From contig NZ_NEVS01000004.1 of NCBI RefSeq assembly GCF_002261215.1, positions 1,736,001-1,800,000 on the forward strand: a DNA stretch of 64,000 nt. Direction: 5' to 3'. The notes under the pieces were generated by a model. It saw nothing but the letters and a program-made list of their open reading frames with translations, did no database searches and was not told the DNA's origin. This document shows, in pieces, positions 1-64,000 of the stretch. The position numbers were made by a program, and so were the translations under genes. This DNA is from Bordetella genomosp. 11 (lineage in GTDB: Bacteria; Pseudomonadota; Gammaproteobacteria; Burkholderiales; Burkholderiaceae_B). The first letter of the stretch is position 1; each line of letters starts with the position of its first letter.

Positions 1-575
1 TCTACAACGACCACGGAATCCCGGTCATACCCGGCGGCATCCCTTTCCAGGTCGCCGTGATCCAGGACAAGGTCAACGAATTCCTGCAGGCGGTGCGCGA
101 CCTGGGTTTCGCCGGTGTGGAGATGAGCGAAGACACGATGCCGCCGCTGGAAACGGGCTACCGCGAAGACCTGATCCGCCGCGCGCTGGACATGGGGCTT
201 CCCGTCATGACGGAGATGGGACGCAAGAACGTCGACATCCCCTTCAATGCCGACGAGATCTGCGAACAGATTCTGCGCGACGTCGAACTGGGCGTGTCCA
301 AGGTTTACCTGGAAAGCGCGGAGATCCAGGAAATCTTCGAGGCGGACCCCGCCGCCCTGGACAAGATCGCGAGCCTGGGAAAGAACGAGTTCCTGCTGTT
401 CGAGCTGGGTTTGCAGAACGCCCAGGAGAAGGCCGCATGGCTGGTCGAGCGCTACGGCATGGACATCAACTTCGCCAGTGTGTCGCCCGCCGACGTCGTT
501 CCGGTCGACGCGATCCGCCGTGGCGTGCATCGCAAGGCGGGATTTTCCTACGTCACGCAGTACGGCAGGCAATAG
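1..575 (+). CDS. Phosphosulfolactate synthase-like protein (ComA family), 5' truncated
   Basis: The reading frame is open from base 3, so the gene begins outside the window. About 190 C-terminal residues are present. ComA-type TIM-barrel enzymes add sulfite to phosphoenolpyruvate to give (2R)-phosphosulfolactate. The visible part follows that family: a PGG strand near the left edge, then LGFAGVEMSEDT, PVMTEMGRKN, LGVSKVYLESAEI and the C-terminal DAIRRGVHRKAGF. It is followed after 28 bases by an SDR gene and then a TauD-like gene on the same strand. A sulfite-using enzyme fits the sulfur theme of the next 13 kb, but the link is inferred. Confidence in the family is good; the exact substrate is uncertain. 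Confidence 0.75.
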   Translation, partial: YNDHGIPVIPGGIPFQVAVIQDKVNEFLQAVRDLGFAGVEMSEDTMPPLETGYREDLIRRALDMGLPVMTEMGRKNVDIPFNADEICEQILRDVELGVSKVYLESAEIQEIFEADPAALDKIASLGKNEFLLFELGLQNAQEKAAWLVERYGMDINFASVSPADVVPVDAIRRGVHRKAGFSYVTQYGRQ

Positions 576-603
576 CGCGGCGGACGCGGCAAGGAGACAC
601 ACC

Positions 604-1452
604 ATGGCTGGCGTTCTGACCGGCAAGACAGTCGTCATTACAGGGGCAAGCCGAGGCATCGGACTGGCCGCGGCGCGCCTGTTCGCGGCGCAAGGCGCGT
701 CCCTGGCGCTATGCGCGCGCCAGGCCGGCCCGCTCGCGCTCGCCGCCGCCGAACTGGAATCGGCTTACGGCACGCCCGTACTGGCCAGGACCGCTGACAT
801 CCGCGACGACGCCTCGGTACGGGCCTTCGCCGCCGAGGTGAACGCGCGATTCCGCCAGGTGGACGTGCTGGTCAACAACGCCGGCGAATCCTCGCAGCGC
901 GAAGCGGACGGCATCCACTGGCCCGTCAATGCGGTCGACTCGGTCGGACAGGATCTGCCGCCGGGCCGTTTCTCGCTGATCAGCGACGATGAGTGGCGGT
1001 CCGCCCTCGAACAGAAGCTGCTCGGCATGGTACGCGTCACCCGGGCATTCCTGCCGCTGCTGCGGCAGGCAGGCGGCGGGAGCATCGTCAACATGGCATC
1101 GATCAAAGGACGGCAGCCGCCGCCGCGCGTCGTCACATCCGGCGTCGCCTGGGCGGCCGTCATCAATCTCAGCAAGAGCCTATCCCTGGAGCTGGCCGGT
1201 GACGGAATCCGGGTCAATGTGATCAGCGTGGGCGGCATATTGACCAGCCAGATGGAAGCGGGACAGCAGAAGTGGGCGCCCGGCAAAAGCCTTCAGGAGT
1301 TCCTGGCGCCTCGTACCGCGAACATTCCGCTCAAGCGGCTGGGAACGGTGGAAGAAGTCGCCCAAACCATTTATTTCCTTGGGTCGCCGGCATCGGCCTA
1401 CATCACCGGCCAATGCCTGGCCGTCGATGGCGGCGGATCCCGGGCCATCTAA
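604..1452 (+). CDS. SDR family protein with degenerate catalytic site
   Basis: Short-chain dehydrogenase/reductase fold, 282 aa. The cofactor motif TGASRGIG is at residues 15-20 region, NNAG at 91-94, and the C-terminal VDGGGSRAI is normal. The usual active-site Ser is S166. The positions 13 and 17 residues later, which should be Tyr and Lys of YxxxK, are S179 and W183 in TSGVAWAAVINLSKSL. Proton transfer by the classical mechanism is therefore unlikely. The ATG at 604 follows AAGGAG and was chosen over a longer upstream frame that overlaps the previous gene. The next gene starts 19 bases on. It may be a binding or isomerase-like protein, or belong to an SDR subgroup with a non-canonical site. 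Confidence 0.85.
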   Translation: MAGVLTGKTVVITGASRGIGLAAARLFAAQGASLALCARQAGPLALAAAELESAYGTPVLARTADIRDDASVRAFAAEVNARFRQVDVLVNNAGESSQREADGIHWPVNAVDSVGQDLPPGRFSLISDDEWRSALEQKLLGMVRVTRAFLPLLRQAGGGSIVNMASIKGRQPPPRVVTSGVAWAAVINLSKSLSLELAGDGIRVNVISVGGILTSQMEAGQQKWAPGKSLQEFLAPRTANIPLKRLGTVEEVAQTIYFLGSPASAYITGQCLAVDGGGSRAI

Positions 1453-1471
1453 ACCGAAACAGGAGCCAGCC

Positions 1472-2401
1472 ATGGCCAACCCTCAAGTCAACGCGCCTGA
1501 ACATGTCCAGGTCGTGCCCACCGGCGCCGCGCTGGGCGCGGAAATTCGTGGCGTCGATCTCTCTCAACCCGTACCCGAAGCCACCAAGGCCTTGCTGCGT
1601 AAAGCGTGGGCGGAACATCTCGTGCTTTTGTGGCGGGACCAGGCGCTGCCGGAAACCACGTTCCTGGATGCCGCGGCGATCTTCGGCGAAACCAAGGAGC
1701 CGGCCGCGCGCAAATTCCAGGTCGCGGGCGGCTTTACCGTCGGCGGCAAGCGCATCGCGATCGATCCCCGGGTATCGCTGATCTCCAACCTGGACGAGAA
1801 CGGCGATCCGGTCAAGGATAACGGCACGCTGGGCAGCTACGAAGTGGTCTGGCATACCGACAACTCCTACGCCGAGGTACCGCCGGCCGGCAGCATGCTG
1901 TACGCCATTACGCTGCCCGTCAATGGCGGCGGCGATACGAGCTTCAACAATCAATACCTTGCCTACGAGGAATTGCCGGACGACCTGAAACAGGCCATCC
2001 AAGGCAGGCAGCAACTGCACGATGCCAGCCGCAACAGCGCGGGCATCCTGCGGCCCACCGTGAAACTGCCCACCACACCGGAAGAAGTGCCGGGCCCGAT
2101 ACACCCGCTGGTGCGCAAGCATCCCGTGACCGGGCGCCCTGCCCTTTATCTTGGCCGCCGCCGCGATTGGCCTTCGAGCTACATCATCGGCATGAGCAAT
2201 GAAGAAAGCGAACGGCTGCTCGATCGTCTCTGGGCGCATGCGACGCAAGAGAAATACGCGTGGAAGCATGTCTGGAAGATCGGCGACCTCGTATTGTGGG
2301 ACAACCGCTGCACCATGCACTTCAGATCGGAGGTCGACCCGAAACAGGCACGCGTGCTTTATCGAACGGTCATCCGCGGCGAGGCGGTCATCGCCGGCTA
2401 G
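1472..2401 (+). CDS. TauD/TfdA family Fe(II)/2-oxoglutarate dioxygenase
   Basis: Predicted 309-aa cytoplasmic dioxygenase that would couple 2-oxoglutarate decarboxylation to hydroxylation of an acid or sulfonate. The iron facial triad is visible as H128-x-D130 (VWHTDNSY) and H283 (CTMHFR). R294 and R298 lie 11 and 15 residues after the last His, as in TauD, and would hold 2-oxoglutarate. The start at 1472 is preceded by AGGAGCC and gives the normal family length. It is last in the plus-strand set ComA-like, SDR, TauD-like, and a hairpin follows. Family members act on taurine, 2,4-D, alkyl sulfates or gamma-butyrobetaine; the sequence does not settle which. Neighbours make an organosulfur substrate reasonable. 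Confidence 0.88.
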   Translation: MANPQVNAPEHVQVVPTGAALGAEIRGVDLSQPVPEATKALLRKAWAEHLVLLWRDQALPETTFLDAAAIFGETKEPAARKFQVAGGFTVGGKRIAIDPRVSLISNLDENGDPVKDNGTLGSYEVVWHTDNSYAEVPPAGSMLYAITLPVNGGGDTSFNNQYLAYEELPDDLKQAIQGRQQLHDASRNSAGILRPTVKLPTTPEEVPGPIHPLVRKHPVTGRPALYLGRRRDWPSSYIIGMSNEESERLLDRLWAHATQEKYAWKHVWKIGDLVLWDNRCTMHFRSEVDPKQARVLYRTVIRGEAVIAG

Positions 2402-2416
2402 GCAGGTCCGCACCCT

Positions 2417-2457
2417 CCATGCCTCCCGCCGCCCGCAAGGAACCGCGGAAGGCATGG
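2417..2457. terminator. Hairpin between convergent genes
   Basis: Inverted arms CCATGCCT (2417-2424) and AGGCATGG (2450-2457) continue, after one mismatch, for four more pairs to 2429/2445. The loop is about 15 bases. It lies between the convergent TauD-like and GST genes, so it could stop transcription from both sides. There is no clear T-run on either strand. Confidence 0.45.
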
Positions 2458-2465
2458 GCGCCATG

Positions 2466-3074
2466 TCATGTCAATGCATCGACGACATGCCGCTTGTAGG
2501 CACGATGGGTGCACAGCCTCAGGTAATAGCTGCGCAGCGCGGGAAGATGATCCGGCGGCGTATCCAGCAAGGTCCAGCGATGGACATGCGGCCCCAGCGC
2601 CACATCCCCGATACCGAGCCGCTCGCCGCCGGCATAGGGACTTCCGCTGAGGACATGGTCCAGCATCCGCGCCAGGCCGTCGACGCGTGCACGCAGCGCG
2701 TTCACGTCGGCAGCGGCTGGCTCCCCTTTCAGCCCGCGGCGCAGCGCGAACATCGCCGGGCCGAAGTTGATCGACGCCCAGTCCATCCATTTATCGGAGA
2801 CCGCGCGTTCACGCGCGGCCACCGGCCAAAGGCTTGCCGAACCGTATTGCGCCGCGAGATAGCGCACGACCGCGTTCGACTCCCACAGCACCAGGCTGCC
2901 ATCGACCAGCGTGGGCACGCGGGCGTTCGGATTCATCTCCAGGTAGTTCGATGTATCCAGGCCGCCGAACTCTCCACCCGCCTGGCGTAGCGTATAGGCG
3001 ATACCGAGCTCGTCGAGCGTCCAGAACACCTTGGCCGAGTTCGAGGACGAAGCCCTTCCCCAGACATCCATCAT
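2466..3074 (-). CDS. Glutathione S-transferase family protein
   Basis: Protein of 202 aa with an N-terminal thioredoxin-like domain (about 1-80) and a helical C-terminal domain. The cis-proline segment NARVPTLVDG and the ESNAVVRYLAAQYG element, which binds the gamma-glutamyl part of glutathione, are both present. Near the N-terminus, SSSNSAK supplies candidate Ser residues for thiol activation. It is the last gene of the long minus-strand operon, 32 bases after the thiol dioxygenase. A glutathione-dependent step or detoxification of a reactive sulfur intermediate fits the context, but no substrate can be read from the sequence. A second Met at 3071 is an alternative start. Confidence 0.88.
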   Translation of the reverse strand: MMDVWGRASSSNSAKVFWTLDELGIAYTLRQAGGEFGGLDTSNYLEMNPNARVPTLVDGSLVLWESNAVVRYLAAQYGSASLWPVAARERAVSDKWMDWASINFGPAMFALRRGLKGEPAAADVNALRARVDGLARMLDHVLSGSPYAGGERLGIGDVALGPHVHRWTLLDTPPDHLPALRSYYLRLCTHRAYKRHVVDALT

Positions 3075-3106
3075 GTCAGCACTCCTTCAGTGTGCGCCGT
3101 CCGGCA

Positions 3107-3715
3107 TCAGGCGTCGCGACCCACGGTGGGGCGCATGTAGTTTTTGTTGTAGTTGGACACTTTGCCGGTATCCAGGTCATAGCCCAGCCTGTCCGTCAGC
3201 GTTTCCAGCGGCTGGCCGTACAGGTGGAAGTGACGGACCGTCTGGTTGCCGTCCACGTGGATGCTATGGATATCCTTGGGCAGGAAGTTGATGGGCGACC
3301 CGGGCTTGACCACATATTCGCGGACCTGCTCCAACCGCGCATGTTCCGGATCGCTGCCGTCGTCCACGCGTCGATAGATGCGATTGAGTTCCTCGCCGCT
3401 GACCGCGACGATCACCGCCCAGGTGCCGTGGTCGTGCGGCTTGGTCGACTTGCCCGGAATAATGACGTTGATGTATAGCGTCATATTGCTGTCGGGTTGC
3501 TGCGCCAGCAGGTAGCGCGAGGACGTCGCGCCCGATTCCTTGGTGGGCTCCGGGAACTCCTCCGTGGGAAAGAGATCCGTGCGCTCCGCCAGCGACTGCA
3601 GGCGCGCGCTGATGCGCTCCAGCGTCGCGCGGTCCGGTTGCCCATTGCCGAGAATGCGTTCAAGGTCCCCCATCGTCTCCTGTACGAGGGCCTGGCGTTC
3701 GGATTTAATCGTCAT
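3107..3715 (-). CDS. Cysteine dioxygenase-type thiol dioxygenase (cupin)
   Basis: Non-haem iron enzyme of 202 aa in the cysteine dioxygenase / 3-mercaptopropionate dioxygenase family, which oxidises a thiol to a sulfinate with O2. H94 and H96 (KPHDHGTW) and H150 (KDIHSIHV) match the three-His iron site. HFHLYGQP (H162-Y166) matches the conserved His and Tyr of the active site. It sits between the rhodanese-repeat gene (27 bases upstream) and the GST gene. With the lyase and amino acid transporter of the same operon this implies oxidation of a released thiol such as cysteine or 3-mercaptopropionate. Which thiol is used cannot be told. Confidence 0.88.
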   Translation of the reverse strand: MTIKSERQALVQETMGDLERILGNGQPDRATLERISARLQSLAERTDLFPTEEFPEPTKESGATSSRYLLAQQPDSNMTLYINVIIPGKSTKPHDHGTWAVIVAVSGEELNRIYRRVDDGSDPEHARLEQVREYVVKPGSPINFLPKDIHSIHVDGNQTVRHFHLYGQPLETLTDRLGYDLDTGKVSNYNKNYMRPTVGRDA

Positions 3716-3742
3716 TGTTAACGTCCTTGGAAGTTGGCGACG

Positions 3743-5455
3743 CTAGCGCGTCGCGGTAGGTGCGGCCTGGCTGTCAAGACCGAATCGAAAGCCATCAGCG
3801 GCGACTTGCCGCAGCAGATTCTTTTCCCAGTTCAAATAGGTTTTCATTGCATCCTTGTTGCCGGCCCGGCGGCCTGGCGCCCATTGCATGAAATCGATGC
3901 GATCCTCGGCCGGGAGGGCATCGTCATCCGACCCCACCACCGGCAGTCCCGCGGCGACCCAGGCGCGCTGACCGCCTCGCACGACCCGGATGTCCGCCTC
4001 GCTGCCCCCCGGCCTGCGCAGCAGGTCGAAGGCGGCGAGTTGGGCAACCCGCCCGTCATCCGAAAATAACACCAGGCCGCGTCCCTGGGCGATCGCGTCG
4101 TCCAGCCGATCGAGCCGGGCGCGGTTGGCCCACATCGCGCCGATAGGATGAGCCGCCAGGTAATCCACGCTGCGATCCAGCGACACCGCGACGGCGCCCG
4201 CATTCAGCGCGACCTGGGCGGCCGCGGGATCGATCTCCGGGACGGCCTGGAACGAGCCCCGCAGCTCGCGCTGCACCCGGGCCGCTTCGTCCGCGCCAAC
4301 GCTGCCGACGCTGCCGACGCTGCCGACACATGGCTCGCCCGCGTCGACCGCCCCGGAAGGCAGGTCCCGTGGGGACGCGGCCTCGAGCACATAGGTATCC
4401 CATCCCATCTGCAAAAGCCAGTGTGCCGTCGTCGTCGCGCGAATGCCATCGGTATCCGTCAGCACCACGCGAGCGCCCAGGGTCCCCAGCCATTGGTCGC
4501 TGGCCTGCACCAATTGCCCGCCCGGCGCATTGCGGGCCATGGGATGATGTCCGCCGGTGTATTCGGCCGGGGTGCGGACGTCGAATACGAAGGTGGTCCT
4601 TGCCGGATTGGCGAGCCATCCCTTCAAATCGTCATCGCTGGCCGTCGGAACGCCGAAGCGCCGCGCCACCGCCTCCGCGCGAGGCCGCGCCGCCGCCACG
4701 CCGGCGGCGGTTACCGCCGTACGTCCGGCGAATCCCCGCTCCAGTTCGCGGCCGGACAAGCGCCAGCCGTGATTCCCGTCGGCAAGGTGGACAACCCGGT
4801 TGGGCACGCCGGCGTTGATCAGCGACTGGGCACCGACTATCCCGCGCGTGCGCCCGCCGCAAGCCACCACGACCAGCGTTTGCGCCGAGGGAACCAGGTC
4901 GCCGAATCGATAGACCAGCTCCGCGCCGGGACAACTGACGGCCCCGGGCACGTGGCCCGCCGCATGCTCGGCTTCCGTCCGGGGATCCAGCACGATCAGG
5001 TCCTTACCCGCCTGCTGCAGGCCGGCAAGCGCATCGGCATCGATATGCGGCGTGTCGAAATGGGCTTCCACCCACTCCCCGAATGCCTTGCTCGGCACAT
5101 AGACCCCGACGAATACCTCGCCGCCGGCCGCGGCCCAGGCGGCGACGCCGCCCGGGAACAGGCTGATGTCCGCATAGCCCAGGGCGGACAGCCGTTCAGC
5201 CGCGCGCTGGACGATCCCGTTGTCCGAGCCCATCAGGACAATCGGACAGTTCTTGCGCGGGACCAGCGGCGTGATGAGCAGCTCGAGGCGGCTATATGGA
5301 ACATTCACGGCGCGCAGCAAATGGCCCAGGCAGAACTGGCCCTCTTCGCTTATGTCCAGCAGGGCGATCTCCGCGCGATGCCGGGACATTGTGTCGGAGA
5401 CGCGCGCCAGCGCCGCTTTCAGCGCGGCAGCGTCCAGTTTCGGAAAAGTTTTCAT
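3743..5455 (-). CDS. Four-domain rhodanese-like protein with one catalytic Cys
   Basis: A 570-aa protein with no signal peptide, made of four rhodanese-like domains (about 10-135, 145-250, 275-375, 395-505) and a C-terminal tail. Only domain 2 has the active-site loop with Cys: VACGGRTRG, C199. The matching loops of domain 1 (LMGSDNG), domain 3 (LTDTDG) and domain 4 (LFSDDG) lack Cys. The linker before domain 4 contains a GSV repeat encoded by a 9-bp tandem repeat. The protein probably transfers sulfane sulfur from one active domain, with the others structural or regulatory. It follows the ABC transporter ATPase by 42 bases and precedes the thiol dioxygenase by 27, so it is part of the organosulfur operon. 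Confidence 0.88.
   Translation of the reverse strand: MKTFPKLDAAALKAALARVSDTMSRHRAEIALLDISEEGQFCLGHLLRAVNVPYSRLELLITPLVPRKNCPIVLMGSDNGIVQRAAERLSALGYADISLFPGGVAAWAAAGGEVFVGVYVPSKAFGEWVEAHFDTPHIDADALAGLQQAGKDLIVLDPRTEAEHAAGHVPGAVSCPGAELVYRFGDLVPSAQTLVVVACGGRTRGIVGAQSLINAGVPNRVVHLADGNHGWRLSGRELERGFAGRTAVTAAGVAAARPRAEAVARRFGVPTASDDDLKGWLANPARTTFVFDVRTPAEYTGGHHPMARNAPGGQLVQASDQWLGTLGARVVLTDTDGIRATTTAHWLLQMGWDTYVLEAASPRDLPSGAVDAGEPCVGSVGSVGSVGADEAARVQRELRGSFQAVPEIDPAAAQVALNAGAVAVSLDRSVDYLAAHPIGAMWANRARLDRLDDAIAQGRGLVLFSDDGRVAQLAAFDLLRRPGGSEADIRVVRGGQRAWVAAGLPVVGSDDDALPAEDRIDFMQWAPGRRAGNKDAMKTYLNWEKNLLRQVAADGFRFGLDSQAAPTATR
4301..4327. repeat. 9-bp tandem repeat, three copies, in rhodanese gene
   Basis: GCTGCCGAC occurs three times head to tail. 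On the coding (minus) strand it encodes the Gly-Ser-Val repeat in the linker before the fourth rhodanese domain. The unit is a multiple of three, so slippage would lengthen or shorten the linker without a frameshift. Confidence 0.9.
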
Positions 5456-5497
5456 GGGTGCATGACGTCTGGATGGAAGCCGGGGAAAATCGGGATA

Positions 5498-6295
5498 TCA
5501 GGCCAACGCGCCGCGCATGGCCAGGGCCGGCTGCGCCGGCATGCTCTCGACGCCATCGTTCTGCGCGCCGGGCCGCAGGATATCGGACAGGAAGCGCCTG
5601 GCGCGCGGATGCGTGGGATTGGCGAAGAATGCATGGGGATGCGCGTCCTCCAGGATCCTGCCCGCATCCATGAACCAGATCCGGTCGGCCACTTCCCGGG
5701 CGAAACCCATCTCGTGCGTAACGATGGCCATGGTCATTCCCTCCGACGCCAGTTGCTGCATCACGGCCAGGACTTCCCCCACCATTTCCGGATCCAGCGC
5801 GCTGGTGGGCTCGTCGAAAAGGATGACCGGCGGCCGCTGGGCCAGCGCGCGCGCAATCGCCACGCGCTGTTGCTGTCCGCCGGAAAGGCTGGCGGGCATC
5901 GCGTTCACCTTGCCGGCCAACCCGACCTTTTCCAGCAGCCCCCGGGCCAATTGCTCGGCCGCGTGCCGTGTCATGCCCCCGACCTTGATCGGCGAAAGCA
6001 CGATGTTTTCCAGCACCGACAGGTGGGGAAAAAGGTTGAACTGCTGGAAGACGAACCCGATGCCGGCACGCAGCATGTTCAGGTCGCTTCCCTTGGCATG
6101 CACGTCCTTGCCGCCCACCCATACGGAGCCGCGCTGGATGGGCTCCAGGGCATTCACGGTCCGGATCAGGGTGGACTTTCCCGATCCCGACGGACCGCAG
6201 ATCACCACCACCTCGCCGTCGGCCACCGTCCCGCACACGTCGTCGAGCGCGTGGTAGGAACCGTACCATTTCCCGACGTTCTTGAATTCGATCAT
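5498..6295 (-). CDS. Polar amino acid ABC transporter, ATP-binding protein
   Basis: ATPase of 265 aa in the GlnQ/HisP group. Walker [10 protein letters not shown], signature LSGGQQQR and Walker [14 protein letters not shown] are intact, as is the downstream switch His (VTHEMGFA). The ATG at 6295 was chosen because AAGGGG lies at a good distance; an in-frame ATG at 6301 is too close to it. It follows the second permease gene by 19 bases and would power import of an amino acid or amino-acid-like compound bound by the receptor at 7753-8598. Confidence 0.93.
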
Positions 6296-6314
6296 TGTCA
6301 TCCCCTTGTTTGTC

Positions 6315-7019
6315 TCATGCCAACGCCGGGGCGCGCACGGATTGCCGCCGGCGGAAATGCCGCTCGACCGCGGCGGTCGCGAAGGACAGGCCGTAGCAGA
6401 GGGTGAAGTAGATGCAGGCGAGCAGCAGATAGGTGTACAGCGCATGCGTCATCTCGACGCTGTTGATCTCCTGCGCCGCGAACGTCGCCTCCTGCACACC
6501 GATCACATAGACGATCGACGTGGCCTTGATCGTGGAGATGAACTGGTTGACGATGGACGGCAGCATATTGACCAGCGCCTGCGGCAGTATCACGTGGATC
6601 ATGGACTGGGCGTACGTCAGTCCCACCGCGCGCGCCGCCTCGGTCTGGCCCGTGGGCAGGCCCTGGATGCCCGCGCGAACGATCTCCGCCATAAAGGCGG
6701 CCTCGTAGACGACGATCGCGCTGCATGCCGTCGCGAAAGGCGAAATCGCATCGCCGATCAGCAGCGGCAACAGGTAGTAGGCCCAGAAAATGATCATGAC
6801 GAGCGGTATTCCGCGCAAGCCATAGACCCAGGCATTGGCGGGCCATCGGATCCATCGCCACGAGCTCGTGCGCGCCAGGCCCAATAGCAATGCCACCGGA
6901 AAGGACAGCGTCAGGCCCAATCCCGCCAGGATCAGCGTGCCCGCGATGCCTCCCAGGTGGCCATGCGGCCATGAGCCGATCAGCAGCAGCATTCCGTACT
7001 TGTGAATAATTTCCAGCAT
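6315..7019 (-). CDS. Polar amino acid ABC transporter permease
   Basis: Inner-membrane protein of 234 aa with about five hydrophobic helices. The cytoplasmic EAA loop is clear: [20 protein letters not shown]. The ATG at 7019 lies 5 bases after the stop of the partner permease; the much longer open frame to 7628 only reads through the partner gene in another frame. The two permeases would form the heterodimeric channel of the HisM/HisQ type. Confidence 0.92.
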
Positions 7020-7024
7020 TTCGC

Positions 7025-7720
7025 TCACCTTCCGAACGTGGGCGGATATCGACGTCCGAACCAGGCGCCGAATGTCATCAACAGCAGCGAGACCAGCAGA
7101 TAGAAGGCCGTCGCCACCGCGAAGACCTCGAATGCCCGGAACGTCAGGTTTTCGATGGCGCGGGTTTGATTCGTGAGTTCCGTCACGCCGATTGCCATCG
7201 CCAGGCTGGTGTCCTTGAACAGGATCAGCGAACGGTTCACCAGCGGCGGCACGCCGATACGCAGTGCCTGCGGCAATGTCACGTAGCGCAAAGCACGGAA
7301 CGCGCTCAGGCCGATCGAACGCGCGGCCTCCTGCTGCGCGGCGGGAATGGCGCGGAAGCCCGATCGTATGTCCTCGGTCATATACGCGCTGGCGTTGAGC
7401 GACAGCGCGACGAGCGCGAAGGAAAACTCGCCGTTGCCATGGTTGATCCAAAGCCGCAGCCCTTCCGGCAGGATATCCGGCATGCCGAAGTACCAGACCA
7501 TGATCTGGACCACGGTCGGCACATTGCGGTGATATTCGATGAATATCCGCAGTACGAGGCGCAGCGGACGCAGCGGGATCATGCCCAGGCCCACCAGGAC
7601 GATGGCCAGGGAGAACCCGCATACCCACGCGCCGGCGAATAGCCGAAGCGTGGTCGCCACCCCAAGCAGCAAGGCCGAGAGGACGTCATGCGACATCAAA
7701 AACGCGAAGTCGAATTGCAT
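7025..7720 (-). CDS. Polar amino acid ABC transporter permease
   Basis: Membrane protein of 231 aa, same family as the following gene, with the EAA loop QQEAARSIGLSAFRALRYV near residue 120. Several long hydrophobic segments are visible, beginning with a helix at about residues 15-40. It comes 32 bases after the receptor gene, the usual order for receptor, two permeases and ATPase. Confidence 0.92.
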   Translation of the reverse strand: MQFDFAFLMSHDVLSALLLGVATTLRLFAGAWVCGFSLAIVLVGLGMIPLRPLRLVLRIFIEYHRNVPTVVQIMVWYFGMPDILPEGLRLWINHGNGEFSFALVALSLNASAYMTEDIRSGFRAIPAAQQEAARSIGLSAFRALRYVTLPQALRIGVPPLVNRSLILFKDTSLAMAIGVTELTNQTRAIENLTFRAFEVFAVATAFYLLVSLLLMTFGAWFGRRYPPTFGR

Positions 7721-7752
7721 AGCGATCCGGGCCGGGCCGGCCCGCCTTTTCT

Positions 7753-8598
7753 CTACTGCTGATGGAGATCGACAGGCTCGACCTTGAAGGCGCGCACCAA
7801 CTTATACGGCGAGCCCGAGCCCATCCATTTGTCGTAGATCGCGCTCAGCTGGCCGCTGCGGTCCATCTCTACGATGATCTTGTTGATCGCGGCGAGCAGA
7901 TCCGGGTTTCCCTTGTTGACGACCAGCCCCATATGCTCGGTAAAAATCGGCTCGTCCAGCAGCACGGTGGGGTCCCCGGTTTTTTCCGATTCGATGCGAA
8001 AGCGGATCAAGCCCAGGTCTCCGCCCGGCATGGCCTCGACCTTGTCGCTTTGCAGCGCCAGATAGCACGCGGACACGTCCTGGAAGTTCAACATCGTGGA
8101 TTTGGTCAGGACACGCTGGGCCACCGCCGACGAGCTCGATCCCTTGGACGTGCAGACCTTCTTGCCGGCCAGATCGGCCAGCTTGGTAATGCCCGACTTT
8201 TTCTTGACCAGGAGGCGAATGTCGTCCTGCAGGTACTGCAGGCTATAGTCGATCTGCGCCGCCCGTTCAGGCAGATAGGCCATGGAGCCCGCGATCATGT
8301 CGACCCGTCCCATCTTCAGTTCCGGGATGCGCGCTTCGGTGGACAGGGCCTTGTGTTCCAGCTGGACGCCCAATCCTTTGGCTATCGCCTTGCACATATC
8401 CACGTCGTAGCCGACATATGTTCTTGTCTCGGCGTCCTGGAACGCATACGGGTTGGAAGCGTTCTGCGTGCCGCAGATCAGCTTGCCCCGCGATTTGATT
8501 TCGGCCAGGCGATCCGCGTGAGCCTGCGGCGCGCAGGCCAGGCCAACCGCCAGGACGGCAAAGCTGCACAGGCCGCGATAGCGCTGCGAAATTTTCAT
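7753..8598 (-). CDS. ABC transporter substrate-binding protein, family 3
   Basis: Periplasmic receptor of 281 aa. The ATG at 8598 is preceded by GGAGA and opens a signal peptide: basic MKISQRYR, hydrophobic core, then cleavage near AHA-DRLAEI. The mature part has the family-3 pattern: GKLICGTQN, the VGYDVDMCKAIAKGLG block, and LADLAGKKVCTSKGSS. Family members bind polar amino acids. Placement between a cystathionine beta-lyase gene and the permeases suggests the ligand is an amino acid or derivative that the operon breaks down, plausibly sulfur-containing. Confidence 0.92.
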   Translation of the reverse strand: MKISQRYRGLCSFAVLAVGLACAPQAHADRLAEIKSRGKLICGTQNASNPYAFQDAETRTYVGYDVDMCKAIAKGLGVQLEHKALSTEARIPELKMGRVDMIAGSMAYLPERAAQIDYSLQYLQDDIRLLVKKKSGITKLADLAGKKVCTSKGSSSSAVAQRVLTKSTMLNFQDVSACYLALQSDKVEAMPGGDLGLIRFRIESEKTGDPTVLLDEPIFTEHMGLVVNKGNPDLLAAINKIIVEMDRSGQLSAIYDKWMGSGSPYKLVRAFKVEPVDLHQQ

Positions 8599-8656
8599 GG
8601 AGAGTCTCCGTTGGAGTGAATGCATGTCGTGAAACACCTGCGACGCCGGCCCGGAA

Positions 8657-9820
8657 TCAGGCCGACGCCGCCGCAAAACCGCGCCGCAGGTCGTCCATCA
8701 GGTCCTGCGGATCCTCCATGCCCACGTGCAGGCGCAGCACCGGTCCGGCTGGCGCCCACTTCGTGACGGAGCGGGAACCGCCCGCCTTGACGACATTGAT
8801 CAGGCTCTCGTACCCGCCCCAGCTGGACCCGATACCGAAGAGCCGCAGGCTGTCGACCAGCTTCTCCAGCCGCGGCGCGAAGTCCGGCCGCAGCTCGACC
8901 GAAAACAGCGACGCGGCGCCGCTGAAATCCCGGCGCCACAGCGCGTGATCCGGATGGGTTTCGAGTGCCGGGTAGTTCACGCCGGCCACTTCGGGTTGCG
9001 CCTGCAGCCAGCGTGCCAACGCGAGCGCGTTCTCCATCTGCTGGCGCAGACGAACGCCCAGCGTCCGCAGGCCGCGCAAGCCCTGGTAGCAATCGTCCGG
9101 ACTCACGCTATAGCCCAGGTCGTCGACCGCGCGGTGGACGGCGTCCCAATGGGATGCACCGGCCGTGATCACACCCAGCATCAGGTCGGAATGCCCGCCG
9201 ATGTACTTGGTGGCGGCGTGGATCGAGACATCGATGCCGAGCTCGAAGGGTCGCAGGAAATACGGCGTCGCCCAGGTGTTGTCCGCGATCACGGGGATAC
9301 CGCGCGCGTGGGCGGCCGCGGCGATGGCGGGTATATCCTGGACCTCGAAGGTCTGTGAGCCGGGAGACTCGCAATAGACGGCGATAGTATCGGCCGTCAG
9401 CCGCTCTGCGATCCGCGCGCCGAGATGCGGATCGTAGAACTCCGTGCGCACCCCCCAGCTTGCCAGGCGCCCCTCGCAGAAGCGGCGGGCCGGCGTATAC
9501 ACGTTGTCGGGAACCAGCAGATGCCCGCCAGGGCGCGCGAACGCCGTCAGGCTGGCCACGACGGCGGCCAGGCCATTGGGTACGACCCGGCTCTTATGCC
9601 CGCCCTCCAGGCGCGCCATGGCTTCTTCGAACGCGTAGGTCGTGGGCGTGCCATGCCGGCCGTAGCGCACGAACTTGTCGCCCTGCTTCTTGCGGTCTTC
9701 ATAGGACGCCAGGGTCGGGAAGATGACCGTGGAGGTGCGATAGACCGGTGTATTGACCATGCCGCGATGGGCCTGGGGGTCGCGACCGGCGTGGACGAGC
9801 AGCGTATCGTTCTTCATCAT
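8657..9820 (-). CDS. metC: Cystathionine beta-lyase / PLP-dependent C-S lyase
   Basis: Cys/Met-metabolism PLP enzyme of 387 aa, close to the usual MetC length. The PLP-binding lysine is K205 in SIHAATKYIGGHSD; the cofactor aspartate is in VIADNTWATPYF; the SSWGGYESL motif near the C-terminus is typical of beta-lyases. It would release a thiol, pyruvate and ammonia from cystathionine or another S-substituted cysteine. Its start overlaps the end of the Bug gene by 4 bases, so the two are translationally coupled. In this operon a catabolic C-S lyase or cysteine desulfhydrase role is more likely than methionine synthesis; that is inferred. Confidence 0.85.
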   Translation of the reverse strand: MMKNDTLLVHAGRDPQAHRGMVNTPVYRTSTVIFPTLASYEDRKKQGDKFVRYGRHGTPTTYAFEEAMARLEGGHKSRVVPNGLAAVVASLTAFARPGGHLLVPDNVYTPARRFCEGRLASWGVRTEFYDPHLGARIAERLTADTIAVYCESPGSQTFEVQDIPAIAAAAHARGIPVIADNTWATPYFLRPFELGIDVSIHAATKYIGGHSDLMLGVITAGASHWDAVHRAVDDLGYSVSPDDCYQGLRGLRTLGVRLRQQMENALALARWLQAQPEVAGVNYPALETHPDHALWRRDFSGAASLFSVELRPDFAPRLEKLVDSLRLFGIGSSWGGYESLINVVKAGGSRSVTKWAPAGPVLRLHVGMEDPQDLMDDLRRGFAAASA

Positions 9821-10806
9821 GGGGCTTTGGCAGGAGAATTGATGGCGGTATGCGGCGCATCGGCGGTGTCGATACCGAGCAGCTGAGCCGCATGGACGGT
9901 GGTTTGCGCGATGAAGGCGCGCGCGTCGGCGGGGCTGCTGGGCGCCGCGATCATCCCTTCCGCCGCCAGCTTTTGCTGGGTATCGGGTTCCGCCAGCAGC
10001 GCCGCTACCGCGCCATTGAGCTTGGCCACGACATCCGCGGGCGTGCCCGCCGGCGCGGTGATGGCATAGAAGCTCTGCATGGCATACCCCGGCACCGTCT
10101 CGCCGATGGTCGGCAGATCCGGCATGAGGGGCGACCGCTTGGGCGTGGTAAGCCCCAGCGCCCGCAACTGCCCCGACTTGATCATGGGCGTGACGGACGG
10201 GTCGGCGAACATCATGTCGATATGCCCGCCCAGCAGGTCATTCACCGCCAGCGAGGTTCCCTTGTAGGGGATGTGCTGTATATCGACATGCGCCAGGCTG
10301 TTGAGCATGGCGCCGGCCAAATGCTGGCCGGTCCCGATACCGCCGGAACCCATCGTCAGCGAGCCTGGCTTGGCGCGCGCCAGCGCCAGCAGCTCGCTGA
10401 CACTCTTGACCGGAAGCGAGGGATGCACGACCAGGATTTGCGGGATCAGGACGACCAGCGATATCGGATCCAGGTCCTTCGACGGGGAATAAGGCAGGTT
10501 TTTGGTCAGCAAGGGCCCGATCGACAGCGGTCCCGTCCCGCCCACCAGCAGCGTATAGCCATCGGGACGCGCATGCGCCACGAAGGCGGCGCCGATGGTC
10601 CCGCCCGCGCCCGCGCGGTTTTCGACGACCACGGGCTGGCCCAGCCGCGACAGGCCCGTCGCCAACAGGCGTCCCACGAAGTCGACGCCCCCGCCCGGCG
10701 GATACGGGACGACGATGGTCACGGGCTTTTCCGGATACGTGCCGGCCCGGCTGGCGACAGGGATACAGCACAGGCAAATCAACATCATCAACAGCAAACG
10801 AGGCAT
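9817..10806 (-). CDS. Bug/TctC family periplasmic solute-binding protein
   Basis: Protein of 329 aa with a signal peptide rich in Cys, Leu and Met (cleavage near ASRA-GTYPEKPV). The family landmarks are IVVPYPPGGGVDFVGR, VVVENRAGAGG, ARPDGYTLLVG, and HIPYKGTSLAVNDLLGG. Bug proteins bind carboxylates or amino-acid-like ligands in the periplasm. No TctA or TctB gene is nearby, so it either serves a distant transporter or acts as a sensor. It is the only Bug gene in this window coupled to an ABC importer in the same operon. Confidence 0.92.
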   Translation of the reverse strand: MPRLLLMMLICLCCIPVASRAGTYPEKPVTIVVPYPPGGGVDFVGRLLATGLSRLGQPVVVENRAGAGGTIGAAFVAHARPDGYTLLVGGTGPLSIGPLLTKNLPYSPSKDLDPISLVVLIPQILVVHPSLPVKSVSELLALARAKPGSLTMGSGGIGTGQHLAGAMLNSLAHVDIQHIPYKGTSLAVNDLLGGHIDMMFADPSVTPMIKSGQLRALGLTTPKRSPLMPDLPTIGETVPGYAMQSFYAITAPAGTPADVVAKLNGAVAALLAEPDTQQKLAAEGMIAAPSSPADARAFIAQTTVHAAQLLGIDTADAPHTAINSPAKAP

Positions 10807-10883
10807 GGTCGACTCCGGCGGGCCCGCATGGGCCCATATGGGTAGGCTGGATAACTTCGTGCCGCCACCTACATGGCGGGGAA

Positions 10884-12563
10884 TTACTGTCCGTAGATCT
10901 TTTCAGCGGCCTCCCGGCTCACCAACCCCAGACGGATATCGCGTTCGACATCGTCGCGAGGGCGCTCGCGGGGATCGCCGATCCCACCGCCTCCTGGCGT
11001 TTCGATCACGACACGGTCGCCCGCGGGAACCAACTGGCGTCCCTTGCCGTTGAGGGTTTTGCCGGACTTCAGGCTCACCCTTCCGCTTCCGCCCGGCTGC
11101 CCGCCCAGTGCGCCGCGGGCGGGAAACTTGATGCGGTCGAAGGTCGCCGCCAGGATCATGGGCACATTCTCGGCATGCGACACTTCCACGATCTGTCCCA
11201 GGCCCCCGCGGAAGGTGCCCGGGCCGCCGGAATCCGGCCGGTATTCCTTGCGCCAGAACACCACCGGCGCCATGGTCTCGGAGATCTCGATCGCGGTATT
11301 GCGGACGCCGCTGGGGAACGATGTGGTGGACAGTCCGTCCTGCCTGGGCCGCGCCCCGGTTCCCCCGGTCGTGAACGACACCTGGGTAAACCGGCGGCCG
11401 GCGAGGAAGTCCTCCGCGGGCGCGCCGGCCATGGGTTGGCCGCCGACCAGGCGGATGTTCCACAGACTGGAAGCGCCCTCGGCCGGCACCCGGTCGGGAT
11501 GCGCCTGGCGCAGGCAACCGAAGATCACATCGGGCAACATCATCCCCACAATGGCGCGCGAGGTCACCGCGCACGGCGGCAGCGCGTTGACGATGGAGCC
11601 CTCCGGCGCTGTGACCTTGACGGCGCTCAAGGAGCCGGCGTTGTTCGGGATTTCGCCGCCGATGATGCAGCGCACGCCGAACGAGGTGTATGCGTCGGTA
11701 TATGACTTCGGCACATTCAGCGCGCGCTGCACGGTGCCGGAGCTGCCGGTGAAATCCACTTCGATGCCGGCGTCCGTCAGCTGCAACGATGCCTTCAGGT
11801 GGATCGGCGACTCGTAGCCGTCGATCGTCATTTCGTGATGCCACGTCCCCTTGGGCCAGTCCGCGAGCGCCTTGAGCATCGCGGCACGGGATTGCGCGAT
11901 GATGTGTTCGCCCAAGGGCACGAGCGTCTCCAGGCCATACTCGCTCATCATGCCGGCCAGGCGCTTACCCGCGACTTCGTTGCAGGACACAAGCGCGTAG
12001 ACATCGCCGATCACCTGCACCGGATCCCGCACATTGGCGCGCAGGAAGTCGAGCACCGTCTTGCTCATCACACCGCCATCGGCCAGTTTGGCGATCGGGA
12101 TGAACAGGCCCTCGTGATAGATCTGCGTGGCATCGGGACCGACGCCCACCCCGCCGATATCGACCACATGCGTGTTCGAGGCGAACAGGGCGATCAGGCT
12201 GTCGCCCCGGAAAACCGGCGTCACCACCGTGATGTCGAACAGATGGCCCGTTGCCTTCCAGGGATCGTTGGTGATGTATATATCGCCCGGCCGCATGCCG
12301 TCGGCGGGAAACTCCACGAGAAAATGGCGTACCGACTCGGCTACCGAATTGACGTGTCCCGGCGTACCCGTGACGGCCTGCGCGATCATCCGCCCGTCGG
12401 GCAGGAACAGGCCGGCGGAAACGTCGCCCGCTTCCCGCGCCGCCGCGCCGAACGCTGTGCGGATGATGGTCTGGGCCTGCTCCTCGACCACCGCGATAAG
12501 GCGATCCCAAAGGATCTGATTGCGGATAAGGGCAGTCGCCGAACGAGTGTCCTGGGTGCTCAT
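10884..12563 (-). CDS. hyuB: Hydantoinase B/oxoprolinase family protein
   Basis: Subunit of 559 aa of an ATP-dependent amidohydrolase in the hydantoinase/5-oxoprolinase/acetone carboxylase family. The family motif TNDPWKATGHLFDI, followed by NTHVVDIGG, and the C-terminal Gly-rich IETPGGGGIGDPRERP are present. It overlaps the HyuA gene by 4 bases (ATGA) and would act with it as a complex that opens a five-membered cyclic amide using ATP. The following Bug gene is 77 bases away. Confidence 0.93.
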   Translation of the reverse strand: MSTQDTRSATALIRNQILWDRLIAVVEEQAQTIIRTAFGAAAREAGDVSAGLFLPDGRMIAQAVTGTPGHVNSVAESVRHFLVEFPADGMRPGDIYITNDPWKATGHLFDITVVTPVFRGDSLIALFASNTHVVDIGGVGVGPDATQIYHEGLFIPIAKLADGGVMSKTVLDFLRANVRDPVQVIGDVYALVSCNEVAGKRLAGMMSEYGLETLVPLGEHIIAQSRAAMLKALADWPKGTWHHEMTIDGYESPIHLKASLQLTDAGIEVDFTGSSGTVQRALNVPKSYTDAYTSFGVRCIIGGEIPNNAGSLSAVKVTAPEGSIVNALPPCAVTSRAIVGMMLPDVIFGCLRQAHPDRVPAEGASSLWNIRLVGGQPMAGAPAEDFLAGRRFTQVSFTTGGTGARPRQDGLSTTSFPSGVRNTAIEISETMAPVVFWRKEYRPDSGGPGTFRGGLGQIVEVSHAENVPMILAATFDRIKFPARGALGGQPGGSGRVSLKSGKTLNGKGRQLVPAGDRVVIETPGGGGIGDPRERPRDDVERDIRLGLVSREAAEKIYGQ

Positions 12564-14683
12564 GCTTCACCTCGCTGTGCCTTCGACGATCGGTCGCGGT
12601 CGATGATCAGATAGTGGCGGGCGTCGACCCGGGCGGTGAAACCGGCGGGAACGACGGTGGTCGTCTGGTCCTCGACGATCAGGGCCGGTCCGTCGATGTG
12701 GTCCGACACGGACAAGGCCTCGCGATCGAAGGCGGGTATGTCGACCGCGCGCGCCAGCGCCGTGTCGAAAACGGGCCGATAGGCCGAGGGCGCGGGCCTG
12801 CGTATCCCGGCGGGACGGCGGTCCTCGTCCTGCGTGGCCGCCTGGCCGGTCGATACGGTCAGTGTCCAGGTCAGGATTTCGGCCCCGACGCCGGGGATGA
12901 TGCGGCCATACAGCGCGCGGTACTCTCGTTCGAACAGTTCGGCCAGGCCGCTGGCCAGCGCCGGCGTCAGTTGGGTGGACGGCAAGGTGACGGGGATTTC
13001 ATGCCCCTGCCCCCGGTAGCGCATGAACGCGACACAGCGCGTTTCGAGCCGGCTGCCTTTCGGGGCGGCGCTTTCCACGGCCGCGCTGGCTTCCAGGTAC
13101 ATGCTTTCCAGCACACGGTTCACCGCATCCAGGTCGATGCCATCCGTGGACTGATAGAGGCTGCGCAGTGCCTGGTAGGCAATCGGGGCCCAGAGGAAGC
13201 CCAGCGCCGACCCGACGCTTGCGCCCACCGGGACGATGATGCGGTCGATGCCCAGCTTGGCGGCCATCTGCACCGCGTGCAGGGGCGCCGCGCCACCGAA
13301 GGCGATCATCGTGTAGCGCTCGATATCCTTGCCCAACTCGATCCCGTGCACGCGGGCGGCGCACGCCATATTCTCCGCGACGATTTCGCTGATCGCCAAT
13401 GCTCCCATCTCGGCGCCCATTCCAAGCGGATCGGCGACGTCGCGCGCGATGGCGGCGCGCGCCGCGCCGGGCGCGAGGTTGACCTTGCCCGCGGCGAAGC
13501 GGGCCGGATCCAACAGCCCGAGCGCGCAGTTCGCGTCCGTCACCGTGGGGTGCGTTCCCCCGCGCCCGAAACAGGCCGGCCCGGGATTGGACGTCGCGCT
13601 GTCCGGCCCGACCTGGATGCGGCCGAGCGTGTCGACGTGCGCGATCGAGCCGCCCCCGGCGCCGATTTCGACCATCTCGATCACCGGGATCCGGATGGGA
13701 AGGCCCGAGCCTTTCAGGAAGCGATACATGCGGCCGAATTCGAAGGTCCGGGAGAGCTGCGGCGTGTACTCGTCGATGAAGCAGATCTTCGCGGTGGTGC
13801 CGCCCATGTCGTAGGAAAGCACGTGGCGCTCGCCGCATTGCTCGGCGATCCTGCGGCCCAGGATGGCGCCGCCGGCCGGGCCCGATTCCACCAGCTTGAC
13901 GGGTTGGCGAGCGCCCAATTCCAGCGAGGTCAGCGATCCGCCGGACGTCATCAGGTAAATGGGACAGCCCATTCCGGCTTCGCGCATCAGCCGGTCGAGT
14001 TCGCCCAGCGATCGCGCCACGACCGGCTGGACGTAGGCGTTGGCACAGGCGGTGGAGGTCCGCTCGTACTCGCGGACTTCCGGGCAGACGTCGGAAGATA
14101 GCGTGATCCAGAGATCCGGCAGCTCCTGAGCCAGGATCTGCCCGACCCTGGCTTCGTGCTCGGGATTGACGTAGCTGTGCAGGAACGATACAGCGACGCT
14201 TTCCACCGCGGCCTCGCGCAACTGGCAGGCGACGCGGCGCACCGCGGCCTCGTCCAGCGGCAACAGCGTCCTGCCGTGGACGTCGATACGTTCGGGTATG
14301 CCGAAGCGCAGGTCGCGCGGCACCAGCGGTACCGGTTTTTCCAGGAAGATATCGTATTGCGCGTAGCGGTTTTCCTGCCCGATCTCGACGACGTCGCGAA
14401 ATCCCTCGGTCGTAATCAAGGCCGTGCGCGCGCCCTTGCGTTCGATCAGCGCGTTCGTGGCCAGCGTGGTGCCCAGGATGAAGAGCGCGACTTCGCTGGC
14501 AGGCAGCCCCGCCTTGGCCAGGACTTCCCGCGCGCCCTGCAGCACGCCCAATTCCGGCTGCAGCGGCGTGGTAAGTACCTTGGTGGTGTGCGTCTTCGCG
14601 CCGACCATCAGTACGGCGTCGGTGAACGATCCGCCGATGTCGACGGCCAGCACCGCGCGCGGGCTGGGGATAGTGGTGTCCAT
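12560..14683 (-). CDS. hyuA: Hydantoinase A/oxoprolinase family protein
   Basis: ATPase subunit of 707 aa with the actin-like fold. Phosphate loops are VDIGGSFTDAV near the N-terminus and SYDMGGTTAK in the middle; SGPAGGAILG and FGGAAPLHA are further family signatures. It is the first gene of the 11-gene operon and faces a CysB-like regulator across 167 bases. 5-Oxoprolinases of this family also open 2-oxothiazolidine-4-carboxylate to give cysteine, which is relevant because the rest of the operon handles thiols and amino acids. The true ring substrate is not known. Confidence 0.93.
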   Translation of the reverse strand: MDTTIPSPRAVLAVDIGGSFTDAVLMVGAKTHTTKVLTTPLQPELGVLQGAREVLAKAGLPASEVALFILGTTLATNALIERKGARTALITTEGFRDVVEIGQENRYAQYDIFLEKPVPLVPRDLRFGIPERIDVHGRTLLPLDEAAVRRVACQLREAAVESVAVSFLHSYVNPEHEARVGQILAQELPDLWITLSSDVCPEVREYERTSTACANAYVQPVVARSLGELDRLMREAGMGCPIYLMTSGGSLTSLELGARQPVKLVESGPAGGAILGRRIAEQCGERHVLSYDMGGTTAKICFIDEYTPQLSRTFEFGRMYRFLKGSGLPIRIPVIEMVEIGAGGGSIAHVDTLGRIQVGPDSATSNPGPACFGRGGTHPTVTDANCALGLLDPARFAAGKVNLAPGAARAAIARDVADPLGMGAEMGALAISEIVAENMACAARVHGIELGKDIERYTMIAFGGAAPLHAVQMAAKLGIDRIIVPVGASVGSALGFLWAPIAYQALRSLYQSTDGIDLDAVNRVLESMYLEASAAVESAAPKGSRLETRCVAFMRYRGQGHEIPVTLPSTQLTPALASGLAELFEREYRALYGRIIPGVGAEILTWTLTVSTGQAATQDEDRRPAGIRRPAPSAYRPVFDTALARAVDIPAFDREALSVSDHIDGPALIVEDQTTTVVPAGFTARVDARHYLIIDRDRSSKAQRGEA

Positions 14684-14771
14684 ACCTTCCCTGATTGGTT
14701 GTCCGCCCGCGCTCTAACAAAGTGCCGTTGCGAAGGCGTGACGGGAAGGTAGCAAGCGCCCCCGATAAATC

Positions 14772-14789
14772 ATAATATTTATATATTAT
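14772..14789. promoter_or_regulatory. AT-rich palindrome, putative operator
   Basis: ATAATATTTATATATTAT is a near-perfect 18-bp palindrome (8 of 9 positions match in each half) in very AT-rich DNA between hyuA and the divergent LysR gene. Position and symmetry suit a LysR/CysB-type binding site controlling both directions. Confidence 0.5.
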
Positions 14790-14850
14790 TAGCTATTCGA
14801 AAAACCTATACTGGGCCTGGAATATACGGTCCGGAAGGCAAGGGAATTCC

Positions 14851-15792
14851 GTGAATCTCCAGCAATTGCGCTTCATCACCGAGGTTGCCCGCCGCGACCT
14901 GAAAGTCTCGCGCGTGGCCGAACTGCTGCATGTCTCCCAACCCAGCGTCAGCACGCAGATCCGGTTGCTGGAAGAAGAATTGGGGCTGACGATATTCACG
15001 CGCCAGCGCAACCGGCTGACCGCGATCACGCCGATAGGCGGGGAAATCATCGAACGGGCACGCCGCGCCCTGATGGAGATCGACGATATACGGCAGCTTG
15101 CCAACGCGCACAGCGCCGATGACAGCGGCACGCTGACGATCGCCGCCAGTCACGCGCAGGCAAGGTTCAGGCTTCCCGTGATCCTGAAGAAGTTCGCGGA
15201 TCTTTATCCCCGCGTACACATCACGATACGCCCGGAGAGCGGGCGCCAGATCACCGATACGATGCGCGCGGGCCAGGCCGACATCGGCATTCTCAGTTCG
15301 CCCGGGGATCTCCAGGGCGACTTGTTCGGCATCCCGTTCCAGACGTATCGGCGGTTGCTGCTGGTGGCCGCGGGACACCCCCTGCTCAAGGTGCCGCGCC
15401 CCACCTTCGACGATATCGCCCGCTATTCCATCGTGATGTACGAACCGTCGCAGACCGGCTCGGTCGTGCTCGACACCCTGGAACGCCTGGGCAAGCAGGC
15501 CCCGACCCTGCTCAAGGCCACGAATGCCGATGTCGTGAAGGCCTATGTGGAGCAAGGCCTGGGAGTCAGCGTCCTGCCGGAACTTGTCTTCGATCCCAAG
15601 CGCGACCGCGGACTGCGGGCAATCAATGTGGACCACCTGTTCTCCGCCAGCACGACCTTCATCGTGCTCAACCGCAAGCATTACCTGCGCGCGTACGCCT
15701 ATGCGTTCATCGAGATTCTCGCTCCCCAGGTAACGCGCCGTACCGTGGAAGAAGGCCAGCACGCGCCGCCCGCGGGTTTACCTCAGCCCTAG
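14851..15792 (+). CDS. LysR family regulator, CysB-like
   Basis: Regulator of 313 aa. The N-terminal MNLQQLRFITEVARRDLKVS and the helix-turn-helix around VAELLHVSQPSVSTQIRLLEEELG are of the CysB/Cbl type, which in enterobacteria responds to sulfur status through O-acetylserine or adenylyl sulfate. The ligand-binding domain follows. GTG is the start, after AGGGAATTCC, and sets the standard CysB N-terminus. It is divergent from the hyuA operon and very probably controls it. That the group is CysB-like strengthens the sulfur reading of the operon; the effector is unknown. Confidence 0.9.
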   Translation: MNLQQLRFITEVARRDLKVSRVAELLHVSQPSVSTQIRLLEEELGLTIFTRQRNRLTAITPIGGEIIERARRALMEIDDIRQLANAHSADDSGTLTIAASHAQARFRLPVILKKFADLYPRVHITIRPESGRQITDTMRAGQADIGILSSPGDLQGDLFGIPFQTYRRLLLVAAGHPLLKVPRPTFDDIARYSIVMYEPSQTGSVVLDTLERLGKQAPTLLKATNADVVKAYVEQGLGVSVLPELVFDPKRDRGLRAINVDHLFSASTTFIVLNRKHYLRAYAYAFIEILAPQVTRRTVEEGQHAPPAGLPQP

Positions 15793-15850
15793 TACGATGC
15801 GTGCCGTACCGGCACCCTGCCCGGCTGGTACAACTGTTTCGATAATTGTG

Positions 15851-15879
15851 TTGACGCCGGCCGCGCCAGTGCCCATAGT
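15851..15879 (+). promoter_or_regulatory. Sigma-70-like promoter
   Basis: TTGACG (15851-15856) and CATAGT (15874-15879) are separated by 17 bases, close to TTGACA and TATAAT. Transcription would start near 15886 and reach the terminator ending at 16146, giving an RNA of about 260 bases. Confidence 0.4.
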
Positions 15880-15999
15880 CGATGGAAGACATTCAAGCAC
15901 CGCGATTTTGCCCCGTTCCGCGACATACCGACCTGACAAATCCTCTCCTTGATATCCGTCCTGGCATGAAGACATGCCGTCCGTCTCAAGGAGAACGCC

Positions 16000-16116
16000 A
16001 TGCGTAGCGGCACCGCCCCCTGCTTCATCCCCGAACGACCCACCGGTTTCATTCCCCCTGGCCAAGGCGGAAACAGCCGCTGCATGCACATCCCGGGACG
16101 CTCCGTTCCGGCATGA
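16000..16116 (+). CDS. Small ORF, 38 aa, unknown
   Basis: ATG at 16000 follows CAAGGAGAACGCC, the best ribosome-binding site in the region. The 38-residue product has two Cys (positions 8 and 28), an IPPG stretch and no membrane helix. It ends exactly at the base of an intrinsic terminator. It may be a real microprotein, or a leader peptide whose translation affects the terminator before the 90-aa gene. No family is recognised. Confidence 0.45.
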   Translation: MRSGTAPCFIPERPTGFIPPGQGGNSRCMHIPGRSVPA

Positions 16117-16146
16117 AGCCCTCCCGCCGGAGGGCTTTATTGTTTT
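16117..16146 (+). terminator. Rho-independent terminator
   Basis: An 8-bp stem AGCCCTCC / GGAGGGCT with a 4-base loop CGCC is followed by TTATTGTTTT. It begins directly after the stop codon of the 38-codon ORF and lies 56 bases before the next gene, so it could also act as an attenuator. Confidence 0.85.
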
Positions 16147-16202
16147 CAGCGTCGGCGCCGTCCAGGCGCCCACGCGATTCACTTGAAATGGCGAGGTGCC
16201 AC

Positions 16203-16475
16203 ATGCTTCAAAACAATACCGTCTACAAAGGCTATCGCCTGAATGCCAAGATCGCCCGGCCCCCGGCCGTGGCGAACGGCTCGCCCATGTTTGCCGCGAC
16301 CATCCTGGTCGGCATCGCCTCTTCGCCGGAGGCCGGCGAAAGCTACGAGGTGCCCCGCTTCGCGGAAGGCGGCTTCGTGGTGAGTCCCGGCGAAGCCGTG
16401 CATGCCGCGATCCTGTTCGGACGCACCGTGGTCGATGGCCTGCCGGCCAGGCCGAGCAAGCCGGCGCAGGACTAG
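16203..16475 (+). CDS. Small conserved-looking hypothetical protein, 90 aa
   Basis: Soluble protein of 90 aa opening with YKGYRLNAKI and ending with VVDGLPARPSKPAQD. No signal peptide, helix or metal motif is visible. The start at 16203 is supported by GAGGTG eight bases upstream; an in-frame ATG at 16188 is weaker. The layout (short opening strand, central segment ending in a Phe-rich strand, alanine-rich helix) resembles small DUF proteins common in Burkholderiales, but I cannot name the family with confidence. It is convergent with the LysR gene at 16490. Confidence 0.65.
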   Translation: MLQNNTVYKGYRLNAKIARPPAVANGSPMFAATILVGIASSPEAGESYEVPRFAEGGFVVSPGEAVHAAILFGRTVVDGLPARPSKPAQD

Positions 16476-16489
16476 CAGCAGTCCATGGC

Positions 16490-17398
16490 CTAGGCTGCGC
16501 GCACGGCGTCGCGGATATGGCCGAGAAAGGCCTTGCACGCATCCGGCAGGATGCGCCCGGCCAGGGTTTGCACCTCGAAGTGACGCTCGTTCATTTCGCG
16601 GTCGCGCAGGGGAACGGCGATCACGCTGCCGTATTGCAGCCGTCCACGGACAGGCAGCTCCCCGCATAACGCCACGCCGCCCCCCGCGCTGGCGAAGCTG
16701 ATCAGGGCATCGATATGCCGGCTGACGAACACCGGCTCGTAGCGCAACTGCTGGCGGCTGCTGCTGATATCGAACAACTGGCGCAAGGTCGAATCGCGGT
16801 CCGGCAGCGCCAGCGGGTAGGCCGCCACCTGCGCCAGCGACAGCGTGCGCTTGCCCGCCAGGGGATGATCGGGTGCGAGGACGGCCAGGACGGGCGCGGG
16901 CGTGCGCAGCTCGACGCGGATGTCGCGCTCGGATGTCAGGCTCAAGGTCAGGCCGATATCGGCCTCGCCATCGCGGATGCGGCGCGGAACGTCCTGCTGC
17001 GAACACACATCCAGCGAAAAGCGGATGCCGGCGTAGCTTTGCCGGAACGTGGCGATCAGGGACGGGATGAAGTCGAACGCATAGCCTTCCGTGCTGACCA
17101 GCCGCACCTTCCCATGGCGCAGGCCGCGCAGGGCCAGGATGTCCCCGGCCACCCGCTCGACGTCCTGCTGCATGCGTTTCGCGTGCGCGGCCAGCACCTC
17201 TCCCGCGGCGTTCGGCACCATGCCGCGCGCGCGCCGCTCGAACAACAGGGTGTTCAGTTCGCGTTCCAGGCGGGCAATCTGCCGGCTGACCGCCGACGGC
17301 GCGACGTCCAGGCGCTCCGCCGCCTCGGTCACGGACCCCGAGCGCACGACTTCCAGGAAATACCGCAGCGCGGTGCCTTGGAGAACCTGATTGTTCAT
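16490..17398 (-). CDS. LysR family regulator
   Basis: Regulator of 302 aa with helix-turn-helix SGSVTEAAERLDVAPSAVSR at about residues 20-40 and a substrate-binding domain after it. The start at 17398 (MNNQVLQGTALRYF) gives the standard LysR N-terminus; a GTG/ATG further up at 17458 adds 20 atypical residues. It is divergent from the D-serine dehydratase gene, with a perfect LysR-box between them. In enterobacteria the dehydratase is controlled by the LysR protein DsdC, so an analogous role is likely. Confidence 0.88.
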   Translation of the reverse strand: MNNQVLQGTALRYFLEVVRSGSVTEAAERLDVAPSAVSRQIARLERELNTLLFERRARGMVPNAAGEVLAAHAKRMQQDVERVAGDILALRGLRHGKVRLVSTEGYAFDFIPSLIATFRQSYAGIRFSLDVCSQQDVPRRIRDGEADIGLTLSLTSERDIRVELRTPAPVLAVLAPDHPLAGKRTLSLAQVAAYPLALPDRDSTLRQLFDISSSRQQLRYEPVFVSRHIDALISFASAGGGVALCGELPVRGRLQYGSVIAVPLRDREMNERHFEVQTLAGRILPDACKAFLGHIRDAVRAA

Positions 17399-17435
17399 GG
17401 ATGGGTCCGATGGGGAATTGGGGCGACGATGTGGA

Positions 17436-17450
17436 TTGCGTTTTTCGCAA
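17436..17450. promoter_or_regulatory. LysR-type box
   Basis: TTGCG-TTTTT-CGCAA is a perfect 5-bp inverted repeat that fits the T-N11-A LysR consensus. It lies between the divergent LysR and D-serine dehydratase genes. Confidence 0.6.
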
Positions 17451-17541
17451 CGAAACATTCTAAACCTTGATATTGCTGCACGGGAGGACCGCCCCTAGCA
17501 TTGGCTTGTTTCATCCTTGTTGCAACGCTGTCCGCGCCGCC

Positions 17542-18882
17542 ATGATCGCCCCACCTGCCATCGATTCCGAGCCCGTGCGCTCCCTGCGCCAGGGGCGGCC
17601 CCTGCTGTGGACGCGACCCGCTGGCGCGGATACGAACGAAGCATCCCCCTTCACGCTGGAAGACGTACGGCAGGCGCGCGCGCGCTTCGACCGTTTCGCC
17701 CCTCTGCTGACCGTCCTGTTTCCCGAACTGCACGAAACGGCGGGCGCGATCGAGTCCGCCCTGCTGCCGGTAGACGGCATGCGCGCGGCGCTGCGCCTGC
17801 CGGAATCCCAAGGCAGGCTGTGGATCAAGGCCGACCACGATCTGCCCGTGGCCGGCTCCATCAAGGCGCGCGGCGGCGTGCACGAGGTCCTGGAATTCGC
17901 CGAAGCGCTGGCCCTGCGCGAGGGGCTGATACAGGCGGGCGACAACTATCGCGTCCTGGCCGGGCCGCAGGCGCGCGCCAGCTTCTCGCGCCATCAGGTC
18001 GCCGTGGGCTCCACCGGCAACCTGGGATTGGCGATCGGCGTGATCGCGTCCGCGTTGGGATTCCGGACGTCGGTGCATATGTCCGCCGATGCCAAGGAAT
18101 GGAAAAAGGCGCGGCTGCGCGCGCGCGGCGTGACGGTGGTCGAACATGCGGGCGACTACGAAAAAGCCGTGGCCGCGGGCCGCGCGCGGGTACAGGCCGA
18201 CCCCAATGGCTATTTCGTCGATGACGAGCGTTCTTCATCGCTGTTCCTGGGCTACGCGGCAGCCGCCCTGCATTTGCGCGACCAGCTGCGCGATGCGGCA
18301 ATCGCGGTGGACGCGGCGCATCCGCTGTTCGTCTACCTTCCCTGCGGCGTGGGCGGCGCGCCAGGCGGCATCGCCTTCGGCCTGAAGGAAGTGCTGGGCC
18401 CGCACGTGCACTGCTTTTTCGCCGAGCCGACCCAATCGCCCTGCTTCCTGGTCCGCATGATGGCGGGATCAGGCCAACTGCCGGGGGCCGGCGCCACGCC
18501 TTCGGTGTACGACGTGGGCCTGAGCAATCGCACCGAGGCCGATGGACTGGCGGTGCCGCGTGCGTCCGAGCTGGCGGCAGGCGTCATGGCGACGCGGCTG
18601 GACGGGGTCTATACCGTCGCCGACGATGTCCTCTTCACGGACCTCGCGCGCCTGCACGACAGCGAAGGCCTGCGCATCGAACCGTCCGCGGCGGCGGGTT
18701 TCAGCGGGCCGGCGCGGCTTTGCGCGACGCCGGCCGGGCAGGCCTACCTGGCATCGCGCGGCCTGGCGCAGGCCATGCGCGGCGCCACGCACCTGGTGTG
18801 GACCACCGGCGGGCGCTTCGTACCGCCCGAAGAATTCGATCGTTTCCTGAGCCGGGGCAGGTCGAGCCCGGCCGATACCTGA
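17542..18882 (+). CDS. dsdA: D-serine ammonia-lyase (D-serine dehydratase)
   Basis: PLP enzyme of 446 aa, close to the 442 aa of E. coli DsdA, which converts D-serine to pyruvate and ammonia. The PLP lysine is K108 in [21 protein letters not shown] is the phosphate-binding loop, and [11 protein letters not shown] the second glycine-rich loop. The ATG at 17542 gives the family N-terminus; the frame is open 75 bases upstream. It begins a plus-strand set with a Bug receptor, an amidase and a D-amino-acid dehydrogenase, consistent with use of D-amino acids. Confidence 0.92.
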
Positions 18883-18934
18883 GGCGGACCCGCAGGACCG
18901 CCCTTACATCCACCCTACGTCCACAGAGTCCATC

Positions 18935-19921
18935 ATGAACATGCGTTCCACGTGTATTGCCGCCGGCCTGGCCTTGTCCTGCCTGCTCGCGCCCGCCTTG
19001 CCGGCCGCCGCGCAGACCGGCTATCCCACGCACCCGGTGTCGCTGATCGTGCCCTTCCCGCCCGGCGGCGCCACCGATGTGAGCGGCCGCGTCCTCGCGC
19101 AAGCGCTCGGCAAGGAACTGGGCCAGACGGTCATCGTCGAAAACCGTGCCGGCGCCGGCACGGTGATCGGCGCATCGTATGTGGCGCGCTCGGCGCCCGA
19201 CGGCTATACGCTGCTGGTCAGCTCCGGTACCACCTTCACCATCAATCCGGCGGTACGCAGCGACCTGCCCTACGATCCCGTCAAGAGTTTCGAGCCCATC
19301 GGCATCGTGGGACGCACCGGGCTGATCCTGCTGGCCAATCCGAAGGTGCCGGTCAACGACTTGAAATCCTTCATCGCCTACGTCAAGGATCCCGCGCACG
19401 CCGACACCCCTTATGGTTCGTTCGGCAGCGGTACGACAGCCAACTTCGTCGGCGAGGCATTCGCCGCCGCGGCCGGCATCAAGCTGACGCACGTCCCCTA
19501 CAAAGGCAGCGCGCCGGCCATGGCCGACCTGATTGGCGGCCAGATCCCGTTTTCCGTGGATACGGTCTCCGCGGCGCTGCCGCAGCTGAAGAACGGCAAG
19601 GTCAAGGCCATCGCGGTCTCCAGCCCGCAGCGCTCCACCTTCCTGCCCGATGTGCCGACCTTCGCCGAATCGGGCTATCCGCAGGTCGCGATGGATACCT
19701 GGCTGATGGTGGCCGCGCCGCGCGGCCTGCCCGCCGACGTGAAGACCAGGCTGGGCCAGGCCCTGGCCAACGTCATGGCCAATCCCGACGTACGCAAGAA
19801 CCTGCTGGCGCTGGGCTTCGAGCCGGAGTTCGAGAACGGACAACAGGGCGAGGCCCTGATCCTGAAAGAACTGCCGCAGATGCGCGAAATCGCCGAGCGC
19901 GCGAACATCAAGGCAGACTGA
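18935..19921 (+). CDS. Bug/TctC family periplasmic solute-binding protein
   Basis: Receptor of 328 aa; signal peptide cleaved near AAA-QTGYPTHPV. LIVPFPPGGATDVSGR, VIVENRAGAGT, SAPDGYTLLVS and HVPYKGSAPAMADLIGG mark the family. It is 52 bases after dsdA and 22 before the amidase. The gene set suggests it recognises a D-amino acid, its amide or a related compound. Confidence 0.92.
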   Translation: MNMRSTCIAAGLALSCLLAPALPAAAQTGYPTHPVSLIVPFPPGGATDVSGRVLAQALGKELGQTVIVENRAGAGTVIGASYVARSAPDGYTLLVSSGTTFTINPAVRSDLPYDPVKSFEPIGIVGRTGLILLANPKVPVNDLKSFIAYVKDPAHADTPYGSFGSGTTANFVGEAFAAAAGIKLTHVPYKGSAPAMADLIGGQIPFSVDTVSAALPQLKNGKVKAIAVSSPQRSTFLPDVPTFAESGYPQVAMDTWLMVAAPRGLPADVKTRLGQALANVMANPDVRKNLLALGFEPEFENGQQGEALILKELPQMREIAERANIKAD

Positions 19922-19943
19922 CGAACCCGATCCGGAACCTTCC

Positions 19944-21467
19944 ATGACGTCCACTTCTTCCCTCGTCGCGCTATCGGCCGTGGAGTTGCGCCGGCTGATC
20001 GGCGCGCGCCAGGTATCGCCGGTCGAACTGCTGCAGGCCTGCATCGACCGTATCGATGCGGTCAACCCCTACGTCAACGCCATCACCGCGACCGCCTACG
20101 AACAGGCCCGCGCCGCGGCACGCGAGGCCGAGCGCGCCGTCATGCAGGGCGAGCCGCTGGGCCTGCTGCACGGCCTGCCGCTGGGTGTGAAGGACCTGGA
20201 AGCCACCGCCGGGCTGCTGACCACCTACGGGTCGGCCATCTACCGCGGCCATGTGCCGGAGCAGGACGTGGAACTGGTGGCGCGCCTGCGGCGTGCCGGC
20301 GCCATCGTGACGGCGAAGACCAATGTGCCGGAGATGGGCGCCGGCGCCAATTCACGCAATACGGTTTGGGGCGCGACCGGCAACCCCTTCGATCCCAACC
20401 TGAATGCCGGCGGTTCGTCGGGCGGCTCCGCGGCCGCGCTGGCCTGCGACATGTTGCCGGTCTGCACGGGCTCCGACACCGGCGGTTCGCTGCGCATCCC
20501 GGCCGCCAAATGCGGCGTGGTCGGCTTGCGGCCTTCGCCGGGCGTCGTGCCCAGCGTACGCAAGCCCCTGGGCTGGACGCCGATCTCGGTGGTCGGCCCC
20601 ATGGGCCGTACCGTGGCCGATGCCTGCCTGCAACTGGCCGCCAGCGCCGGTATGCATGCCGGCGATCCGCTCAGCTACCCGCTGGATCCGCTGTCTTTCC
20701 TGCGGCCCGGCGTGGCGGATCTCGGCACGCTGCGCGTGGCCTATACGGAAGACTTCGGCGTGTGCGCGGTCGACGACGGCATCCGCGCGGTCTTCCGCGA
20801 AAAAATCGCCACCATGCGGCATCTTTTCGCCGCCTGCGATCCCGTCGACATGGAACTCGGCGACGCGCACCGCTGCTTCGATGTCCTGCGCGCCGAGGCC
20901 TTCGTCGCCGGCATGGGCGAGGCCTACGATAAGGATCCGGACAGCCTGGGACCGAACACCCGCGCCAACTACGAACTGGGCGCGGCCATGAGCCTGAAGG
21001 ACAGCGCCTGGGCCCAGGCCGAACAAACGCGCCTGATCAAGCGCTTCCAGGACGTGTACCGGGACTACGATCTGGTACTGTCGCCCACCACGCCGGTCTC
21101 GCCTTTTCCGTGGACCAAGCTGTACGCGGAAACCATCAACGGCGAACGCCAGGAAAATTATTACCGCTGGCTGGCGCTGACCTACGTGGTCACGTTGACC
21201 ACGCATCCGGCCATCGCCCTGCCTTGCGGACGCGACCATCGCGGCATGCCGTTCGGCCTGCAGGCGGTCGGGCGCTTCCGCGGCGATCATGCGCTGCTGG
21301 CCGCGGCGCAGGCCATGGAACAGGCATTCGCCGCCATCGAGACCTTGCGCCGCCCCGTGCCCGATGTCTCCTCCCTGAAGCCCGCGCGGCCCGAGCTGCG
21401 ATCCATCGTGACGACGCCGCCGCTGATCGACGGCGCGCCGCCCGCCAACAGCGTGTCGGCGGTATAG
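19944..21467 (+). CDS. Amidase signature family enzyme
   Basis: Hydrolase of 507 aa with the complete Ser-cisSer-Lys triad: K83 in LGVKDLEA, S158 in NAGGSSGGSAAA, and S182 in TGSDTGGSLRIPAA. The spacings of 75 and 24 residues match fatty-acid amide hydrolase. It lacks a signal peptide and would act in the cytoplasm. Its stop is 4 bases before the DadA-like gene, so the two are likely co-translated. Hydrolysis of an amino acid amide, followed by oxidation of the D-amino acid, is a plausible sequence; the actual amide is unknown. Confidence 0.93.
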   Translation: MTSTSSLVALSAVELRRLIGARQVSPVELLQACIDRIDAVNPYVNAITATAYEQARAAAREAERAVMQGEPLGLLHGLPLGVKDLEATAGLLTTYGSAIYRGHVPEQDVELVARLRRAGAIVTAKTNVPEMGAGANSRNTVWGATGNPFDPNLNAGGSSGGSAAALACDMLPVCTGSDTGGSLRIPAAKCGVVGLRPSPGVVPSVRKPLGWTPISVVGPMGRTVADACLQLAASAGMHAGDPLSYPLDPLSFLRPGVADLGTLRVAYTEDFGVCAVDDGIRAVFREKIATMRHLFAACDPVDMELGDAHRCFDVLRAEAFVAGMGEAYDKDPDSLGPNTRANYELGAAMSLKDSAWAQAEQTRLIKRFQDVYRDYDLVLSPTTPVSPFPWTKLYAETINGERQENYYRWLALTYVVTLTTHPAIALPCGRDHRGMPFGLQAVGRFRGDHALLAAAQAMEQAFAAIETLRRPVPDVSSLKPARPELRSIVTTPPLIDGAPPANSVSAV

Positions 21468-21471
21468 CGCG

Positions 21472-22707
21472 ATGAAGTTCGACGTACTGGTCCTGGGCGC
21501 GGGTATCGTCGGCGTCTGCGCCGCCGCGCATTTGCAGATGCGCGGCAAGTCGGTCGCCCTGATCGATCGCAAGCCCCCGGGTACCGAAACATCGTTCGGC
21601 AACGGCGGCCTGATCCAGCGCGAAGGCGTCTATCCCTATGCATTTCCGCGCGATCTCGGCGCCCTGATCCGGTACGCCGGCAATCGCGCCCCGGATGTGC
21701 GCTATCACGCCGCCAGCCTCGTCAGGTCGATGCCCTTTCTGTACCGGTACTGGCGCCATTCGCATCCGGCGCGCCACGCGGCCATCGCGGCGCGGTACGC
21801 CGCGCTGATCGAACATTGCCTGGCGGAGCACCATAGCCTGGCGGACGCGGCCGGCGCGCGGGAATTGATCCGGCCCACGGGATGGATCAAGGTCTTCCGC
21901 CGCGCCGCCGCGCGCGACGCGGAGATCCGCGTGGCCGAACGCTGGCGTGGCGAATTCGATGTCGGCTTCGAAGCGCTGGATGCCCAGGCGCTGCGCCGGC
22001 TGGAGCCCGCGTTGAGCCCCTCGCTGGCGGGCGGCCTGCGCTATACCGACGCCCAGTCGGTGTCCGATCCCCATGCGCTGGTCGCCGCCTACGCGCGGCA
22101 CTTCGAGTCGCTGGGCGGCCGTATCCTGACCGGCGATGCCGCCACGCTGGAAGGCGAATGGCAGGTACGTACCGATCAGGGCGCCGTGCGCGCGCCGCGG
22201 GCGGTCGTGGCCCTGGGACCGTGGGCGGACGTGGTGACCCGCCGGCTGGGCTACCGCCTTCCGCTGGCCGTCAAGCGCGGCTACCACATGCATTACGCCG
22301 CCGATGGCGACGCGCGGCTGGGCCATCCCGTCCTGGACGCGGACAACGGTTTCCTGCTGGCGCCGATGGCGCGTGGAATCCGCCTGACCACGGGCGCGGA
22401 GTTCGCCGGCCGCGACGCGCCGCCCTCGCCACGCCAATTGGCGGCGGTCGAGCCTTTCGCGCGCGGCCTGTTTCCGCTGGGACCGCGTGTGGACGCCGCG
22501 CCGTGGATGGGATGCCGGCCCTGCACACCGGACATGATGCCCGTCATCGGTCCGGCGCCCCGGCACCCTGGACTGTGGTTCGCGTTCGGACACGCGCACC
22601 ATGGCTTCACCCTGGGGCCGGTGACCGGAAGGCTGATCGCCGACATGATCGAGGGAGCGCGGCCTTTCGTCGATCCCACGCCGTTCCGGGCCGAGCGGCT
22701 GCTCTAG
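21472..22707 (+). CDS. FAD-dependent D-amino acid dehydrogenase-like oxidoreductase
   Basis: Protein of 411 aa in the DadA/DAO superfamily. The N-terminal dinucleotide fold is VLVLGAGIVGVCAAAHL; SFGNGGLIQ and the C-terminal GHAHHGFTLGPVTGRLIAD are typical of DadA-like proteins. It should strip hydride from a D-amino acid to give a 2-oxo acid and ammonia, passing electrons to the quinone pool. It ends 3 bases before the convergent LacI-type gene with no room for a separate terminator. Confidence 0.9.
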   Translation: MKFDVLVLGAGIVGVCAAAHLQMRGKSVALIDRKPPGTETSFGNGGLIQREGVYPYAFPRDLGALIRYAGNRAPDVRYHAASLVRSMPFLYRYWRHSHPARHAAIAARYAALIEHCLAEHHSLADAAGARELIRPTGWIKVFRRAAARDAEIRVAERWRGEFDVGFEALDAQALRRLEPALSPSLAGGLRYTDAQSVSDPHALVAAYARHFESLGGRILTGDAATLEGEWQVRTDQGAVRAPRAVVALGPWADVVTRRLGYRLPLAVKRGYHMHYAADGDARLGHPVLDADNGFLLAPMARGIRLTTGAEFAGRDAPPSPRQLAAVEPFARGLFPLGPRVDAAPWMGCRPCTPDMMPVIGPAPRHPGLWFAFGHAHHGFTLGPVTGRLIADMIEGARPFVDPTPFRAERLL

Positions 22708-22710
22708 GGC

Positions 22711-23835
22711 CTATGCGCTCGACTTCGGCGTACGGCCCGTCACGCGGGAACTGGCGCGCACCAGGAACTGCGTGGCGACATGATGCGACTGCGGCTTGGA
22801 CAAGGTGTCCGCGTCCGCTTCGCGCTGGATCAATTTCAGAACCAGCCGAGCCGCCGTGCTGCCGATCTCGTAGCGGCCCGGATGCACGGTGGTCAACGCG
22901 GGGGTAAGCCGTTTCGCGATGGGAAAGTCGCCGAAGCCCACGATCGCGCAGTCCCTGGGCAATACCAGGCCGCATTCCGGCGCCGCCAGGATGGCGCCGG
23001 CGGCCATGTTGTCATTGGCGAAGATGATGGCCTGCGGACGGGTGCGCCTGCCGGCGCGCGCGAAACGCGCCATCGCCTGTGCGCCGGCTTCGAAGGGATC
23101 GGTTTCGTCCGGCGTTTCCACGTCGGCCGCCAGCCCGTGCCGGGCCATGGCGCGCGAATATCCCAGTGCGCGCTGCTGCGCGCGGAAGTCCTCCGGCATG
23201 CCCGTCCTGACGAACCGGATGCGCCGGGCGCCCTGCTCGATCAGGTGCATGGCTTGGTCGTACCCCACCTGGTCATGCGAAAAGCCGACCTGGTGGAAAG
23301 GCCGGTTGGGCCTGACATCCCAGGTCTCCACGACCGGAAAGGCGGCGGCGCGCAGGATGGCATCCACGCGGTCGGTATGGGCCGGGCCGGTCAGTATCAT
23401 CCCCGCTGGCCGCCAACCCGCGAAGGCACACACCGCGCCTTCTTCCTCGACCGTCGAATAGTTGCTGCTGGCCAGCAGCAGCTGGTAGCCGGACGAACGC
23501 AGCACGTCCGACATCCCCTGCACGGTCTCCGAAAACACCGAGTTCGCGATGCTTGGGATCACCGCGCAGACGACCTTGGAACGCGCCGACGCCAGGCCCA
23601 TCGCGACCTGGCTGGGTACGAATCCCGTTTGCGCGATGGCGGCCTCGATGCGCGCGCGCCGGGCCGGCGACACTTTGTCCGGCGTATTGAAAAAGCGCGA
23701 GACGGTAATGGAAGCGACGCCCGCGATCGCCGCGACGTCATGAATGGTATAGGGGGCGATCTTCCGCCGGCCGGCATGCGCGGCCGGGTCTTTGTCCTGT
23801 TCCGTATCGTGCGCCGATGCCTTGCTGCGAGCCAA
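22711..23835 (-). CDS. LacI family repressor, GntR (gluconate) type
   Basis: Repressor of 374 aa. After a basic 28-residue leader comes the LacI helix-turn-helix, YTIHDVAAIAGVASITVSRF, the hinge helix region ASARSKVV and the sugar-binding periplasmic-type core. It is divergent from the Bug-dehydratase-aldolase set, and the intergenic DNA carries two copies of an operator very like that of E. coli GntR. This makes a sugar acid such as an aldonate the likely inducer. Confidence 0.92.
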   Translation of the reverse strand: MARSKASAHDTEQDKDPAAHAGRRKIAPYTIHDVAAIAGVASITVSRFFNTPDKVSPARRARIEAAIAQTGFVPSQVAMGLASARSKVVCAVIPSIANSVFSETVQGMSDVLRSSGYQLLLASSNYSTVEEEGAVCAFAGWRPAGMILTGPAHTDRVDAILRAAAFPVVETWDVRPNRPFHQVGFSHDQVGYDQAMHLIEQGARRIRFVRTGMPEDFRAQQRALGYSRAMARHGLAADVETPDETDPFEAGAQAMARFARAGRRTRPQAIIFANDNMAAGAILAAPECGLVLPRDCAIVGFGDFPIAKRLTPALTTVHPGRYEIGSTAARLVLKLIQREADADTLSKPQSHHVATQFLVRASSRVTGRTPKSSA

Positions 23836-23903
23836 CGCGTCCCCCGCTTGAATGCCGTCGGGTTTGACGGCGTGAGGGCCGCATTATAGACTTCGATGTC
23901 GAA

Positions 23904-23919
23904 ATGGTACCGGTACCTT
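23904..23919. promoter_or_regulatory. LacI/GntR-type operator 1
   Basis: ATGGTACCGGTACCTT contains a perfect 12-bp palindrome, GGTACCGGTACC. It closely matches the E. coli gluconate repressor site ATGTTACCGGTAACAT. It lies 68 bases upstream of the repressor start. Confidence 0.75.
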
Positions 23920-23928
23920 TCGCATCGT

Positions 23929-23944
23929 ATGGTACCGGCACCTT
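23929..23944. promoter_or_regulatory. LacI/GntR-type operator 2
   Basis: ATGGTACCGGCACCTT differs from operator 1 at one base. The centres are 25 bp apart, which allows two dimers on nearly the same DNA face. It is 61 bases before the Bug gene. Confidence 0.72.
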
Positions 23945-24005
23945 CCGGCCGGCCGACGGGATGGATCCCGTCGGCAAGGGATAAAAAATAGACAGGAGAC
24001 ACCGC

Positions 24006-24986
24006 ATGAATCGTCGCGAATTCACCGCCACGGCCGCCGCGGCCTTGTGCCTTGGCGCGGGGCGGTCCGCCCTGGCGCAGGGAAGCTATCCCGACAAGGC
24101 CCTGACCTTTATCGTTCCGTATCCGGCCGGGGGTGCCGCGGATCAGTTCGCCCGCCCTTTCGCCCAGGCGCTGAACGAACGCCTGCACCAGGCCGTCATC
24201 ATCGAAAACCGTCCCGGCGCCAATGGCAACATCGGTTCGGCATACGCGGCAAAGCGGCTGCCCGCCGACGGCTATACGCTGTTGCTCGGGTCCACCAGCA
24301 CGCTGGCGATCAATCCCCACATCTATCCGTCGATGGGTTATTCGCCGCTGGATGACCTGCAACCGGTCACGCTGACGCATCGCATGCCCAACGTGCTGGT
24401 CGTGGGCGCGCAGACGCCCTATCGCACCGTGGCCGACCTGGTCGCCGCCGCGAAGCAACGTCCCGGCAAACTGGAATATGGCTCGGCCGGGATCGGCAAC
24501 ACCATGCATATGGCGGCGGAGCTTTTCCAGCTGCGTGCCGGCATACGCCTGCTGCATATTCCCTATAAAGGCGGCCCGGAAGCGCTGAACGATCTGCTGG
24601 GGGGCCGCGTTCCCATGATGTTCCACAATCTGCCCGCGATCGTGGCCCTGGTGAACAGCGGCAAGCTGCGCGCCCTGGCCATCGCCGATGACAAACCGTC
24701 GCCCCTGCTGCCGGGCGTTCCCACCATGGCGCAGGCGGGCATCGCCGACGCCACATCGGTGGTCTGGAACGGCATCCTGGTGCGGCGCGGCACCTCGACG
24801 GAGATCGTCGAACGCCTGGCCCGCGACATGGGCGCCGTGCTCGCGGACCCGGGGTTCCGCGGCAATCTGACCGCGCAGGGCTACGAAATCCTCTCGTCCA
24901 CACCCGCCGAATTCGACGCACTGCTGCGCAGGGACTACGCCGCCATGGGCGAACTGGTCAAACGCGCCAACATCAGAATGGAATGA
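24006..24986 (+). CDS. Bug/TctC family solute-binding protein, Tat-type signal
   Basis: Receptor of 326 aa. The N-terminus MNRREFTATAAAALCLGAG has a twin-arginine motif (NRREFT), followed by an Ala-rich core and cleavage near ALA-QGSYPDKAL. Family blocks are FIVPYPAGGAADQFARP, VIIENRPGANG and HIPYKGGPEALNDLLGG. Its end overlaps the dehydratase start by 4 bases. It probably recognises the sugar acid degraded by the following enzymes. Confidence 0.92.
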   Translation: MNRREFTATAAAALCLGAGRSALAQGSYPDKALTFIVPYPAGGAADQFARPFAQALNERLHQAVIIENRPGANGNIGSAYAAKRLPADGYTLLLGSTSTLAINPHIYPSMGYSPLDDLQPVTLTHRMPNVLVVGAQTPYRTVADLVAAAKQRPGKLEYGSAGIGNTMHMAAELFQLRAGIRLLHIPYKGGPEALNDLLGGRVPMMFHNLPAIVALVNSGKLRALAIADDKPSPLLPGVPTMAQAGIADATSVVWNGILVRRGTSTEIVERLARDMGAVLADPGFRGNLTAQGYEILSSTPAEFDALLRRDYAAMGELVKRANIRME

Positions 24987-26749
24987 ACCGCATGAGCTCC
25001 GACACGCGCAAGACCCTCGACTCCCTGCGCAGCCAGCGATGGTTCGCCACGGACAACATCCGCGGCTTCGCCCATCGCCAGCGCATGCAGCAGCAAGGCT
25101 TGAACCGCGATGAGTTCATGGGCCGGCCCGTCATCGGCATCCTGAACACCTGGAGCGAACTGTCGCCCTGCCACGCCCATCTGCGCGAGCGCGCGGCGGC
25201 CGTCAAGCGCGGCGTCCTGCAGGCGGGAGGCTATCCGCTGGAACTGCCCGCGCTGAGCCTGGGCGAAGTCATGGTCAAGCCCACCACCATGATGTACCGC
25301 AACTTCCTGGCCATCGAGGCCGAGGAATTGCTGCGCAGCCTGCCCCTGGACGGCGCGGTGCTGATGGGCGGCTGCGACAAGACCACACCGGGCCTGGTCA
25401 TGGGCGCGCTGTCCATGGACCTGCCCGTCATCTTCTGTCCCGCCGGCACGATGCTGAACGACCGCTACCAAGGACAGACCGTGGGTGCCGGTACGCATAC
25501 GCGCAAGTACTGGGACGAATACGCGGCGGGCAACATCCAGCAGCGGGAATGGATCGCGCTGGAAGCAAAGATGACCCGCACGCCCGGCACGTGCAATACG
25601 ATGGGCACGGCCAGCACGATGACGGCCATTGTCGAAGCCATGGGCTTGTCCCTGCCCGGCGCCAGCAGCATTCCGGCCATGGATGCCGCCCACTCGCGCA
25701 TGGCATGGGCCTGCGGCCAACGCATCGTCGATCTGGTGTGGGAAGACCTGCGGCCCTCGCGCCTGTTGACCGGGGAGTCGCTGCGCAACGCCGCGGTCGC
25801 CTATATGGCCCTGGGCGGCTCGACCAACGCGGCGGTCCATCTGCCGGCCATGGCCGGCCGGGCCGGGTTGAAGCTGGGACTCGATGAATTGGACGCCATC
25901 GCCAGGCAGGTCCCGGTGCTTGCCAATCTCTTCCCCTCCGGCAATCGCTTGATGGAAGATTTCCACTATGCCGGGGGGCTGCCTGCCCTGCTGAACAAGC
26001 TGCGGTCCCATCTGTCGCTGGACGCCCTGACCGTCACAGGCCTTACCCTGGGCGACAACATCGCCGGCATCGAATGCCAGGATCACGACGTGATCCGCGA
26101 TCCGGATAACCCCGTGGTGCCCGCCGCGCCGGACTGCCCGGAATCCGGCATGGCCCTGGCGGTCCTGCGCGGCAACCTGTGCCCCGATGGCGCGGTGATC
26201 AAGCCCTCCGCCGCGACACCCGCGTTGCTGCGCCATACCGGCCGCGCGCTGGTCTTCGATTCGAACGAGGCCATGCTCGCCGCCATGGACGATCCCGGCC
26301 TGGACGTCGACGCCGACACGGTGCTGGTGTTGCGCAATGGCGGGCCGATCGGCGCGCCCGGCATGCCGGAATGGGGCAACCTGCCGATCCCCAAGAAACT
26401 GCTGCGCCAGGGCGTACGCGACATGCTGCGCCTGTCCGATTCGCGCATGAGCGGCACCCACTACGGCACCTGCGTCCTGCATATCTCGCCCGAGTCGGCC
26501 GTGGGCGGTCCGCTGGCGCTGCTGCGTTCCGGGGACCGTATCACGCTGGACATCGGCGCGCGGCGGCTGGACATGGACGTGTCCCAGGCGGAGCTGCAGG
26601 CCCGGCGCGCCGCGTGGCGGCCGCCGGAACGCGGCTACGCCCGCGGCTACGCCAGGCTTTACCAGGAGCAGGTCACCCAGGCTCACGAAGGCTGCGACTT
26701 CGCATTCCTGCAAGGCAGCGCGCCGACCCCCGAACCCCCGATCTACTGA
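24983..26749 (+). CDS. IlvD/Edd family dehydratase (sugar-acid dehydratase-like)
   Basis: Fe-S dehydratase of 588 aa. Three Cys positions expected for a [2Fe-2S] cluster are seen: SELSPCHAHL, LMGGCDKTTPG and TPGTCNTMGTAS. LSDSRMSGTHYGTCVLHISP near the C-terminus is typical of L-arabinonate/D-xylonate dehydratases rather than of branched-chain IlvD. It would turn an aldonate into a 2-keto-3-deoxy acid. Context supports this: a GntR-type LacI repressor upstream and an HpaI-type aldolase downstream. The exact sugar acid is not determined. Confidence 0.9.
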   Translation: MNRMSSDTRKTLDSLRSQRWFATDNIRGFAHRQRMQQQGLNRDEFMGRPVIGILNTWSELSPCHAHLRERAAAVKRGVLQAGGYPLELPALSLGEVMVKPTTMMYRNFLAIEAEELLRSLPLDGAVLMGGCDKTTPGLVMGALSMDLPVIFCPAGTMLNDRYQGQTVGAGTHTRKYWDEYAAGNIQQREWIALEAKMTRTPGTCNTMGTASTMTAIVEAMGLSLPGASSIPAMDAAHSRMAWACGQRIVDLVWEDLRPSRLLTGESLRNAAVAYMALGGSTNAAVHLPAMAGRAGLKLGLDELDAIARQVPVLANLFPSGNRLMEDFHYAGGLPALLNKLRSHLSLDALTVTGLTLGDNIAGIECQDHDVIRDPDNPVVPAAPDCPESGMALAVLRGNLCPDGAVIKPSAATPALLRHTGRALVFDSNEAMLAAMDDPGLDVDADTVLVLRNGGPIGAPGMPEWGNLPIPKKLLRQGVRDMLRLSDSRMSGTHYGTCVLHISPESAVGGPLALLRSGDRITLDIGARRLDMDVSQAELQARRAAWRPPERGYARGYARLYQEQVTQAHEGCDFAFLQGSAPTPEPPIY

Positions 26750-26865
26750 ACGCCATTCCCCGTACCGCGACCGCACGCACCGGCAACCCGCTTCACCGCG
26801 CGCGCCGTTCGGCATCGCTCGCGATCCCATCCACGCCACCCCGGCTATCCATCAGGACTGCATCC

Positions 26866-27675
26866 ATGGCCACCACGCCCGACCTGCTCTCCAACCCTTT
26901 CCGCCAGCGGCTCGCCCAACCGGGGGTTCCGCTCGGCACCTGGCTGATGTCCGGCGCCACCAGTACGGCAGAGGCCATGGGCCGGGCCGGTTTCGACTGG
27001 CTCCTGCTGGACCTGGAACACGTGCCCGTGGACGATGCGCTGGCGCTGTATACCCTGCAGGCGATCGCCGGCACGCCGGCCTGCCCCATCGTCCGGCTGC
27101 CGGCCAACGACCCGGTGCGCGTGAAGCGGGCGCTGGACATGGGCGCCGGCACGCTGATGTTTCCCTTCATCGATACCCCCGAGCAGGCGGCGCTCGCGGT
27201 CGCCCATTCGAAATATCCGCCGCAGGGAATACGCGGCTTCGCCGCCGTGCATCGCGCCAGCGGCTATGGCACGACGCCGGACTACGGCGCGCGGGCCAAC
27301 GACTCCGTGTTCACCGTTATCCAGCTGGAAACGCCGCGGGCGATCGAAAACCTGGAAGCCATCGCCGCCGTTCCCGGCGTGGACGCGCTGTTTTTGGGCC
27401 CTGGCGATCTGTCGGCCAATATGGGCCACATCGGCAACATCACGCATCCGGAAGTCGCCGCGGTCATCGCGGATGTCGCCCGCCGAAGCCAGGCCGTGGG
27501 CATTCCCTGCGGCATCGTCGGCCCGACGCCCGAAGTGGTGGGGCGTTTCCTCGAACTGGGCTATCGCTTCGTGGCGGTGGCCTCGGACATGGGAATGATG
27601 ATGCGGCAGGCCACCGCCTTCGTCCAGGCCATACGGCCGAATCTCGCCCGGCACTTCGACAGCACCGTCTATTGA
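26866..27675 (+). CDS. HpcH/HpaI family aldolase
   Basis: Class II aldolase of 269 aa, close to 2-keto-3-deoxy-L-rhamnonate or 2-dehydro-3-deoxyglucarate aldolase. WLLLDLEHVPVD carries the general base His, IVRLPANDP the catalytic Arg, IQLETPRAI and LGPGDLSANMG the metal-binding Glu and Asp. It should cleave the 2-keto-3-deoxy acid made by the preceding dehydratase to pyruvate and an aldehyde. The ATG at 26866 fixes the usual N-terminus; the open frame upstream lies in the intergenic region and the end of the dehydratase gene. Confidence 0.93.
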   Translation: MATTPDLLSNPFRQRLAQPGVPLGTWLMSGATSTAEAMGRAGFDWLLLDLEHVPVDDALALYTLQAIAGTPACPIVRLPANDPVRVKRALDMGAGTLMFPFIDTPEQAALAVAHSKYPPQGIRGFAAVHRASGYGTTPDYGARANDSVFTVIQLETPRAIENLEAIAAVPGVDALFLGPGDLSANMGHIGNITHPEVAAVIADVARRSQAVGIPCGIVGPTPEVVGRFLELGYRFVAVASDMGMMMRQATAFVQAIRPNLARHFDSTVY

Positions 27676-27680
27676 GAGCG

Positions 27681-27700
27681 CGCGCCGCCCGCGCGGCGCG
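27681..27700. repeat. GC-rich hairpin after aldolase gene
   Basis: Arms CGCGCCGC and GCGGCGCG (8 bp) with a 4-base loop begin 5 bases after the aldolase stop. There is no T-run, so it may stabilise the 3' end of the message rather than end transcription. Confidence 0.4.
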
Positions 27701-27769
27701 TCCATCCGCCATCGCAGCGCCCGGCCGCCCCCGCGGCCTGAAACCAACAACATCCACGGAGACAACGTC

Positions 27770-28762
27770 ATGCCATTTCCCGCCCCACCCCGCCGCCGGC
27801 CGCGCGCATTTCGCGCCGCGCCCATCGCTTTCGCGCTGCTGGCGCTCGCCGGCCTTGCGGCACCCGCGGCGCGCGCGCAGGAGGATTTCCCCGCCCGCCC
27901 CGTGACCATGATCGTGCCCTTCGGCCCGGGCGGCACCTCGGACATCATGGCCCGCATCCTGCAGAAGGCGTTGACCGATACGCTGGGCAAGGCGGTCGTC
28001 ATCGAGAACCGCGCCGGGGCGGGCGGGGCCATCGGCATGTCGGAACTGGCACGGGCTCCGCGCGACGGCTACACCGTCGGCCTGAGCGTGGTGGGGCCGG
28101 AGGCCATCCAACCCGCCATCCGCAACACCGGCTATACGCCGGACAGCTTCGACCATATCTGCGGCACCTATGCCGTGCCGCTGATGATGATGGTGCCCCA
28201 GTCTTCGCCCTGGCATAGCGTGCGCGATGTGGTGGAAGCCGCGCGGCGCAAGCCCGGCACGCTGAACTACGGATCCTCGGGCACGGGTACCGTCCTGCAC
28301 CTGTCGATGCAGGGCCTGATGGACCTGGCCGGCGCCAGCGCCCTGCACGTTCCGTACAAGAGCTCCGGCGACATGGTCACCGGCCTGATGGGCGGACAGA
28401 TCGACGTCTTCAATGAAACGCCTACCGTTTCGCGCCAGTACAAGCTGCGTCCGTTGGCGGTATTCGACGACCGGCGCCTGCCTGCCTATCCGGATGTGCC
28501 GACCGCGACGGAACTCGGCTATCCCATTACGTCCACGGTATGGGGTGGGCTGATCGCGCCGCGCGGGGTGCCCGCCGCCGTGCGCGCGAAGCTGGAAGCC
28601 GCCTGCGATCGCGCCGTCCATACCCAGGCCTACCAGGACGCCGCCGCCAAGCTGGACACGCCGCTCGTCTACAAGGACGGCGCCGCGTTCGCGGATTTCG
28701 TCAAGGCGGAATATGGGCGTTATGGCGCGCTGGTGCGCAAGATGGGACTGGACAAACAGTAG
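27770..28762 (+). CDS. Bug/TctC family periplasmic solute-binding protein
   Basis: Receptor of 330 aa with a long signal peptide (Arg/Pro-rich start, cleavage near ARA-QEDFPARPV). MIVPFGPGGTSDIMARI, VVIENRAGAGG, APRDGYTVGLS and HVPYKSSGDMVTGLMGG identify it. It is the second Bug gene of the sugar-acid module, 94 bases after the aldolase, possibly for an alternative ligand. The gene for an exporter follows on the same strand. Confidence 0.92.
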   Translation: MPFPAPPRRRPRAFRAAPIAFALLALAGLAAPAARAQEDFPARPVTMIVPFGPGGTSDIMARILQKALTDTLGKAVVIENRAGAGGAIGMSELARAPRDGYTVGLSVVGPEAIQPAIRNTGYTPDSFDHICGTYAVPLMMMVPQSSPWHSVRDVVEAARRKPGTLNYGSSGTGTVLHLSMQGLMDLAGASALHVPYKSSGDMVTGLMGGQIDVFNETPTVSRQYKLRPLAVFDDRRLPAYPDVPTATELGYPITSTVWGGLIAPRGVPAAVRAKLEAACDRAVHTQAYQDAAAKLDTPLVYKDGAAFADFVKAEYGRYGALVRKMGLDKQ

Positions 28763-28934
28763 CGCGCCGGCCGATCCGCCGTGCCGCGCCGAGCTGGGCG
28801 GCCAGGGGCACACAGGCTGCATTCAGGAGCGGCTATTAAGATTGAGGCTGTACCCCTGCCTTTCATACATGAGCACCGGTGGGCTGGCCGCGAAGCGCGG
28901 TCCGCCCCCTGCCCCTTTCCCAGCCCGAGACGCA

Positions 28935-30314
28935 ATGCCACGATCCAATACCCATGCCCCCTTACTATGGATCGTCGCCGCCGGCTTTTTCATGCAGACG
29001 CTGGACACCACCATCGTCAACACGGCATTGCCCGCCATCGCCCGGGATCTGGGCGTCCCACCGCTGACCTTGAAGCCCGTGGTCGTGGCGTACATGATCA
29101 CCATGGCGATGATCATGCCGGCTTCCGGCTGGCTGGCCGATCGCTATGGCAGCCGCAAGGTTTACTTCACCGCGATCCTGGCGTTCGTGGTGGGGTCTTT
29201 TCTCTGCGCCTGTTCCGGCACGCCCACCCAGCTGGTCATGGCGCGCGTGGTGCAAGGCGCCGGGGCGTCCATGCTGCTGCCTGTCGGAAGGCTGACGGTG
29301 CTGCGCACGGTGCCGCCCTCGGCGTTCATTTCGGCCCTGGCGTTCATCGCCATCGGCGGGCAGATCGGGCCCATCTTCGGCCCGGTGCTGGGCGGCGTCT
29401 TCGTCGAAACCTTGAGCTGGCACTGGATTTTCCTGATCAATGTGCCCGTCGGCCTGGTCGGCATGTGGGCCGTCCGCCGCCATATGCCGGCGCAGGCGCG
29501 CGACGACACGCCGCCGTTCGACTTCGTCGGCTGCCTGCTCCTGGCAACGTGGCTGGTGGCGTTCTCCACGGCGCTGGACGTCCCCGCGGACACGCACGCG
29601 GGCGCCTGGGCCGCCGGCCTGCTGGCGCTGAGCGCGCTGGCTGCCGTGGGCTATTGCCTGCACGCGCGTCGCCGCAGCAATCCGCTCTTCCCCCTGAGCC
29701 TGTTCCGCGAGACGAACTACACCGTCGGCATCGCCGGCAACCTGGTCTGCCGGATCGGTGCCGCAGCGGTGCCGTTCCTGCTGCCGTTGATGATGCAGCT
29801 GGGCATGGGCTACACGCCTTTGCACTCCGGACTGATGCTGGTCCCCGTCGCCGCCGCCGGGGCCGTATCCAAATCGTGGGTATCGCCATTGCTCAAGCGC
29901 TATGGCTATTCCCGCTTTCTTATCGCCAATACGCTGTTCGTCGGCTTCTGGATCATTTCCTTTGCCCTGTTCTCGCGCGACTGGCCGCTTTGGCTGCAGA
30001 TCGTGCAACTGGCCGCCTTCGGACTGGGCAACTCCATGCAGTACTCGGCCATGAACAGCGTCACGCTGACGTCGCTGAGCCCGCAGCAGGCGGGTCCTGG
30101 CAACAGCCTTTTCTCGATGTTCCAGATGGTGGCGATGGGATTGGGCGTGACGGTGGGCGGCGCCTTGGTCACGCTGCTCGCGGGACCCGAGCGGCACCTG
30201 GCGCCGGCCTTTGCCTGGTCCTTCGTCTGCGTGGGCCTGATTACCTGGCTGTCGGCGCTGGTATGGCGGCGGCTGGACGGCGGCAAGCTTGCCGCCGGGC
30301 TCAATCCCGCCTGA
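28935..30314 (+). CDS. MFS transporter, DHA2 (MdtD/EmrB-like)
   Basis: Inner-membrane protein of 459 aa with about 13-14 hydrophobic segments. DTTIVNTALPAIARDLG in the first helix is the DHA2 D1 motif; SGWLADRYGSRKV is motif A; GPVLGGVFVE is motif C-like. E. coli MdtD is 471 aa. The ATG at 28935 leads straight into helix 1; frames open further upstream add non-conserved residues. Likely proton-driven efflux. The 172-base upstream gap shows no clear operator. The integrase gene follows closely or overlaps. Confidence 0.9.
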   Translation: MPRSNTHAPLLWIVAAGFFMQTLDTTIVNTALPAIARDLGVPPLTLKPVVVAYMITMAMIMPASGWLADRYGSRKVYFTAILAFVVGSFLCACSGTPTQLVMARVVQGAGASMLLPVGRLTVLRTVPPSAFISALAFIAIGGQIGPIFGPVLGGVFVETLSWHWIFLINVPVGLVGMWAVRRHMPAQARDDTPPFDFVGCLLLATWLVAFSTALDVPADTHAGAWAAGLLALSALAAVGYCLHARRRSNPLFPLSLFRETNYTVGIAGNLVCRIGAAAVPFLLPLMMQLGMGYTPLHSGLMLVPVAAAGAVSKSWVSPLLKRYGYSRFLIANTLFVGFWIISFALFSRDWPLWLQIVQLAAFGLGNSMQYSAMNSVTLTSLSPQQAGPGNSLFSMFQMVAMGLGVTVGGALVTLLAGPERHLAPAFAWSFVCVGLITWLSALVWRRLDGGKLAAGLNPA

Positions 30315-30360
30315 CGGGGCGGTACCATATCGGCCAGTCCACCGATACGTAGTCCAGCGC

Positions 30361-31518
30361 ATGCAAGCCAGACGGGCCCGACAAGGGGAGTTGGCCATCC
30401 CGAAGACCGGCACGCCCCCACGGGGAGCCACGGGCGCGGATGTCGATCCAGGTATCACGCTCGCGGATGCGCACTGCGCGGATTTCGATTGGGATGCACC
30501 GTCCGCGAGCGCCCAGGCGGCGCGCGCGCTGCTGGGCGAAGGCGCATCGCCGCACACGGTGGCGTCCTATCGCGCCGCGGCGCGCTATCTGGCCGCCTGG
30601 CACGGGCAACGGCTGGGTACGCCGCTTTCGCTGCCGGTCCCGGTACGCGCGGTCATTCTGTTCATCACGGATCACCTGCAGCACACCAGCGGGACCGGTC
30701 TCGCGCATGGCCTGCCGGCGGACGCCGATGCGGCGCTGGTTGCCCTGGGCGTCAAGGCGCGCCCCGGCCCGCTGGCCTTGTCCACGGTACAACACCGCCT
30801 GGCGGTGCTATCCGAAGCCCATCGAACGCGGGACCTGCCCAACCCCTGCCGCAGCCGCGCCGTGCAGACGCTGATGGCGCGCACGCGCGCGGCTTACGCC
30901 AGGCGCGGCGTGCGGGCGGCGAAGCAGCCGGCCCTGACGCGAGAACCGCTGGAACAGCTGCTGGCCACCTGCGACGACTCGCTGATCGGTTTGCGCGACC
31001 GCGCGCTGCTGCTGTTTGCGTGGGCCAGCGGCGGCCGGCGGCGCTCCGAAGTGATCGCCGCGCGCGTCGACGACCTGCAGCCGGCGCCGGAAGGCTACGT
31101 CTATATCCTGCGCCAGTCCAAGACCCACCAGGACGGCGCCGAGCACGCGGATATGTACAAGCCCGTGGTCGGGCGCGCGGCGCAGGCCCTGGACGCCTGG
31201 CTGCGCGCCGCCGGCATCGCCGGCGGCCCGTTGTTCCGCCGCGTGCGCCGTGGCGGCGTGGTGGGCGCGGAAGGACTCAGCGGCGAAGCGGTGCGCCGCA
31301 TCGTGAAGCAGCGCTGCCGGTTGGCCGGCCTGGACGAGCGCTATGCCGCCCACAGCCTGCGCGCGGGTTTCGTCACCGAGGCGGGACGCCAGGGCGTGCC
31401 CCTGGCCGAGGTCATGGCGATGACCGGACATGCCAGCGTGAATAGCGTGGTCGGGTATCACCGCGCCGGCGCCGCGCCGACGCTGCGCGCGGCGCGGCTG
31501 CTGGACGAGTCTCGCTGA
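30361..31518 (+). CDS. Stand-alone tyrosine recombinase/integrase
   Basis: Site-specific recombinase of about 385 aa. An N-terminal SAM-like DNA-binding domain (SPHTVASYRAAARYLAAWH) precedes the catalytic domain, whose residues are all visible: Arg in SGGRRRSEV, Lys in QSKTHQDG, His and Arg in HSLRAGF, His in MTGHAS and the nucleophilic Tyr in VGYHRAG. The start is uncertain; an upstream ATG at 30289 overlaps the MFS gene. No phage genes, direct repeats or tRNA attachment site are seen beside it. It is either a resident recombinase of unknown role or the relic of a lost element. Confidence 0.88.
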   Translation: MQARRARQGELAIPKTGTPPRGATGADVDPGITLADAHCADFDWDAPSASAQAARALLGEGASPHTVASYRAAARYLAAWHGQRLGTPLSLPVPVRAVILFITDHLQHTSGTGLAHGLPADADAALVALGVKARPGPLALSTVQHRLAVLSEAHRTRDLPNPCRSRAVQTLMARTRAAYARRGVRAAKQPALTREPLEQLLATCDDSLIGLRDRALLLFAWASGGRRRSEVIAARVDDLQPAPEGYVYILRQSKTHQDGAEHADMYKPVVGRAAQALDAWLRAAGIAGGPLFRRVRRGGVVGAEGLSGEAVRRIVKQRCRLAGLDERYAAHSLRAGFVTEAGRQGVPLAEVMAMTGHASVNSVVGYHRAGAAPTLRAARLLDESR

Positions 31519-31603
31519 TCCGCACGGCAGCCGCGGTACAGCCTGTCCCGCCACCGCGGCGGATAGCCCGCGGCCGCTGCCGCCAGGGCACGGCGACCGC
31601 CCT

Positions 31604-32323
31604 TCAGGCCTGTCCGCGCCGCAGCAGCGCCTGGATATAACGGCCGGCTTCCAGGATGTCGCAACGGATGGCGCGCGCCGTGCCGTCGGCGTCGTTGCGC
31701 GCCAGGGCCTCCACGGCTTCGGCGTGATAGTCCATCTGCTTCAGGTAAGGCACGTACTCCGCCAGCACCAGGTTCAGGACCGGCCCGCACCGCAGCCACA
31801 GCGTTTCGATGGCATCCTCGATGATGTCCATGCCGCTCAACGCGTAGATGTGAAAGTGGAACCGGCGATGGACATCCAGGTAGCCCTGGTGCCCCTCCAC
31901 ATCGATCAGCCGCTTCATATCGGCCAGCAGGCCGCGCAGCGTGGCGATGTCCTCCGGCGTCGCATGCGCGGCGGCTTCATACGCGGCGCGGCTTTCCAGT
32001 TCCGCCCGCATGATCAGCAGTTGCCGCAACTGGTCGGCGTCCACCTCGGGCACGACCGCCCCGCCGCCCTGCCCGCCGGTGCCCCGGCGCAGGATGCGTT
32101 CGGCGACCAGGTGATTCACCGCGTCTCGCACCGGCGTCAGGCTGATGCCCAGTTCCGCCGCGACATCGCGCAGCAGGATGCGGTGCCCCGGTTCGTAGCG
32201 GCCGCTCAACAGGGCGTCGCGCAGGGCGGCATAGGCGCGATCCCACAGGGTTTCGCGATCTATGGGCTGCAGCGCGGGCGGCTTGGTACCGCCCGCCGCG
32301 CCGGCGCCTTTCAAAGAGGACAT
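31604..32323 (-). CDS. GntR family regulator, FadR/FCD type
   Basis: Regulator of 239 aa. Winged helix-turn-helix: LRDVAAELGISLTPVRDAV at about 52-70. The C-terminal FCD domain includes the metal-site pattern DVHRRFHFHIYAL and a late YHAEAVEALARND. It is divergent from the Bug/enolase-superfamily set; the gap holds a palindromic site. It is a likely repressor that responds to a sugar acid or its keto-acid product. Confidence 0.92.
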   Translation of the reverse strand: MSSLKGAGAAGGTKPPALQPIDRETLWDRAYAALRDALLSGRYEPGHRILLRDVAAELGISLTPVRDAVNHLVAERILRRGTGGQGGGAVVPEVDADQLRQLLIMRAELESRAAYEAAAHATPEDIATLRGLLADMKRLIDVEGHQGYLDVHRRFHFHIYALSGMDIIEDAIETLWLRCGPVLNLVLAEYVPYLKQMDYHAEAVEALARNDADGTARAIRCDILEAGRYIQALLRRGQA

Positions 32324-32433
32324 CTGGCTACCTTTTTTGTTCGGGGTCGTTGAACCGCCCTATTTTCGCACCTTCGGGCCGCCTGGCGGGCATAAGTCCA
32401 GGGCTGTCGGGTCGGCCGGACGGATGATTGTTA

Positions 32434-32447
32434 TTTGTTATAACGAA
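32434..32447. promoter_or_regulatory. Palindromic putative GntR operator
   Basis: TTTGTTATAACGAA has a perfect 8-bp core GTTATAAC and outer symmetry at 12 of 14 positions. It lies in an AT-rich patch between the GntR gene and the divergent Bug gene, 79 bases before the latter. Confidence 0.55.
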
Positions 32448-32525
32448 TGATAGTATCCCCTCGACGGTGGCCGAAGAGCCGCGCCCTGCGCCCCCAACCG
32501 GGCGCCCCAAACGGAGGAGACCCGC

Positions 32526-33491
32526 ATGACCTTGCTATCCCGACTGGCAGGCGCCCTGGCGTGCGCCTGCGCCATCGCCGGCGCGCACGCCGCGCCCGAC
32601 AATTTCCCCGACCGCAGCATCCGGTTCATCATTCCGTGGAACGCCGGGGGATCGAACGACATCGCCGCACGCGAACTGCAGCAGATCGTCGCCGAACAAC
32701 AGAAAATCACCCTGATCGTCGAAAACGCGCCGGGCGCCACCGGCGCGATCGGCCTGGGCAAGGTGGCGGCGTCGCCGCCCGACGGCTACGTCGTCGGCAT
32801 GGGCACCAGTTCGACCCTGGCGCAGATCGCGCAGAACCTGACGCCGCTGCGCAACGAACAGTTCGCCCATATCGCCCGCGTATCGACCGACCCGCTGATC
32901 CTGCTCGTGCCCAAGGACGGCCCCGCCAACCTGGAGGAATTCCTGGCCCACATGAAGCAGAACCCGGGCAAGGTATCCATCGGCACGCCGGGCACCAACA
33001 ACCTGAACCACATCTTCGCCGAGATGACCGCGCGCGCGGCGGGCGTGGGCTATGTCAACGTGCCCTATCCCGGCGGTTCGCGCGTCATCGCCGACCTGGC
33101 GGGCAGGCAGATCCAGGCCGCGGTGCTCAAGCCCTCGGAAAGCAAGGGCCAGATCGACGCGGGCTATGTGCGGCCGATCGCCGTCTTCAGCAACGAACGG
33201 CTGCAGGTCTACCCCGATGTGCCGACGTTCAAGGAAAAGGGCTACGACGTTTATCCGTACGGCCCGCTGGTGCAGATGGCCTATGTCGTCGCCCCCGCCG
33301 GCATCCCGCCCCAGGTGCGCCAGCGCCTGATCGATATCTTCTCGCAGGCCATCCAGAGCGAGAAGTTCAAGACCTTCGCCCAGCAGAACGGCTTCCTGGT
33401 CGACGACATGAAAGGCCAGGCGCTGGACACCGAAGTCCGCGATGTCCAGGCCACGCTGAACAGCGTGGCAACCAAGGTTTTCAAGCACTGA
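32526..33491 (+). CDS. Bug/TctC family periplasmic solute-binding protein
   Basis: Receptor of 321 aa; signal peptide cleaved near AHA-APDNFPDRS. The nucleotide context GGAGGAGACCCGC-ATG fixes the start. It has FIIPWNAGGSNDIAAREL, LIVENAPGATG and SPPDGYVVGMG, more divergent from consensus than the other seven. Its stop is 7 bases before the first enolase-superfamily gene, so it is translationally linked to the sugar-acid enzymes. Confidence 0.91.
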   Translation: MTLLSRLAGALACACAIAGAHAAPDNFPDRSIRFIIPWNAGGSNDIAARELQQIVAEQQKITLIVENAPGATGAIGLGKVAASPPDGYVVGMGTSSTLAQIAQNLTPLRNEQFAHIARVSTDPLILLVPKDGPANLEEFLAHMKQNPGKVSIGTPGTNNLNHIFAEMTARAAGVGYVNVPYPGGSRVIADLAGRQIQAAVLKPSESKGQIDAGYVRPIAVFSNERLQVYPDVPTFKEKGYDVYPYGPLVQMAYVVAPAGIPPQVRQRLIDIFSQAIQSEKFKTFAQQNGFLVDDMKGQALDTEVRDVQATLNSVATKVFKH

Positions 33492-33498
33492 GGAAACA

Positions 33499-34641
33499 AT
33501 GAGCACAATCAAGAAAGTGACCTGCCACGTCGTCGCCGCGCCCATCGAACGGCCATTCACCTCTTCGCGTGGCTGGCTGTACAAGACGCGCGGCTCTTGC
33601 ATCGTCGAGATCGAGACCGCCGACGGCGTGGTGGGCTGGGGCGAATGCTACGGACCGGCGCAGGTGGCGCGCGCCTATATCGAATCGCAGTACGGCCCGC
33701 GCATCGTCGGCCGCGATGCCTTCGACGTGGAGGTCATCTGGGAAGACCTCTACAACCGCATCAAGGACTACGGCAATACGGGCATGGCGATATCGGCGCT
33801 GAGCGGCATCGATATCGCGCTGTGGGACATCATCGGCAAGGTGTGCGGCAAGCCCGTGCACAAGCTGATCGGCGGCGCGTACCGCACCGAGGTCCAGTCC
33901 TATGCCACGGGCCTGTACTTCATCGATATGGATCGCCTGATCGAAGAAGCCGTGGAAGAGGCCAGGGAATACGTGGACCAGGGTTTCCAGGCGATCAAGA
34001 TGAAGATCGGCCTGGGATCGCCCAAGCTGGATATCCAGCGGGTGGCGGCGGTGCGCGAAGCGGTGGGCGACGATGTCCGCCTGATGGTGGACGCGAACCA
34101 TTGCTTCACCGTGCCTGCCGCCATCCGCCTGGGCCGCGAGCTGGAGCGCCTGAACATCGAGTGGTTCGAAGAGCCGATTTCGCCCGAAGACCTGGACGGA
34201 TACGTCGAGGTCACGCGCGCGCTGGACATCGCCGTGGCCGGCGGCGAAAACGAATTCACGCGCTGGGGTTTTCGCGACATCGTCGCGCGCAAGGCCATGG
34301 ACATCGTGCAGCCCGACGTATGCGCGGCCGGCGGGATCAGCGAATGCCGCAAGATCGCGGCGCTGGCCATCTCGCATGGCGTGGAGTGCGTGCCGCATGC
34401 CTGGGGTTCGGCGATCGGCCTGGCCGCCACGCTGCATTTCCTGGCCGCCCTGCCCGACCAGCCGCCCAGCTTCCGGCCCATGCCGCCATTGCTCGAATTC
34501 GAGCAATGCGAAAACCCCTTCCGCGACCTGCTGACCGTCGAGCCCATCGAGCAGCGGCGCGGTGTCGTGCAAATCCCCACCGGTCCGGGGCTGGGCATCG
34601 AGATCAAGCGCGACGTGCTCGATCGCTACCGCGTCGCCTGA
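33499..34641 (+). CDS. Mandelate racemase/muconate lactonizing enzyme family protein (MR subgroup, KxK)
   Basis: Enolase-superfamily enzyme of 380 aa with all landmarks of the mandelate racemase subgroup. Catalytic K167-M-K169 (AIKMKIGLG), metal ligands D198 (LMVDANH), E224 (WFEEP) and E250 (AGGENEF), and the D273/H300 dyad (IVQPDVCAAGG, VECVPHAWG). Most relatives with this arrangement dehydrate sugar acids to 2-keto-3-deoxy acids; a racemase is possible. It is followed 7 bases later by an FAH-family hydrolase, which supports a dehydratase role. Confidence 0.92.
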   Translation: MSTIKKVTCHVVAAPIERPFTSSRGWLYKTRGSCIVEIETADGVVGWGECYGPAQVARAYIESQYGPRIVGRDAFDVEVIWEDLYNRIKDYGNTGMAISALSGIDIALWDIIGKVCGKPVHKLIGGAYRTEVQSYATGLYFIDMDRLIEEAVEEAREYVDQGFQAIKMKIGLGSPKLDIQRVAAVREAVGDDVRLMVDANHCFTVPAAIRLGRELERLNIEWFEEPISPEDLDGYVEVTRALDIAVAGGENEFTRWGFRDIVARKAMDIVQPDVCAAGGISECRKIAALAISHGVECVPHAWGSAIGLAATLHFLAALPDQPPSFRPMPPLLEFEQCENPFRDLLTVEPIEQRRGVVQIPTGPGLGIEIKRDVLDRYRVA

Positions 34642-34648
34642 GGCCGCC

Positions 34649-35545
34649 ATGCGATTCGTTTCCTTCTACCGCGCCGACGGCCGCGCGGTGCCCGGCTTCA
34701 TCGACCAGGACCATTCCGGCGCCGCCTGCGTGGTCGACGTCACGCTGCCCGGCAACGATCCATGGGCGGCCGCGCTGCCGCCCGACATGCTGTCCTGGGT
34801 CGACATGGGCCTGGACCGCCTGGCGGCGCGGCTGCGCGACTGCCGGTTTGCCGCCGGCGCGCGCATTCCGCTGGGCGACGGGCGGCTGGCGGCGCCCTTG
34901 CCCAGGCCCGGCAAGATCGTCGGCGCGGCATTCAACTATCGCGACGCCTTGCGGGAGCGCGACATGGCGCCGCCCGCCACGCCGGTGATTTTCATCAAGT
35001 CCGGCCGCACCGTCATCGGGCCGGACCAGCCCGTGCGCCTGGCGGCCGACGTCGGCAATGTCACCTACGAGGCGGAACTGGCGGTGGTGATCGGCCGTAC
35101 CGCCCTGCGCATCGACGCGGCGCAGGCGCCGGCCCACATCGCGGGCTACCTGACGCTGAACGATGTCAGCGCCAGCGACATGGTGCGCGCCGACAAAGCC
35201 TTCGTGCGCGGCAAGAACCAACCCACCTTCTGTCCCTGCGGTCCCTGGATCGCCACGCCGGACGAGGTCGCCGAGCCCGGGGCACTGGCGGTCACGCTGC
35301 GGCTGGACGGCACGCTGCGCCAGGCCGGCAATACCGCCGACCTGGTGTTCGGCGTCGCCGAGCTGATCGCGTATGCCTCCACCCAGATGCCCCTGGACCC
35401 GGGCGATATCATTGCAACCGGCACGCCCGCCGGCGTGGCCGCCTCCCACCAACCCGCGGCATGGCTGCGGCCCGGCTCGGCGATGGTCGCCGAAGTCCAG
35501 GGCCTGGGCGCGCTGCGCAACCCGATCACAACGGACGATTCCTGA
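34649..35545 (+). CDS. Fumarylacetoacetate hydrolase family protein
   Basis: Enzyme of 298 aa. GKIVGAAFNYRDALRERD, YEAELAVVIGR and YLTLNDVSASDM with metal-binding Glu and Asp, and GDIIATGTPAGVA, are FAH-family signatures. Some members split 2,4-diketo-3-deoxy sugar acids to pyruvate plus a hydroxy acid, a role that would fit between the dehydratases and the 2-hydroxyacid dehydrogenase here. The next gene starts within its stop codon (TGATG). Confidence 0.9.
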   Translation: MRFVSFYRADGRAVPGFIDQDHSGAACVVDVTLPGNDPWAAALPPDMLSWVDMGLDRLAARLRDCRFAAGARIPLGDGRLAAPLPRPGKIVGAAFNYRDALRERDMAPPATPVIFIKSGRTVIGPDQPVRLAADVGNVTYEAELAVVIGRTALRIDAAQAPAHIAGYLTLNDVSASDMVRADKAFVRGKNQPTFCPCGPWIATPDEVAEPGALAVTLRLDGTLRQAGNTADLVFGVAELIAYASTQMPLDPGDIIATGTPAGVAASHQPAAWLRPGSAMVAEVQGLGALRNPITTDDS

Positions 35546-36507
35546 TGCCCTCGCAACCCATCGTGGTGCTGACCAGCGCCATCCATCCCGACGAACACGC
35601 CCGCCTGGCCGGGCATGCGACGGTGCGCGTGTCGCCGGACGCGCGCCCCGAAACGTTGAAGGCCGCCGTGGCCGATGCCGACGGCCTGGTCGTGCGCAAT
35701 CCGCTGCCGGCCGATATCTTCGAACAGGCGCCGCGGCTGAAGGGCGTGGTGCGCCATGGCGTGGGGCTGGACATGATCCCCATGGAGGCGGCCAACCGGC
35801 GCCGCATCCCGGTGGCGAACATCCCGGGCTCCAATACGGCATCGGTGGTCGAATACTGCCTGGCCGCGATGCTGCACCTGCGGCGCCGCCTGGCGGCGGT
35901 GGACGCCATGCTGCGCGCGCAAGGCTGGTCGCCGGCGCGTTCCTTTGGCGAAAGCGGCGACGAACTGGCCGGCCAGACACTCGGCATCGTTGGCGTGGGC
36001 GCCATCGGCAGCCGGCTGGCCGCCCTGGCCCAGGCGCTGGATATGCGTGTACTCGGCCTGACGCGCCGCCCGCAGACGCTGCCGGCCGGCGTGCAGGCGG
36101 TCGACAAACCCACGCTGATGCGCGAATCCGATGTGATCGTGCTGGCCTGCCCGCTGAACGAGCAGACGCGCGGGCTGATCGATGCGCAGGCCCTGGCGCT
36201 GGCCAAGCCCCAAGCCTTGCTGATCAACGTGGCGCGCGGGCCCGTCGTGGATGCCGCCGCGCTGCTCGCGGCCATCGGCGCGGGCCGCCTGGGCGGCGCC
36301 GCCCTGGACGTTCACGATGTCCAGCCCCTGCCCGCCGATGCCCAGGTGTTCCGGCATCCCGGCCTGCTGCTGACGCCGCACCTGGCCGGCAGCACCGCCG
36401 CCAGCATGCGGCGCATGAGCCGCGGCGCGGTGGACGAAATGCTGCGCATCCTGCGCGGCGAAGCGCCGTTGAACTGGGTCAACCAACATGAAATAAACGC
36501 CGACTGA
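35545..36507 (+). CDS. D-2-hydroxyacid dehydrogenase family protein with Gln-His site
   Basis: NAD-dependent enzyme of 320 aa. The Rossmann motif is LGIVGVGAIGSRLA (about 147-159). R231 (NVARGPVVD) and H279 (TPHLAG) are the usual catalytic Arg and His. The acid/base Glu normally before Pro is Q260 (DVHDVQPLP). Arg-to-Gln and Gln-to-His spacings of 29 and 19 equal those of bacterial NAD-dependent formate dehydrogenase (R284, Q313, H332). It is coupled to the FAH gene by a 1-base overlap. It could reduce or oxidise the short 2-hydroxy acid from the pathway. Confidence 0.9.
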   Translation: MPSQPIVVLTSAIHPDEHARLAGHATVRVSPDARPETLKAAVADADGLVVRNPLPADIFEQAPRLKGVVRHGVGLDMIPMEAANRRRIPVANIPGSNTASVVEYCLAAMLHLRRRLAAVDAMLRAQGWSPARSFGESGDELAGQTLGIVGVGAIGSRLAALAQALDMRVLGLTRRPQTLPAGVQAVDKPTLMRESDVIVLACPLNEQTRGLIDAQALALAKPQALLINVARGPVVDAAALLAAIGAGRLGGAALDVHDVQPLPADAQVFRHPGLLLTPHLAGSTAASMRRMSRGAVDEMLRILRGEAPLNWVNQHEINAD

Positions 36508-36516
36508 GATCGTCCT

Positions 36517-36536
36517 CCGCGGCGCGGACGCCGCGG
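36517..36536. repeat. GC-rich hairpin between dehydrogenase and second dehydratase
   Basis: CCGCGGCG and CGCCGCGG form a perfect 8-bp stem with loop CGGA, 10 bases after the dehydrogenase stop. No T-run follows. It may partly separate expression of the downstream gene, which has its own strong ribosome-binding site. Confidence 0.4.
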
Positions 36537-36597
36537 CGGCGGCCTGCGGCACGGACGCGGCGGCGACGGCGCGATTCAAGAAAAGAGAGGAGGCACC

Positions 36598-37740
36598 ATG
36601 CGAATCACCGACCTGAAAGCGGTACCGATTTCCTTTCCCGTACCGGAGAACAAATCCGTGCGCCTGGGCATCGGCCGCAGCGTCAAGCGCGATGCCGTGC
36701 TGGTGCGCGTCGACACCGATGAAGGCGTGACGGGCTGGGGGGAAGCGCATCACGGGCGCTGCCCGGGCGCCATCGCCAGGCTGATCGACACCACCGTGCG
36801 CGAACTGGTCCTGGGCATGGACCCGCGCGACGTCAGCGGGGTGACCGCGCGGGTCCTGAAGATGCAGTTCGCCAGCCATGGCATGGGCGCCGCGGCCGCG
36901 CTGGCCTTGAGCGGCGTGGACCTGGCGCTATGGGACATCCGCTGCCAGCTTACCGGCTGGCCGCTGTATCGCCTGCTGGGCGGCGCGGCCAGGCCGGTGA
37001 AGGCCTATGCGGGCGGTATCGCGCTGGGCTGGCAGGCCCCGGAAAGCCTCGCGCAGGAAGCGCTGGGGCTGGTCGAACAGGGGTACCGCGCGCTGAAGCT
37101 GCGCGTGGGCGATACGCCGGCGCGCGACATCGCGCGCGTGCGGGCCGTGCGCGCGGCGGTGGGCGAGGACGTCGACATCCTGGTCGACGCCAACACCAAC
37201 TACCGTATCGAGGATGTGCGGCGCGTCATGCCCGCCTACGAGGAGTGCCAGGTGGTATGGCTGGAAGAACCCTTCCCCGCCCACGATCACCATGCCTACG
37301 CCACCGCGGCGCGACTGGGCCGCGTGCCGCTGGCGGCCGGCGAAAACCACTACACGCGCTACGAATTCGGACCGCTGCTGGAATCCGGCAGCGTCGGATA
37401 TGTGCAGCCGGATCTGTCCAAGGTGGGCGGGGTCACCGAAGCCATGCGGGTGGCGGCGATGGCGGCGGCGCGCAAGCTGTCGGTGAACCCGCATACGTCG
37501 GCCACGGCGATCAACATGGCGACGTCCATCCACTATTTGTGCGCCGTGGACAACCCGGGCTACTTCGAGGCGGACGTCACCGCGCTGAATCCCTTCCGCG
37601 ACGACATGATGGACCGGCTTCCCTATACGCTGGACAAGGACGGTTGCGTGCAGCCGCATGAGGGCGTGGGCATCGGCCTGCGCATCGATGCGGCCTTCCT
37701 TGCCGCGCATCCGCTGATCGAGGGACCCTGCTACGTGTAA
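36598..37740 (+). CDS. Mandelate racemase/muconate lactonizing enzyme family protein (KxR variant)
   Basis: A second 380-aa enolase-superfamily enzyme, clearly different from the first. Metal ligands D197 (ILVDANT), E223 (WLEEPFP), E249 (AAGENHY) and the D272/H299 dyad (YVQPDLS, VNPHTSA) are kept, but the catalytic KxK is K167-L-R169. The Arg alters one general base, so the substrate or its stereochemistry should differ. GAGAGGAGGCACC precedes the ATG. It ends the module; a LysR gene follows after 64 bases. Confidence 0.91.
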   Translation: MRITDLKAVPISFPVPENKSVRLGIGRSVKRDAVLVRVDTDEGVTGWGEAHHGRCPGAIARLIDTTVRELVLGMDPRDVSGVTARVLKMQFASHGMGAAAALALSGVDLALWDIRCQLTGWPLYRLLGGAARPVKAYAGGIALGWQAPESLAQEALGLVEQGYRALKLRVGDTPARDIARVRAVRAAVGEDVDILVDANTNYRIEDVRRVMPAYEECQVVWLEEPFPAHDHHAYATAARLGRVPLAAGENHYTRYEFGPLLESGSVGYVQPDLSKVGGVTEAMRVAAMAAARKLSVNPHTSATAINMATSIHYLCAVDNPGYFEADVTALNPFRDDMMDRLPYTLDKDGCVQPHEGVGIGLRIDAAFLAAHPLIEGPCYV

Positions 37741-37804
37741 GGCCACGGCCGACGCAGGGATACACACGATTGCCACGCGGGCCCGGCCATGCTGAACTGG
37801 CCGC

Positions 37805-38704
37805 ATGAATCTGCGCCAGATCGAAGTTTTCCGTGCGGTCATGATGGCCGGCTCGGTCAGCGGAGCCGCCCAGCTGCTGCACGTCTCCCAGCCGGCGGTC
37901 AGCCGGCTCATCGCCTATACGGAACAGCGGCTGGGTTTTCCGCTGTTCCAGCGGCTGCGCGGCCGCCTGCATCCGACGGCCGAAGCCCACAAGCTGTTCA
38001 CCGAGGTGGAAGCGCTATACCAGGGCGTGCAACGCATCAACGGGCTGGCCGGCGACATGGCCAACCAGGCCGGCGGCGTGCTGCGCATCGCCTGCAGCCC
38101 CAGCCTGGCCTACGGCCTGCTGCCCATGGCGATCGCCTCGTTCGCCCAGCGCTATCCGGATGCCAAGGTCGTCGTCGAAGGCATGCTCGCCAAGCCGCTC
38201 GCGGACGCAGTCCTGACGCAGACCGTGGATGTCGCGGTGGCCATCGTGCCCTTGCAGCATCCCCGCATCCAGACACATAGGCTGTTCCGCAACCGCGTGG
38301 TGGCGGTGCTGCCTGCCGGGCACCGCCTGGCCGAGCGCAAGCGGCTGCGCATCACGGACCTGCGCCACGAACGCGTCATCGGCTACAGCCCGGAAACGCC
38401 GCTGGCCCATGCCATCGGACGGCTGTACGACGGCGCGCATCTGGCCCCGCGCTGGGTCGCCGAAGTCAAGCAGACCCATGTGGCCTGCGCCATGGTGCAA
38501 CAAGGCATGGGCATCGCGCTGGTGGATGAACAGGCGCAGCTGGGCGGCGCCTGGCCAGACCTGCGCATGCGGGAGATCACCCCGTCCATCGACCTGCAGA
38601 TCCGCGTGGGCTACGCCCGCCATGAACCGCTGTCGGCCACGTCGCAGGCATTCGTCGACGAACTGCAATCCCTGCGCCACCCGCTGCTGGCGCCCGCGGC
38701 GTAA
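37805..38704 (+). CDS. LysR family regulator
   Basis: Regulator of 299 aa; helix-turn-helix AGSVSGAAQLLHVSQPAVSR at 15-34, ligand domain beginning VLRIACSPSLAYGLLP. It is on the same strand as the genes before and after. A perfect palindrome just upstream of the following Bug gene suggests it controls the Bug-AtuA-DUF4387 set rather than the preceding sugar-acid genes. Confidence 0.9.
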   Translation: MNLRQIEVFRAVMMAGSVSGAAQLLHVSQPAVSRLIAYTEQRLGFPLFQRLRGRLHPTAEAHKLFTEVEALYQGVQRINGLAGDMANQAGGVLRIACSPSLAYGLLPMAIASFAQRYPDAKVVVEGMLAKPLADAVLTQTVDVAVAIVPLQHPRIQTHRLFRNRVVAVLPAGHRLAERKRLRITDLRHERVIGYSPETPLAHAIGRLYDGAHLAPRWVAEVKQTHVACAMVQQGMGIALVDEQAQLGGAWPDLRMREITPSIDLQIRVGYARHEPLSATSQAFVDELQSLRHPLLAPAA

Positions 38705-38749
38705 TACCTCCCCGCAAAGCCAATGCCGGCGCGGCGAATAACACGGCGT

Positions 38750-38766
38750 TATGGAAATTTTCCATA
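38750..38766. promoter_or_regulatory. Perfect palindrome upstream of Bug gene, putative LysR site
   Basis: TATGGAAA-T-TTTCCATA has 8-bp arms with a single central base. A -10-like TAGAAT lies 31 bases downstream (38797-38802). The distance suits activation by a LysR protein bound near -60. Confidence 0.6.
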
Positions 38767-38858
38767 TCGGAATACGACATACGCCCGGCCGCTGCCTAGA
38801 ATTTCCGCGAAGCCGCCGGCATAGGCGGCGGGAAGTCCGACCGCACAAGGGGTAAAAC

Positions 38859-39836
38859 ATGAAGCTCGCATTGCCTTGCCTGGGCCGCTGGCTGGCGGCC
38901 GCGCTGTTGTCGCTACCGATGCTGGCGCGCGCCGCGCCCTATCCGGATAGGCCCGTTACCGTGGTCGTGCCCTATCCGGCCGGCGGCTCGCTCGATACGG
39001 TCGGACGGCCGATCGCGCAGATGTTCGAGAAGGCCACCGGCCAGCCCATGATCCTGGAGAACGCCGGCGGCGCCGGCGGCCTGATCGGCGCGGGCAAGGT
39101 CGTGAAATCCGCGCCCGACGGCTACACGCTGCTATTGGCCAGCAACGGGCAAGTGACGATCGCGCCCCTGATGTACAAGGACATGCCCTACGACCCCGCG
39201 CGCGACCTGCTGCCCGTGGCCCATCTCGTGGACCAGACCGCCGTCCTGTACGCCAGCGCCAAATCTCCCTACAAAACGTTTGCCGATGTCGCCGCGGCCG
39301 CGCAGTCCGGGCACGAAAGCATTCAATTCGCCTCCAGCGGCAACGGCAGCATTTCGCACCTGGCGCTGGAACTGCTGGCCCAGAAAATGGGCGCGAAGTT
39401 CAACCACGTGCCCTACCGGGGCGCCGCGCCGGCGCTGCAGGACCTGGCCGGCGGCCAGGTGCCGCTGTTGTTCACGTTCGTCGGTTCGGCCAAGGCGCTG
39501 ACGGCCGCCGGCCTGGTCCGCCCCCTGGCCGTCGCGTCGCCGCGCCGGCTGGCCGCCCTGCCCGAGGTCCCCACCTTCGCCGAACTCGGCTACCCCGGTG
39601 TCGAAGCGTCGGTCTGGATCGGCCTGATGGCGCCGAAGGGCACGCCGCGAGACCGCATCGACCGGCTTTCGGATGTCGTCGGCGGCCTGTTGCGGCAAGC
39701 CGATTTCCAGAAGCTGATGGCCGACAACAACATGGAGGTCCGGGGCGGGTCCATCCAGGCATTCCAGGACATGATGCGCGCGGACGCCGCGCGGTGGGAC
39801 GCGCTGGCCAAGTCGGTCAACCTGGCCGGCAAATAA
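38859..39836 (+). CDS. Bug/TctC family periplasmic solute-binding protein
   Basis: Receptor of 325 aa; signal peptide cleaved near ARA-APYPDRPV. VVVPYPAGGSLDTVGRP, MILENAGGAGG, SAPDGYTLLLA and HVPYRGAAPALQDLAGG. AAGGGG precedes the ATG by six bases. It opens the set with the AtuA-like and DUF4387 genes. Confidence 0.92.
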   Translation: MKLALPCLGRWLAAALLSLPMLARAAPYPDRPVTVVVPYPAGGSLDTVGRPIAQMFEKATGQPMILENAGGAGGLIGAGKVVKSAPDGYTLLLASNGQVTIAPLMYKDMPYDPARDLLPVAHLVDQTAVLYASAKSPYKTFADVAAAAQSGHESIQFASSGNGSISHLALELLAQKMGAKFNHVPYRGAAPALQDLAGGQVPLLFTFVGSAKALTAAGLVRPLAVASPRRLAALPEVPTFAELGYPGVEASVWIGLMAPKGTPRDRIDRLSDVVGGLLRQADFQKLMADNNMEVRGGSIQAFQDMMRADAARWDALAKSVNLAGK

Positions 39837-39955
39837 GGCCGCGCGCGATCGCCGCGGGGCGCCGCGCGGACGACACGACTCCGATAAGGTCCTTGCCGTC
39901 GGCGCCCCGGCAGCCCCATTTTTTGATGGCAACTTTGTTCAACGCAGGAACTTCG

Positions 39956-41317
39956 ATGAAACAGATCACGGGCGTCGCGCCTTCCGGCTCCATGGGAAGC
40001 GGCTACAACCTTGCCTCATTCAAACGCGCCATGCAGGCCAATCCCGACTTCATCGGCCAGGACGCGGGGTCCACCGACATGGGCCCCTACTATCACGGCG
40101 CGGACCAGCCGTTCCTGCCGATGTCGGCGTATCGACGCGACCTGGCCGTGATGCTGCAGGCGGCACGCGCGGCGAAGATTCCGCTGCTGATCGGTTCGGC
40201 CATCACCAACGGGTCGAACCGGACCTTGCAGCTGATGATCGGGCTGGTACGTGAAGTCGCGGCCGAACACAAGCTGTCGTTCAAGCTCGCGGTGATCGGC
40301 GCGGAAATCGACAAGTCCTACCTGAAACGCAAGATCGAAGCCGGCCCCATCGAACCGATGGGCCCGGAAGGCATCCTGACGGCCCAGGTGGTGGACGCCG
40401 CCGGCCCCATCGTCGCGCAGATGGGCATGGAGCCTTTCATGCAGGCGCTGCAAGCGGGCGCCGAGGTCATCATCGCCGGCCGCGCCTGCGACGACGCCAT
40501 CTTCGCCGCGCTGCCCGTGCTGCGCGGTTTCGACCCCGGGCTTTCCCTGCATTGCGGCAAGATACTGGAATGCGCCGGCCTGTCGGCGGTGCCCTACGAC
40601 CTGGGCGAACCGATGATCGGGCGTGTGCGCCAGGACCACTTCGAGGTCGAGCCCGGCAATCCCGGCAGCCGCTGCACCACGGTATCGGTGGCGGGACATT
40701 CGCTGTACGAACGCAGCGATCCCTTCCTGCAGGCGGGCCCGGGCGGGCTGAACGACCTGACGCATGCCAGCTTCGAACAGACGGACGATCGCACGGTGCG
40801 CGTGCGCGGCAGCGCCTACGTCAAGGACACGCAATACCGCGTCAAGCTGGAGGCCGCGGAACAGCTGGGCTATCGCAGCATCGTCGTGGTCGGCATCCGC
40901 GACGCGGTCATGATCCAGGAACTGGACGGCGTGCTGGAGCATGCCCGCGAACGGGCCGAAGAACGCTTCGGCCTGCGGGAAAACGGCATCAGCCTGTTCT
41001 TCCGCGCCTACGGCAAGGATGGCGTGATGGGCGAGCTGGAACCGGACCGGGACCCGCCGGCCAAGGAAGTCGGCCTGGTCATCGACGCGGTGGCGCCGGA
41101 CCAGAACACCGCGACCGCCGTCGCGATGTTCACCCGCGGCGTGCTGCAGCACGCCCACTATCCCGGCATCCTGACCACGGCCGGCAACATGGCTTATCCA
41201 TTTTCCCCTTTCGGCATTCCGGTGGGGCCCGCCTATCGCTTTTCGGTCTACCACCTCATGCCCGTCGCCGATGCGTGCGAGTGCTTTCCCATCCACTACG
41301 AGACCATCAGGAACTAA
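39956..41317 (+). CDS. AtuA-like (DUF1446) family protein
   Basis: Cytoplasmic protein of 453 aa related to AtuA of acyclic terpene utilisation. It shows the family pattern: start with a short nucleotide-like GSGYNLASF, IGQDAGSTDMGPYYHG, EVIIAGRACDDAIFAAL and the late NTATAVAMFTRGVLQHAHY. Its biochemical activity is not established in the family. The ATG at 39956 follows AGGAAC; upstream ATG 39926 is weaker. DUF4387 follows at 4 bases; these two families commonly sit side by side, which suggests a two-subunit enzyme. Confidence 0.88.
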   Translation: MKQITGVAPSGSMGSGYNLASFKRAMQANPDFIGQDAGSTDMGPYYHGADQPFLPMSAYRRDLAVMLQAARAAKIPLLIGSAITNGSNRTLQLMIGLVREVAAEHKLSFKLAVIGAEIDKSYLKRKIEAGPIEPMGPEGILTAQVVDAAGPIVAQMGMEPFMQALQAGAEVIIAGRACDDAIFAALPVLRGFDPGLSLHCGKILECAGLSAVPYDLGEPMIGRVRQDHFEVEPGNPGSRCTTVSVAGHSLYERSDPFLQAGPGGLNDLTHASFEQTDDRTVRVRGSAYVKDTQYRVKLEAAEQLGYRSIVVVGIRDAVMIQELDGVLEHARERAEERFGLRENGISLFFRAYGKDGVMGELEPDRDPPAKEVGLVIDAVAPDQNTATAVAMFTRGVLQHAHYPGILTTAGNMAYPFSPFGIPVGPAYRFSVYHLMPVADACECFPIHYETIRN

Positions 41318-41321
41318 GGCC

Positions 41322-41648
41322 ATGGCGACCCGGACCCAACCCATGACGGCCTATGCCAAGGTCATCCGCAGCAAGAATTCCGGCCCCTTCGAATTGACCT
41401 TCGACATCATGTTCGACCAGGACGCGCCCTACCTGCACGTCAAGCGCAGCGGCGTGATCAGCACCGAAAACGTCGCCCGCGCCTTTTCCATCGCGCCGGC
41501 GCAAGTGCTGGTGTGCACGCCCTTCGATGCCGCGCGCGCATTCAAGATCACGATCAGGCGCCCCGTCAGTTCGGGCGACGTGCTGGACCGCGACGTCTAC
41601 GGCTGCCAGCAGCACGTGCCGCTGACGCGCATCCAGGTTCCCGACTGA
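41322..41648 (+). CDS. DUF4387 family protein
   Basis: Soluble protein of 108 aa: AKVIRSKNSGPFELTFDIMF and a late RPVSSGDVLDRDVYGCQQH are characteristic. No known function. It is probably a partner of the AtuA-like protein, whose stop is 4 bases upstream. The next gene, PrpD-like, starts about 100 bases on behind its own regulatory motif. Confidence 0.88.
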   Translation: MATRTQPMTAYAKVIRSKNSGPFELTFDIMFDQDAPYLHVKRSGVISTENVARAFSIAPAQVLVCTPFDAARAFKITIRRPVSSGDVLDRDVYGCQQHVPLTRIQVPD

Positions 41649-41713
41649 GGCCGCGCCCCGCCGCACGCGACGCCCGCGCCGGCGGGATGGACGCACCGCA
41701 TTGCTATTTCGTA

Positions 41714-41735
41714 CAATGAATTCAATTTCATTGAA
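41714..41735. promoter_or_regulatory. Inverted repeat before the MmgE/PrpD gene, IclR-site candidate
   Basis: CAATGAA-TTCAAT-TTCATTG is a perfect 7-bp inverted repeat with a 6-base spacer (41714-41733). The stretch ATTTCATTGAA (41725-41735) is found exactly, in reverse orientation, at 43951-43961 beside the iclR gene. It lies 15 bases before the PrpD-like start. Confidence 0.6.
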
Positions 41736-41750
41736 CAAAATAGAGGCGCC

Positions 41751-43127
41751 ATGCATCCCCTGCCGGAAGAAACCCTGGTCGAGCACGTCGTTTCCCTGCA
41801 GACGCGCCCCATCGCGTCGGCGACGCGGCAGCGCCTGGCGCAGGCCCTGCTGGACTGGTTCACGGCGGGCTGGTCCGGCATGCCGCTGGACGCGGCCGCA
41901 CGATTGCGGCAACTGGCCGCGCTATGCCATCCCGGCCCGGGCGACGCGCCGGCCTTCGGCGGCGAGCGCCTGGGCGTCATGGCCGCGGCATTCGCCAATG
42001 CGGGCATCGCGCATTTGCGGGAAATCGACGATGCCCATCGCGCCGCGATGCTGCATCCCGGCATCGTGGCGGTATCGCCGGTGCTGGCGCTGGCCGCCCA
42101 GCAAGGCCTCACGCAGCGGCGGGCGGCCGACGCCATCATCGCGGGATACGAGGTGGCGCTGCGGGTCGGCGAAGCGCTGGGAACGCGGCACGCGGCAAAC
42201 TTCCACGCCACCGCCACCGCCGGCGCGCTGGGCGCGGCCGCGGCGGCGGCGGTGGCCCTGGGCCTGCCGGCCGACCGCATGCATCACGCGCTGGGCATCG
42301 CCGCCACCCAGGCCGCGGGCCTGTGGCAGCTGGTCGACGACGACGCGCACGAATCCAAATCGCTGCATCCCGCCATGGCGGTGCGCAACGGCCTGACGGC
42401 GGCCTATGCCGCCCGGGCGGGGCTGCCGGGTGCGCGCGCTTTCTTTACCGGCAGGCGCGGCATGTACGCCCTGCTGGCCGGCGATGGACCGGTTTCGGTA
42501 CTGGACGGCGAGCGCGATGCGCCGGAGCGGATCAACACCGCCACCATCAAGGCCTGGCCGTGCTGCGCGCAGCTCTTCACGCCGCTGGATGCGGCGCACG
42601 GGCTGCGCCAGGCGCATGCGATCGGCGCGGAAGACATCGCCTCGGTCGAAGTCGTTATTTTTCCGCACGCATTGAAGATAGCGGGCGTGCATTGGCCGTC
42701 CAAGCCGGCCGAAACGGCATTCTGCCTGCGCTATGTCATGGCCCGGCTGCTGCTTGCGGGCAGGCTCGGCATCGAAGACATGGAAACGCCCGACCTGTCC
42801 TGCCCGGCGTTGCTCGATCTTGCCGAACGGATAACGGTCAAGACCGACGAGGGCTTCCAGCAGGCTTTTCCACGCAAGCGCCCCAGCCGCGTGACCCTGG
42901 TCCTGCGCGATGGCCGCACGCTGAGCGCGTTGCGCGAACTGCGGCGCGGGGATCCGGAAGAACCCTACGATTGGGCCGGCATGCAGGCGCGCATGCGCGC
43001 GTTCGCCCCCACCATGGACGACGCCGCGGCGGCACGCATCGCGGATTGGTGCGGCCGCTATGCCGATCCGGCGCACGACGCCGCGGCAGGCGCGCCCGAA
43101 GCGAGCCTGTTCGGCGCCGGCCGCTAG
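41751..43127 (+). CDS. MmgE/PrpD family protein
   Basis: Protein of 458 aa in the family of 2-methylcitrate dehydratase, cis-aconitate decarboxylase and iminodisuccinate epimerase. The N-terminal all-helical domain includes HPGIVAVSPVLALAAQQG and FHATATAGALGAAAAAAVALG; the C-terminal domain includes INTATIKAWPCCAQLFTPLD. AGAGG precedes the ATG. It shares a regulatory motif with the IclR/FAD-oxidase promoter and probably belongs to that regulon with the ASL-type lyase. Substrate unknown. Confidence 0.9.
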   Translation: MHPLPEETLVEHVVSLQTRPIASATRQRLAQALLDWFTAGWSGMPLDAAARLRQLAALCHPGPGDAPAFGGERLGVMAAAFANAGIAHLREIDDAHRAAMLHPGIVAVSPVLALAAQQGLTQRRAADAIIAGYEVALRVGEALGTRHAANFHATATAGALGAAAAAAVALGLPADRMHHALGIAATQAAGLWQLVDDDAHESKSLHPAMAVRNGLTAAYAARAGLPGARAFFTGRRGMYALLAGDGPVSVLDGERDAPERINTATIKAWPCCAQLFTPLDAAHGLRQAHAIGAEDIASVEVVIFPHALKIAGVHWPSKPAETAFCLRYVMARLLLAGRLGIEDMETPDLSCPALLDLAERITVKTDEGFQQAFPRKRPSRVTLVLRDGRTLSALRELRRGDPEEPYDWAGMQARMRAFAPTMDDAAAARIADWCGRYADPAHDAAAGAPEASLFGAGR

Positions 43128-43159
43128 GGCCTGTTAACGCCAGGGTTAACAGGCCCTAG
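43124..43159. repeat. Perfect 15-bp inverted repeat spanning two stop codons
   Basis: CTAGGGCCTGTTAAC (43124-43138) and GTTAACAGGCCCTAG (43145-43159) flank a 6-base loop GCCAGG. The stop codon of the PrpD-like gene (TAG, 43125-43127) and of the convergent iclR gene (complement 43156-43158) both lie inside the arms. It is a likely bidirectional terminator or mRNA end structure; there is no T-run. Confidence 0.85.
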
Positions 43160-43905
43160 CGCCGCGGGGCCTTGGCCGGCGCATCCGCGGGCAGTTGCCG
43201 ATCCGCGGGCGCGGACGCGGAAAAACCCTGCGCGCCGAGTTCGCGCCGCACGATATCGGCGGCCTTCAGCTGCGCCTGCTGGTTGTGCCGCGACGCCAGG
43301 CCCAGCACGACCATCGCGCCGATGAAACTCCCGTCGGCCTCGAAGACCGGCAACGCCACGGAAGCCATCTCAGCCACGCGCTCGGCACGCGTCATCGCGT
43401 AGCCCTTCTCGCGGATCGTTTTGGCGTGCGGCGTGGCGCCGCCGGTGAAGGCCAGCAGGATATGCGCCGACGAGCCGCCCGCGCTCAGCGGAATGCGGGT
43501 ACCGACTTCCAGATGATGCCGAAGCTCCTGCGAGGTGTTTTCGCGATAGAGGCAGATCCGCTCGTCGCCGCTGCGCACATACAGCGCCACGGTTTCTCCG
43601 GTTTGCTGCATCACGTTCTGCAGCACCGGCTGTATGCGCGCGCCCAGATCGAAGGTCTGCCGATACAGCATTCCCATGTGCAGGGTCGCCGGCCCCATCG
43701 CGTAGTTGCCGTTGTCGTAGCGATGCACCAGCCGCGCGCGCACCAGCACGCCCAGCAGCCGCAGCAGCGTGGCCTTGTCCAGGCCGGTCCGTTCGGCCAG
43801 ATCGCCCAGGGACAGCCGCAGGGCGTCGTCGCTGAAGCTTTCCAGGATGCTGATGCCGCGCTCGAGCACGCCGACCGGCGGCGTGGGAGTGTTTTTGCTT
43901 GACAC
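43156..43905 (-). CDS. IclR family regulator
   Basis: Regulator of 249 aa. N-terminal helix-turn-helix LSLGDLAERTGLDKATLLRLL (about 35-55); C-terminal effector domain with TGETVALYVRSGDERICLY and the VALPVFEADGSFIGAMVVLG block. GTG start at 43905 follows GGAG. It is divergent from the FAD-oxidase gene and convergent with the PrpD-like gene, and a motif common to both promoters suggests it controls both sides. Confidence 0.92.
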   Translation of the reverse strand: MSSKNTPTPPVGVLERGISILESFSDDALRLSLGDLAERTGLDKATLLRLLGVLVRARLVHRYDNGNYAMGPATLHMGMLYRQTFDLGARIQPVLQNVMQQTGETVALYVRSGDERICLYRENTSQELRHHLEVGTRIPLSAGGSSAHILLAFTGGATPHAKTIREKGYAMTRAERVAEMASVALPVFEADGSFIGAMVVLGLASRHNQQAQLKAADIVRRELGAQGFSASAPADRQLPADAPAKAPRR

Positions 43906-43934
43906 GTTGAGTCCCAGCTCCTATATTTTCGCTC

Positions 43935-43961
43935 AATAAAACATATTTTATTCAATGAAAT
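43935..43961. promoter_or_regulatory. Putative IclR operator between iclR and FAD-oxidase
   Basis: AATAAAA-CATA-TTTTATT is a perfect 7-bp inverted repeat (43935-43952). It is followed by TTCAATGAAAT (43951-43961), the same 11-bp motif found before the PrpD-like gene. The site is 30 bases from the iclR start and about 100 from the oxidase start. Confidence 0.6.
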
Positions 43962-44057
43962 GTCGGCGCGCCATCGGGATCTTCGCGCGCCGCACCGAGG
44001 AGACAAGTATCGCTTGCGACGCGGCCGGGCCGTCGACGTGAAGCGAGATTTTCCACC

Positions 44058-45515
44058 ATGGACCATCATTCCCCTTCCCTGCTCGCCGCGCTCGCGGCCG
44101 TCGTGGGCGACGCCCATGTACTGACCGGCGCCCAGGACACCGCCCCCTACGTCGCGGAATGGCGTGGCCACTACCCCGGCATCGCCCGCGCCGTCGTGCG
44201 GCCCGCCAGCACCGCGCAGGTATCGCGCGTCGTACGCCTGTGCGCCGACGCCGGCGTGCCGCTGGTACCGCAGGGCGGCAATACCGGCCTGGTCGGCGGC
44301 TCCACGCCCGACGATTCCGGTCGCGAAATCGTCATCAGCCTGGGGCGCATGACGGCATTGCGCCGCGTCGACCCGCTGGACAACAGCATCACCCTGGAAG
44401 CCGGATGCAAAGTGCTGGCGGCGCAGCAGGCCGCGCTCGAATGCGGCAGGCTATTCCCCCTGTCGCTGGCCTCGGAAGGCAGCGCGACCATCGGCGGCAT
44501 CCTGTCCACCAATGCCGGCGGCGAACAGGTGCTGCGTTATGGCAATACGCGCGACCTGACCCTGGGGTTGGAAGTCGTGCTGGCCGACGGCCGTGTGCTG
44601 GACGCGCTGACGACCTTGCGCAAGGACAATACCGGCTACGACCTCAAGCAGCTGTTCATCGGCGCGGAAGGCACCCTGGGCATCGTCACGGCCGCTGCCT
44701 TCAAGCTGTACGCGCAACCGCGCCGGACGGTCACCGGGTGGGTCGCGCTGCCGCATCCGCAAGCCGCCGTGGAGATCCTGGCGATGCTGACCGATGCCGT
44801 GGGCGAGCGGGTCACCGCATTCGAATTGCTGGGCCGGGAAGCGTTGGACCAGGTGCTTGCCCATCCCCTGGACGGTATGCGCGATCCGCTCGGCGGCGGC
44901 TATCCGTGGGCCGTGCTGTTCGACGTCTCCGAAACCTCGGCCAGCCTGGACCCGTCCGGCGCGGTCGAGGAGGTCCTGGGCCAGGCGCTGGAACGCGGCC
45001 TGGCCAGCGATGCCGCGCTGGCCGCATCCGGCCGGCAGGCACAGGAATTCTGGTCGCTGCGTGAACATGTCCCGGAAGCGCAGCGCCTGCAGGGCCCGTC
45101 GCTCAAGCACGACATTTCGGTAGCGGTTTCGGCCATTCCCGCATTCATCGAGGCCGCCGATACGGCGCTGCGCGCCGCGATGCCGGGCATCCGCATCGTC
45201 TGCTTCGGCCACGTCGGCGACGGCAACCTCCATTACAACCAGAGCAAGCCCCTCGGCATGGAGGACGCGGCATTTCGCGCGCGCGCCCCGGAGATCCACG
45301 ACATCGTCCACGGCATTGCCGCCGGCATGCAGGGATCGATATCCGCCGAGCATGGCATAGGCCGCCTGAAGCAGGACGCCTTCATGCGGCACAAGTCGCC
45401 GGTGGCGCTGGACCTGATGGCGCGGATCAAGGTCGCGCTCGATCCCGACGGCGTGTTCAACCCGGGACGGGTCCTGCCCCTGGCACGCCGGACCGCTCTT
45501 GGCGGCACGCCCTAA
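44058..45515 (+). CDS. FAD-binding oxidase, GlcD/D-2-hydroxyacid dehydrogenase type
   Basis: Flavoprotein of 485 aa with no signal peptide. The FAD-binding PCMH domain has VPQGGNTGLVGGSTPD and LSTNAGGEQVLRYGNTRDL; the C-terminal domain has CFGHVGDGNLHYN and AEHGIGRLKQD. Relatives oxidise D-2-hydroxyglutarate, D-lactate or glycolate. It is first in the set controlled by the divergent iclR gene and precedes the ASL-type lyase by 40 bases. It could oxidise a D-2-hydroxy acid formed in the same pathway. Confidence 0.91.
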   Translation: MDHHSPSLLAALAAVVGDAHVLTGAQDTAPYVAEWRGHYPGIARAVVRPASTAQVSRVVRLCADAGVPLVPQGGNTGLVGGSTPDDSGREIVISLGRMTALRRVDPLDNSITLEAGCKVLAAQQAALECGRLFPLSLASEGSATIGGILSTNAGGEQVLRYGNTRDLTLGLEVVLADGRVLDALTTLRKDNTGYDLKQLFIGAEGTLGIVTAAAFKLYAQPRRTVTGWVALPHPQAAVEILAMLTDAVGERVTAFELLGREALDQVLAHPLDGMRDPLGGGYPWAVLFDVSETSASLDPSGAVEEVLGQALERGLASDAALAASGRQAQEFWSLREHVPEAQRLQGPSLKHDISVAVSAIPAFIEAADTALRAAMPGIRIVCFGHVGDGNLHYNQSKPLGMEDAAFRARAPEIHDIVHGIAAGMQGSISAEHGIGRLKQDAFMRHKSPVALDLMARIKVALDPDGVFNPGRVLPLARRTALGGTP

Positions 45516-45555
45516 TCCCTTCCCTTTCGCTTTCCCATCCTCGCGAGGACACCCG

Positions 45556-46923
45556 ATGCCCGTATCCGTATTCGACATGCAATCGCTCCAGCATCTATGG
45601 AGCACCGACGAACTGCGCGCGATTTTTTCCGAAGATAACCGCGTGCAGAAATGGCTCGATTTCGAAGCCGCCCTGGCGGCCTCGCAGGCGGAGCTGGGCA
45701 TCATTCCGGCCGCCGCCGCCCGCGAGATCGCGCAGAAGGCCAAGGTCGAGAACATCGACCTGGGCAAAATGTCCGCCGAGATACGCCGCATCAAGCATTC
45801 GCTGGTGCCGGCGCTGCGGCAGCTGCAGGCCTGCTGCAGCGCCGAGAACGGCGAATGGGTGCACTACGGCGCCACCACGCAGGACGTCGTGGACACCGGG
45901 GTGGCCCTGCAGCTGAAGGAATTCCATGCCATCGCCCTGCGCGATATCCAGGCGGTCGGACGCGAACTGGCCCGCCTGGCGCGCGAGCACCGCGATACCC
46001 CCATGGTCGGACGCACGCATGGCGTGCAGGCGCTGCCCATTACCTTCGGGCATAAATGCGCGATCTGGCTGGACGAGATGGGACGCCATTACCGGCGCCT
46101 GCGGGAGTGCGAGTCGCGCGTCCTGGTGGGCATGGTCGTCGGCGCCGTGGGCAGCCAGGCTTCGCTGGGCGAGCAGGCCGCCGAAGTGGAATCGCAAACC
46201 CTGCAGCGCCTGGGCCTGTCCACGCCTGCCATCAGCTGGGCTTCCGCGCGCGACCGCTTCACCGAATACGCCATGCTGCTGGCGATGATCGGCGCCACGC
46301 TATCGAAGATCGGCAACGAACTCTTCAACATGCAGCGCAACGAGGTCGCCGAAGTCGAGGAAGCATTCTCCGACGGCAAGCTGGGCTCGTCCACCATGCC
46401 GCACAAGCGCAACCCGACCTCCGCGGAGAACCTGGCCGGCCTGTCGCGGCCGCTGCGCTACAACGCCACCCTCATGCTGGAAGGCATGGTGCAGGAAGGC
46501 GAACGCGACGGCATCGCCTGGAAGATGGAATGGAAAGCCTTGCCCGAATGCTGCGTCATCGCCGGCGCCATGCTGTTCCAGGCGAAGAACCTGTTGGCGG
46601 GATTGCGCGTCGACGCGGGCGGCATGGCAAGAAACCTCGACCTGATGCGCGGCTACCTGCTTTCCGAACACGTCATGCTGGAGCTGAGCAGCCGGGTCGG
46701 CAAGCAGACGGCGCACGAGTGGATATACGAAGCATCGATGCACGGCATTACCCATAAGCTGGATTTCGCCGACGCCATGCGCCAGCACAAGGCGCTTGCC
46801 GGCCTGCTGGGCGAAGACGAAATCCGCCGCCTGACCGATCCCGCCGGCTATCTGGGCCAGTGCGGCCCGGCGGTGGACCGGCTGGTGGCCCAGGAGGAAG
46901 CAGCAGGCTGGCTACAGGCCTGA
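45556..46923 (+). CDS. Fumarase/adenylosuccinate lyase superfamily lyase
   Basis: Enzyme of 455 aa with the superfamily signature GSSTMPHKRNP at 277-287 and conserved GRTHGVQALP (His155) and HYGATTQDVVDTG. Members eliminate fumarate from adenylosuccinate, argininosuccinate, iminodisuccinate or EDDS, or cyclise carboxymuconate. The purine enzyme purB is unlikely here because of the catabolic setting beside an IclR gene, an FAD oxidase and a Bug receptor. With the nearby PrpD-family gene an aminodicarboxylate C-N lyase is attractive. The ATG at 45556 follows GCGAGGAC. Confidence 0.9.
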   Translation: MPVSVFDMQSLQHLWSTDELRAIFSEDNRVQKWLDFEAALAASQAELGIIPAAAAREIAQKAKVENIDLGKMSAEIRRIKHSLVPALRQLQACCSAENGEWVHYGATTQDVVDTGVALQLKEFHAIALRDIQAVGRELARLAREHRDTPMVGRTHGVQALPITFGHKCAIWLDEMGRHYRRLRECESRVLVGMVVGAVGSQASLGEQAAEVESQTLQRLGLSTPAISWASARDRFTEYAMLLAMIGATLSKIGNELFNMQRNEVAEVEEAFSDGKLGSSTMPHKRNPTSAENLAGLSRPLRYNATLMLEGMVQEGERDGIAWKMEWKALPECCVIAGAMLFQAKNLLAGLRVDAGGMARNLDLMRGYLLSEHVMLELSSRVGKQTAHEWIYEASMHGITHKLDFADAMRQHKALAGLLGEDEIRRLTDPAGYLGQCGPAVDRLVAQEEAAGWLQA

Positions 46924-46987
46924 TTCCGCGTGGCGCGGCCTGCGAGCCGCGCCGGCACGGCAATACATAAAAACCAAAGGAGACAAC

Positions 46988-48010
46988 ATGGATCAGAACG
47001 ATCGAGCCCCACTTCCGGGGCGGCGCCGGCTATTGGCGGCGGGAGCATGGGGCGCCGCGGGCATCCTGGGCGGCGGCATGTCGGTGTCCCGCGCCAGCCT
47101 GGCGGCCACGGACTTTCCGGAACGGCCCATCACGCTGGCGGTGGGCTTTCCGCCCGGCGGGGGCGGCGACCTGTACGGCCGCCTTATCGCCACGGCGATG
47201 GGGCGCACGCTCAAGCAGACCGTGGTCGTCGAAAACAAGGCAGGCGCGGGCGGCAACATCGCGGCCGGGCTGGTCGCCAAGTCGCCGCCCGACGGCTATA
47301 CCATGCTGCTGGCGATGAGCGGCAACCTGGCGGTATCGCCGGCGCTGAAGCCCGCCAGCCTGCCGTACAAAGTGCCGGAGGACTTCGCGCCCATCGGATT
47401 GATCCTGGAAGCCCCGCACGGCCTGTTCGTGGCGCCGAATTCCCGCTTCAAGACCGCCGCGGAATTGCTCGCCACCGCGAAGAAAAAAGAGATGACCTTT
47501 GCCTCCACCGGTGCCGGCGGCGCCGCCCACATCGGCATGGAGCGCATCAAGGAGCTGGCCGGGCTGAAGCTGCTGCACATCCCCTATCGCGGCTCGGGAC
47601 CGGCCATTACCGATCTGCTCGGCGGCCAGGTCGATATGTTCTTCGCCACCGCATCGCCGCTGATGCCGCAGGTGCGGCAGGGCGCGCTGCGCCTGCTCGC
47701 GGTATCGGGGCAAAACCGCAATCCCAGTCTGCCGGATGTGCCCACCTTCAAGGAGCTGGGCGTGGACATGACGCTGACGCAGTGGTACGGCCTGGCCGCG
47801 CCGGCCGGCACGCCACCGGCCATCCTGCGGCTGCTGTCGAACCACCTGAGCCAGGCCCTGAAGGACCCGCAAGTGCGGGAAGTCATCCGCCGGGACGCCG
47901 CGGTCGAACACGACCTGCCGCTGGAGCAGTTCAGCGCCTATATCGAGCGCGACATCGCGCAATACCGCACGGTCGCCACCCCGGCCCTGCTCAAACAGAT
48001 CGGCGCCTAG
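46988..48010 (+). CDS. Bug/TctC family solute-binding protein, Tat-like signal
   Basis: Receptor of 340 aa. Its N-terminus has an Arg triplet, PGRRRLLAAGAWGAAG, typical of twin-arginine export, then cleavage near SLA-ATDFPERPI. LAVGFPPGGGGDLYGRL, VVVENKAGAGG, SPPDGYTMLLA, HIPYRGSGPAITDLLGG. AAGGAGACAAC precedes the ATG. It lies 64 bases after the lyase and would bring in, or sense, the polycarboxylate used by these enzymes. Confidence 0.92.
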   Translation: MDQNDRAPLPGRRRLLAAGAWGAAGILGGGMSVSRASLAATDFPERPITLAVGFPPGGGGDLYGRLIATAMGRTLKQTVVVENKAGAGGNIAAGLVAKSPPDGYTMLLAMSGNLAVSPALKPASLPYKVPEDFAPIGLILEAPHGLFVAPNSRFKTAAELLATAKKKEMTFASTGAGGAAHIGMERIKELAGLKLLHIPYRGSGPAITDLLGGQVDMFFATASPLMPQVRQGALRLLAVSGQNRNPSLPDVPTFKELGVDMTLTQWYGLAAPAGTPPAILRLLSNHLSQALKDPQVREVIRRDAAVEHDLPLEQFSAYIERDIAQYRTVATPALLKQIGA

Positions 48011-48037
48011 CGCCGCGCACGCCAAGGAGTATTTTGC

Positions 48038-48379
48038 ATGCTGAACGATTGGACCGCGGTCCTGGCCAACAATCGCCAGGCGGCCGGCAGCCTGGCCAAG
48101 AACCATCCGAAGCTGTTGACCGCCTTCCGGGGCCTGAACGAGGCGCAGGGAGCGACCGGCACGCTGGATGCCAGGACACGCGAACTGATCGCGCTGGCGG
48201 TCGCGGTGACGACGCGCTGCGACGGCTGCATCGCGGCGCACGCCGCCGCGGCGCGGCAGGCGGGCGTGACGGAGGCCGAACTGAGCGAGGCGCTGGCAAC
48301 CGCCATCGCCTTGAACGCGGGTGCCGCCTATGTTTATTCCCTGCGCGCCATGGACGCGCTGAACGAACCGCGAGACTGA
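48038..48379 (+). CDS. Carboxymuconolactone decarboxylase/AhpD family protein
   Basis: Protein of 113 aa. The AhpD-type redox motif CDGCIAAHAAAA (Cys-x-x-Cys with His four residues later) marks it as an alkylhydroperoxidase-like thiol protein rather than a true decarboxylase. AAGGAG is well placed before the ATG. It sits between the Bug gene (27 bases) and the sulfurtransferase gene (6 bases). Confidence 0.92.
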   Translation: MLNDWTAVLANNRQAAGSLAKNHPKLLTAFRGLNEAQGATGTLDARTRELIALAVAVTTRCDGCIAAHAAAARQAGVTEAELSEALATAIALNAGAAYVYSLRAMDALNEPRD

Positions 48380-48385
48380 CGCAAA

Positions 48386-49249
48386 ATGCCGTTCGATACC
48401 TTGATCCCGGCGCCGCGATTGGCGCCCCTGCTGTCGCGCAACGACGCGCCCGTGGTCGTCGATTGCCGCTTCGACCTGATGGATCCCCAGGCGGGCCTGC
48501 GTGCCTATCGGCAGGGCCACCTGCCGGGTGCCCACTATCTGCACCTGGAAACGGACCTGAGCGGTCCCCTCACCGGACGCAACGGCCGGCACCCCCTGCC
48601 CGGCCGCGACGCCTTCGCCGCCCGCATGGCGGGCCTTGGCGTGGCGGACGATACGCAGGTCGTCGCCTACGACGACTCGGGCGGCATGTACGCCGCCCGC
48701 CTGTGGTGGCTGATGCGCTGGATCGGCCACCGCGCCGTGGCGGTGCTGGATGGCGGCCTTCAAGCCTGGCGCGCCGCGGGTCTTCCGATGGATGACTTGC
48801 CCGCCGCCGTGCCCGCGACCCCGGCCCGCCTTACCCAGCGCGACAGCCTGGTGCGCACCGTGTCCTACCAGGACGTGCGCGACAACCTCGTTTCCCGCGC
48901 CCATATCGTCGTCGACGCCCGCGCCCCCGACCGCTTTCGCGGCGAGAACGAAACCATGGACCCCGTCGGCGGCCATATTCCGGGCGCGCGCAACCGGCTT
49001 TTCCGCGACAATCTCAATGCGCTCGGCTATTTCCGGTCGCCGGACGAACTGCGTGGCGCCTTTTCGGCACTGCTCGACGGCTACGGGCCGCAAGGGACGA
49101 TCAACCAGTGCGGGTCCGGCGTGACGGCGTGCCACAACCTGCTGGCCATGGAAATCGCCGGCCTGGGCGGCGCGGCGCTGTATCCGGGATCATGGAGCGA
49201 ATGGTGCGCGCAGCCCGGCGCCCCGGTCGCGACCGGGGCCGCCGATTGA
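48386..49249 (+). CDS. 3-Mercaptopyruvate/thiosulfate sulfurtransferase
   Basis: Two-domain rhodanese of 287 aa. The active loop in the second domain is CGSGVTA with C242, the sequence typical of mercaptopyruvate sulfurtransferase (SseA) rather than thiosulfate-specific rhodanese. The first domain is inactive but has LDGGLQAWRAAG. Normal length, no signal peptide. It is the third sulfur-transfer or thiol-redox item in the window, next to AhpD-like and a BisC-like enzyme. Confidence 0.92.
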   Translation: MPFDTLIPAPRLAPLLSRNDAPVVVDCRFDLMDPQAGLRAYRQGHLPGAHYLHLETDLSGPLTGRNGRHPLPGRDAFAARMAGLGVADDTQVVAYDDSGGMYAARLWWLMRWIGHRAVAVLDGGLQAWRAAGLPMDDLPAAVPATPARLTQRDSLVRTVSYQDVRDNLVSRAHIVVDARAPDRFRGENETMDPVGGHIPGARNRLFRDNLNALGYFRSPDELRGAFSALLDGYGPQGTINQCGSGVTACHNLLAMEIAGLGGAALYPGSWSEWCAQPGAPVATGAAD

Positions 49250-49268
49250 CCGGCGACCGACGCCGCAC

Positions 49269-49307
49269 CGCGCGCGGGCCACGTCCGGACCGGGCGGCCC
49301 GCGCGCG
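49269..49307. repeat. Strong GC hairpin between sulfurtransferase and molybdoenzyme genes
   Basis: Perfect 12-bp arms CGCGCGCGGGCC and GGCCCGCGCGCG with a 15-base loop. It starts 20 bases after the sulfurtransferase stop. No T-run; it may protect the upstream transcript or lower read-through into the BisC-like gene. Confidence 0.55.
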
Positions 49308-49343
49308 ACCGCAAACGCAATAGGCATCCAATGCAGGCCCCGC

Positions 49344-51704
49344 ATGAAACCTGAATCCGGCATCGAATCTTCCGTCCTTCCGCCCTCGGCAGCCATGCGG
49401 CCGCACAGCGCGCATTGGGGCGTGTTCCGCGCGGCATGGCGCCAGGGTGCCCTGGCCGTCCAGCCGCATCCGGGCGACCCGGATCCGAATCCGCTTATCC
49501 AGAATTTCACGACCGCCGTGAATCACCGCGCGCGCGTGACGACGCCGATGGTGCGGCGCGGCTGGCTGGAGCGCGGCCCCGGTCCCGACGACCGCCGCGG
49601 CCGCGACAGCTACGTCCCGATGGCCTGGGACGACGTGCTGGATCGCCTGGCGGGCGAATTGACGCGCGTGCGCGACCGCCACGGCGCGCAGGCCGTCTTC
49701 GGCGGATCCTACGGCTGGTCCAGCGCGGGACGCTTCCATCATGCGCAAAGCCAGGTACACCGATTCCTGAATACCGCGCTGGGCGGCTATGTGCGGTCGG
49801 TCAACAGCTACAGCGCGGGCGCATCCGGCGTGATCCTGCCGCATATCCTGGGCAGCATGGACGATGTGGCCCGCCGCAACGTCACCTGGGAACAGATCGT
49901 CGACCACGCCGATATCGTCCTGTCCTTCGGCGGCATGGCGCTGAAGAATTCGCGCGTGGCAAGCGGCGGCATCAGCCGCCATATCGAACGCGAATCGATG
50001 GCCCGCGCCGCCGCGCGCGGCTGCCGCTTCGTATCGGTCAGCCCGCTGCGCGGCGATATGCCGGCGGAATCGCGCGCGGAATGGCTGCCCATCGTGCCCG
50101 GCACGGATGCCGCCCTGATGCTGGCGCTGGGCCAGGTACTGGTCGCCGAAGGCCTGCATGACCGCGCCTTCCTGGCCGCGTACTGCGACGGCTGGGAGGT
50201 CTTCGAAGCCTACCTGCTGGGCGGCGCGGACGGCGTGCCGAAAACGCCGGAATGGGCTGCGGCGCTATGCGGCCTGCAGGCCGGCATCATCCGCGACCTG
50301 GCGCGCTCGCTCGCCGGCAAGCGGGTACTCGTCACGGTGGCGCACGCGCTGCAACGCGCCGAACACGGCGAGCAGCCCGTCTGGATGGGCGCGGTGCTGG
50401 CCGCCATGCTGGGCCAGATCGGCCTGCCCGGCGGCGGCTACGCCTACGCGCTGGGCACGCTGGCCCACTACGGCAAACGCATGAATGCCGTGCCCATCGC
50501 GGCGCTGCCGCAGGGTTCGAATGGCGTCAGGGAATTCATCCCCGTGGCACGCATCGCCGACATGCTGCTGCATCCCGGCACGGAATTCGACTACAACGGC
50601 AAGCGGCACGTGTATCCGCATATTCGCCTGGCCTACTGGGCCGGCGGCAACCCCTTCCATCACCATCAGGACCTGGGACGCCTGGCGCGCGCTTTCCGCA
50701 CGCTGGATACCTTTATCGTCCATGAGATCGGCTGGACCGCCACGGCGCGCCACGCCGACATCGTGCTGCCCTGCACGATGACCCTGGAAAGAGAAGACAT
50801 CGGCGCCGCGCCGACCGATCCGCTCATGGTCGCCATGCATCGCATCGCGCCGCCGAACGGCCAGGCGCGCGATGACTACGACATATTCGCCGACCTGTCC
50901 GGACGCCTGGGCACGCGCGACGCCTTCACGGAAGGCCGCACCAGCGCGCAATGGCTGCGGCACCTGTACGAACGCACGCGCGCCGCCCTGGCCGAGCGCG
51001 GCCTGGAGGCCCCCGACTTCGATACGTTCTGGGAACGCGGCGAGCTCCTGCTGCCGCAGCAGGCGGACGATGGCGGCATCCTGCGCGCCTTTCGCGACGA
51101 CCCCGTGGGCAAGCCGCTGCCCACGCCCAGCGGGCGGATACAGATATCGTCGCCCGTCGTGGCCGGTTTCGGGTACGCGGATTGCCCGGGACATCCCGCA
51201 TGGCTGGCGCCGAGCGACGAACCGACCGCCGACCATCCCCTGTACCTGGTCGCCAACCAGCCGGCGACCCGCCTGCATAGCCAACTCGATTTCGGCGCGC
51301 ACAGCGTGGCCAACAAACGCCGCGATCGCGAAGTCTGCACCATGCATCCGCGCGATGCCGCAGAACGCGGCATCGCCGAAGGCGATATCGTCGCGCTGTA
51401 CAACGCGCGCGGCAAATGCCTGGCCTGCGTGGCCTTGAGCGATGGCATCCGTCCCGGCGTCGTCCAGTTGCCCACCGGCGCCTGGTACGACCCGGCGCCG
51501 GACGACGAAGTGCCCGGCCGCGCCTTCTGCGTGCACGGCAATCCGAATGTGCTGACGCGCGACGTCGGTACCTCCTCACTGGCGCAGGGTTGCATCGGAC
51601 AGCTCACCGTCGTGCAGGTCCGTCGCCACGACGGACCGCTGCCGCCGGTCCGCGCCTTCGAACCGCCGCCGGCCGGCGCCGGCCATCCTGGCGGCGCTAT
51701 ATAA
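49344..51704 (+). CDS. bisC: Molybdopterin oxidoreductase, BisC/TorA-like
   Basis: Molybdenum enzyme of 786 aa in the DMSO reductase family, without an N-terminal Fe-S motif or Tat signal, like cytoplasmic biotin sulfoxide reductase BisC. The Mo ligand should be S157 in VNSYSAGA. GGSYGWSSAGRFHHAQSQ, LPCTMTLEREDIGA and GVVQLPTGAWYDP are typical of the group. It would reduce S- or N-oxides such as biotin or methionine sulfoxide. It follows a mercaptopyruvate sulfurtransferase and overlaps the convergent LysR gene by 8 bases. The sulfoxide role is likely but not proven. Confidence 0.87.
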   Translation: MKPESGIESSVLPPSAAMRPHSAHWGVFRAAWRQGALAVQPHPGDPDPNPLIQNFTTAVNHRARVTTPMVRRGWLERGPGPDDRRGRDSYVPMAWDDVLDRLAGELTRVRDRHGAQAVFGGSYGWSSAGRFHHAQSQVHRFLNTALGGYVRSVNSYSAGASGVILPHILGSMDDVARRNVTWEQIVDHADIVLSFGGMALKNSRVASGGISRHIERESMARAAARGCRFVSVSPLRGDMPAESRAEWLPIVPGTDAALMLALGQVLVAEGLHDRAFLAAYCDGWEVFEAYLLGGADGVPKTPEWAAALCGLQAGIIRDLARSLAGKRVLVTVAHALQRAEHGEQPVWMGAVLAAMLGQIGLPGGGYAYALGTLAHYGKRMNAVPIAALPQGSNGVREFIPVARIADMLLHPGTEFDYNGKRHVYPHIRLAYWAGGNPFHHHQDLGRLARAFRTLDTFIVHEIGWTATARHADIVLPCTMTLEREDIGAAPTDPLMVAMHRIAPPNGQARDDYDIFADLSGRLGTRDAFTEGRTSAQWLRHLYERTRAALAERGLEAPDFDTFWERGELLLPQQADDGGILRAFRDDPVGKPLPTPSGRIQISSPVVAGFGYADCPGHPAWLAPSDEPTADHPLYLVANQPATRLHSQLDFGAHSVANKRRDREVCTMHPRDAAERGIAEGDIVALYNARGKCLACVALSDGIRPGVVQLPTGAWYDPAPDDEVPGRAFCVHGNPNVLTRDVGTSSLAQGCIGQLTVVQVRRHDGPLPPVRAFEPPPAGAGHPGGAI

Positions 51705-52620
51705 GGCAGGCCGCGCCGCGCGCCCGCGCGAACTCCGCCAGGCTTTTCAACATGAGTTCGTGCATGTGCGCCGCGGCCGGCAGCAGCGATTGCCCGGAAC
51801 GCCGCAGGGTACCGACGATACGCGTGACGCGCGGCGCGGTAAGCGGCACGAAGGCCAGGCCGTGCCGCGCCGGAGGACGTGCCAAGGCGGGCAGGACGGT
51901 AATGCCCAGCCCCGCCTGTACCGCGGCGATGAGCGAACCGCGGTTCTGCAGGACGAGGTCGGGCGTCTCCAGCCAGCTACCCAGGTCATGCCCTTGCAGC
52001 GCGTGAAAAGTGGTGTTGCCGATCAAGGTCTCGTCGCGCAGGGTTTTCCACTGCACCGATTTGCCTGACGCCGCGATGCGGTGATCGGGCCTGCAGACCA
52101 CGCCAAAGCTATCGCGCGCCACCGGCGTATACCGCAGCAACACGTTGGGCGCCGCCAGGCCGGCCACGCCCAATTCCGCCAGACCGCTTTCCACCATTTC
52201 CGTCACGCGCGGCGACGACACGTCGGCGGCGTGGATCTTGACCCCGGGGTGCTCGTGCCGATAGCGGTGCAACATGCCGGGCAACCACTCCTCGGCCAGC
52301 GACGGCATCAACGCCAGCGTCACGGAGCCCTGCTCCCCGCGGACAATGCGGCGCATCTCGTTCTGCACCCGGTCATGCACCGTAATCAACTCGTTCAGCA
52401 AGGGCAGCAGGGCCTGCCCCAGGGGCGTCAACCGGGCCTGGTGGCCGTCCTCGAACAGCTGGCCGCCGGCTTCTTCCTGCAAGGCGCGCATGGCCAGGGT
52501 GATCGCGGCCTGCGAACGATGGGTTTCCAACGCCGCGACACGGAAGCTCTGGTTGCGGGCGGCGATGACGAACTGGCGCAATTGCTGGATCTTGAGCGGC
52601 GCGGACATGGCTGGCCCCAC
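51697..52620 (-). CDS. LysR family regulator
   Basis: Regulator of 307 aa; helix-turn-helix FRVAALETHRSQAAITLAMR near 27-46. An internal ATG at 52608 (MSAPLKIQQL) is an alternative start. Divergent from the NodB-fold hydrolase gene across an AT-rich gap with an inverted repeat. It probably controls that gene and the Bug receptor after it. Its 3' end overlaps the BisC-like gene by 8 bases. Confidence 0.9.
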   Translation of the reverse strand: MGPAMSAPLKIQQLRQFVIAARNQSFRVAALETHRSQAAITLAMRALQEEAGGQLFEDGHQARLTPLGQALLPLLNELITVHDRVQNEMRRIVRGEQGSVTLALMPSLAEEWLPGMLHRYRHEHPGVKIHAADVSSPRVTEMVESGLAELGVAGLAAPNVLLRYTPVARDSFGVVCRPDHRIAASGKSVQWKTLRDETLIGNTTFHALQGHDLGSWLETPDLVLQNRGSLIAAVQAGLGITVLPALARPPARHGLAFVPLTAPRVTRIVGTLRRSGQSLLPAAAHMHELMLKSLAEFARARGAACLI

Positions 52621-52630
52621 AGGAAAACTT

Positions 52631-52649
52631 AATTTTAATTATGAAAATT
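52631..52649. promoter_or_regulatory. AT-rich inverted repeat, putative LysR site
   Basis: AATTTT-AATTATG-AAAATT (6-bp arms, 7-base spacer) lies 11 bases from the LysR start and 107 from the divergent hydrolase start. Confidence 0.4.
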
Positions 52650-52755
52650 CAAATTGTATTTAGGGCGGGTCGACCGCATAGTGCCAGCGGCGCGGTTGCG
52701 CATTTCCCGTGGATGACGGCCCTCGCGCCTATCGCAATCTTCTTCCGGATACACG

Positions 52756-53610
52756 ATGCCCTCCACGACGTCCCTTTGGCCCAACGGCGCCCGTACCGCC
52801 GTCGTCCTGACATTCCTGGTTGAAAGCTGGTCCGAGGGGAAGGCGCCGCCCTATTCCCCAATGACCAGCCCGCCCCGGCCCGGGGCGCTGGACCTGACCG
52901 GTATCCAGTGGTCCGAATACGGCGCCCGCGCCGGCGCCTATCGGCTCATGCGCCTGGCGCGCGACCATGGCCTGCCCGCCACCTTCTGCGTCAACGCCCG
53001 CGTGGCGGAGCTATTTCCGTCAGTGGTCAAACAGATCCTCGAATCCGGCTTCGAACTGGCCGGCCACAACTACGCCCAGGATCAGGTGCTGCCCGGCCTG
53101 GACGAGAAGGAAGAGCGCGAGGTGATCCAATGCAGCCTGGATATCCTGGAGCGCGTGTCGGGCGTGCGTCCTTGCGGCTGGCTGAGTTCGACGATCGCGG
53201 TTACGGAACGCACATCGTCGCTGTTGGCCGAGGCCGGCATGCTGTGGCATGGCGACTACAACTACCTGGACCTGCCCTGCAAGCTGGACACCCCGAATGG
53301 GGGCCTGGTGGCGATTCCGCACAGCGACTACGCCGACAACCGCGTGCTGCGCGCCTCGCCGCGCGACTTCCTGCAGTGCTACCTGGACACCTTCGAATAC
53401 CTGCACCGCAAGGAACCGAACGGCTTCATCAACATCACCATGCACGGCCACTTCGGCGGGCGGCCGCTGGTGAGCGCCATGCTTGACCGGATCCTGACGC
53501 ATCTACGGTCCTTTCCCGATGTGTGGTTCCCGCGCCATGACGAACTGGCGCACTGGGTGAACCGGAACGACATCCGCGAACTGAGCTATGTCGATCGATT
53601 CCAGCTATAG
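52756..53610 (+). CDS. NodB-fold (polysaccharide deacetylase family) amidohydrolase
   Basis: Protein of 284 aa with the NodB homology fold. The metal-binding Asp pair normally in TFDDG is replaced by FLVESWSEG, and the second motif is GHNYAQDQ with a single His, H104. This pattern resembles PuuE allantoinase and cyclic imidases, which use this fold without the usual deacetylase metal site. No signal peptide is seen, also against a cell-wall role. Followed by a Bug gene 97 bases on. A cyclic amide or imide hydrolase is the best guess. Confidence 0.82.
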   Translation: MPSTTSLWPNGARTAVVLTFLVESWSEGKAPPYSPMTSPPRPGALDLTGIQWSEYGARAGAYRLMRLARDHGLPATFCVNARVAELFPSVVKQILESGFELAGHNYAQDQVLPGLDEKEEREVIQCSLDILERVSGVRPCGWLSSTIAVTERTSSLLAEAGMLWHGDYNYLDLPCKLDTPNGGLVAIPHSDYADNRVLRASPRDFLQCYLDTFEYLHRKEPNGFINITMHGHFGGRPLVSAMLDRILTHLRSFPDVWFPRHDELAHWVNRNDIRELSYVDRFQL

Positions 53611-53707
53611 CGGTAAGGGCGGCCCGTCGACCACGCGCGCGACGGCCGGTGCCCGCACGCCGGACGCGCGAACGAACAGGCCGCCTGGGCGGACAGGAGG
53701 ATATATC

Positions 53708-54679
53708 GTGAACCCCATCATCCGCCTGGCCGTCGCGGCCTTGTGCGCCGCGCCGCTCGCGGCCTGGAGCCAGTCCTCGTATCCGGACCATGCCATCCGC
53801 ATGGTGGTCCCCTTCTCCGTCGGCGGCGCCGCGGATACCGTGGCGCGTTCCGTCGCCCAGCGCATGGGGATGGACATGGGGCAAAGCGTGATCGTCGACA
53901 ATCGCGCCGGCGGCAACAGCCTGATCGGCTCGGATTTCGTCGCCCGCGCGCAGCCGGACGGCTATACCCTGCTGATGCAGGTGGGACCGCCCCACACCAC
54001 CCTCCCGTTCTTCACCCGCAACATGCCTTTCGATCCGGTCAAGGACTTCACTCCCATCGCGATCGTCGGCACGGCGCCACAGGCGCTGGTGGTCAACGCG
54101 TCGATGCCCATCGGCAGCGTCAAGGAACTGATCGCCTATACCAAGGCCCATCCGGGGAAAATGTCCTATGCCACCGCGGGCATAGGCACCTCGGAACATC
54201 TGGGCGGGCAATTGCTCAACGCGATGGCCGGCATCGACATGATGCATGTGCCCTACAAGGGAGGCGCGCCGGCACTGAACGACGTGGTCGGCGGCCAGGT
54301 GCCCGTGGGCATTCTGGTGTTGTCCAACGTTCTGCCCTTCGTCAAGACGGGCAAGCTCAAGGTCCTGGGGGTATTGGAGGCGCAGCGCGCCACCGCCGCC
54401 CCGGATGTTCCCACCCTGGCCGAGGCAGGCGTACCGGGTTTCGCATTGCCGGCCACCTGGGTCGGCCTGCTGGCACCCGCCAAGCTGTCCCCACCGCTGC
54501 TGGCCAAGCTGCACGACGAAGTCGAGAAGGCCATCCGAGCCCCAGCCGTTCGTGAACAGTTGGACACCGCCGGCTTCGAGGTCGCCACCGGCTCGGCGGC
54601 GGAATTCGATCGCCTGATACGGAACGGCACCTCGGCCTATCAAGGGATCGTGGAAAAGGCCGGCATCCAGCCAGAGTGA
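53708..54679 (+). CDS. Bug/TctC family periplasmic solute-binding protein
   Basis: Receptor of 323 aa. GTG start at 53708, chosen because AGGAGG (53695-53700) lies seven bases before it and the signal peptide (VNPIIRLAVAALCAAPLAAWS-QSSYP) starts there. An ATG at 53588 would add 40 unrelated residues. MVVPFSVGGAADTVARS, VIVDNRAGGNS, AQPDGYTLLMQ and HVPYKGGAPALNDVVGG. Likely receptor for the substrate of the preceding hydrolase. Convergent with the alcohol dehydrogenase gene (17 bases apart). Confidence 0.92.
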   Translation: MNPIIRLAVAALCAAPLAAWSQSSYPDHAIRMVVPFSVGGAADTVARSVAQRMGMDMGQSVIVDNRAGGNSLIGSDFVARAQPDGYTLLMQVGPPHTTLPFFTRNMPFDPVKDFTPIAIVGTAPQALVVNASMPIGSVKELIAYTKAHPGKMSYATAGIGTSEHLGGQLLNAMAGIDMMHVPYKGGAPALNDVVGGQVPVGILVLSNVLPFVKTGKLKVLGVLEAQRATAAPDVPTLAEAGVPGFALPATWVGLLAPAKLSPPLLAKLHDEVEKAIRAPAVREQLDTAGFEVATGSAAEFDRLIRNGTSAYQGIVEKAGIQPE

Positions 54680-54696
54680 AGCAGCGGATCCCCACA

Positions 54697-55716
54697 TCAC
54701 TGTCCCGGGATCAACACCACCCTGAAGCGCGCCTTGCCGCTGATCATCCGGTCGTAGGCCTCCGGCGCCCGCGACAGCGGGTATTCCTCGATCATCGGCT
54801 TCACGCCCGACAGCGCGCTGAAGGCCAGGGTCTCCTGCGAATCCGCTGCGGTGCCTGAAGGCCAGCCCTGCACCGAATTGCGTTGGCTGATGAACTGGGC
54901 GATGGGCACCTCTACGGGTTCCTGCGACACCCCCACGAAAACCAGTTTGCCGTTCGGCCCCAGGCCGCCGATCGCGGCGCTCATGGCCTTGCCGCTGGTG
55001 GCGGTTGCCAGGATCACGCGCGCGCCCCCCAGCGCCTGCAACGTCTCGGCGACATTCTGCGATTGGCTGTCGATGTAATGGTGGGCGCCCAATTCTTTCG
55101 CCAGCGGCGCCTTGTCCTGGCCGCGCGCGATCGCGACCGTCACGTAGCCCATCCGGCGGGCGAACTGCACGCCCAGGTGGCCCAGGCCGCCTATGCCCAG
55201 CACCGCGACCACATCGCCGGCGCGCGCGCCGCTATTGCGCAAGGCATTGAACGTGGTGATGCCCGCGCAAAGCAGGGGCGCGGCATCGACATCGGACAGG
55301 TCGTCCGGGATCCGCGCGAGGGTCTCGCGGGGCGCCACCATGTAATCCGCGTAGCCGCCGTCATAGCTGATGCCGGGGACCTGCGCGGTCTTGCACAGCA
55401 CGAAATCGCCATGACGGCAGTTCTCGCAGTGGCCGCAGTGGCCGCCGTGCCAACCCACCCCGACACGCTGGCCCACCTGCCATTCCTCGACACCGTCGCC
55501 CACCTTGTCTACCACGCCGGCGATCTCATGGCCAGGAACGCGCGGCAACTGCAGGCCCGGCCACTGCCCTTCCTTGGTGAAGGCATCGCTATGGCATATC
55601 CCGCATGCCTGCACCTTGATCCGCACATGTCCGGCGGGCGGCTCGGGCACGTCGCGTTCGACGACTTCCAACGGACCGCCTGCCTTCGTCACCTGTACTG
55701 CCTGCATTCTGCGCAT
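54697..55716 (-). CDS. Zinc-dependent alcohol dehydrogenase
   Basis: Medium-chain dehydrogenase of 339 aa. Catalytic zinc ligands: Cys in CGICHSD and His in PGHEIAGVV; structural zinc by the four Cys of CGHCENCRHGDFVLC. Cofactor loop VLGIGGLGHLGVQFA. The start at 55716 is supported by AGGAG seven bases upstream. The AdhP/cinnamyl-alcohol group acts on primary alcohols and aldehydes. It is divergent from the Hsp70-like gene, with about 220 bases between; no operator is obvious there. Confidence 0.93.
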   Translation of the reverse strand: MRRMQAVQVTKAGGPLEVVERDVPEPPAGHVRIKVQACGICHSDAFTKEGQWPGLQLPRVPGHEIAGVVDKVGDGVEEWQVGQRVGVGWHGGHCGHCENCRHGDFVLCKTAQVPGISYDGGYADYMVAPRETLARIPDDLSDVDAAPLLCAGITTFNALRNSGARAGDVVAVLGIGGLGHLGVQFARRMGYVTVAIARGQDKAPLAKELGAHHYIDSQSQNVAETLQALGGARVILATATSGKAMSAAIGGLGPNGKLVFVGVSQEPVEVPIAQFISQRNSVQGWPSGTAADSQETLAFSALSGVKPMIEEYPLSRAPEAYDRMISGKARFRVVLIPGQ

Positions 55717-55933
55717 GGGTCTTCTCCTGAAAAAGAGGTATCCTTCGCGCGGCCTGCCGCGAACCGCGGAACCAGGACGATACCCCGTCCCCCCCGAACA
55801 GCGGTACCCCCTTAAGGCATCAGGCGTAAACCACGCGCCTTTGGGCAGGATCTCGTCAGGCCCTGCCCCGTACAATCGCCCCTTCAGCCTGGTAACGCGC
55901 TTGGCGCCGGAACGGCGCGGGACATTCGCATCG

Positions 55934-57199
55934 ATGACTTCTTTTTCTCCCGCCCTCGCCTGCGGAATCGATTTCGGCACCTCCAATTCCGCCGTGGGAT
56001 GGAAACGGCCCGGCCATCCAGCCTTGCTGTCCCTGGAGGATGGCAAGCCGACCATGCCGTCGGCCATCTTTTTCCATGACGAAGACGCGGAGGTCAGCTA
56101 CGGCCGCGCGGCGCTGGCGGACTACCTGGCCGGCTACGAGGGCCGCCTGATGCGGTCGATGAAGAATCTGCTGGGCAGTTCGCTGATCGACGGCCATACC
56201 GAGATACGCGGCCGCGGCGTGCCGTTCCGCACGCTGCTGACGCACTTCATCGCGCAGTTGCGGCTGCGCGCGCAACAGGCGGCGGGACGCGAATTCACCA
56301 GCGCGGTGTTCGGCCGGCCGGCGTATTTCGTCGACGGCGATCCGGCAGCCGACCAGCAGGCCCAGGACACCCTGGGCGAAATCGCGCGGTCGGTCGGATT
56401 CACCGACATCGAGTTCCAGTACGAACCGCTGGCCGCGGCCTTCGACTACGAGTCGCAGATCTCCAGCGAGGAACTCGTCCTGGTCGTGGACATCGGCGGC
56501 GGGACATCGGATTTCTCGCTGATCCGCCTGGGCCCCAGCCGCGCCGCCCTGCCCGACCGCCGGGCCGACATCCTGGCCCACGGCGGCGTTCACATCGGCG
56601 GCGGCGATTTCGACCGGCACCTGAACCTGCACGCCTTCATGCCGCTGCTGGGCCTGGGCAGCAAGCTGCGCAGCGGCAAGGACGTACCCTCCACGCAGTA
56701 CCTGAACCTGGCCTCGTGGCACACGATCAACTTCGCGTACACCAACAAGGCGTGGGAACATTTGTCCTATATCCGCGCCAATGCCGGCGAGCGCGACAAG
56801 ATCGACCTGCTGCTCAGCCTGGTCAAGGAACGCGCCGGCCACTGGCTGTCGCTGCAGGTCGAAAAGGCGAAGATCGATCTGTCCGAAACGGCCGCCGCCC
56901 GAGCCGACCTGGAACGGATTTCCGCCGGCCTGTCGCTGGACCTGACGCGCGCCGACCTGGACGACGCCACCGCGCCGCTTATCGAGCGCATCGAGAACAC
57001 CGTCGCCGCCCTGCTGCGCGATGCGGACATCGACGCGGGCGGCATCGACACCGTGTTTTTCACCGGAGGCTCCAGCCGGGTTTCGCAATTGCGCGAGCGC
57101 ATTTCCGCCCTGCTGCCCGATGCCCGCAGCGTCGAGGGCGATCTGTTCGGCAGCATCGGCGCCGGTCTCGCGCTCGATGCGGCGCGCAAATTCGGCTGA
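55934..57199 (+). CDS. yegD: Hsp70 family protein, YegD-like
   Basis: Protein of 421 aa with only the ATPase half of Hsp70. CGIDFGTSNSAVGW is phosphate loop 1, VLVVDIGGGTSDFSL phosphate loop 2, and FFTGGSSRVSQLRE the adenosine motif. It lacks the substrate-binding and lid domains of DnaK, as does E. coli YegD (450 aa). The function of this group is unknown. A small unknown gene follows 22 bases later and may be its partner. Confidence 0.9.
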   Translation: MTSFSPALACGIDFGTSNSAVGWKRPGHPALLSLEDGKPTMPSAIFFHDEDAEVSYGRAALADYLAGYEGRLMRSMKNLLGSSLIDGHTEIRGRGVPFRTLLTHFIAQLRLRAQQAAGREFTSAVFGRPAYFVDGDPAADQQAQDTLGEIARSVGFTDIEFQYEPLAAAFDYESQISSEELVLVVDIGGGTSDFSLIRLGPSRAALPDRRADILAHGGVHIGGGDFDRHLNLHAFMPLLGLGSKLRSGKDVPSTQYLNLASWHTINFAYTNKAWEHLSYIRANAGERDKIDLLLSLVKERAGHWLSLQVEKAKIDLSETAAARADLERISAGLSLDLTRADLDDATAPLIERIENTVAALLRDADIDAGGIDTVFFTGGSSRVSQLRERISALLPDARSVEGDLFGSIGAGLALDAARKFG

Positions 57200-57221
57200 C
57201 GGCCGGACACAGGGGATATCG

Positions 57222-57644
57222 ATGACGCAGGCGTGGCAGTATCAGGTGCGGATCACCGTGACGCAGGAATTGGCCGAGGCCTGCCGCGACCATCGCGACA
57301 CCCCGCCGCTTGCCCGCTTGCGCGACGTCCTGCGCGCGCACCGCGCGACCTTCGCTTCCCAGTACGACGCCTTCGCCGCTTATGTGGCCGAAGCGGAGCG
57401 CGAAGGCGTACAGGACTACCCGCTATACCAGTGGACCCTGGACACCATTCGCAATCCGGACAAGGAATCGAAGTACCGGCGGGTCCTTACCGTGTACGTG
57501 GACGGCCGGGAAGTCTACGAAGAAGACATCGCGGATGCCCTGCTGGCAAGCCTGTCGGCCCTGGGCGAGCCCGACGGCATCGTGGCCGTGCGCAAGATCG
57601 ACACGAATCCCGCCAACAGCCCGCAGCCGCCGCGCGGCGGCTAG
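57222..57644 (+). CDS. Conserved-looking hypothetical protein, 140 aa
   Basis: Soluble protein of 140 aa rich in charged residues, with an N-terminal WQYQVRITVTQELAEACRD strand-helix and a central YRRVLTVYVDGREVYEEDI strand pair. No known motif. It is 22 bases after the Hsp70-like gene and overlaps the end of the oxidase operon by 4 bases, tail to tail. A role with the YegD-like protein is suggested only by position. Confidence 0.72.
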   Translation: MTQAWQYQVRITVTQELAEACRDHRDTPPLARLRDVLRAHRATFASQYDAFAAYVAEAEREGVQDYPLYQWTLDTIRNPDKESKYRRVLTVYVDGREVYEEDIADALLASLSALGEPDGIVAVRKIDTNPANSPQPPRGG

Positions 57645-57988
57645 CGCGAGGCGGCGGGGCCAGCCCGCCCGGCAGCGGAGGCCGGCGCCATGTCGCGGGT
57701 GTAGAAATCCACCCCGCTGAGCGCGAACATCACGACCAGCATCACCGTGGCGATGACGCAGATCATGCGCGGCACGGCGTGGGGACTGGCCAGATGCATG
57801 AAGAAAACGGCGATCAGCACGGCCTTGATGCCGGCGATCAGGATGTTGACCGCCATGTTGGCGGCGCCCAAGGGGATATAGGCCGTGCCGACGGTTAGCG
57901 CGGCAAACAGTATCAGCGCCAGCCATACCACGGCCACGCGCAGCAATCGGCGCCGAAGCCCCATGGGTTCCATCGCGGCGCCCGTCAT
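57641..57988 (-). CDS. ctaF: Cytochrome c oxidase subunit IV family protein
   Basis: Membrane protein of 115 aa with three helices: about 15-37, 43-64 (AVNILIAGIKAVLIAVFFMH) and 73-92. The KAVLIAVFFMHL pattern in helix 2 is typical of bacterial subunit IV. The ATG at 57988 follows GGAGGGCG and overlaps subunit III by 4 bases. It ends the respiratory operon. Confidence 0.85.
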   Translation of the reverse strand: MTGAAMEPMGLRRRLLRVAVVWLALILFAALTVGTAYIPLGAANMAVNILIAGIKAVLIAVFFMHLASPHAVPRMICVIATVMLVVMFALSGVDFYTRDMAPASAAGRAGPAASR

Positions 57989-58617
57989 GACGCCCTCCCC
58001 GCCAGGTACAGGATGGGAAACAGGAACACCCAGACGACATCGACGAAGTGCCAATACAGCGCGGTGGCTTCCAGGCGCCGCGCCAGCGGGACCGCCGGTG
58101 CCCGCGCCGCTTGCCACTGCACGACCAGGACCAGGCAGATTCCCACCGTCAAATGCAGCGCGTGCAGTCCGGTTGCCACGAAATACAGGAAGAAAAACAG
58201 GCGCGCGCCCATTTCCCCCGACAGGCCGGCCGCGTGGAACGAGGGGCCGGGAAACAGCCCCTCGCGCAGGTCCTTGGCGTACTCGTAGCCCTTGATCGCC
58301 AGGAAGGCGCAGCCCAGGACGACGGTCAACCACATCAGCCGCCGGGCAAGGCGCATGGCGCCGTCGCGCACGCACTCGGTCGACATCGCGATCGCGGCGC
58401 TGCTGGTCAGCAGCACCATGGTGTTGATCGTGCCCAGCAGGACATCGGTGTGGCGGCCGGCCGCGATGAATGCCTCCGGCAGATGCAGGCGGCCGACCGC
58501 ATAGGCCAGGAAGATCGGGCCGAAGAACATTATCTCGGTGGCCAGGAATACCCACATGCCCAGGCGAGCCTGATAGGCGCGGGCGGTATCCGGGATATCC
58601 AGCGCGGCTTCGGTCAT
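57985..58617 (-). CDS. ctaE: Cytochrome c oxidase subunit III
   Basis: Membrane protein of 210 aa with five helices in place of seven, as in CyoC-type and many caa3-type subunits [19 protein letters not shown] at the start and the late [18 protein letters not shown] are family signatures; [14 protein letters not shown] is the middle helix. It overlaps subunit I and subunit IV by 4 bases each. Confidence 0.93.
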
Positions 58618-60221
58618 GGGGCACTCCCGGATGCCGAACCGCGGGACGCATAGTCATAGACATCGTGGTGCCCGTCGGGCGGCGCATCGAAGTTGTTCTT
58701 GGGCGGCGGCGAGCGCGTATGCCATTCCAGCCCGCTGGCGTTCCAGGGGTTGTCCCCCGCCGGCCGGCCCTTGAACCAGGCCCACAGGAAGTAGCACAGC
58801 GGCAGCACATAGCCCACGGCCAGGACCGCCGCGCCCATCGAAGACAGGATGTTCAGCACCTGGAATTCCGGCGGGTAGGCATGGTAGCGGCGCGGCATGC
58901 CCTCGTAGCCCAGGATGTACTGCGGGAAGAAAGTCAGGTTAAAGCCGATAAAGATCGTAATGGCCGCGATGCGCCCGAGCATTTCCGGGTACATCCGCCC
59001 GCTGATCTTCGGCCACCAGAAATGCAGTCCGCCGAGGTAGGCCATGACCGCGCCGCCCACCATGATGTAGTGGAAATGCGCGACGACGAAATACGTGTCG
59101 GTCACATGCACGTCGATCGCCAGGGTCGCCAGGAACAGGCCGGTCAGCCCGCCCACCATGAACAGCCCGACGAAGCCCAGCGCGTACAGCATGGGCGCGC
59201 CGAAGGTAATCGTGCCCTTGTACAGCGTCGCGGTCCAGTTGAATACCTTGATGGCCGACGGCACGGCGACCAGGAAACTGAGCAGCGAGAAGGTCATATT
59301 GGCGTAGACGGACTGGCCGCTGACGAACATATGATGTCCCCAGACCAGGAAGCCGATCGCCGCGATGCCGATGATGGCGTAGGCCATGCTGCGATAGCCG
59401 AAGACGCGCTTGCGCGCGAAGCAGGGAATGATTTCGCTGGCCACGCCCATGGCGGGCAGCACCATGATATAGACCGCCGGGTGCGAGTAGAACCAGAACA
59501 AATGCTGGAACAGCAGCGGATCGCCGCCCAGTTGCGGGTCGAAGAAGCCGATGCCGAAAAGGCGCTCGGCCGCGAGCAGCAGCAAGGTGATCGCCAGGAC
59601 GGGCGTGGCCAGCACCAGGATGATGCTGGTGGCGTAGTTCGCCCAGACGAACAGGGGCATGCGAAACCAGCCCATGCCCGGCGCGCGCATGGTATGCACG
59701 GTCACGATGAAGTTCAGCCCGGTCAGGATGGACGAGAATCCCACGATAAAGACACCGAACAGCGTGATCACCACATTGCTGTGCGAGAACATCGTGGAGA
59801 ACGGCGTGTAGAAAGTCCAGCCGGTGTCCACGCCGCCCAGCACCAGCGCCGCCAGCGTGAAAGCGCCGCCGATCACATAGAGATACCAGCTCGTCAGGTT
59901 CAGGCGCGGGAAGGCGACCTCTTCCGCCCCCACCATAAGCGGCATGAGGAAATTGCCCAGTACCGACGGGATGGACGGGATCAGGAACATCCACACCATG
60001 ATTACGCCATGCGCGGTGAACAGCTTGTTGTACGTGTCCGCGCTGACCAGGTCGCCTTGCGGCGTGACCAGCTCCAGCCGCATCAGCGCGGCCGCGCATC
60101 CGCCTATGGCGAAGAACGCGGTGATGCTGACGGCATACAGGATCGCGATGCGCTTGTGGTCCCGCGTCAGCAGCCAGGAGCGCAGGGTATAGCCCTCGTT
60201 CAGGTAGGTATGCGGCGTCAT
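58614..60221 (-). CDS. ctaD: Cytochrome c oxidase subunit I, A2-type
   Basis: Haem-copper oxidase core of 535 aa with 12 helices. H71 (TAHGVIM) is a low-spin haem ligand; H247 and Tyr251 (YSHPAVY) and H296-H297 (WGHHMF) form the CuB site. K325 (PSAIKVFNW) marks the K channel. The Glu of the A1-type motif HPEVY is absent (A249) and Tyr-Ser precede His, the A2-type pattern. The D-channel Asp position is E101 (GAEEVAFP). It overlaps both neighbours by 4 bases. Confidence 0.95.
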
Positions 60222-61165
60222 TGCGGGGCGGCCTCTTTGTCGCGGTCGGACTTCAGGTAGGCGACCAGCGCCATCAGCTGCGCTTCGTCGAACTGGCCGG
60301 CGAACGAAGGCATGATGGGCGCATAGCCCGCCACCACGTCCTTGCGTGGCTCCAGGATGGAATCGCGGATATAGGTTTCGTCCGCGACGACCATGCGGCC
60401 GTCCTGCAGAAAAACCCGGCGCGCGAACAGATGGTTCAGGTCCGGCGCGTGGACGGTGGCGCGCGCATCGTGGCAGCCCGCGCAGCCATGTTCGCGGAAC
60501 AGCTGGTAGCCCCGCTGGACCAGGCCCGGTCCTTCGCTACCCTGGGCCAGCCAGCGCGAGAATTGCTCCGGCGGCATGGCGACGATGCCGCCCCCCATCG
60601 ATGCATGATCGGTGCCGCAGAATTCCGCGCACAGCAGATGATAGGTGCCGGGGCGCGTGGCGGTGAACCAGAGCGCGGTGTAGCGACCTGGCACCACATC
60701 CTGCTTGATGCGGAATTCCGGGACGTAGAAGCTGTGGATGACGTCCTGCGACGTCATCAGCAGCCGTACCGGCCTGCCCACCGGCACGTGCAGTTCGTCG
60801 ATCTCGCGCTTGCCGTTGGCATGCTCCAGCGTCCATACCCATTGCTTGGCGACCACATAAACCGGCATGGCGTCGTCGGGCGGATGCGTCAGGGCGCTAT
60901 AGGTATACGCGCCCCATGCGTAAAGGCCGATGAAGGCCAGCAGCGGCGCGATGGTCCAGGTCCACTCCAGGCCATTGCCGTGTTCGGGCGCGTTGCGCCG
61001 ATCCGCGCGCGAGCCCTTGCGATAGCGCACGCAGAAGATGACCGCCAGCGCGGTCAACAATAGGGCCATGAACCCGGAGAGCCCGAGCAGGCTGTAGAAC
61101 AGCGCGTCGGTATGACGGGCCATCGTCGAGGCGGCGACCGGCATCAGGGAAGGCGTGGACGTCAT
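60218..61165 (-). CDS. ctaC: Cytochrome c oxidase subunit II with fused cytochrome c (caa3-type)
   Basis: Protein of 315 aa. Two N-terminal helices, then the cupredoxin domain with the CuA site [12 protein letters not shown], then a C-terminal cytochrome c domain with the haem motif CAGCH (HGCAGCHDA) and the late Met ligand region [10 protein letters not shown]. The fusion defines a caa3-type oxidase. GTG/ATG choices upstream read another frame; the ATG at 61165 overlaps the SCO gene by 4 bases. Confidence 0.93.
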
Positions 61166-61968
61166 GCGCGGCTCCCCTTGCGGCCGCGGCGGCGCAGGAT
61201 GAACAGCCCGGACAACAGGGCCACCAACGTGCCCAGACCTGCGGCGCGGGCCATGGCCATCGCGGCGACGTTGTAGCGTCCGGTGGCCGGGTCGTAGTGG
61301 GAGCACAGCAGCACCAGCCGGTCGGCCAGGCCGCCCACCTTGCCATGGGACGCCTCCACCAGCGCGAGCCTGACGTCGCGCTCGCTGAAGCCCAATCCCA
61401 GGAAGTACCGCGAGATCCGGCCCTCCGGGGTCAGGACCGCGAAGCCGGCCGGATGATAGTACTGGCCGGTATCCGCATCGCGCCGATAGGGGAATCCCAC
61501 GGCATCGGTCAGGGCGGCGATCGCGGCCGGTGTGGCGGTCAGCAGGTGCAGCCGCGCGGCATCCGGCGCAGCCGTGCCCGGCCCTGTCGGCGCGGGGCCG
61601 CCGGCGTTCATCAGGCCGCTGTAATAGCCGTATTTGCGCGCGGCATCGGCAGGCGTCTCCGATGGATCGATGCTGACCGCCACCACCTGGAACGGCACGG
61701 CGACGCCGCGCACGCGTTCCAGGACCGCGTCCATCAGGGTGGAGCACAGCATAGGGCAGCGGTAGTAACCCAGCACGAAGATGACCGGGCCCTTGCCGAG
61801 GTAATCGGCGATGGCGACGGAGCGGCCGTCCTGGTCGCGCAGGCCCGCGACCGGCGGGATGGCCCGGCCGGGGTGCTGGCGGAATTCCAGCGATGCCGGG
61901 TCCGGCGGGGCCGCCGCGGCGATCCGCGCCAGGACCAGGCATAGCAGCAGCAGCGCCAGGCGCTTCAT
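61162..61968 (-). CDS. SCO1/SenC family copper chaperone
   Basis: Protein of 268 aa. After a signal peptide (cleavage near AAA-APPDPASL) comes the thioredoxin-like fold with YRCPMLC (CxxxC) and the distal copper-ligand His in YYHPAGF. A hydrophobic segment near the C-terminus (LGTLVALLSGLFIL) and a basic tail form a C-terminal membrane anchor, unusual for SCO proteins, which are normally anchored at the N-terminus. It would load the CuA site of subunit II. Confidence 0.88.
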   Translation of the reverse strand: MKRLALLLLCLVLARIAAAAPPDPASLEFRQHPGRAIPPVAGLRDQDGRSVAIADYLGKGPVIFVLGYYRCPMLCSTLMDAVLERVRGVAVPFQVVAVSIDPSETPADAARKYGYYSGLMNAGGPAPTGPGTAAPDAARLHLLTATPAAIAALTDAVGFPYRRDADTGQYYHPAGFAVLTPEGRISRYFLGLGFSERDVRLALVEASHGKVGGLADRLVLLCSHYDPATGRYNVAAMAMARAAGLGTLVALLSGLFILRRRGRKGSRA

Positions 61969-62282
61969 GGCCGGGCCCCTTCCGCCACGGCCTGCATGGC
62001 CTGGTCCAGGGGGATGCGCGCGATGCCCGCCTGCCGGTCGACCCAGCCGTAGCCTTCCGTCAGCTTGCGCTTGGCCGCCAGGTAGTGCGCCATGTCCTCT
62101 TGCGGACGGCGTTCCAGCAGCGGGCCCGATATCCACGACCGCGGCGCCGCGTCCCTGCCGGGCGGACGATCGTCGGCCCACCGCGAGGTCAGCAGCGCGG
62201 CACCCGCCACCACCGCCACCAGGACGATGATTCCGGCAACGCCGATCCGGGTGACGCGCTTGACATCGATGCCGTCACGCAT
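61965..62282 (-). CDS. Small membrane-anchored hypothetical protein in oxidase operon
   Basis: Protein of 105 aa: one N-terminal helix (GVAGIIVLVAVVAGAALL, about 14-32) followed by a periplasmic-facing part with AHYLAAKRKLTEGYGWVDR near the C-terminus. The YGWVDRQAGIARIPLDQAM segment resembles small proteins of alternative complex III / oxidase operons. It overlaps ActF by 8 bases and SCO by 4. The GGAAGGAAC site supports the ATG at 62282. Confidence 0.75.
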   Translation of the reverse strand: MRDGIDVKRVTRIGVAGIIVLVAVVAGAALLTSRWADDRPPGRDAAPRSWISGPLLERRPQEDMAHYLAAKRKLTEGYGWVDRQAGIARIPLDQAMQAVAEGARP

Positions 62283-63522
62283 GTTCCTTCCCCTCCCTTG
62301 GCCGCCGTTGGGGGACTTGCGTGTCCCCGCTTCCTTCGGCCGTCGACTGCCGCCGCGTCGCCGTATCCGCACTCGCCACCGGCGCATCCCGCCGCGCCGA
62401 AGCGCTGGCTGCAGTTTCCTCGCGTCGCGCGACAGGCGGCGACGCCGTCGGAAACAAGATCGTCGCCGCCCGCGCCAACAGCCCCATGCCGGCCAGCGCC
62501 AGCGCCAGCATCCAGGCAACATGCCAGCCTGACGGTCGCGCCGAGGCGGATACCGACGCGGCCACCGAGGGCAATACCCACCATGCGGTTTCGCAAAGGC
62601 TTACCGCCAGCAGAAGCGCGGCGATGGCGCGCAGGCCCGTGACGGACCGCTTGAAGGGACGCGACAGCAACAGGGCCGTGGGCACGGCAAAGCCCGCGAC
62701 CGCCAGCGCAATGCCCATGATCTGCCACGGGCCCTGCAGCCGCGGCAGATACCAGGAGATCTCCGCCGGCAGGTTCTCGGCCCAGATGATCTGGAACTGG
62801 GTAAAGGCCAGGTAGGCCCAGGTCATGACGTACATCAGCAGCAGATTGCCCAGGTCGCCGCGCGCCGCGTCGGACGAGCCGCGCGCGCCCTTCCATGCGC
62901 CGGCGGCCATCGCGGCCTTCAACTGCGCGGTAAGGACCACAAACCCGAAGGCGGTCGAATACCATTGCGGCGTCAGCGACATGAGCAGATCGATGGCCGC
63001 GAGGCTGATCGTGAACGCGTACAGCAACAGGCCGGCCGCGGCGTAGCCCGCGCGCCTGGCGACGGAACGTCCGCTGCCGTCGAGGCGCGCCAGCACGCTC
63101 CATAGGGCCGCGCATCCCAGGACCCGCAGCGCCATGCCGGCATGCGAGAACCAGACCGCCCGGAACGCCGGCTCGCCGGCCGTATCGACCCAGCCGGGGC
63201 GCGCCCAGGGATAGAGGGGGCCGGGCCACGCCAGGACCGGCAGGATCAGGACGACGAGTACCGGGATGGCGGCGCGCAAACGGTCCAGCGGGATCGCGAT
63301 CGGCGCGATCCATGCGCCGCCGGTCAGGCGCTGCAGCCATAGGGTGGCCTGCGCGCCCAGCATCGGTCCCGCCCAGAACCACCAGGCCGTCAGCCATGCC
63401 GCGAGGCAGGCGCGCGGGTCCAGGACGGCGCCCAGCCCGCACAAAGCCAGCAGCACGATGCCCAGGGCAAGCAGCGCCAGGCCGCTCCGCGTGCGCGAAT
63501 CCGTGCGGCCGGCAATCGTCAT
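62275..63522 (-). CDS. actF: Alternative complex III subunit ActF-like membrane protein
   Basis: Protein of 415 aa with about ten hydrophobic helices. LAAIDLLMSLTPQWYSTAFG and YVMTWAYLAFTQFQIIWAENL are typical of the ActC/ActF quinol-oxidising family; the tail after residue 360 is charged and variable. It is next to a monohaem cytochrome c gene (4-base overlap) and upstream of the oxidase genes, the order found in ACIII-caa3 operons. It would help move electrons from quinol to the cytochrome c subunits. Confidence 0.8.
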   Translation of the reverse strand: MTIAGRTDSRTRSGLALLALGIVLLALCGLGAVLDPRACLAAWLTAWWFWAGPMLGAQATLWLQRLTGGAWIAPIAIPLDRLRAAIPVLVVLILPVLAWPGPLYPWARPGWVDTAGEPAFRAVWFSHAGMALRVLGCAALWSVLARLDGSGRSVARRAGYAAAGLLLYAFTISLAAIDLLMSLTPQWYSTAFGFVVLTAQLKAAMAAGAWKGARGSSDAARGDLGNLLLMYVMTWAYLAFTQFQIIWAENLPAEISWYLPRLQGPWQIMGIALAVAGFAVPTALLLSRPFKRSVTGLRAIAALLLAVSLCETAWWVLPSVAASVSASARPSGWHVAWMLALALAGMGLLARAATILFPTASPPVARREETAASASARRDAPVASADTATRRQSTAEGSGDTQVPQRRPREGKEHA

Positions 63523-64000
63523 GGCCGGCTCCCCGCGTTGCCAAGGTCAGACGTACCGGGCGCGGCGCCGGCCGTAGACGCCAGGGCCGCCCGCGCCTGC
63601 GCCCGCACATCGGGGGGCAGCTTTTCCACATCCGCGTGCTGGCTGAGCTGCAGCGCGCGCACGAAGGCGACGATGGCCCAGCGGTCCTGCGGCCGTATGC
63701 GGTTGCCATACGGCGCCATGACGCCATATCCCTTGCCGATCACGTCGAAGATATGGCGGTCCGGCACATTGCGCAGGCGGTCGTCGTGATAGGACGGCGG
63801 CGCCGGGAAGCCGCGTTCCACGATACGGCCGTCGCCATCGCCCGCCGGGCTATGGCATGGCAGGCAGTACACACCGTAAAGCGTCTGGCCCTGCTTGAGC
63901 ATCGCCGGCGTGACCGGCTCGGGCATGGCGGTGGCGGCCAGGGCGCGCGCATCGCGCGCCACGTCCTCGGTCCCTTCCCTGCCGCTGGTCGTGTCGGCCT
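63519..64000 (-). CDS. actE: Cytochrome c, ActE-like, 5' truncated
   Basis: The frame is open to the window edge, so the start and signal peptide are missing; about 160 residues are present. The haem motif is CLPCH (YCLPCHSPAGDGDG). GKGYGVMAPYGNRIRPQDRW carries the probable axial Met, followed by IVAFVRALQLSQ. It resembles the monohaem ActE subunit of alternative complex III. It overlaps ActF by 4 bases. Confidence 0.8.
   Translation of the reverse strand, partial: ADTTSGREGTEDVARDARALAATAMPEPVTPAMLKQGQTLYGVYCLPCHSPAGDGDGRIVERGFPAPPSYHDDRLRNVPDRHIFDVIGKGYGVMAPYGNRIRPQDRWAIVAFVRALQLSQHADVEKLPPDVRAQARAALASTAGAAPGTSDLGNAGSRP

Follow-up and report, generated by a model that had tools for sequence, protein, structure and literature searches.

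The window, a stretch of 64,000 nucleotides from Bordetella genomosp. 11, carries an operon of 11 minus-strand genes together with a divergently transcribed gene for a CysB-like LysR regulator (2466..15792, Table 1). The first-pass annotation had described a single 11-gene unit here, and Pfam and NCBIfam matches confirmed both the unit and all of the parts named in it. Permease 2 was assigned to 6315-7019, as the ORF at 6298-6972 lies in the wrong frame and has no Pfam match. For the ATPase, a start near 6301/6295 replaces the one at 6445, and the binding protein probably begins near 8598 rather than 8676. The ten gene junctions range from -20 to +77 nt; the -20 nt value depends on an over-long start of the binding protein, and the widest junction (77 nt) separates HyuB from Bug. 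A simple scan of positions 2300-2600 found no terminator-like or sigma-70-like site.

Table 1. Features of the operon and its regulator, with positions in the window.
Feature	Position	Strand	Basis
LysR-type regulator, divergent, CysB-like	14851..15792	+	Pfam HTH_1 and LysR_substrate
AT-rich dyad between LysR and HyuA, candidate regulator site	14770..14791		surrounding block conserved; function predicted
HyuA, ATP-binding subunit of ATP-dependent cyclic amide hydrolase	12560..14683	-	Pfam PF05378/PF01968/PF19278
HyuB, metal-site subunit	10884..12563	-	PF02538
Bug/TctC periplasmic receptor	9817..10806	-	PF03401
Cystathionine beta-lyase family C-S lyase (PLP enzyme, Cys/Met-metabolism)	8657..9820	-	TIGR01324
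Polar amino-acid binding protein (SBP_bac_3)	7753..8598, ORF open to 8676	-	PF00497
ABC permease 1	7025..7720	-	PF00528 and TIGR01726, above cut-off
ABC permease 2	6315..7019	-	frame of ORF 6315-7628
ABC ATPase	5498..6301, ORF open to 6445	-	PF00005
Four-unit rhodanese protein, one active loop predicted (Cys199)	3743..5455	-	PF00581
Cupin thiol dioxygenase, Msdo-related, own clade	3107..3715	-	8vni, 171.5 bits
GST-fold protein	2466..3074	-	PF13417/PF13410

A comparison with Achromobacter, which had been suggested as a check, revealed the same gene order in Achromobacter aloeverae (G001:C13, L265), with proteins 72-89% identical and one additional rhodanese directly before HyuA. This retained order argues that the operon is more than a chance assembly. 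The block around the dyad between LysR and HyuA is also conserved between the two species.

The best solved relative of the thiol dioxygenase is mercaptosuccinate dioxygenase (Msdo, 8vni), with 171.5 bits and 44% identity, compared with 25 bits for 3-mercaptopropionate dioxygenase and 23 bits for cysteine dioxygenase. On these scores, we rejected both of the latter names for the cupin, and the earlier proposal that the thiol is cysteine is not supported by them. The window enzyme has the three-His iron site (H94, H96, and H150 by homology) and the His-x-His-x-Tyr motif of Msdo; H94, H96, H150, H164, and Y166 are present in 111 of 111 sequences from three dioxygenase groups, and H162 in 110 of 111. 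In the tree, however, the Msdo group (17 ORFs, 59-76% identical to 8vni) forms one clade with support of 1.0, while the window dioxygenase falls outside it, in a separate clade with support of 0.994, and its residues at S65, G97, and V101 differ from those of the true-Msdo clade. Since it belongs to a clade of its own, oxidation of mercaptosuccinate by this enzyme is not assured, and the thiol may perhaps be another one. The L002 locus, whose dioxygenase is from the same clade, has no beta-lyase, polar amino-acid (PAAT) importer, or HyuAB within its 20.6 kb.

The C-S lyase scored 435.6 bits against the cystathionine beta-lyase model TIGR01324 (cut-off 365.9), placing it in the family of bacterial cystathionine beta-lyases. 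In the alignment, the equivalent of Lys210 is kept, while those of Tyr238 and Asp116 are changed. We rejected the Asp116 change as a mark of a new substrate because it is weak: Asp116 is also absent from five housekeeping-like paralogues of the same genomes. Tyr238 is kept in these same five paralogues. Judged from the alignment, its loss in the window lyase and the Ala58 of the Msdo-type lyases appear to hold better as signs than the Asp116 change. At positions 58 and 59, the window lyase has R58/H59, the pattern usual in the third dioxygenase group, whereas 13 of 13 Msdo-operon lyases examined have A58/R59. This pattern, combined with the different dioxygenase residues, suggests that the thiol may not be mercaptosuccinate.

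The neighboring genes were compared across dioxygenase loci. Sixteen of 20 loci were Msdo-type (L173, L181, and L182 belong to other groups and L179 yielded no dioxygenase ORF). The dioxygenase scan contributed the best 80 of 568 confirmed matches, so that group sizes are not frequencies, and genes were called with a simple GC-position score that misses some of them (the dioxygenase was called in 67 of 78 loci chosen for it). Four of the 16 Msdo loci have the importer, and its subunits are 57-72% identical to those of the window: 57-61% for the binding protein, 57-63% for permease 2 (88% in A. aloeverae), and 68-72% for the ATPase. Among the 78 third-group loci (from the best 80 of 568), the highest identities were 36% for the binding protein, 42 and 40% for the permeases, and 60% for the ATPase (L057; otherwise at most 55%). 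In the same two sets, and with the same scope, a beta-lyase occurs somewhere in 12 of 16 and 60 of 78 loci, and a relative of the rhodanese in 14 of 16 and 64 of 78.

The rhodanese protein had been annotated as having four domains. Alignment does reveal four rhodanese-like units, whereas Pfam matches cover three stretches only (PF00581), and a single loop has a catalytic Cys. All 88 aligned sequences, the window protein included, share this C-x-G-R-T-R loop (Cys199) without change (88 of 95 cluster members, 480-800 aa, were aligned), while the other three loops of the window protein lack Cys. The LysR protein, 89% identical in A. aloeverae, has "CysB family" as its best NCBIfam match (305 bits, under the cut-off of 402), and it lies outside the LysR group of the Msdo operons. 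The earlier description of one organosulfur operon under a CysB-like regulator is supported.

As described in the consulted parts of PMC5373536, the msdo cluster of Advenella mimigardefordensis DPN7 (MIM_c37410-37480) has LysR, Msdo, beta-lyase, rhodanese, and PAAT ABC importer genes adjacent to each other, and a rhodanese and a beta-lyase lie beside msdo in Variovorax paradoxus B4. The Advenella cluster was studied with mercaptosuccinate as a precursor for polymer production; Msdo converts this compound to sulfinosuccinate, whose decay yields succinate and sulfite. The importer was induced, while its deletion was without effect on growth with all tested carbon sources, suggesting that it probably serves another compound. 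The window operon has in common with this cluster the LysR, the Msdo-type cupin dioxygenase, the cystathionine beta-lyase, the rhodanese, and the four-part importer, all found together. It differs in its CysB-like LysR group, the separate clade of its dioxygenase, and the active-site pattern of its lyase, and HyuAB, Bug, and GST are additions. Given the shared set of parts and the 57-72% importer kinship, the operon is, by sequence comparison, an msdo-type organosulfur cluster in enlarged form. The statement that no operon with exactly this set had been described holds for the full set, but not for the combination of LysR, dioxygenase, beta-lyase, rhodanese, and PAAT importer, which PMC5373536 already reports.

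HyuA retains the phosphate motifs at D15 and D292 and the NPGP at 366-369, and D47, H107, D110, and H132 of HyuB match the metal ligands D41, H99, D102, and H124 of CapB. With ATP motifs in A and an Asp-His-Asp-His metal site in B, the pair belongs to the ATP-dependent hydantoinases/oxoprolinases/lactamases. The phosphate motifs and metal ligands are common to CapAB, HyuAB hydantoinase, and N-methylhydantoinase, and the two-subunit build to CapAB and HyuAB, whereas the N-methylhydantoinase 7hk5 is one fused chain. HyuAB does not qualify as the caprolactamase CapAB itself, as the equivalog scores were 472 bits (CapA) and 174 bits (CapB) against cut-offs of 1000, and in the alignment HyuB lacks the vicinal Cys pair seen in CapB.

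The first-pass annotation had HyuAB opening a sulfur-containing five-membered ring, such as 2-oxothiazolidine-4-carboxylate, to cysteine, which the lyase would desulfhydrate or the dioxygenase oxidize. The HyuAB family does take in 5-oxoprolinases (PMC8453981, as far as consulted), and a Pantoea plasmid encodes a 60%-identical HyuAB at a distance of about 10 kb from the gene for a thiazoline-carboxylate (ATC) hydrolase; the opposite flank holds genes for an M20 hydrolase, a member of the D-cysteine desulfhydrase family, and a rhodanese. Yet the dioxygenase falls outside the cysteine type (23 bits), profile searches found no ATC hydrolase or racemase among the 11 genes, and the literature consulted in part on this compound with oxoprolinase and bacteria consisted of glutathione reviews. 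We consider this route very improbable.

The surroundings of HyuB bear on any sulfur-ring substrate, as the nearest HyuAB relatives occur also away from these sulfur genes. We counted 93 loci with one HyuB each, drawn from sets of 25/26, 20/20, and 23/39 places, 13 paralogues in G001, and 16 plasmid regions; 25 loci chosen for the dioxygenase or overlapping others were left out, and G739 had only 21 bases. In these searches, scoring was confined to the best 3-5 candidates of each genome, and two of the three sets sampled larger families. A dioxygenase, lyase, or rhodanese was found within 12 kb in 8 of 29 loci with a close HyuB (A. aloeverae among them), leaving 21 of 29 without one, and in 0 of 25 with a distant HyuB (Fisher p 0.005, in a test that ignores shared ancestry). 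Loci with a mid HyuB (45-57%; 5 of 39) were not distinguishable from this control (p 0.15). L151, whose lyase set is more than 12 kb away, was counted as lacking such a neighbor. A sulfur link for the entire HyuAB clade was weakened by the plasmids, where clear sulfur genes were seen in 3 of 11 annotated regions (HyuB 46-55%). These are metC and TauE/SafE in Paracoccus (L188), TauE/SafE, accompanied by a molybdopterin oxidoreductase, in Klebsiella (L187), and a phosphosulfolactate synthase in Bradyrhizobium (L196).

HyuAB-Bug could be an unrelated cyclic-amide module that merely shares a transcript with the sulfur unit. The two nearest HyuB proteins outside this operon type (Variovorax SRS16 and a Cupriavidus plasmid; 67-68%) are without such neighbors, genomes carry many HyuB-type genes each (15 in G001), and the widest junction falls between HyuB and Bug. 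Against this stand the order kept in A. aloeverae, where the extra rhodanese directly precedes HyuA, and further unions of HyuAB, dioxygenase, and lyase in Variovorax and Achromobacter; dioxygenase, metC, HyuA, and HyuB are consecutive in V. paradoxus VAI-C and in G619. Two units side by side are unlikely in our judgment.

That a single operon encodes GST, HyuAB, and a C-S lyase would also fit a sulfur-free role for HyuAB, namely recycling 5-oxoproline from glutathione S-conjugates that GST makes or handles, with the lyase cleaving the cysteine conjugate. The window GST is 72% identical in A. aloeverae, and relatives with 26-27% identity follow the dioxygenase in Pseudomonas L074 and L075. However, tblastn with the window GST, which distant GSTs would escape, gave a match in only 3 of 80 dioxygenase loci (best 80 of 568), one being the A. 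aloeverae operon, and no gamma-glutamyl cyclotransferase, transpeptidase, or dipeptidase was found among the 11 genes by profile searches. Such recycling appears quite improbable.

We hypothesize instead that the operon is an msdo-type variant acting on S-substituted cysteines, a reading that we regard as evenly poised. Its reactions, their order, and all substrates are predicted from the gene content, the protein families, the conserved catalytic residues, and the importer kinship with true-Msdo operons. The order of steps first proposed, in which import precedes cleavage of the C-S bond and oxidation of the thiol, is a fair reading of the parts. The PAAT importer would bring in a cysteine S-substituted with a carboxylate-bearing group, which the beta-lyase would split into pyruvate, ammonia, and a mercapto-acid; the dioxygenase would then convert the mercapto-acid to an unstable sulfinate that yields sulfite and an ordinary acid. 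The rhodanese, via Cys199, may transfer sulfane sulfur to sulfite, forming thiosulfate, or otherwise handle the released sulfur. HyuAB would use ATP to open the S-substituted cysteine in its cyclic amide form, possibly delivered by the Bug receptor, while GST could keep the thiol reduced and the CysB-like LysR could sense a sulfur metabolite. Counting against this route, profile searches found no N-carbamoylase or racemase among the 11 genes.

The most attractive candidates for the substrate, though unproven, are succinated cysteine (2SC) and its lactam, because beta-cleavage of 2SC would chemically yield exactly mercaptosuccinate. If 2SC is the substrate, the operon would share its substrate class with pathways that break down 2SC in Bacillus and other organisms (PMC9706529, PMC12757645, as consulted in part). 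Those pathways proceed by N-acetylation and yield N-acetylcysteine (PMC12757645), whereas the route proposed here would use beta-cleavage and sulfur oxidation. A bolder version, rather unlikely as it stands, is that the operon provides complete, acetylation-free disposal of succinated or S-carboxyalkylated cysteine, lactam included, through a HyuAB thia-lactam hydrolase, the beta-lyase, and the thiol dioxygenase, and that msdo clusters at large serve the catabolism of S-conjugates, their natural substrate having been overlooked. The literature consulted on related questions described no ATP-dependent hydrolase of a thia-lactam. Intracellular formation of the thiol, from a cysteine conjugate that is imported, would explain both the importer and the beta-lyase and, if this is true, bacteria would have a sink for succinated cysteine other than N-acetylation.

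The operon proposed in the first-pass annotation is borne out: window positions 2466-15792 hold 11 minus-strand genes and a divergent LysR gene. Counted from the LysR gene, these encode HyuA and HyuB, a Bug/TctC receptor, a cystathionine beta-lyase-family enzyme, an SBP_bac_3 binding protein, two permeases and an ATPase, a rhodanese, a cupin thiol dioxygenase, and a GST, with gene junctions of -20 to +77 nt. Three features were corrected from the raw ORFs (see table); the ORF at 6298-6972 was rejected as the second permease, being in the wrong frame. No terminator-like or promoter-like sites were seen at 2300-2600, and a TauD/TfdA-family dioxygenase gene (1379-2401) converges on the operon end. 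A plus-strand set at 17467-22707 (PALP-family PLP enzyme, Bug receptor, amidase, and FAD oxidoreductase (DAO)), adjoined by a LysR gene at 16490-17458, resembles a further operon for the catabolism of amides or amino acids.

Corrected gene coordinates in the operon
Feature	Position	Strand	Remark
Second permease	6315-7019	minus	corrected from raw ORF
ATPase start	~6301	minus	corrected from raw ORF
Binding protein start	~8598	minus	corrected from raw ORF

Comparison of gene order with Achromobacter, as the same annotation had proposed, revealed all window genes in identical order in Achromobacter aloeverae (loci L001 and L265), with identities of 89% (LysR), 82% (HyuA), 87% (HyuB), 74% (Bug), 84% (lyase), 86% (binding protein), 88 and 88% (permeases), 81% (ATPase), 72% (rhodanese), 80% (dioxygenase), and 72% (GST). 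The window operon lacks a second rhodanese of four Pfam units (L265:3094-4827) that A. aloeverae carries between LysR and HyuA. An AT-rich dyad next to LysR (14770-14791), in a block common to both species, is a candidate operator. Among the 268 family genomes searched (Bordetella genomes lie outside those inspected), HyuB identity above 64% was found in A. aloeverae only; 15 genes of the HyuB type (E up to 1e-20) were counted in that genome, along with four paralogues of the dioxygenase.

The reading of an organosulfur operon for import, C-S cleavage, and thiol oxidation remained a reasonable one, while cysteine as the thiol was not supported, the dioxygenase scoring 171.5 bits against mercaptosuccinate dioxygenase (Msdo; 8vni, the top match among solved structures) versus 24.7 for 3-mercaptopropionate dioxygenase and 23 for cysteine dioxygenase. 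Bordetella genomosp. 8, 9, and 10 supply its nearest named homologues (86, 84, and 81%). The presumed iron ligands H94, H96, and H150 and the motif H162-x-H164-x-Y166 are conserved. In a tree of 111 sequences (the dioxygenase scan gave the best 80 of 568 confirmed matches, so group sizes are not frequencies), the window protein falls within a 30-member clade (support 0.994), 18 true-Msdo sequences form a separate clade (support 1.0), and a third set (n = 63) forms no supported clade of its own. The window clade has S65, G97, and V101, whereas true Msdo has Q65, T97, and C101. The enzyme may therefore act like Msdo, but we do not class it as Msdo. In L181 and L182, a third-group dioxygenase is followed by an MmgE/PrpD-family gene rather than by a lyase gene (Pfam checked for L181).

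The gene set around the dioxygenase is of an already known kind: in Advenella mimigardefordensis, genes for LysR, Msdo, cystathionine beta-lyase, rhodanese, and a polar amino-acid importer adjoin one another, mercaptosuccinate induces the importer proteins, and importer deletion left growth unchanged on every carbon source tested there (PMC5373536). The window importer is related to those beside true Msdo, at 57-61% (binding protein), 57-63% (permeases), and 68-72% (ATPase) in the 4 of 16 loci having one (L166, L171, L177, and L178); in the 78 third-group loci, the top identities were 36% for the binding protein and 42 and 40% for the permeases, with the ATPase at 60% in L057 and at most 55% in all others. 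An alternative true-Msdo operon form (L172, L165, L167, and L180) carries an AstE/AspA-like hydrolase, a molybdopterin oxidoreductase and, for example in L172, a Bug receptor; the hydrolase hints at N-acylated substrates.

Among the 16 Msdo loci, 12 contain a beta-lyase relative, as do 60 of the 78 loci of the third group (loci up to 20 kb); a route using imported mercaptosuccinate alone would require none. If S-(2-succino)cysteine (2SC) is the imported compound, its beta-cleavage would by its chemistry yield mercaptosuccinate, pyruvate, and ammonia. The 2SC pathways described in PMC12757645 proceed via N-acetylation; a term search of the main text of PMC9706529 returned no "mercaptosuccin-", "dioxygenase", or "cystathionine", and among the papers searched none joined "mercaptosuccin" with "2-succino". 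Position 58 is Arg in E. coli MetC and in the majority of the other lyases compared, whereas Msdo-operon lyases have Ala58 (A58/R59 in 13/13 examined, from L163-L180; E. coli numbering). Since the window lyase has R58/H59 (third-group lyases: R58 in 52/55, H59 in 50/55), the side chain it cleaves may not match that of the Msdo-operon enzymes.

The operon rhodanese has four rhodanese-like units and a single active loop, C-x-G-R-T-R (Cys199), invariant in 88/88 aligned members; the remaining three loops of the window protein lack Cys. This would fit transfer of sulfane sulfur to sulfite; the view given for strain B4 in PMC5373536 is a role in cofactor synthesis for sulfite oxidation. In Acetobacteraceae loci, for example L060, L063, and L065, the only further window-type gene found beside the dioxygenase was a rhodanese relative. 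Relatives of the GST occur in 3 of the 80 dioxygenase loci, in A. aloeverae and two Pseudomonas.

For HyuAB, the HyuA ATP motifs (D15, D292, and NPGP) and HyuB metal ligands (D47, H107, D110, and H132) agree with those of caprolactamase, where mutants in the two aspartates and in the metal ligands lost all or nearly all activity (PMC8453981). Identity as caprolactamase was rejected (472 and 174 bits against cut-offs of 1000). Since none of the 11 genes encodes an N-carbamoylase, a lactam would be a likelier substrate than a hydantoin. A dioxygenase, lyase, or rhodanese gene lies within 12 kb in 8/29 loci whose HyuB shares 57% identity or more (one being the A. aloeverae copy of this operon), 5/39 at 45-57%, and 0/25 below 45% (close versus distant, p 0.005; mid versus distant, p 0.15; relatedness ignored). 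V. paradoxus VAI-C and genome G619 each carry dioxygenase, metC, HyuA, and HyuB in an unbroken row, and in Achromobacter locus L147 a four-unit rhodanese gene is divergent to HyuA, with a dioxygenase-lyase set on the opposite side. Against these counts and shared loci, the closest pair of HyuAB from beyond this type of operon (67-68%) have no dioxygenase, lyase, or rhodanese nearby, so that a link to sulfur genes is suggestive. On plasmids, a Pantoea dispersa HyuAB (60%) region (L186) holds a thiazoline-carboxylate (ATC) hydrolase, an M20 hydrolase, a D-cysteine desulfhydrase family gene, and a rhodanese; in Paracoccus yeei (L188), metC, an Asp/Glu racemase, and HyuAB form an uninterrupted run, and a TauE/SafE sulfite exporter gene lies close by.

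Taken together, the sequence comparisons place the window operon among the msdo-type clusters, as a variant extended by a Bug receptor and by a predicted ATP-dependent ring-opening module, which sharpens the question of what msdo-type clusters really consume as substrate.
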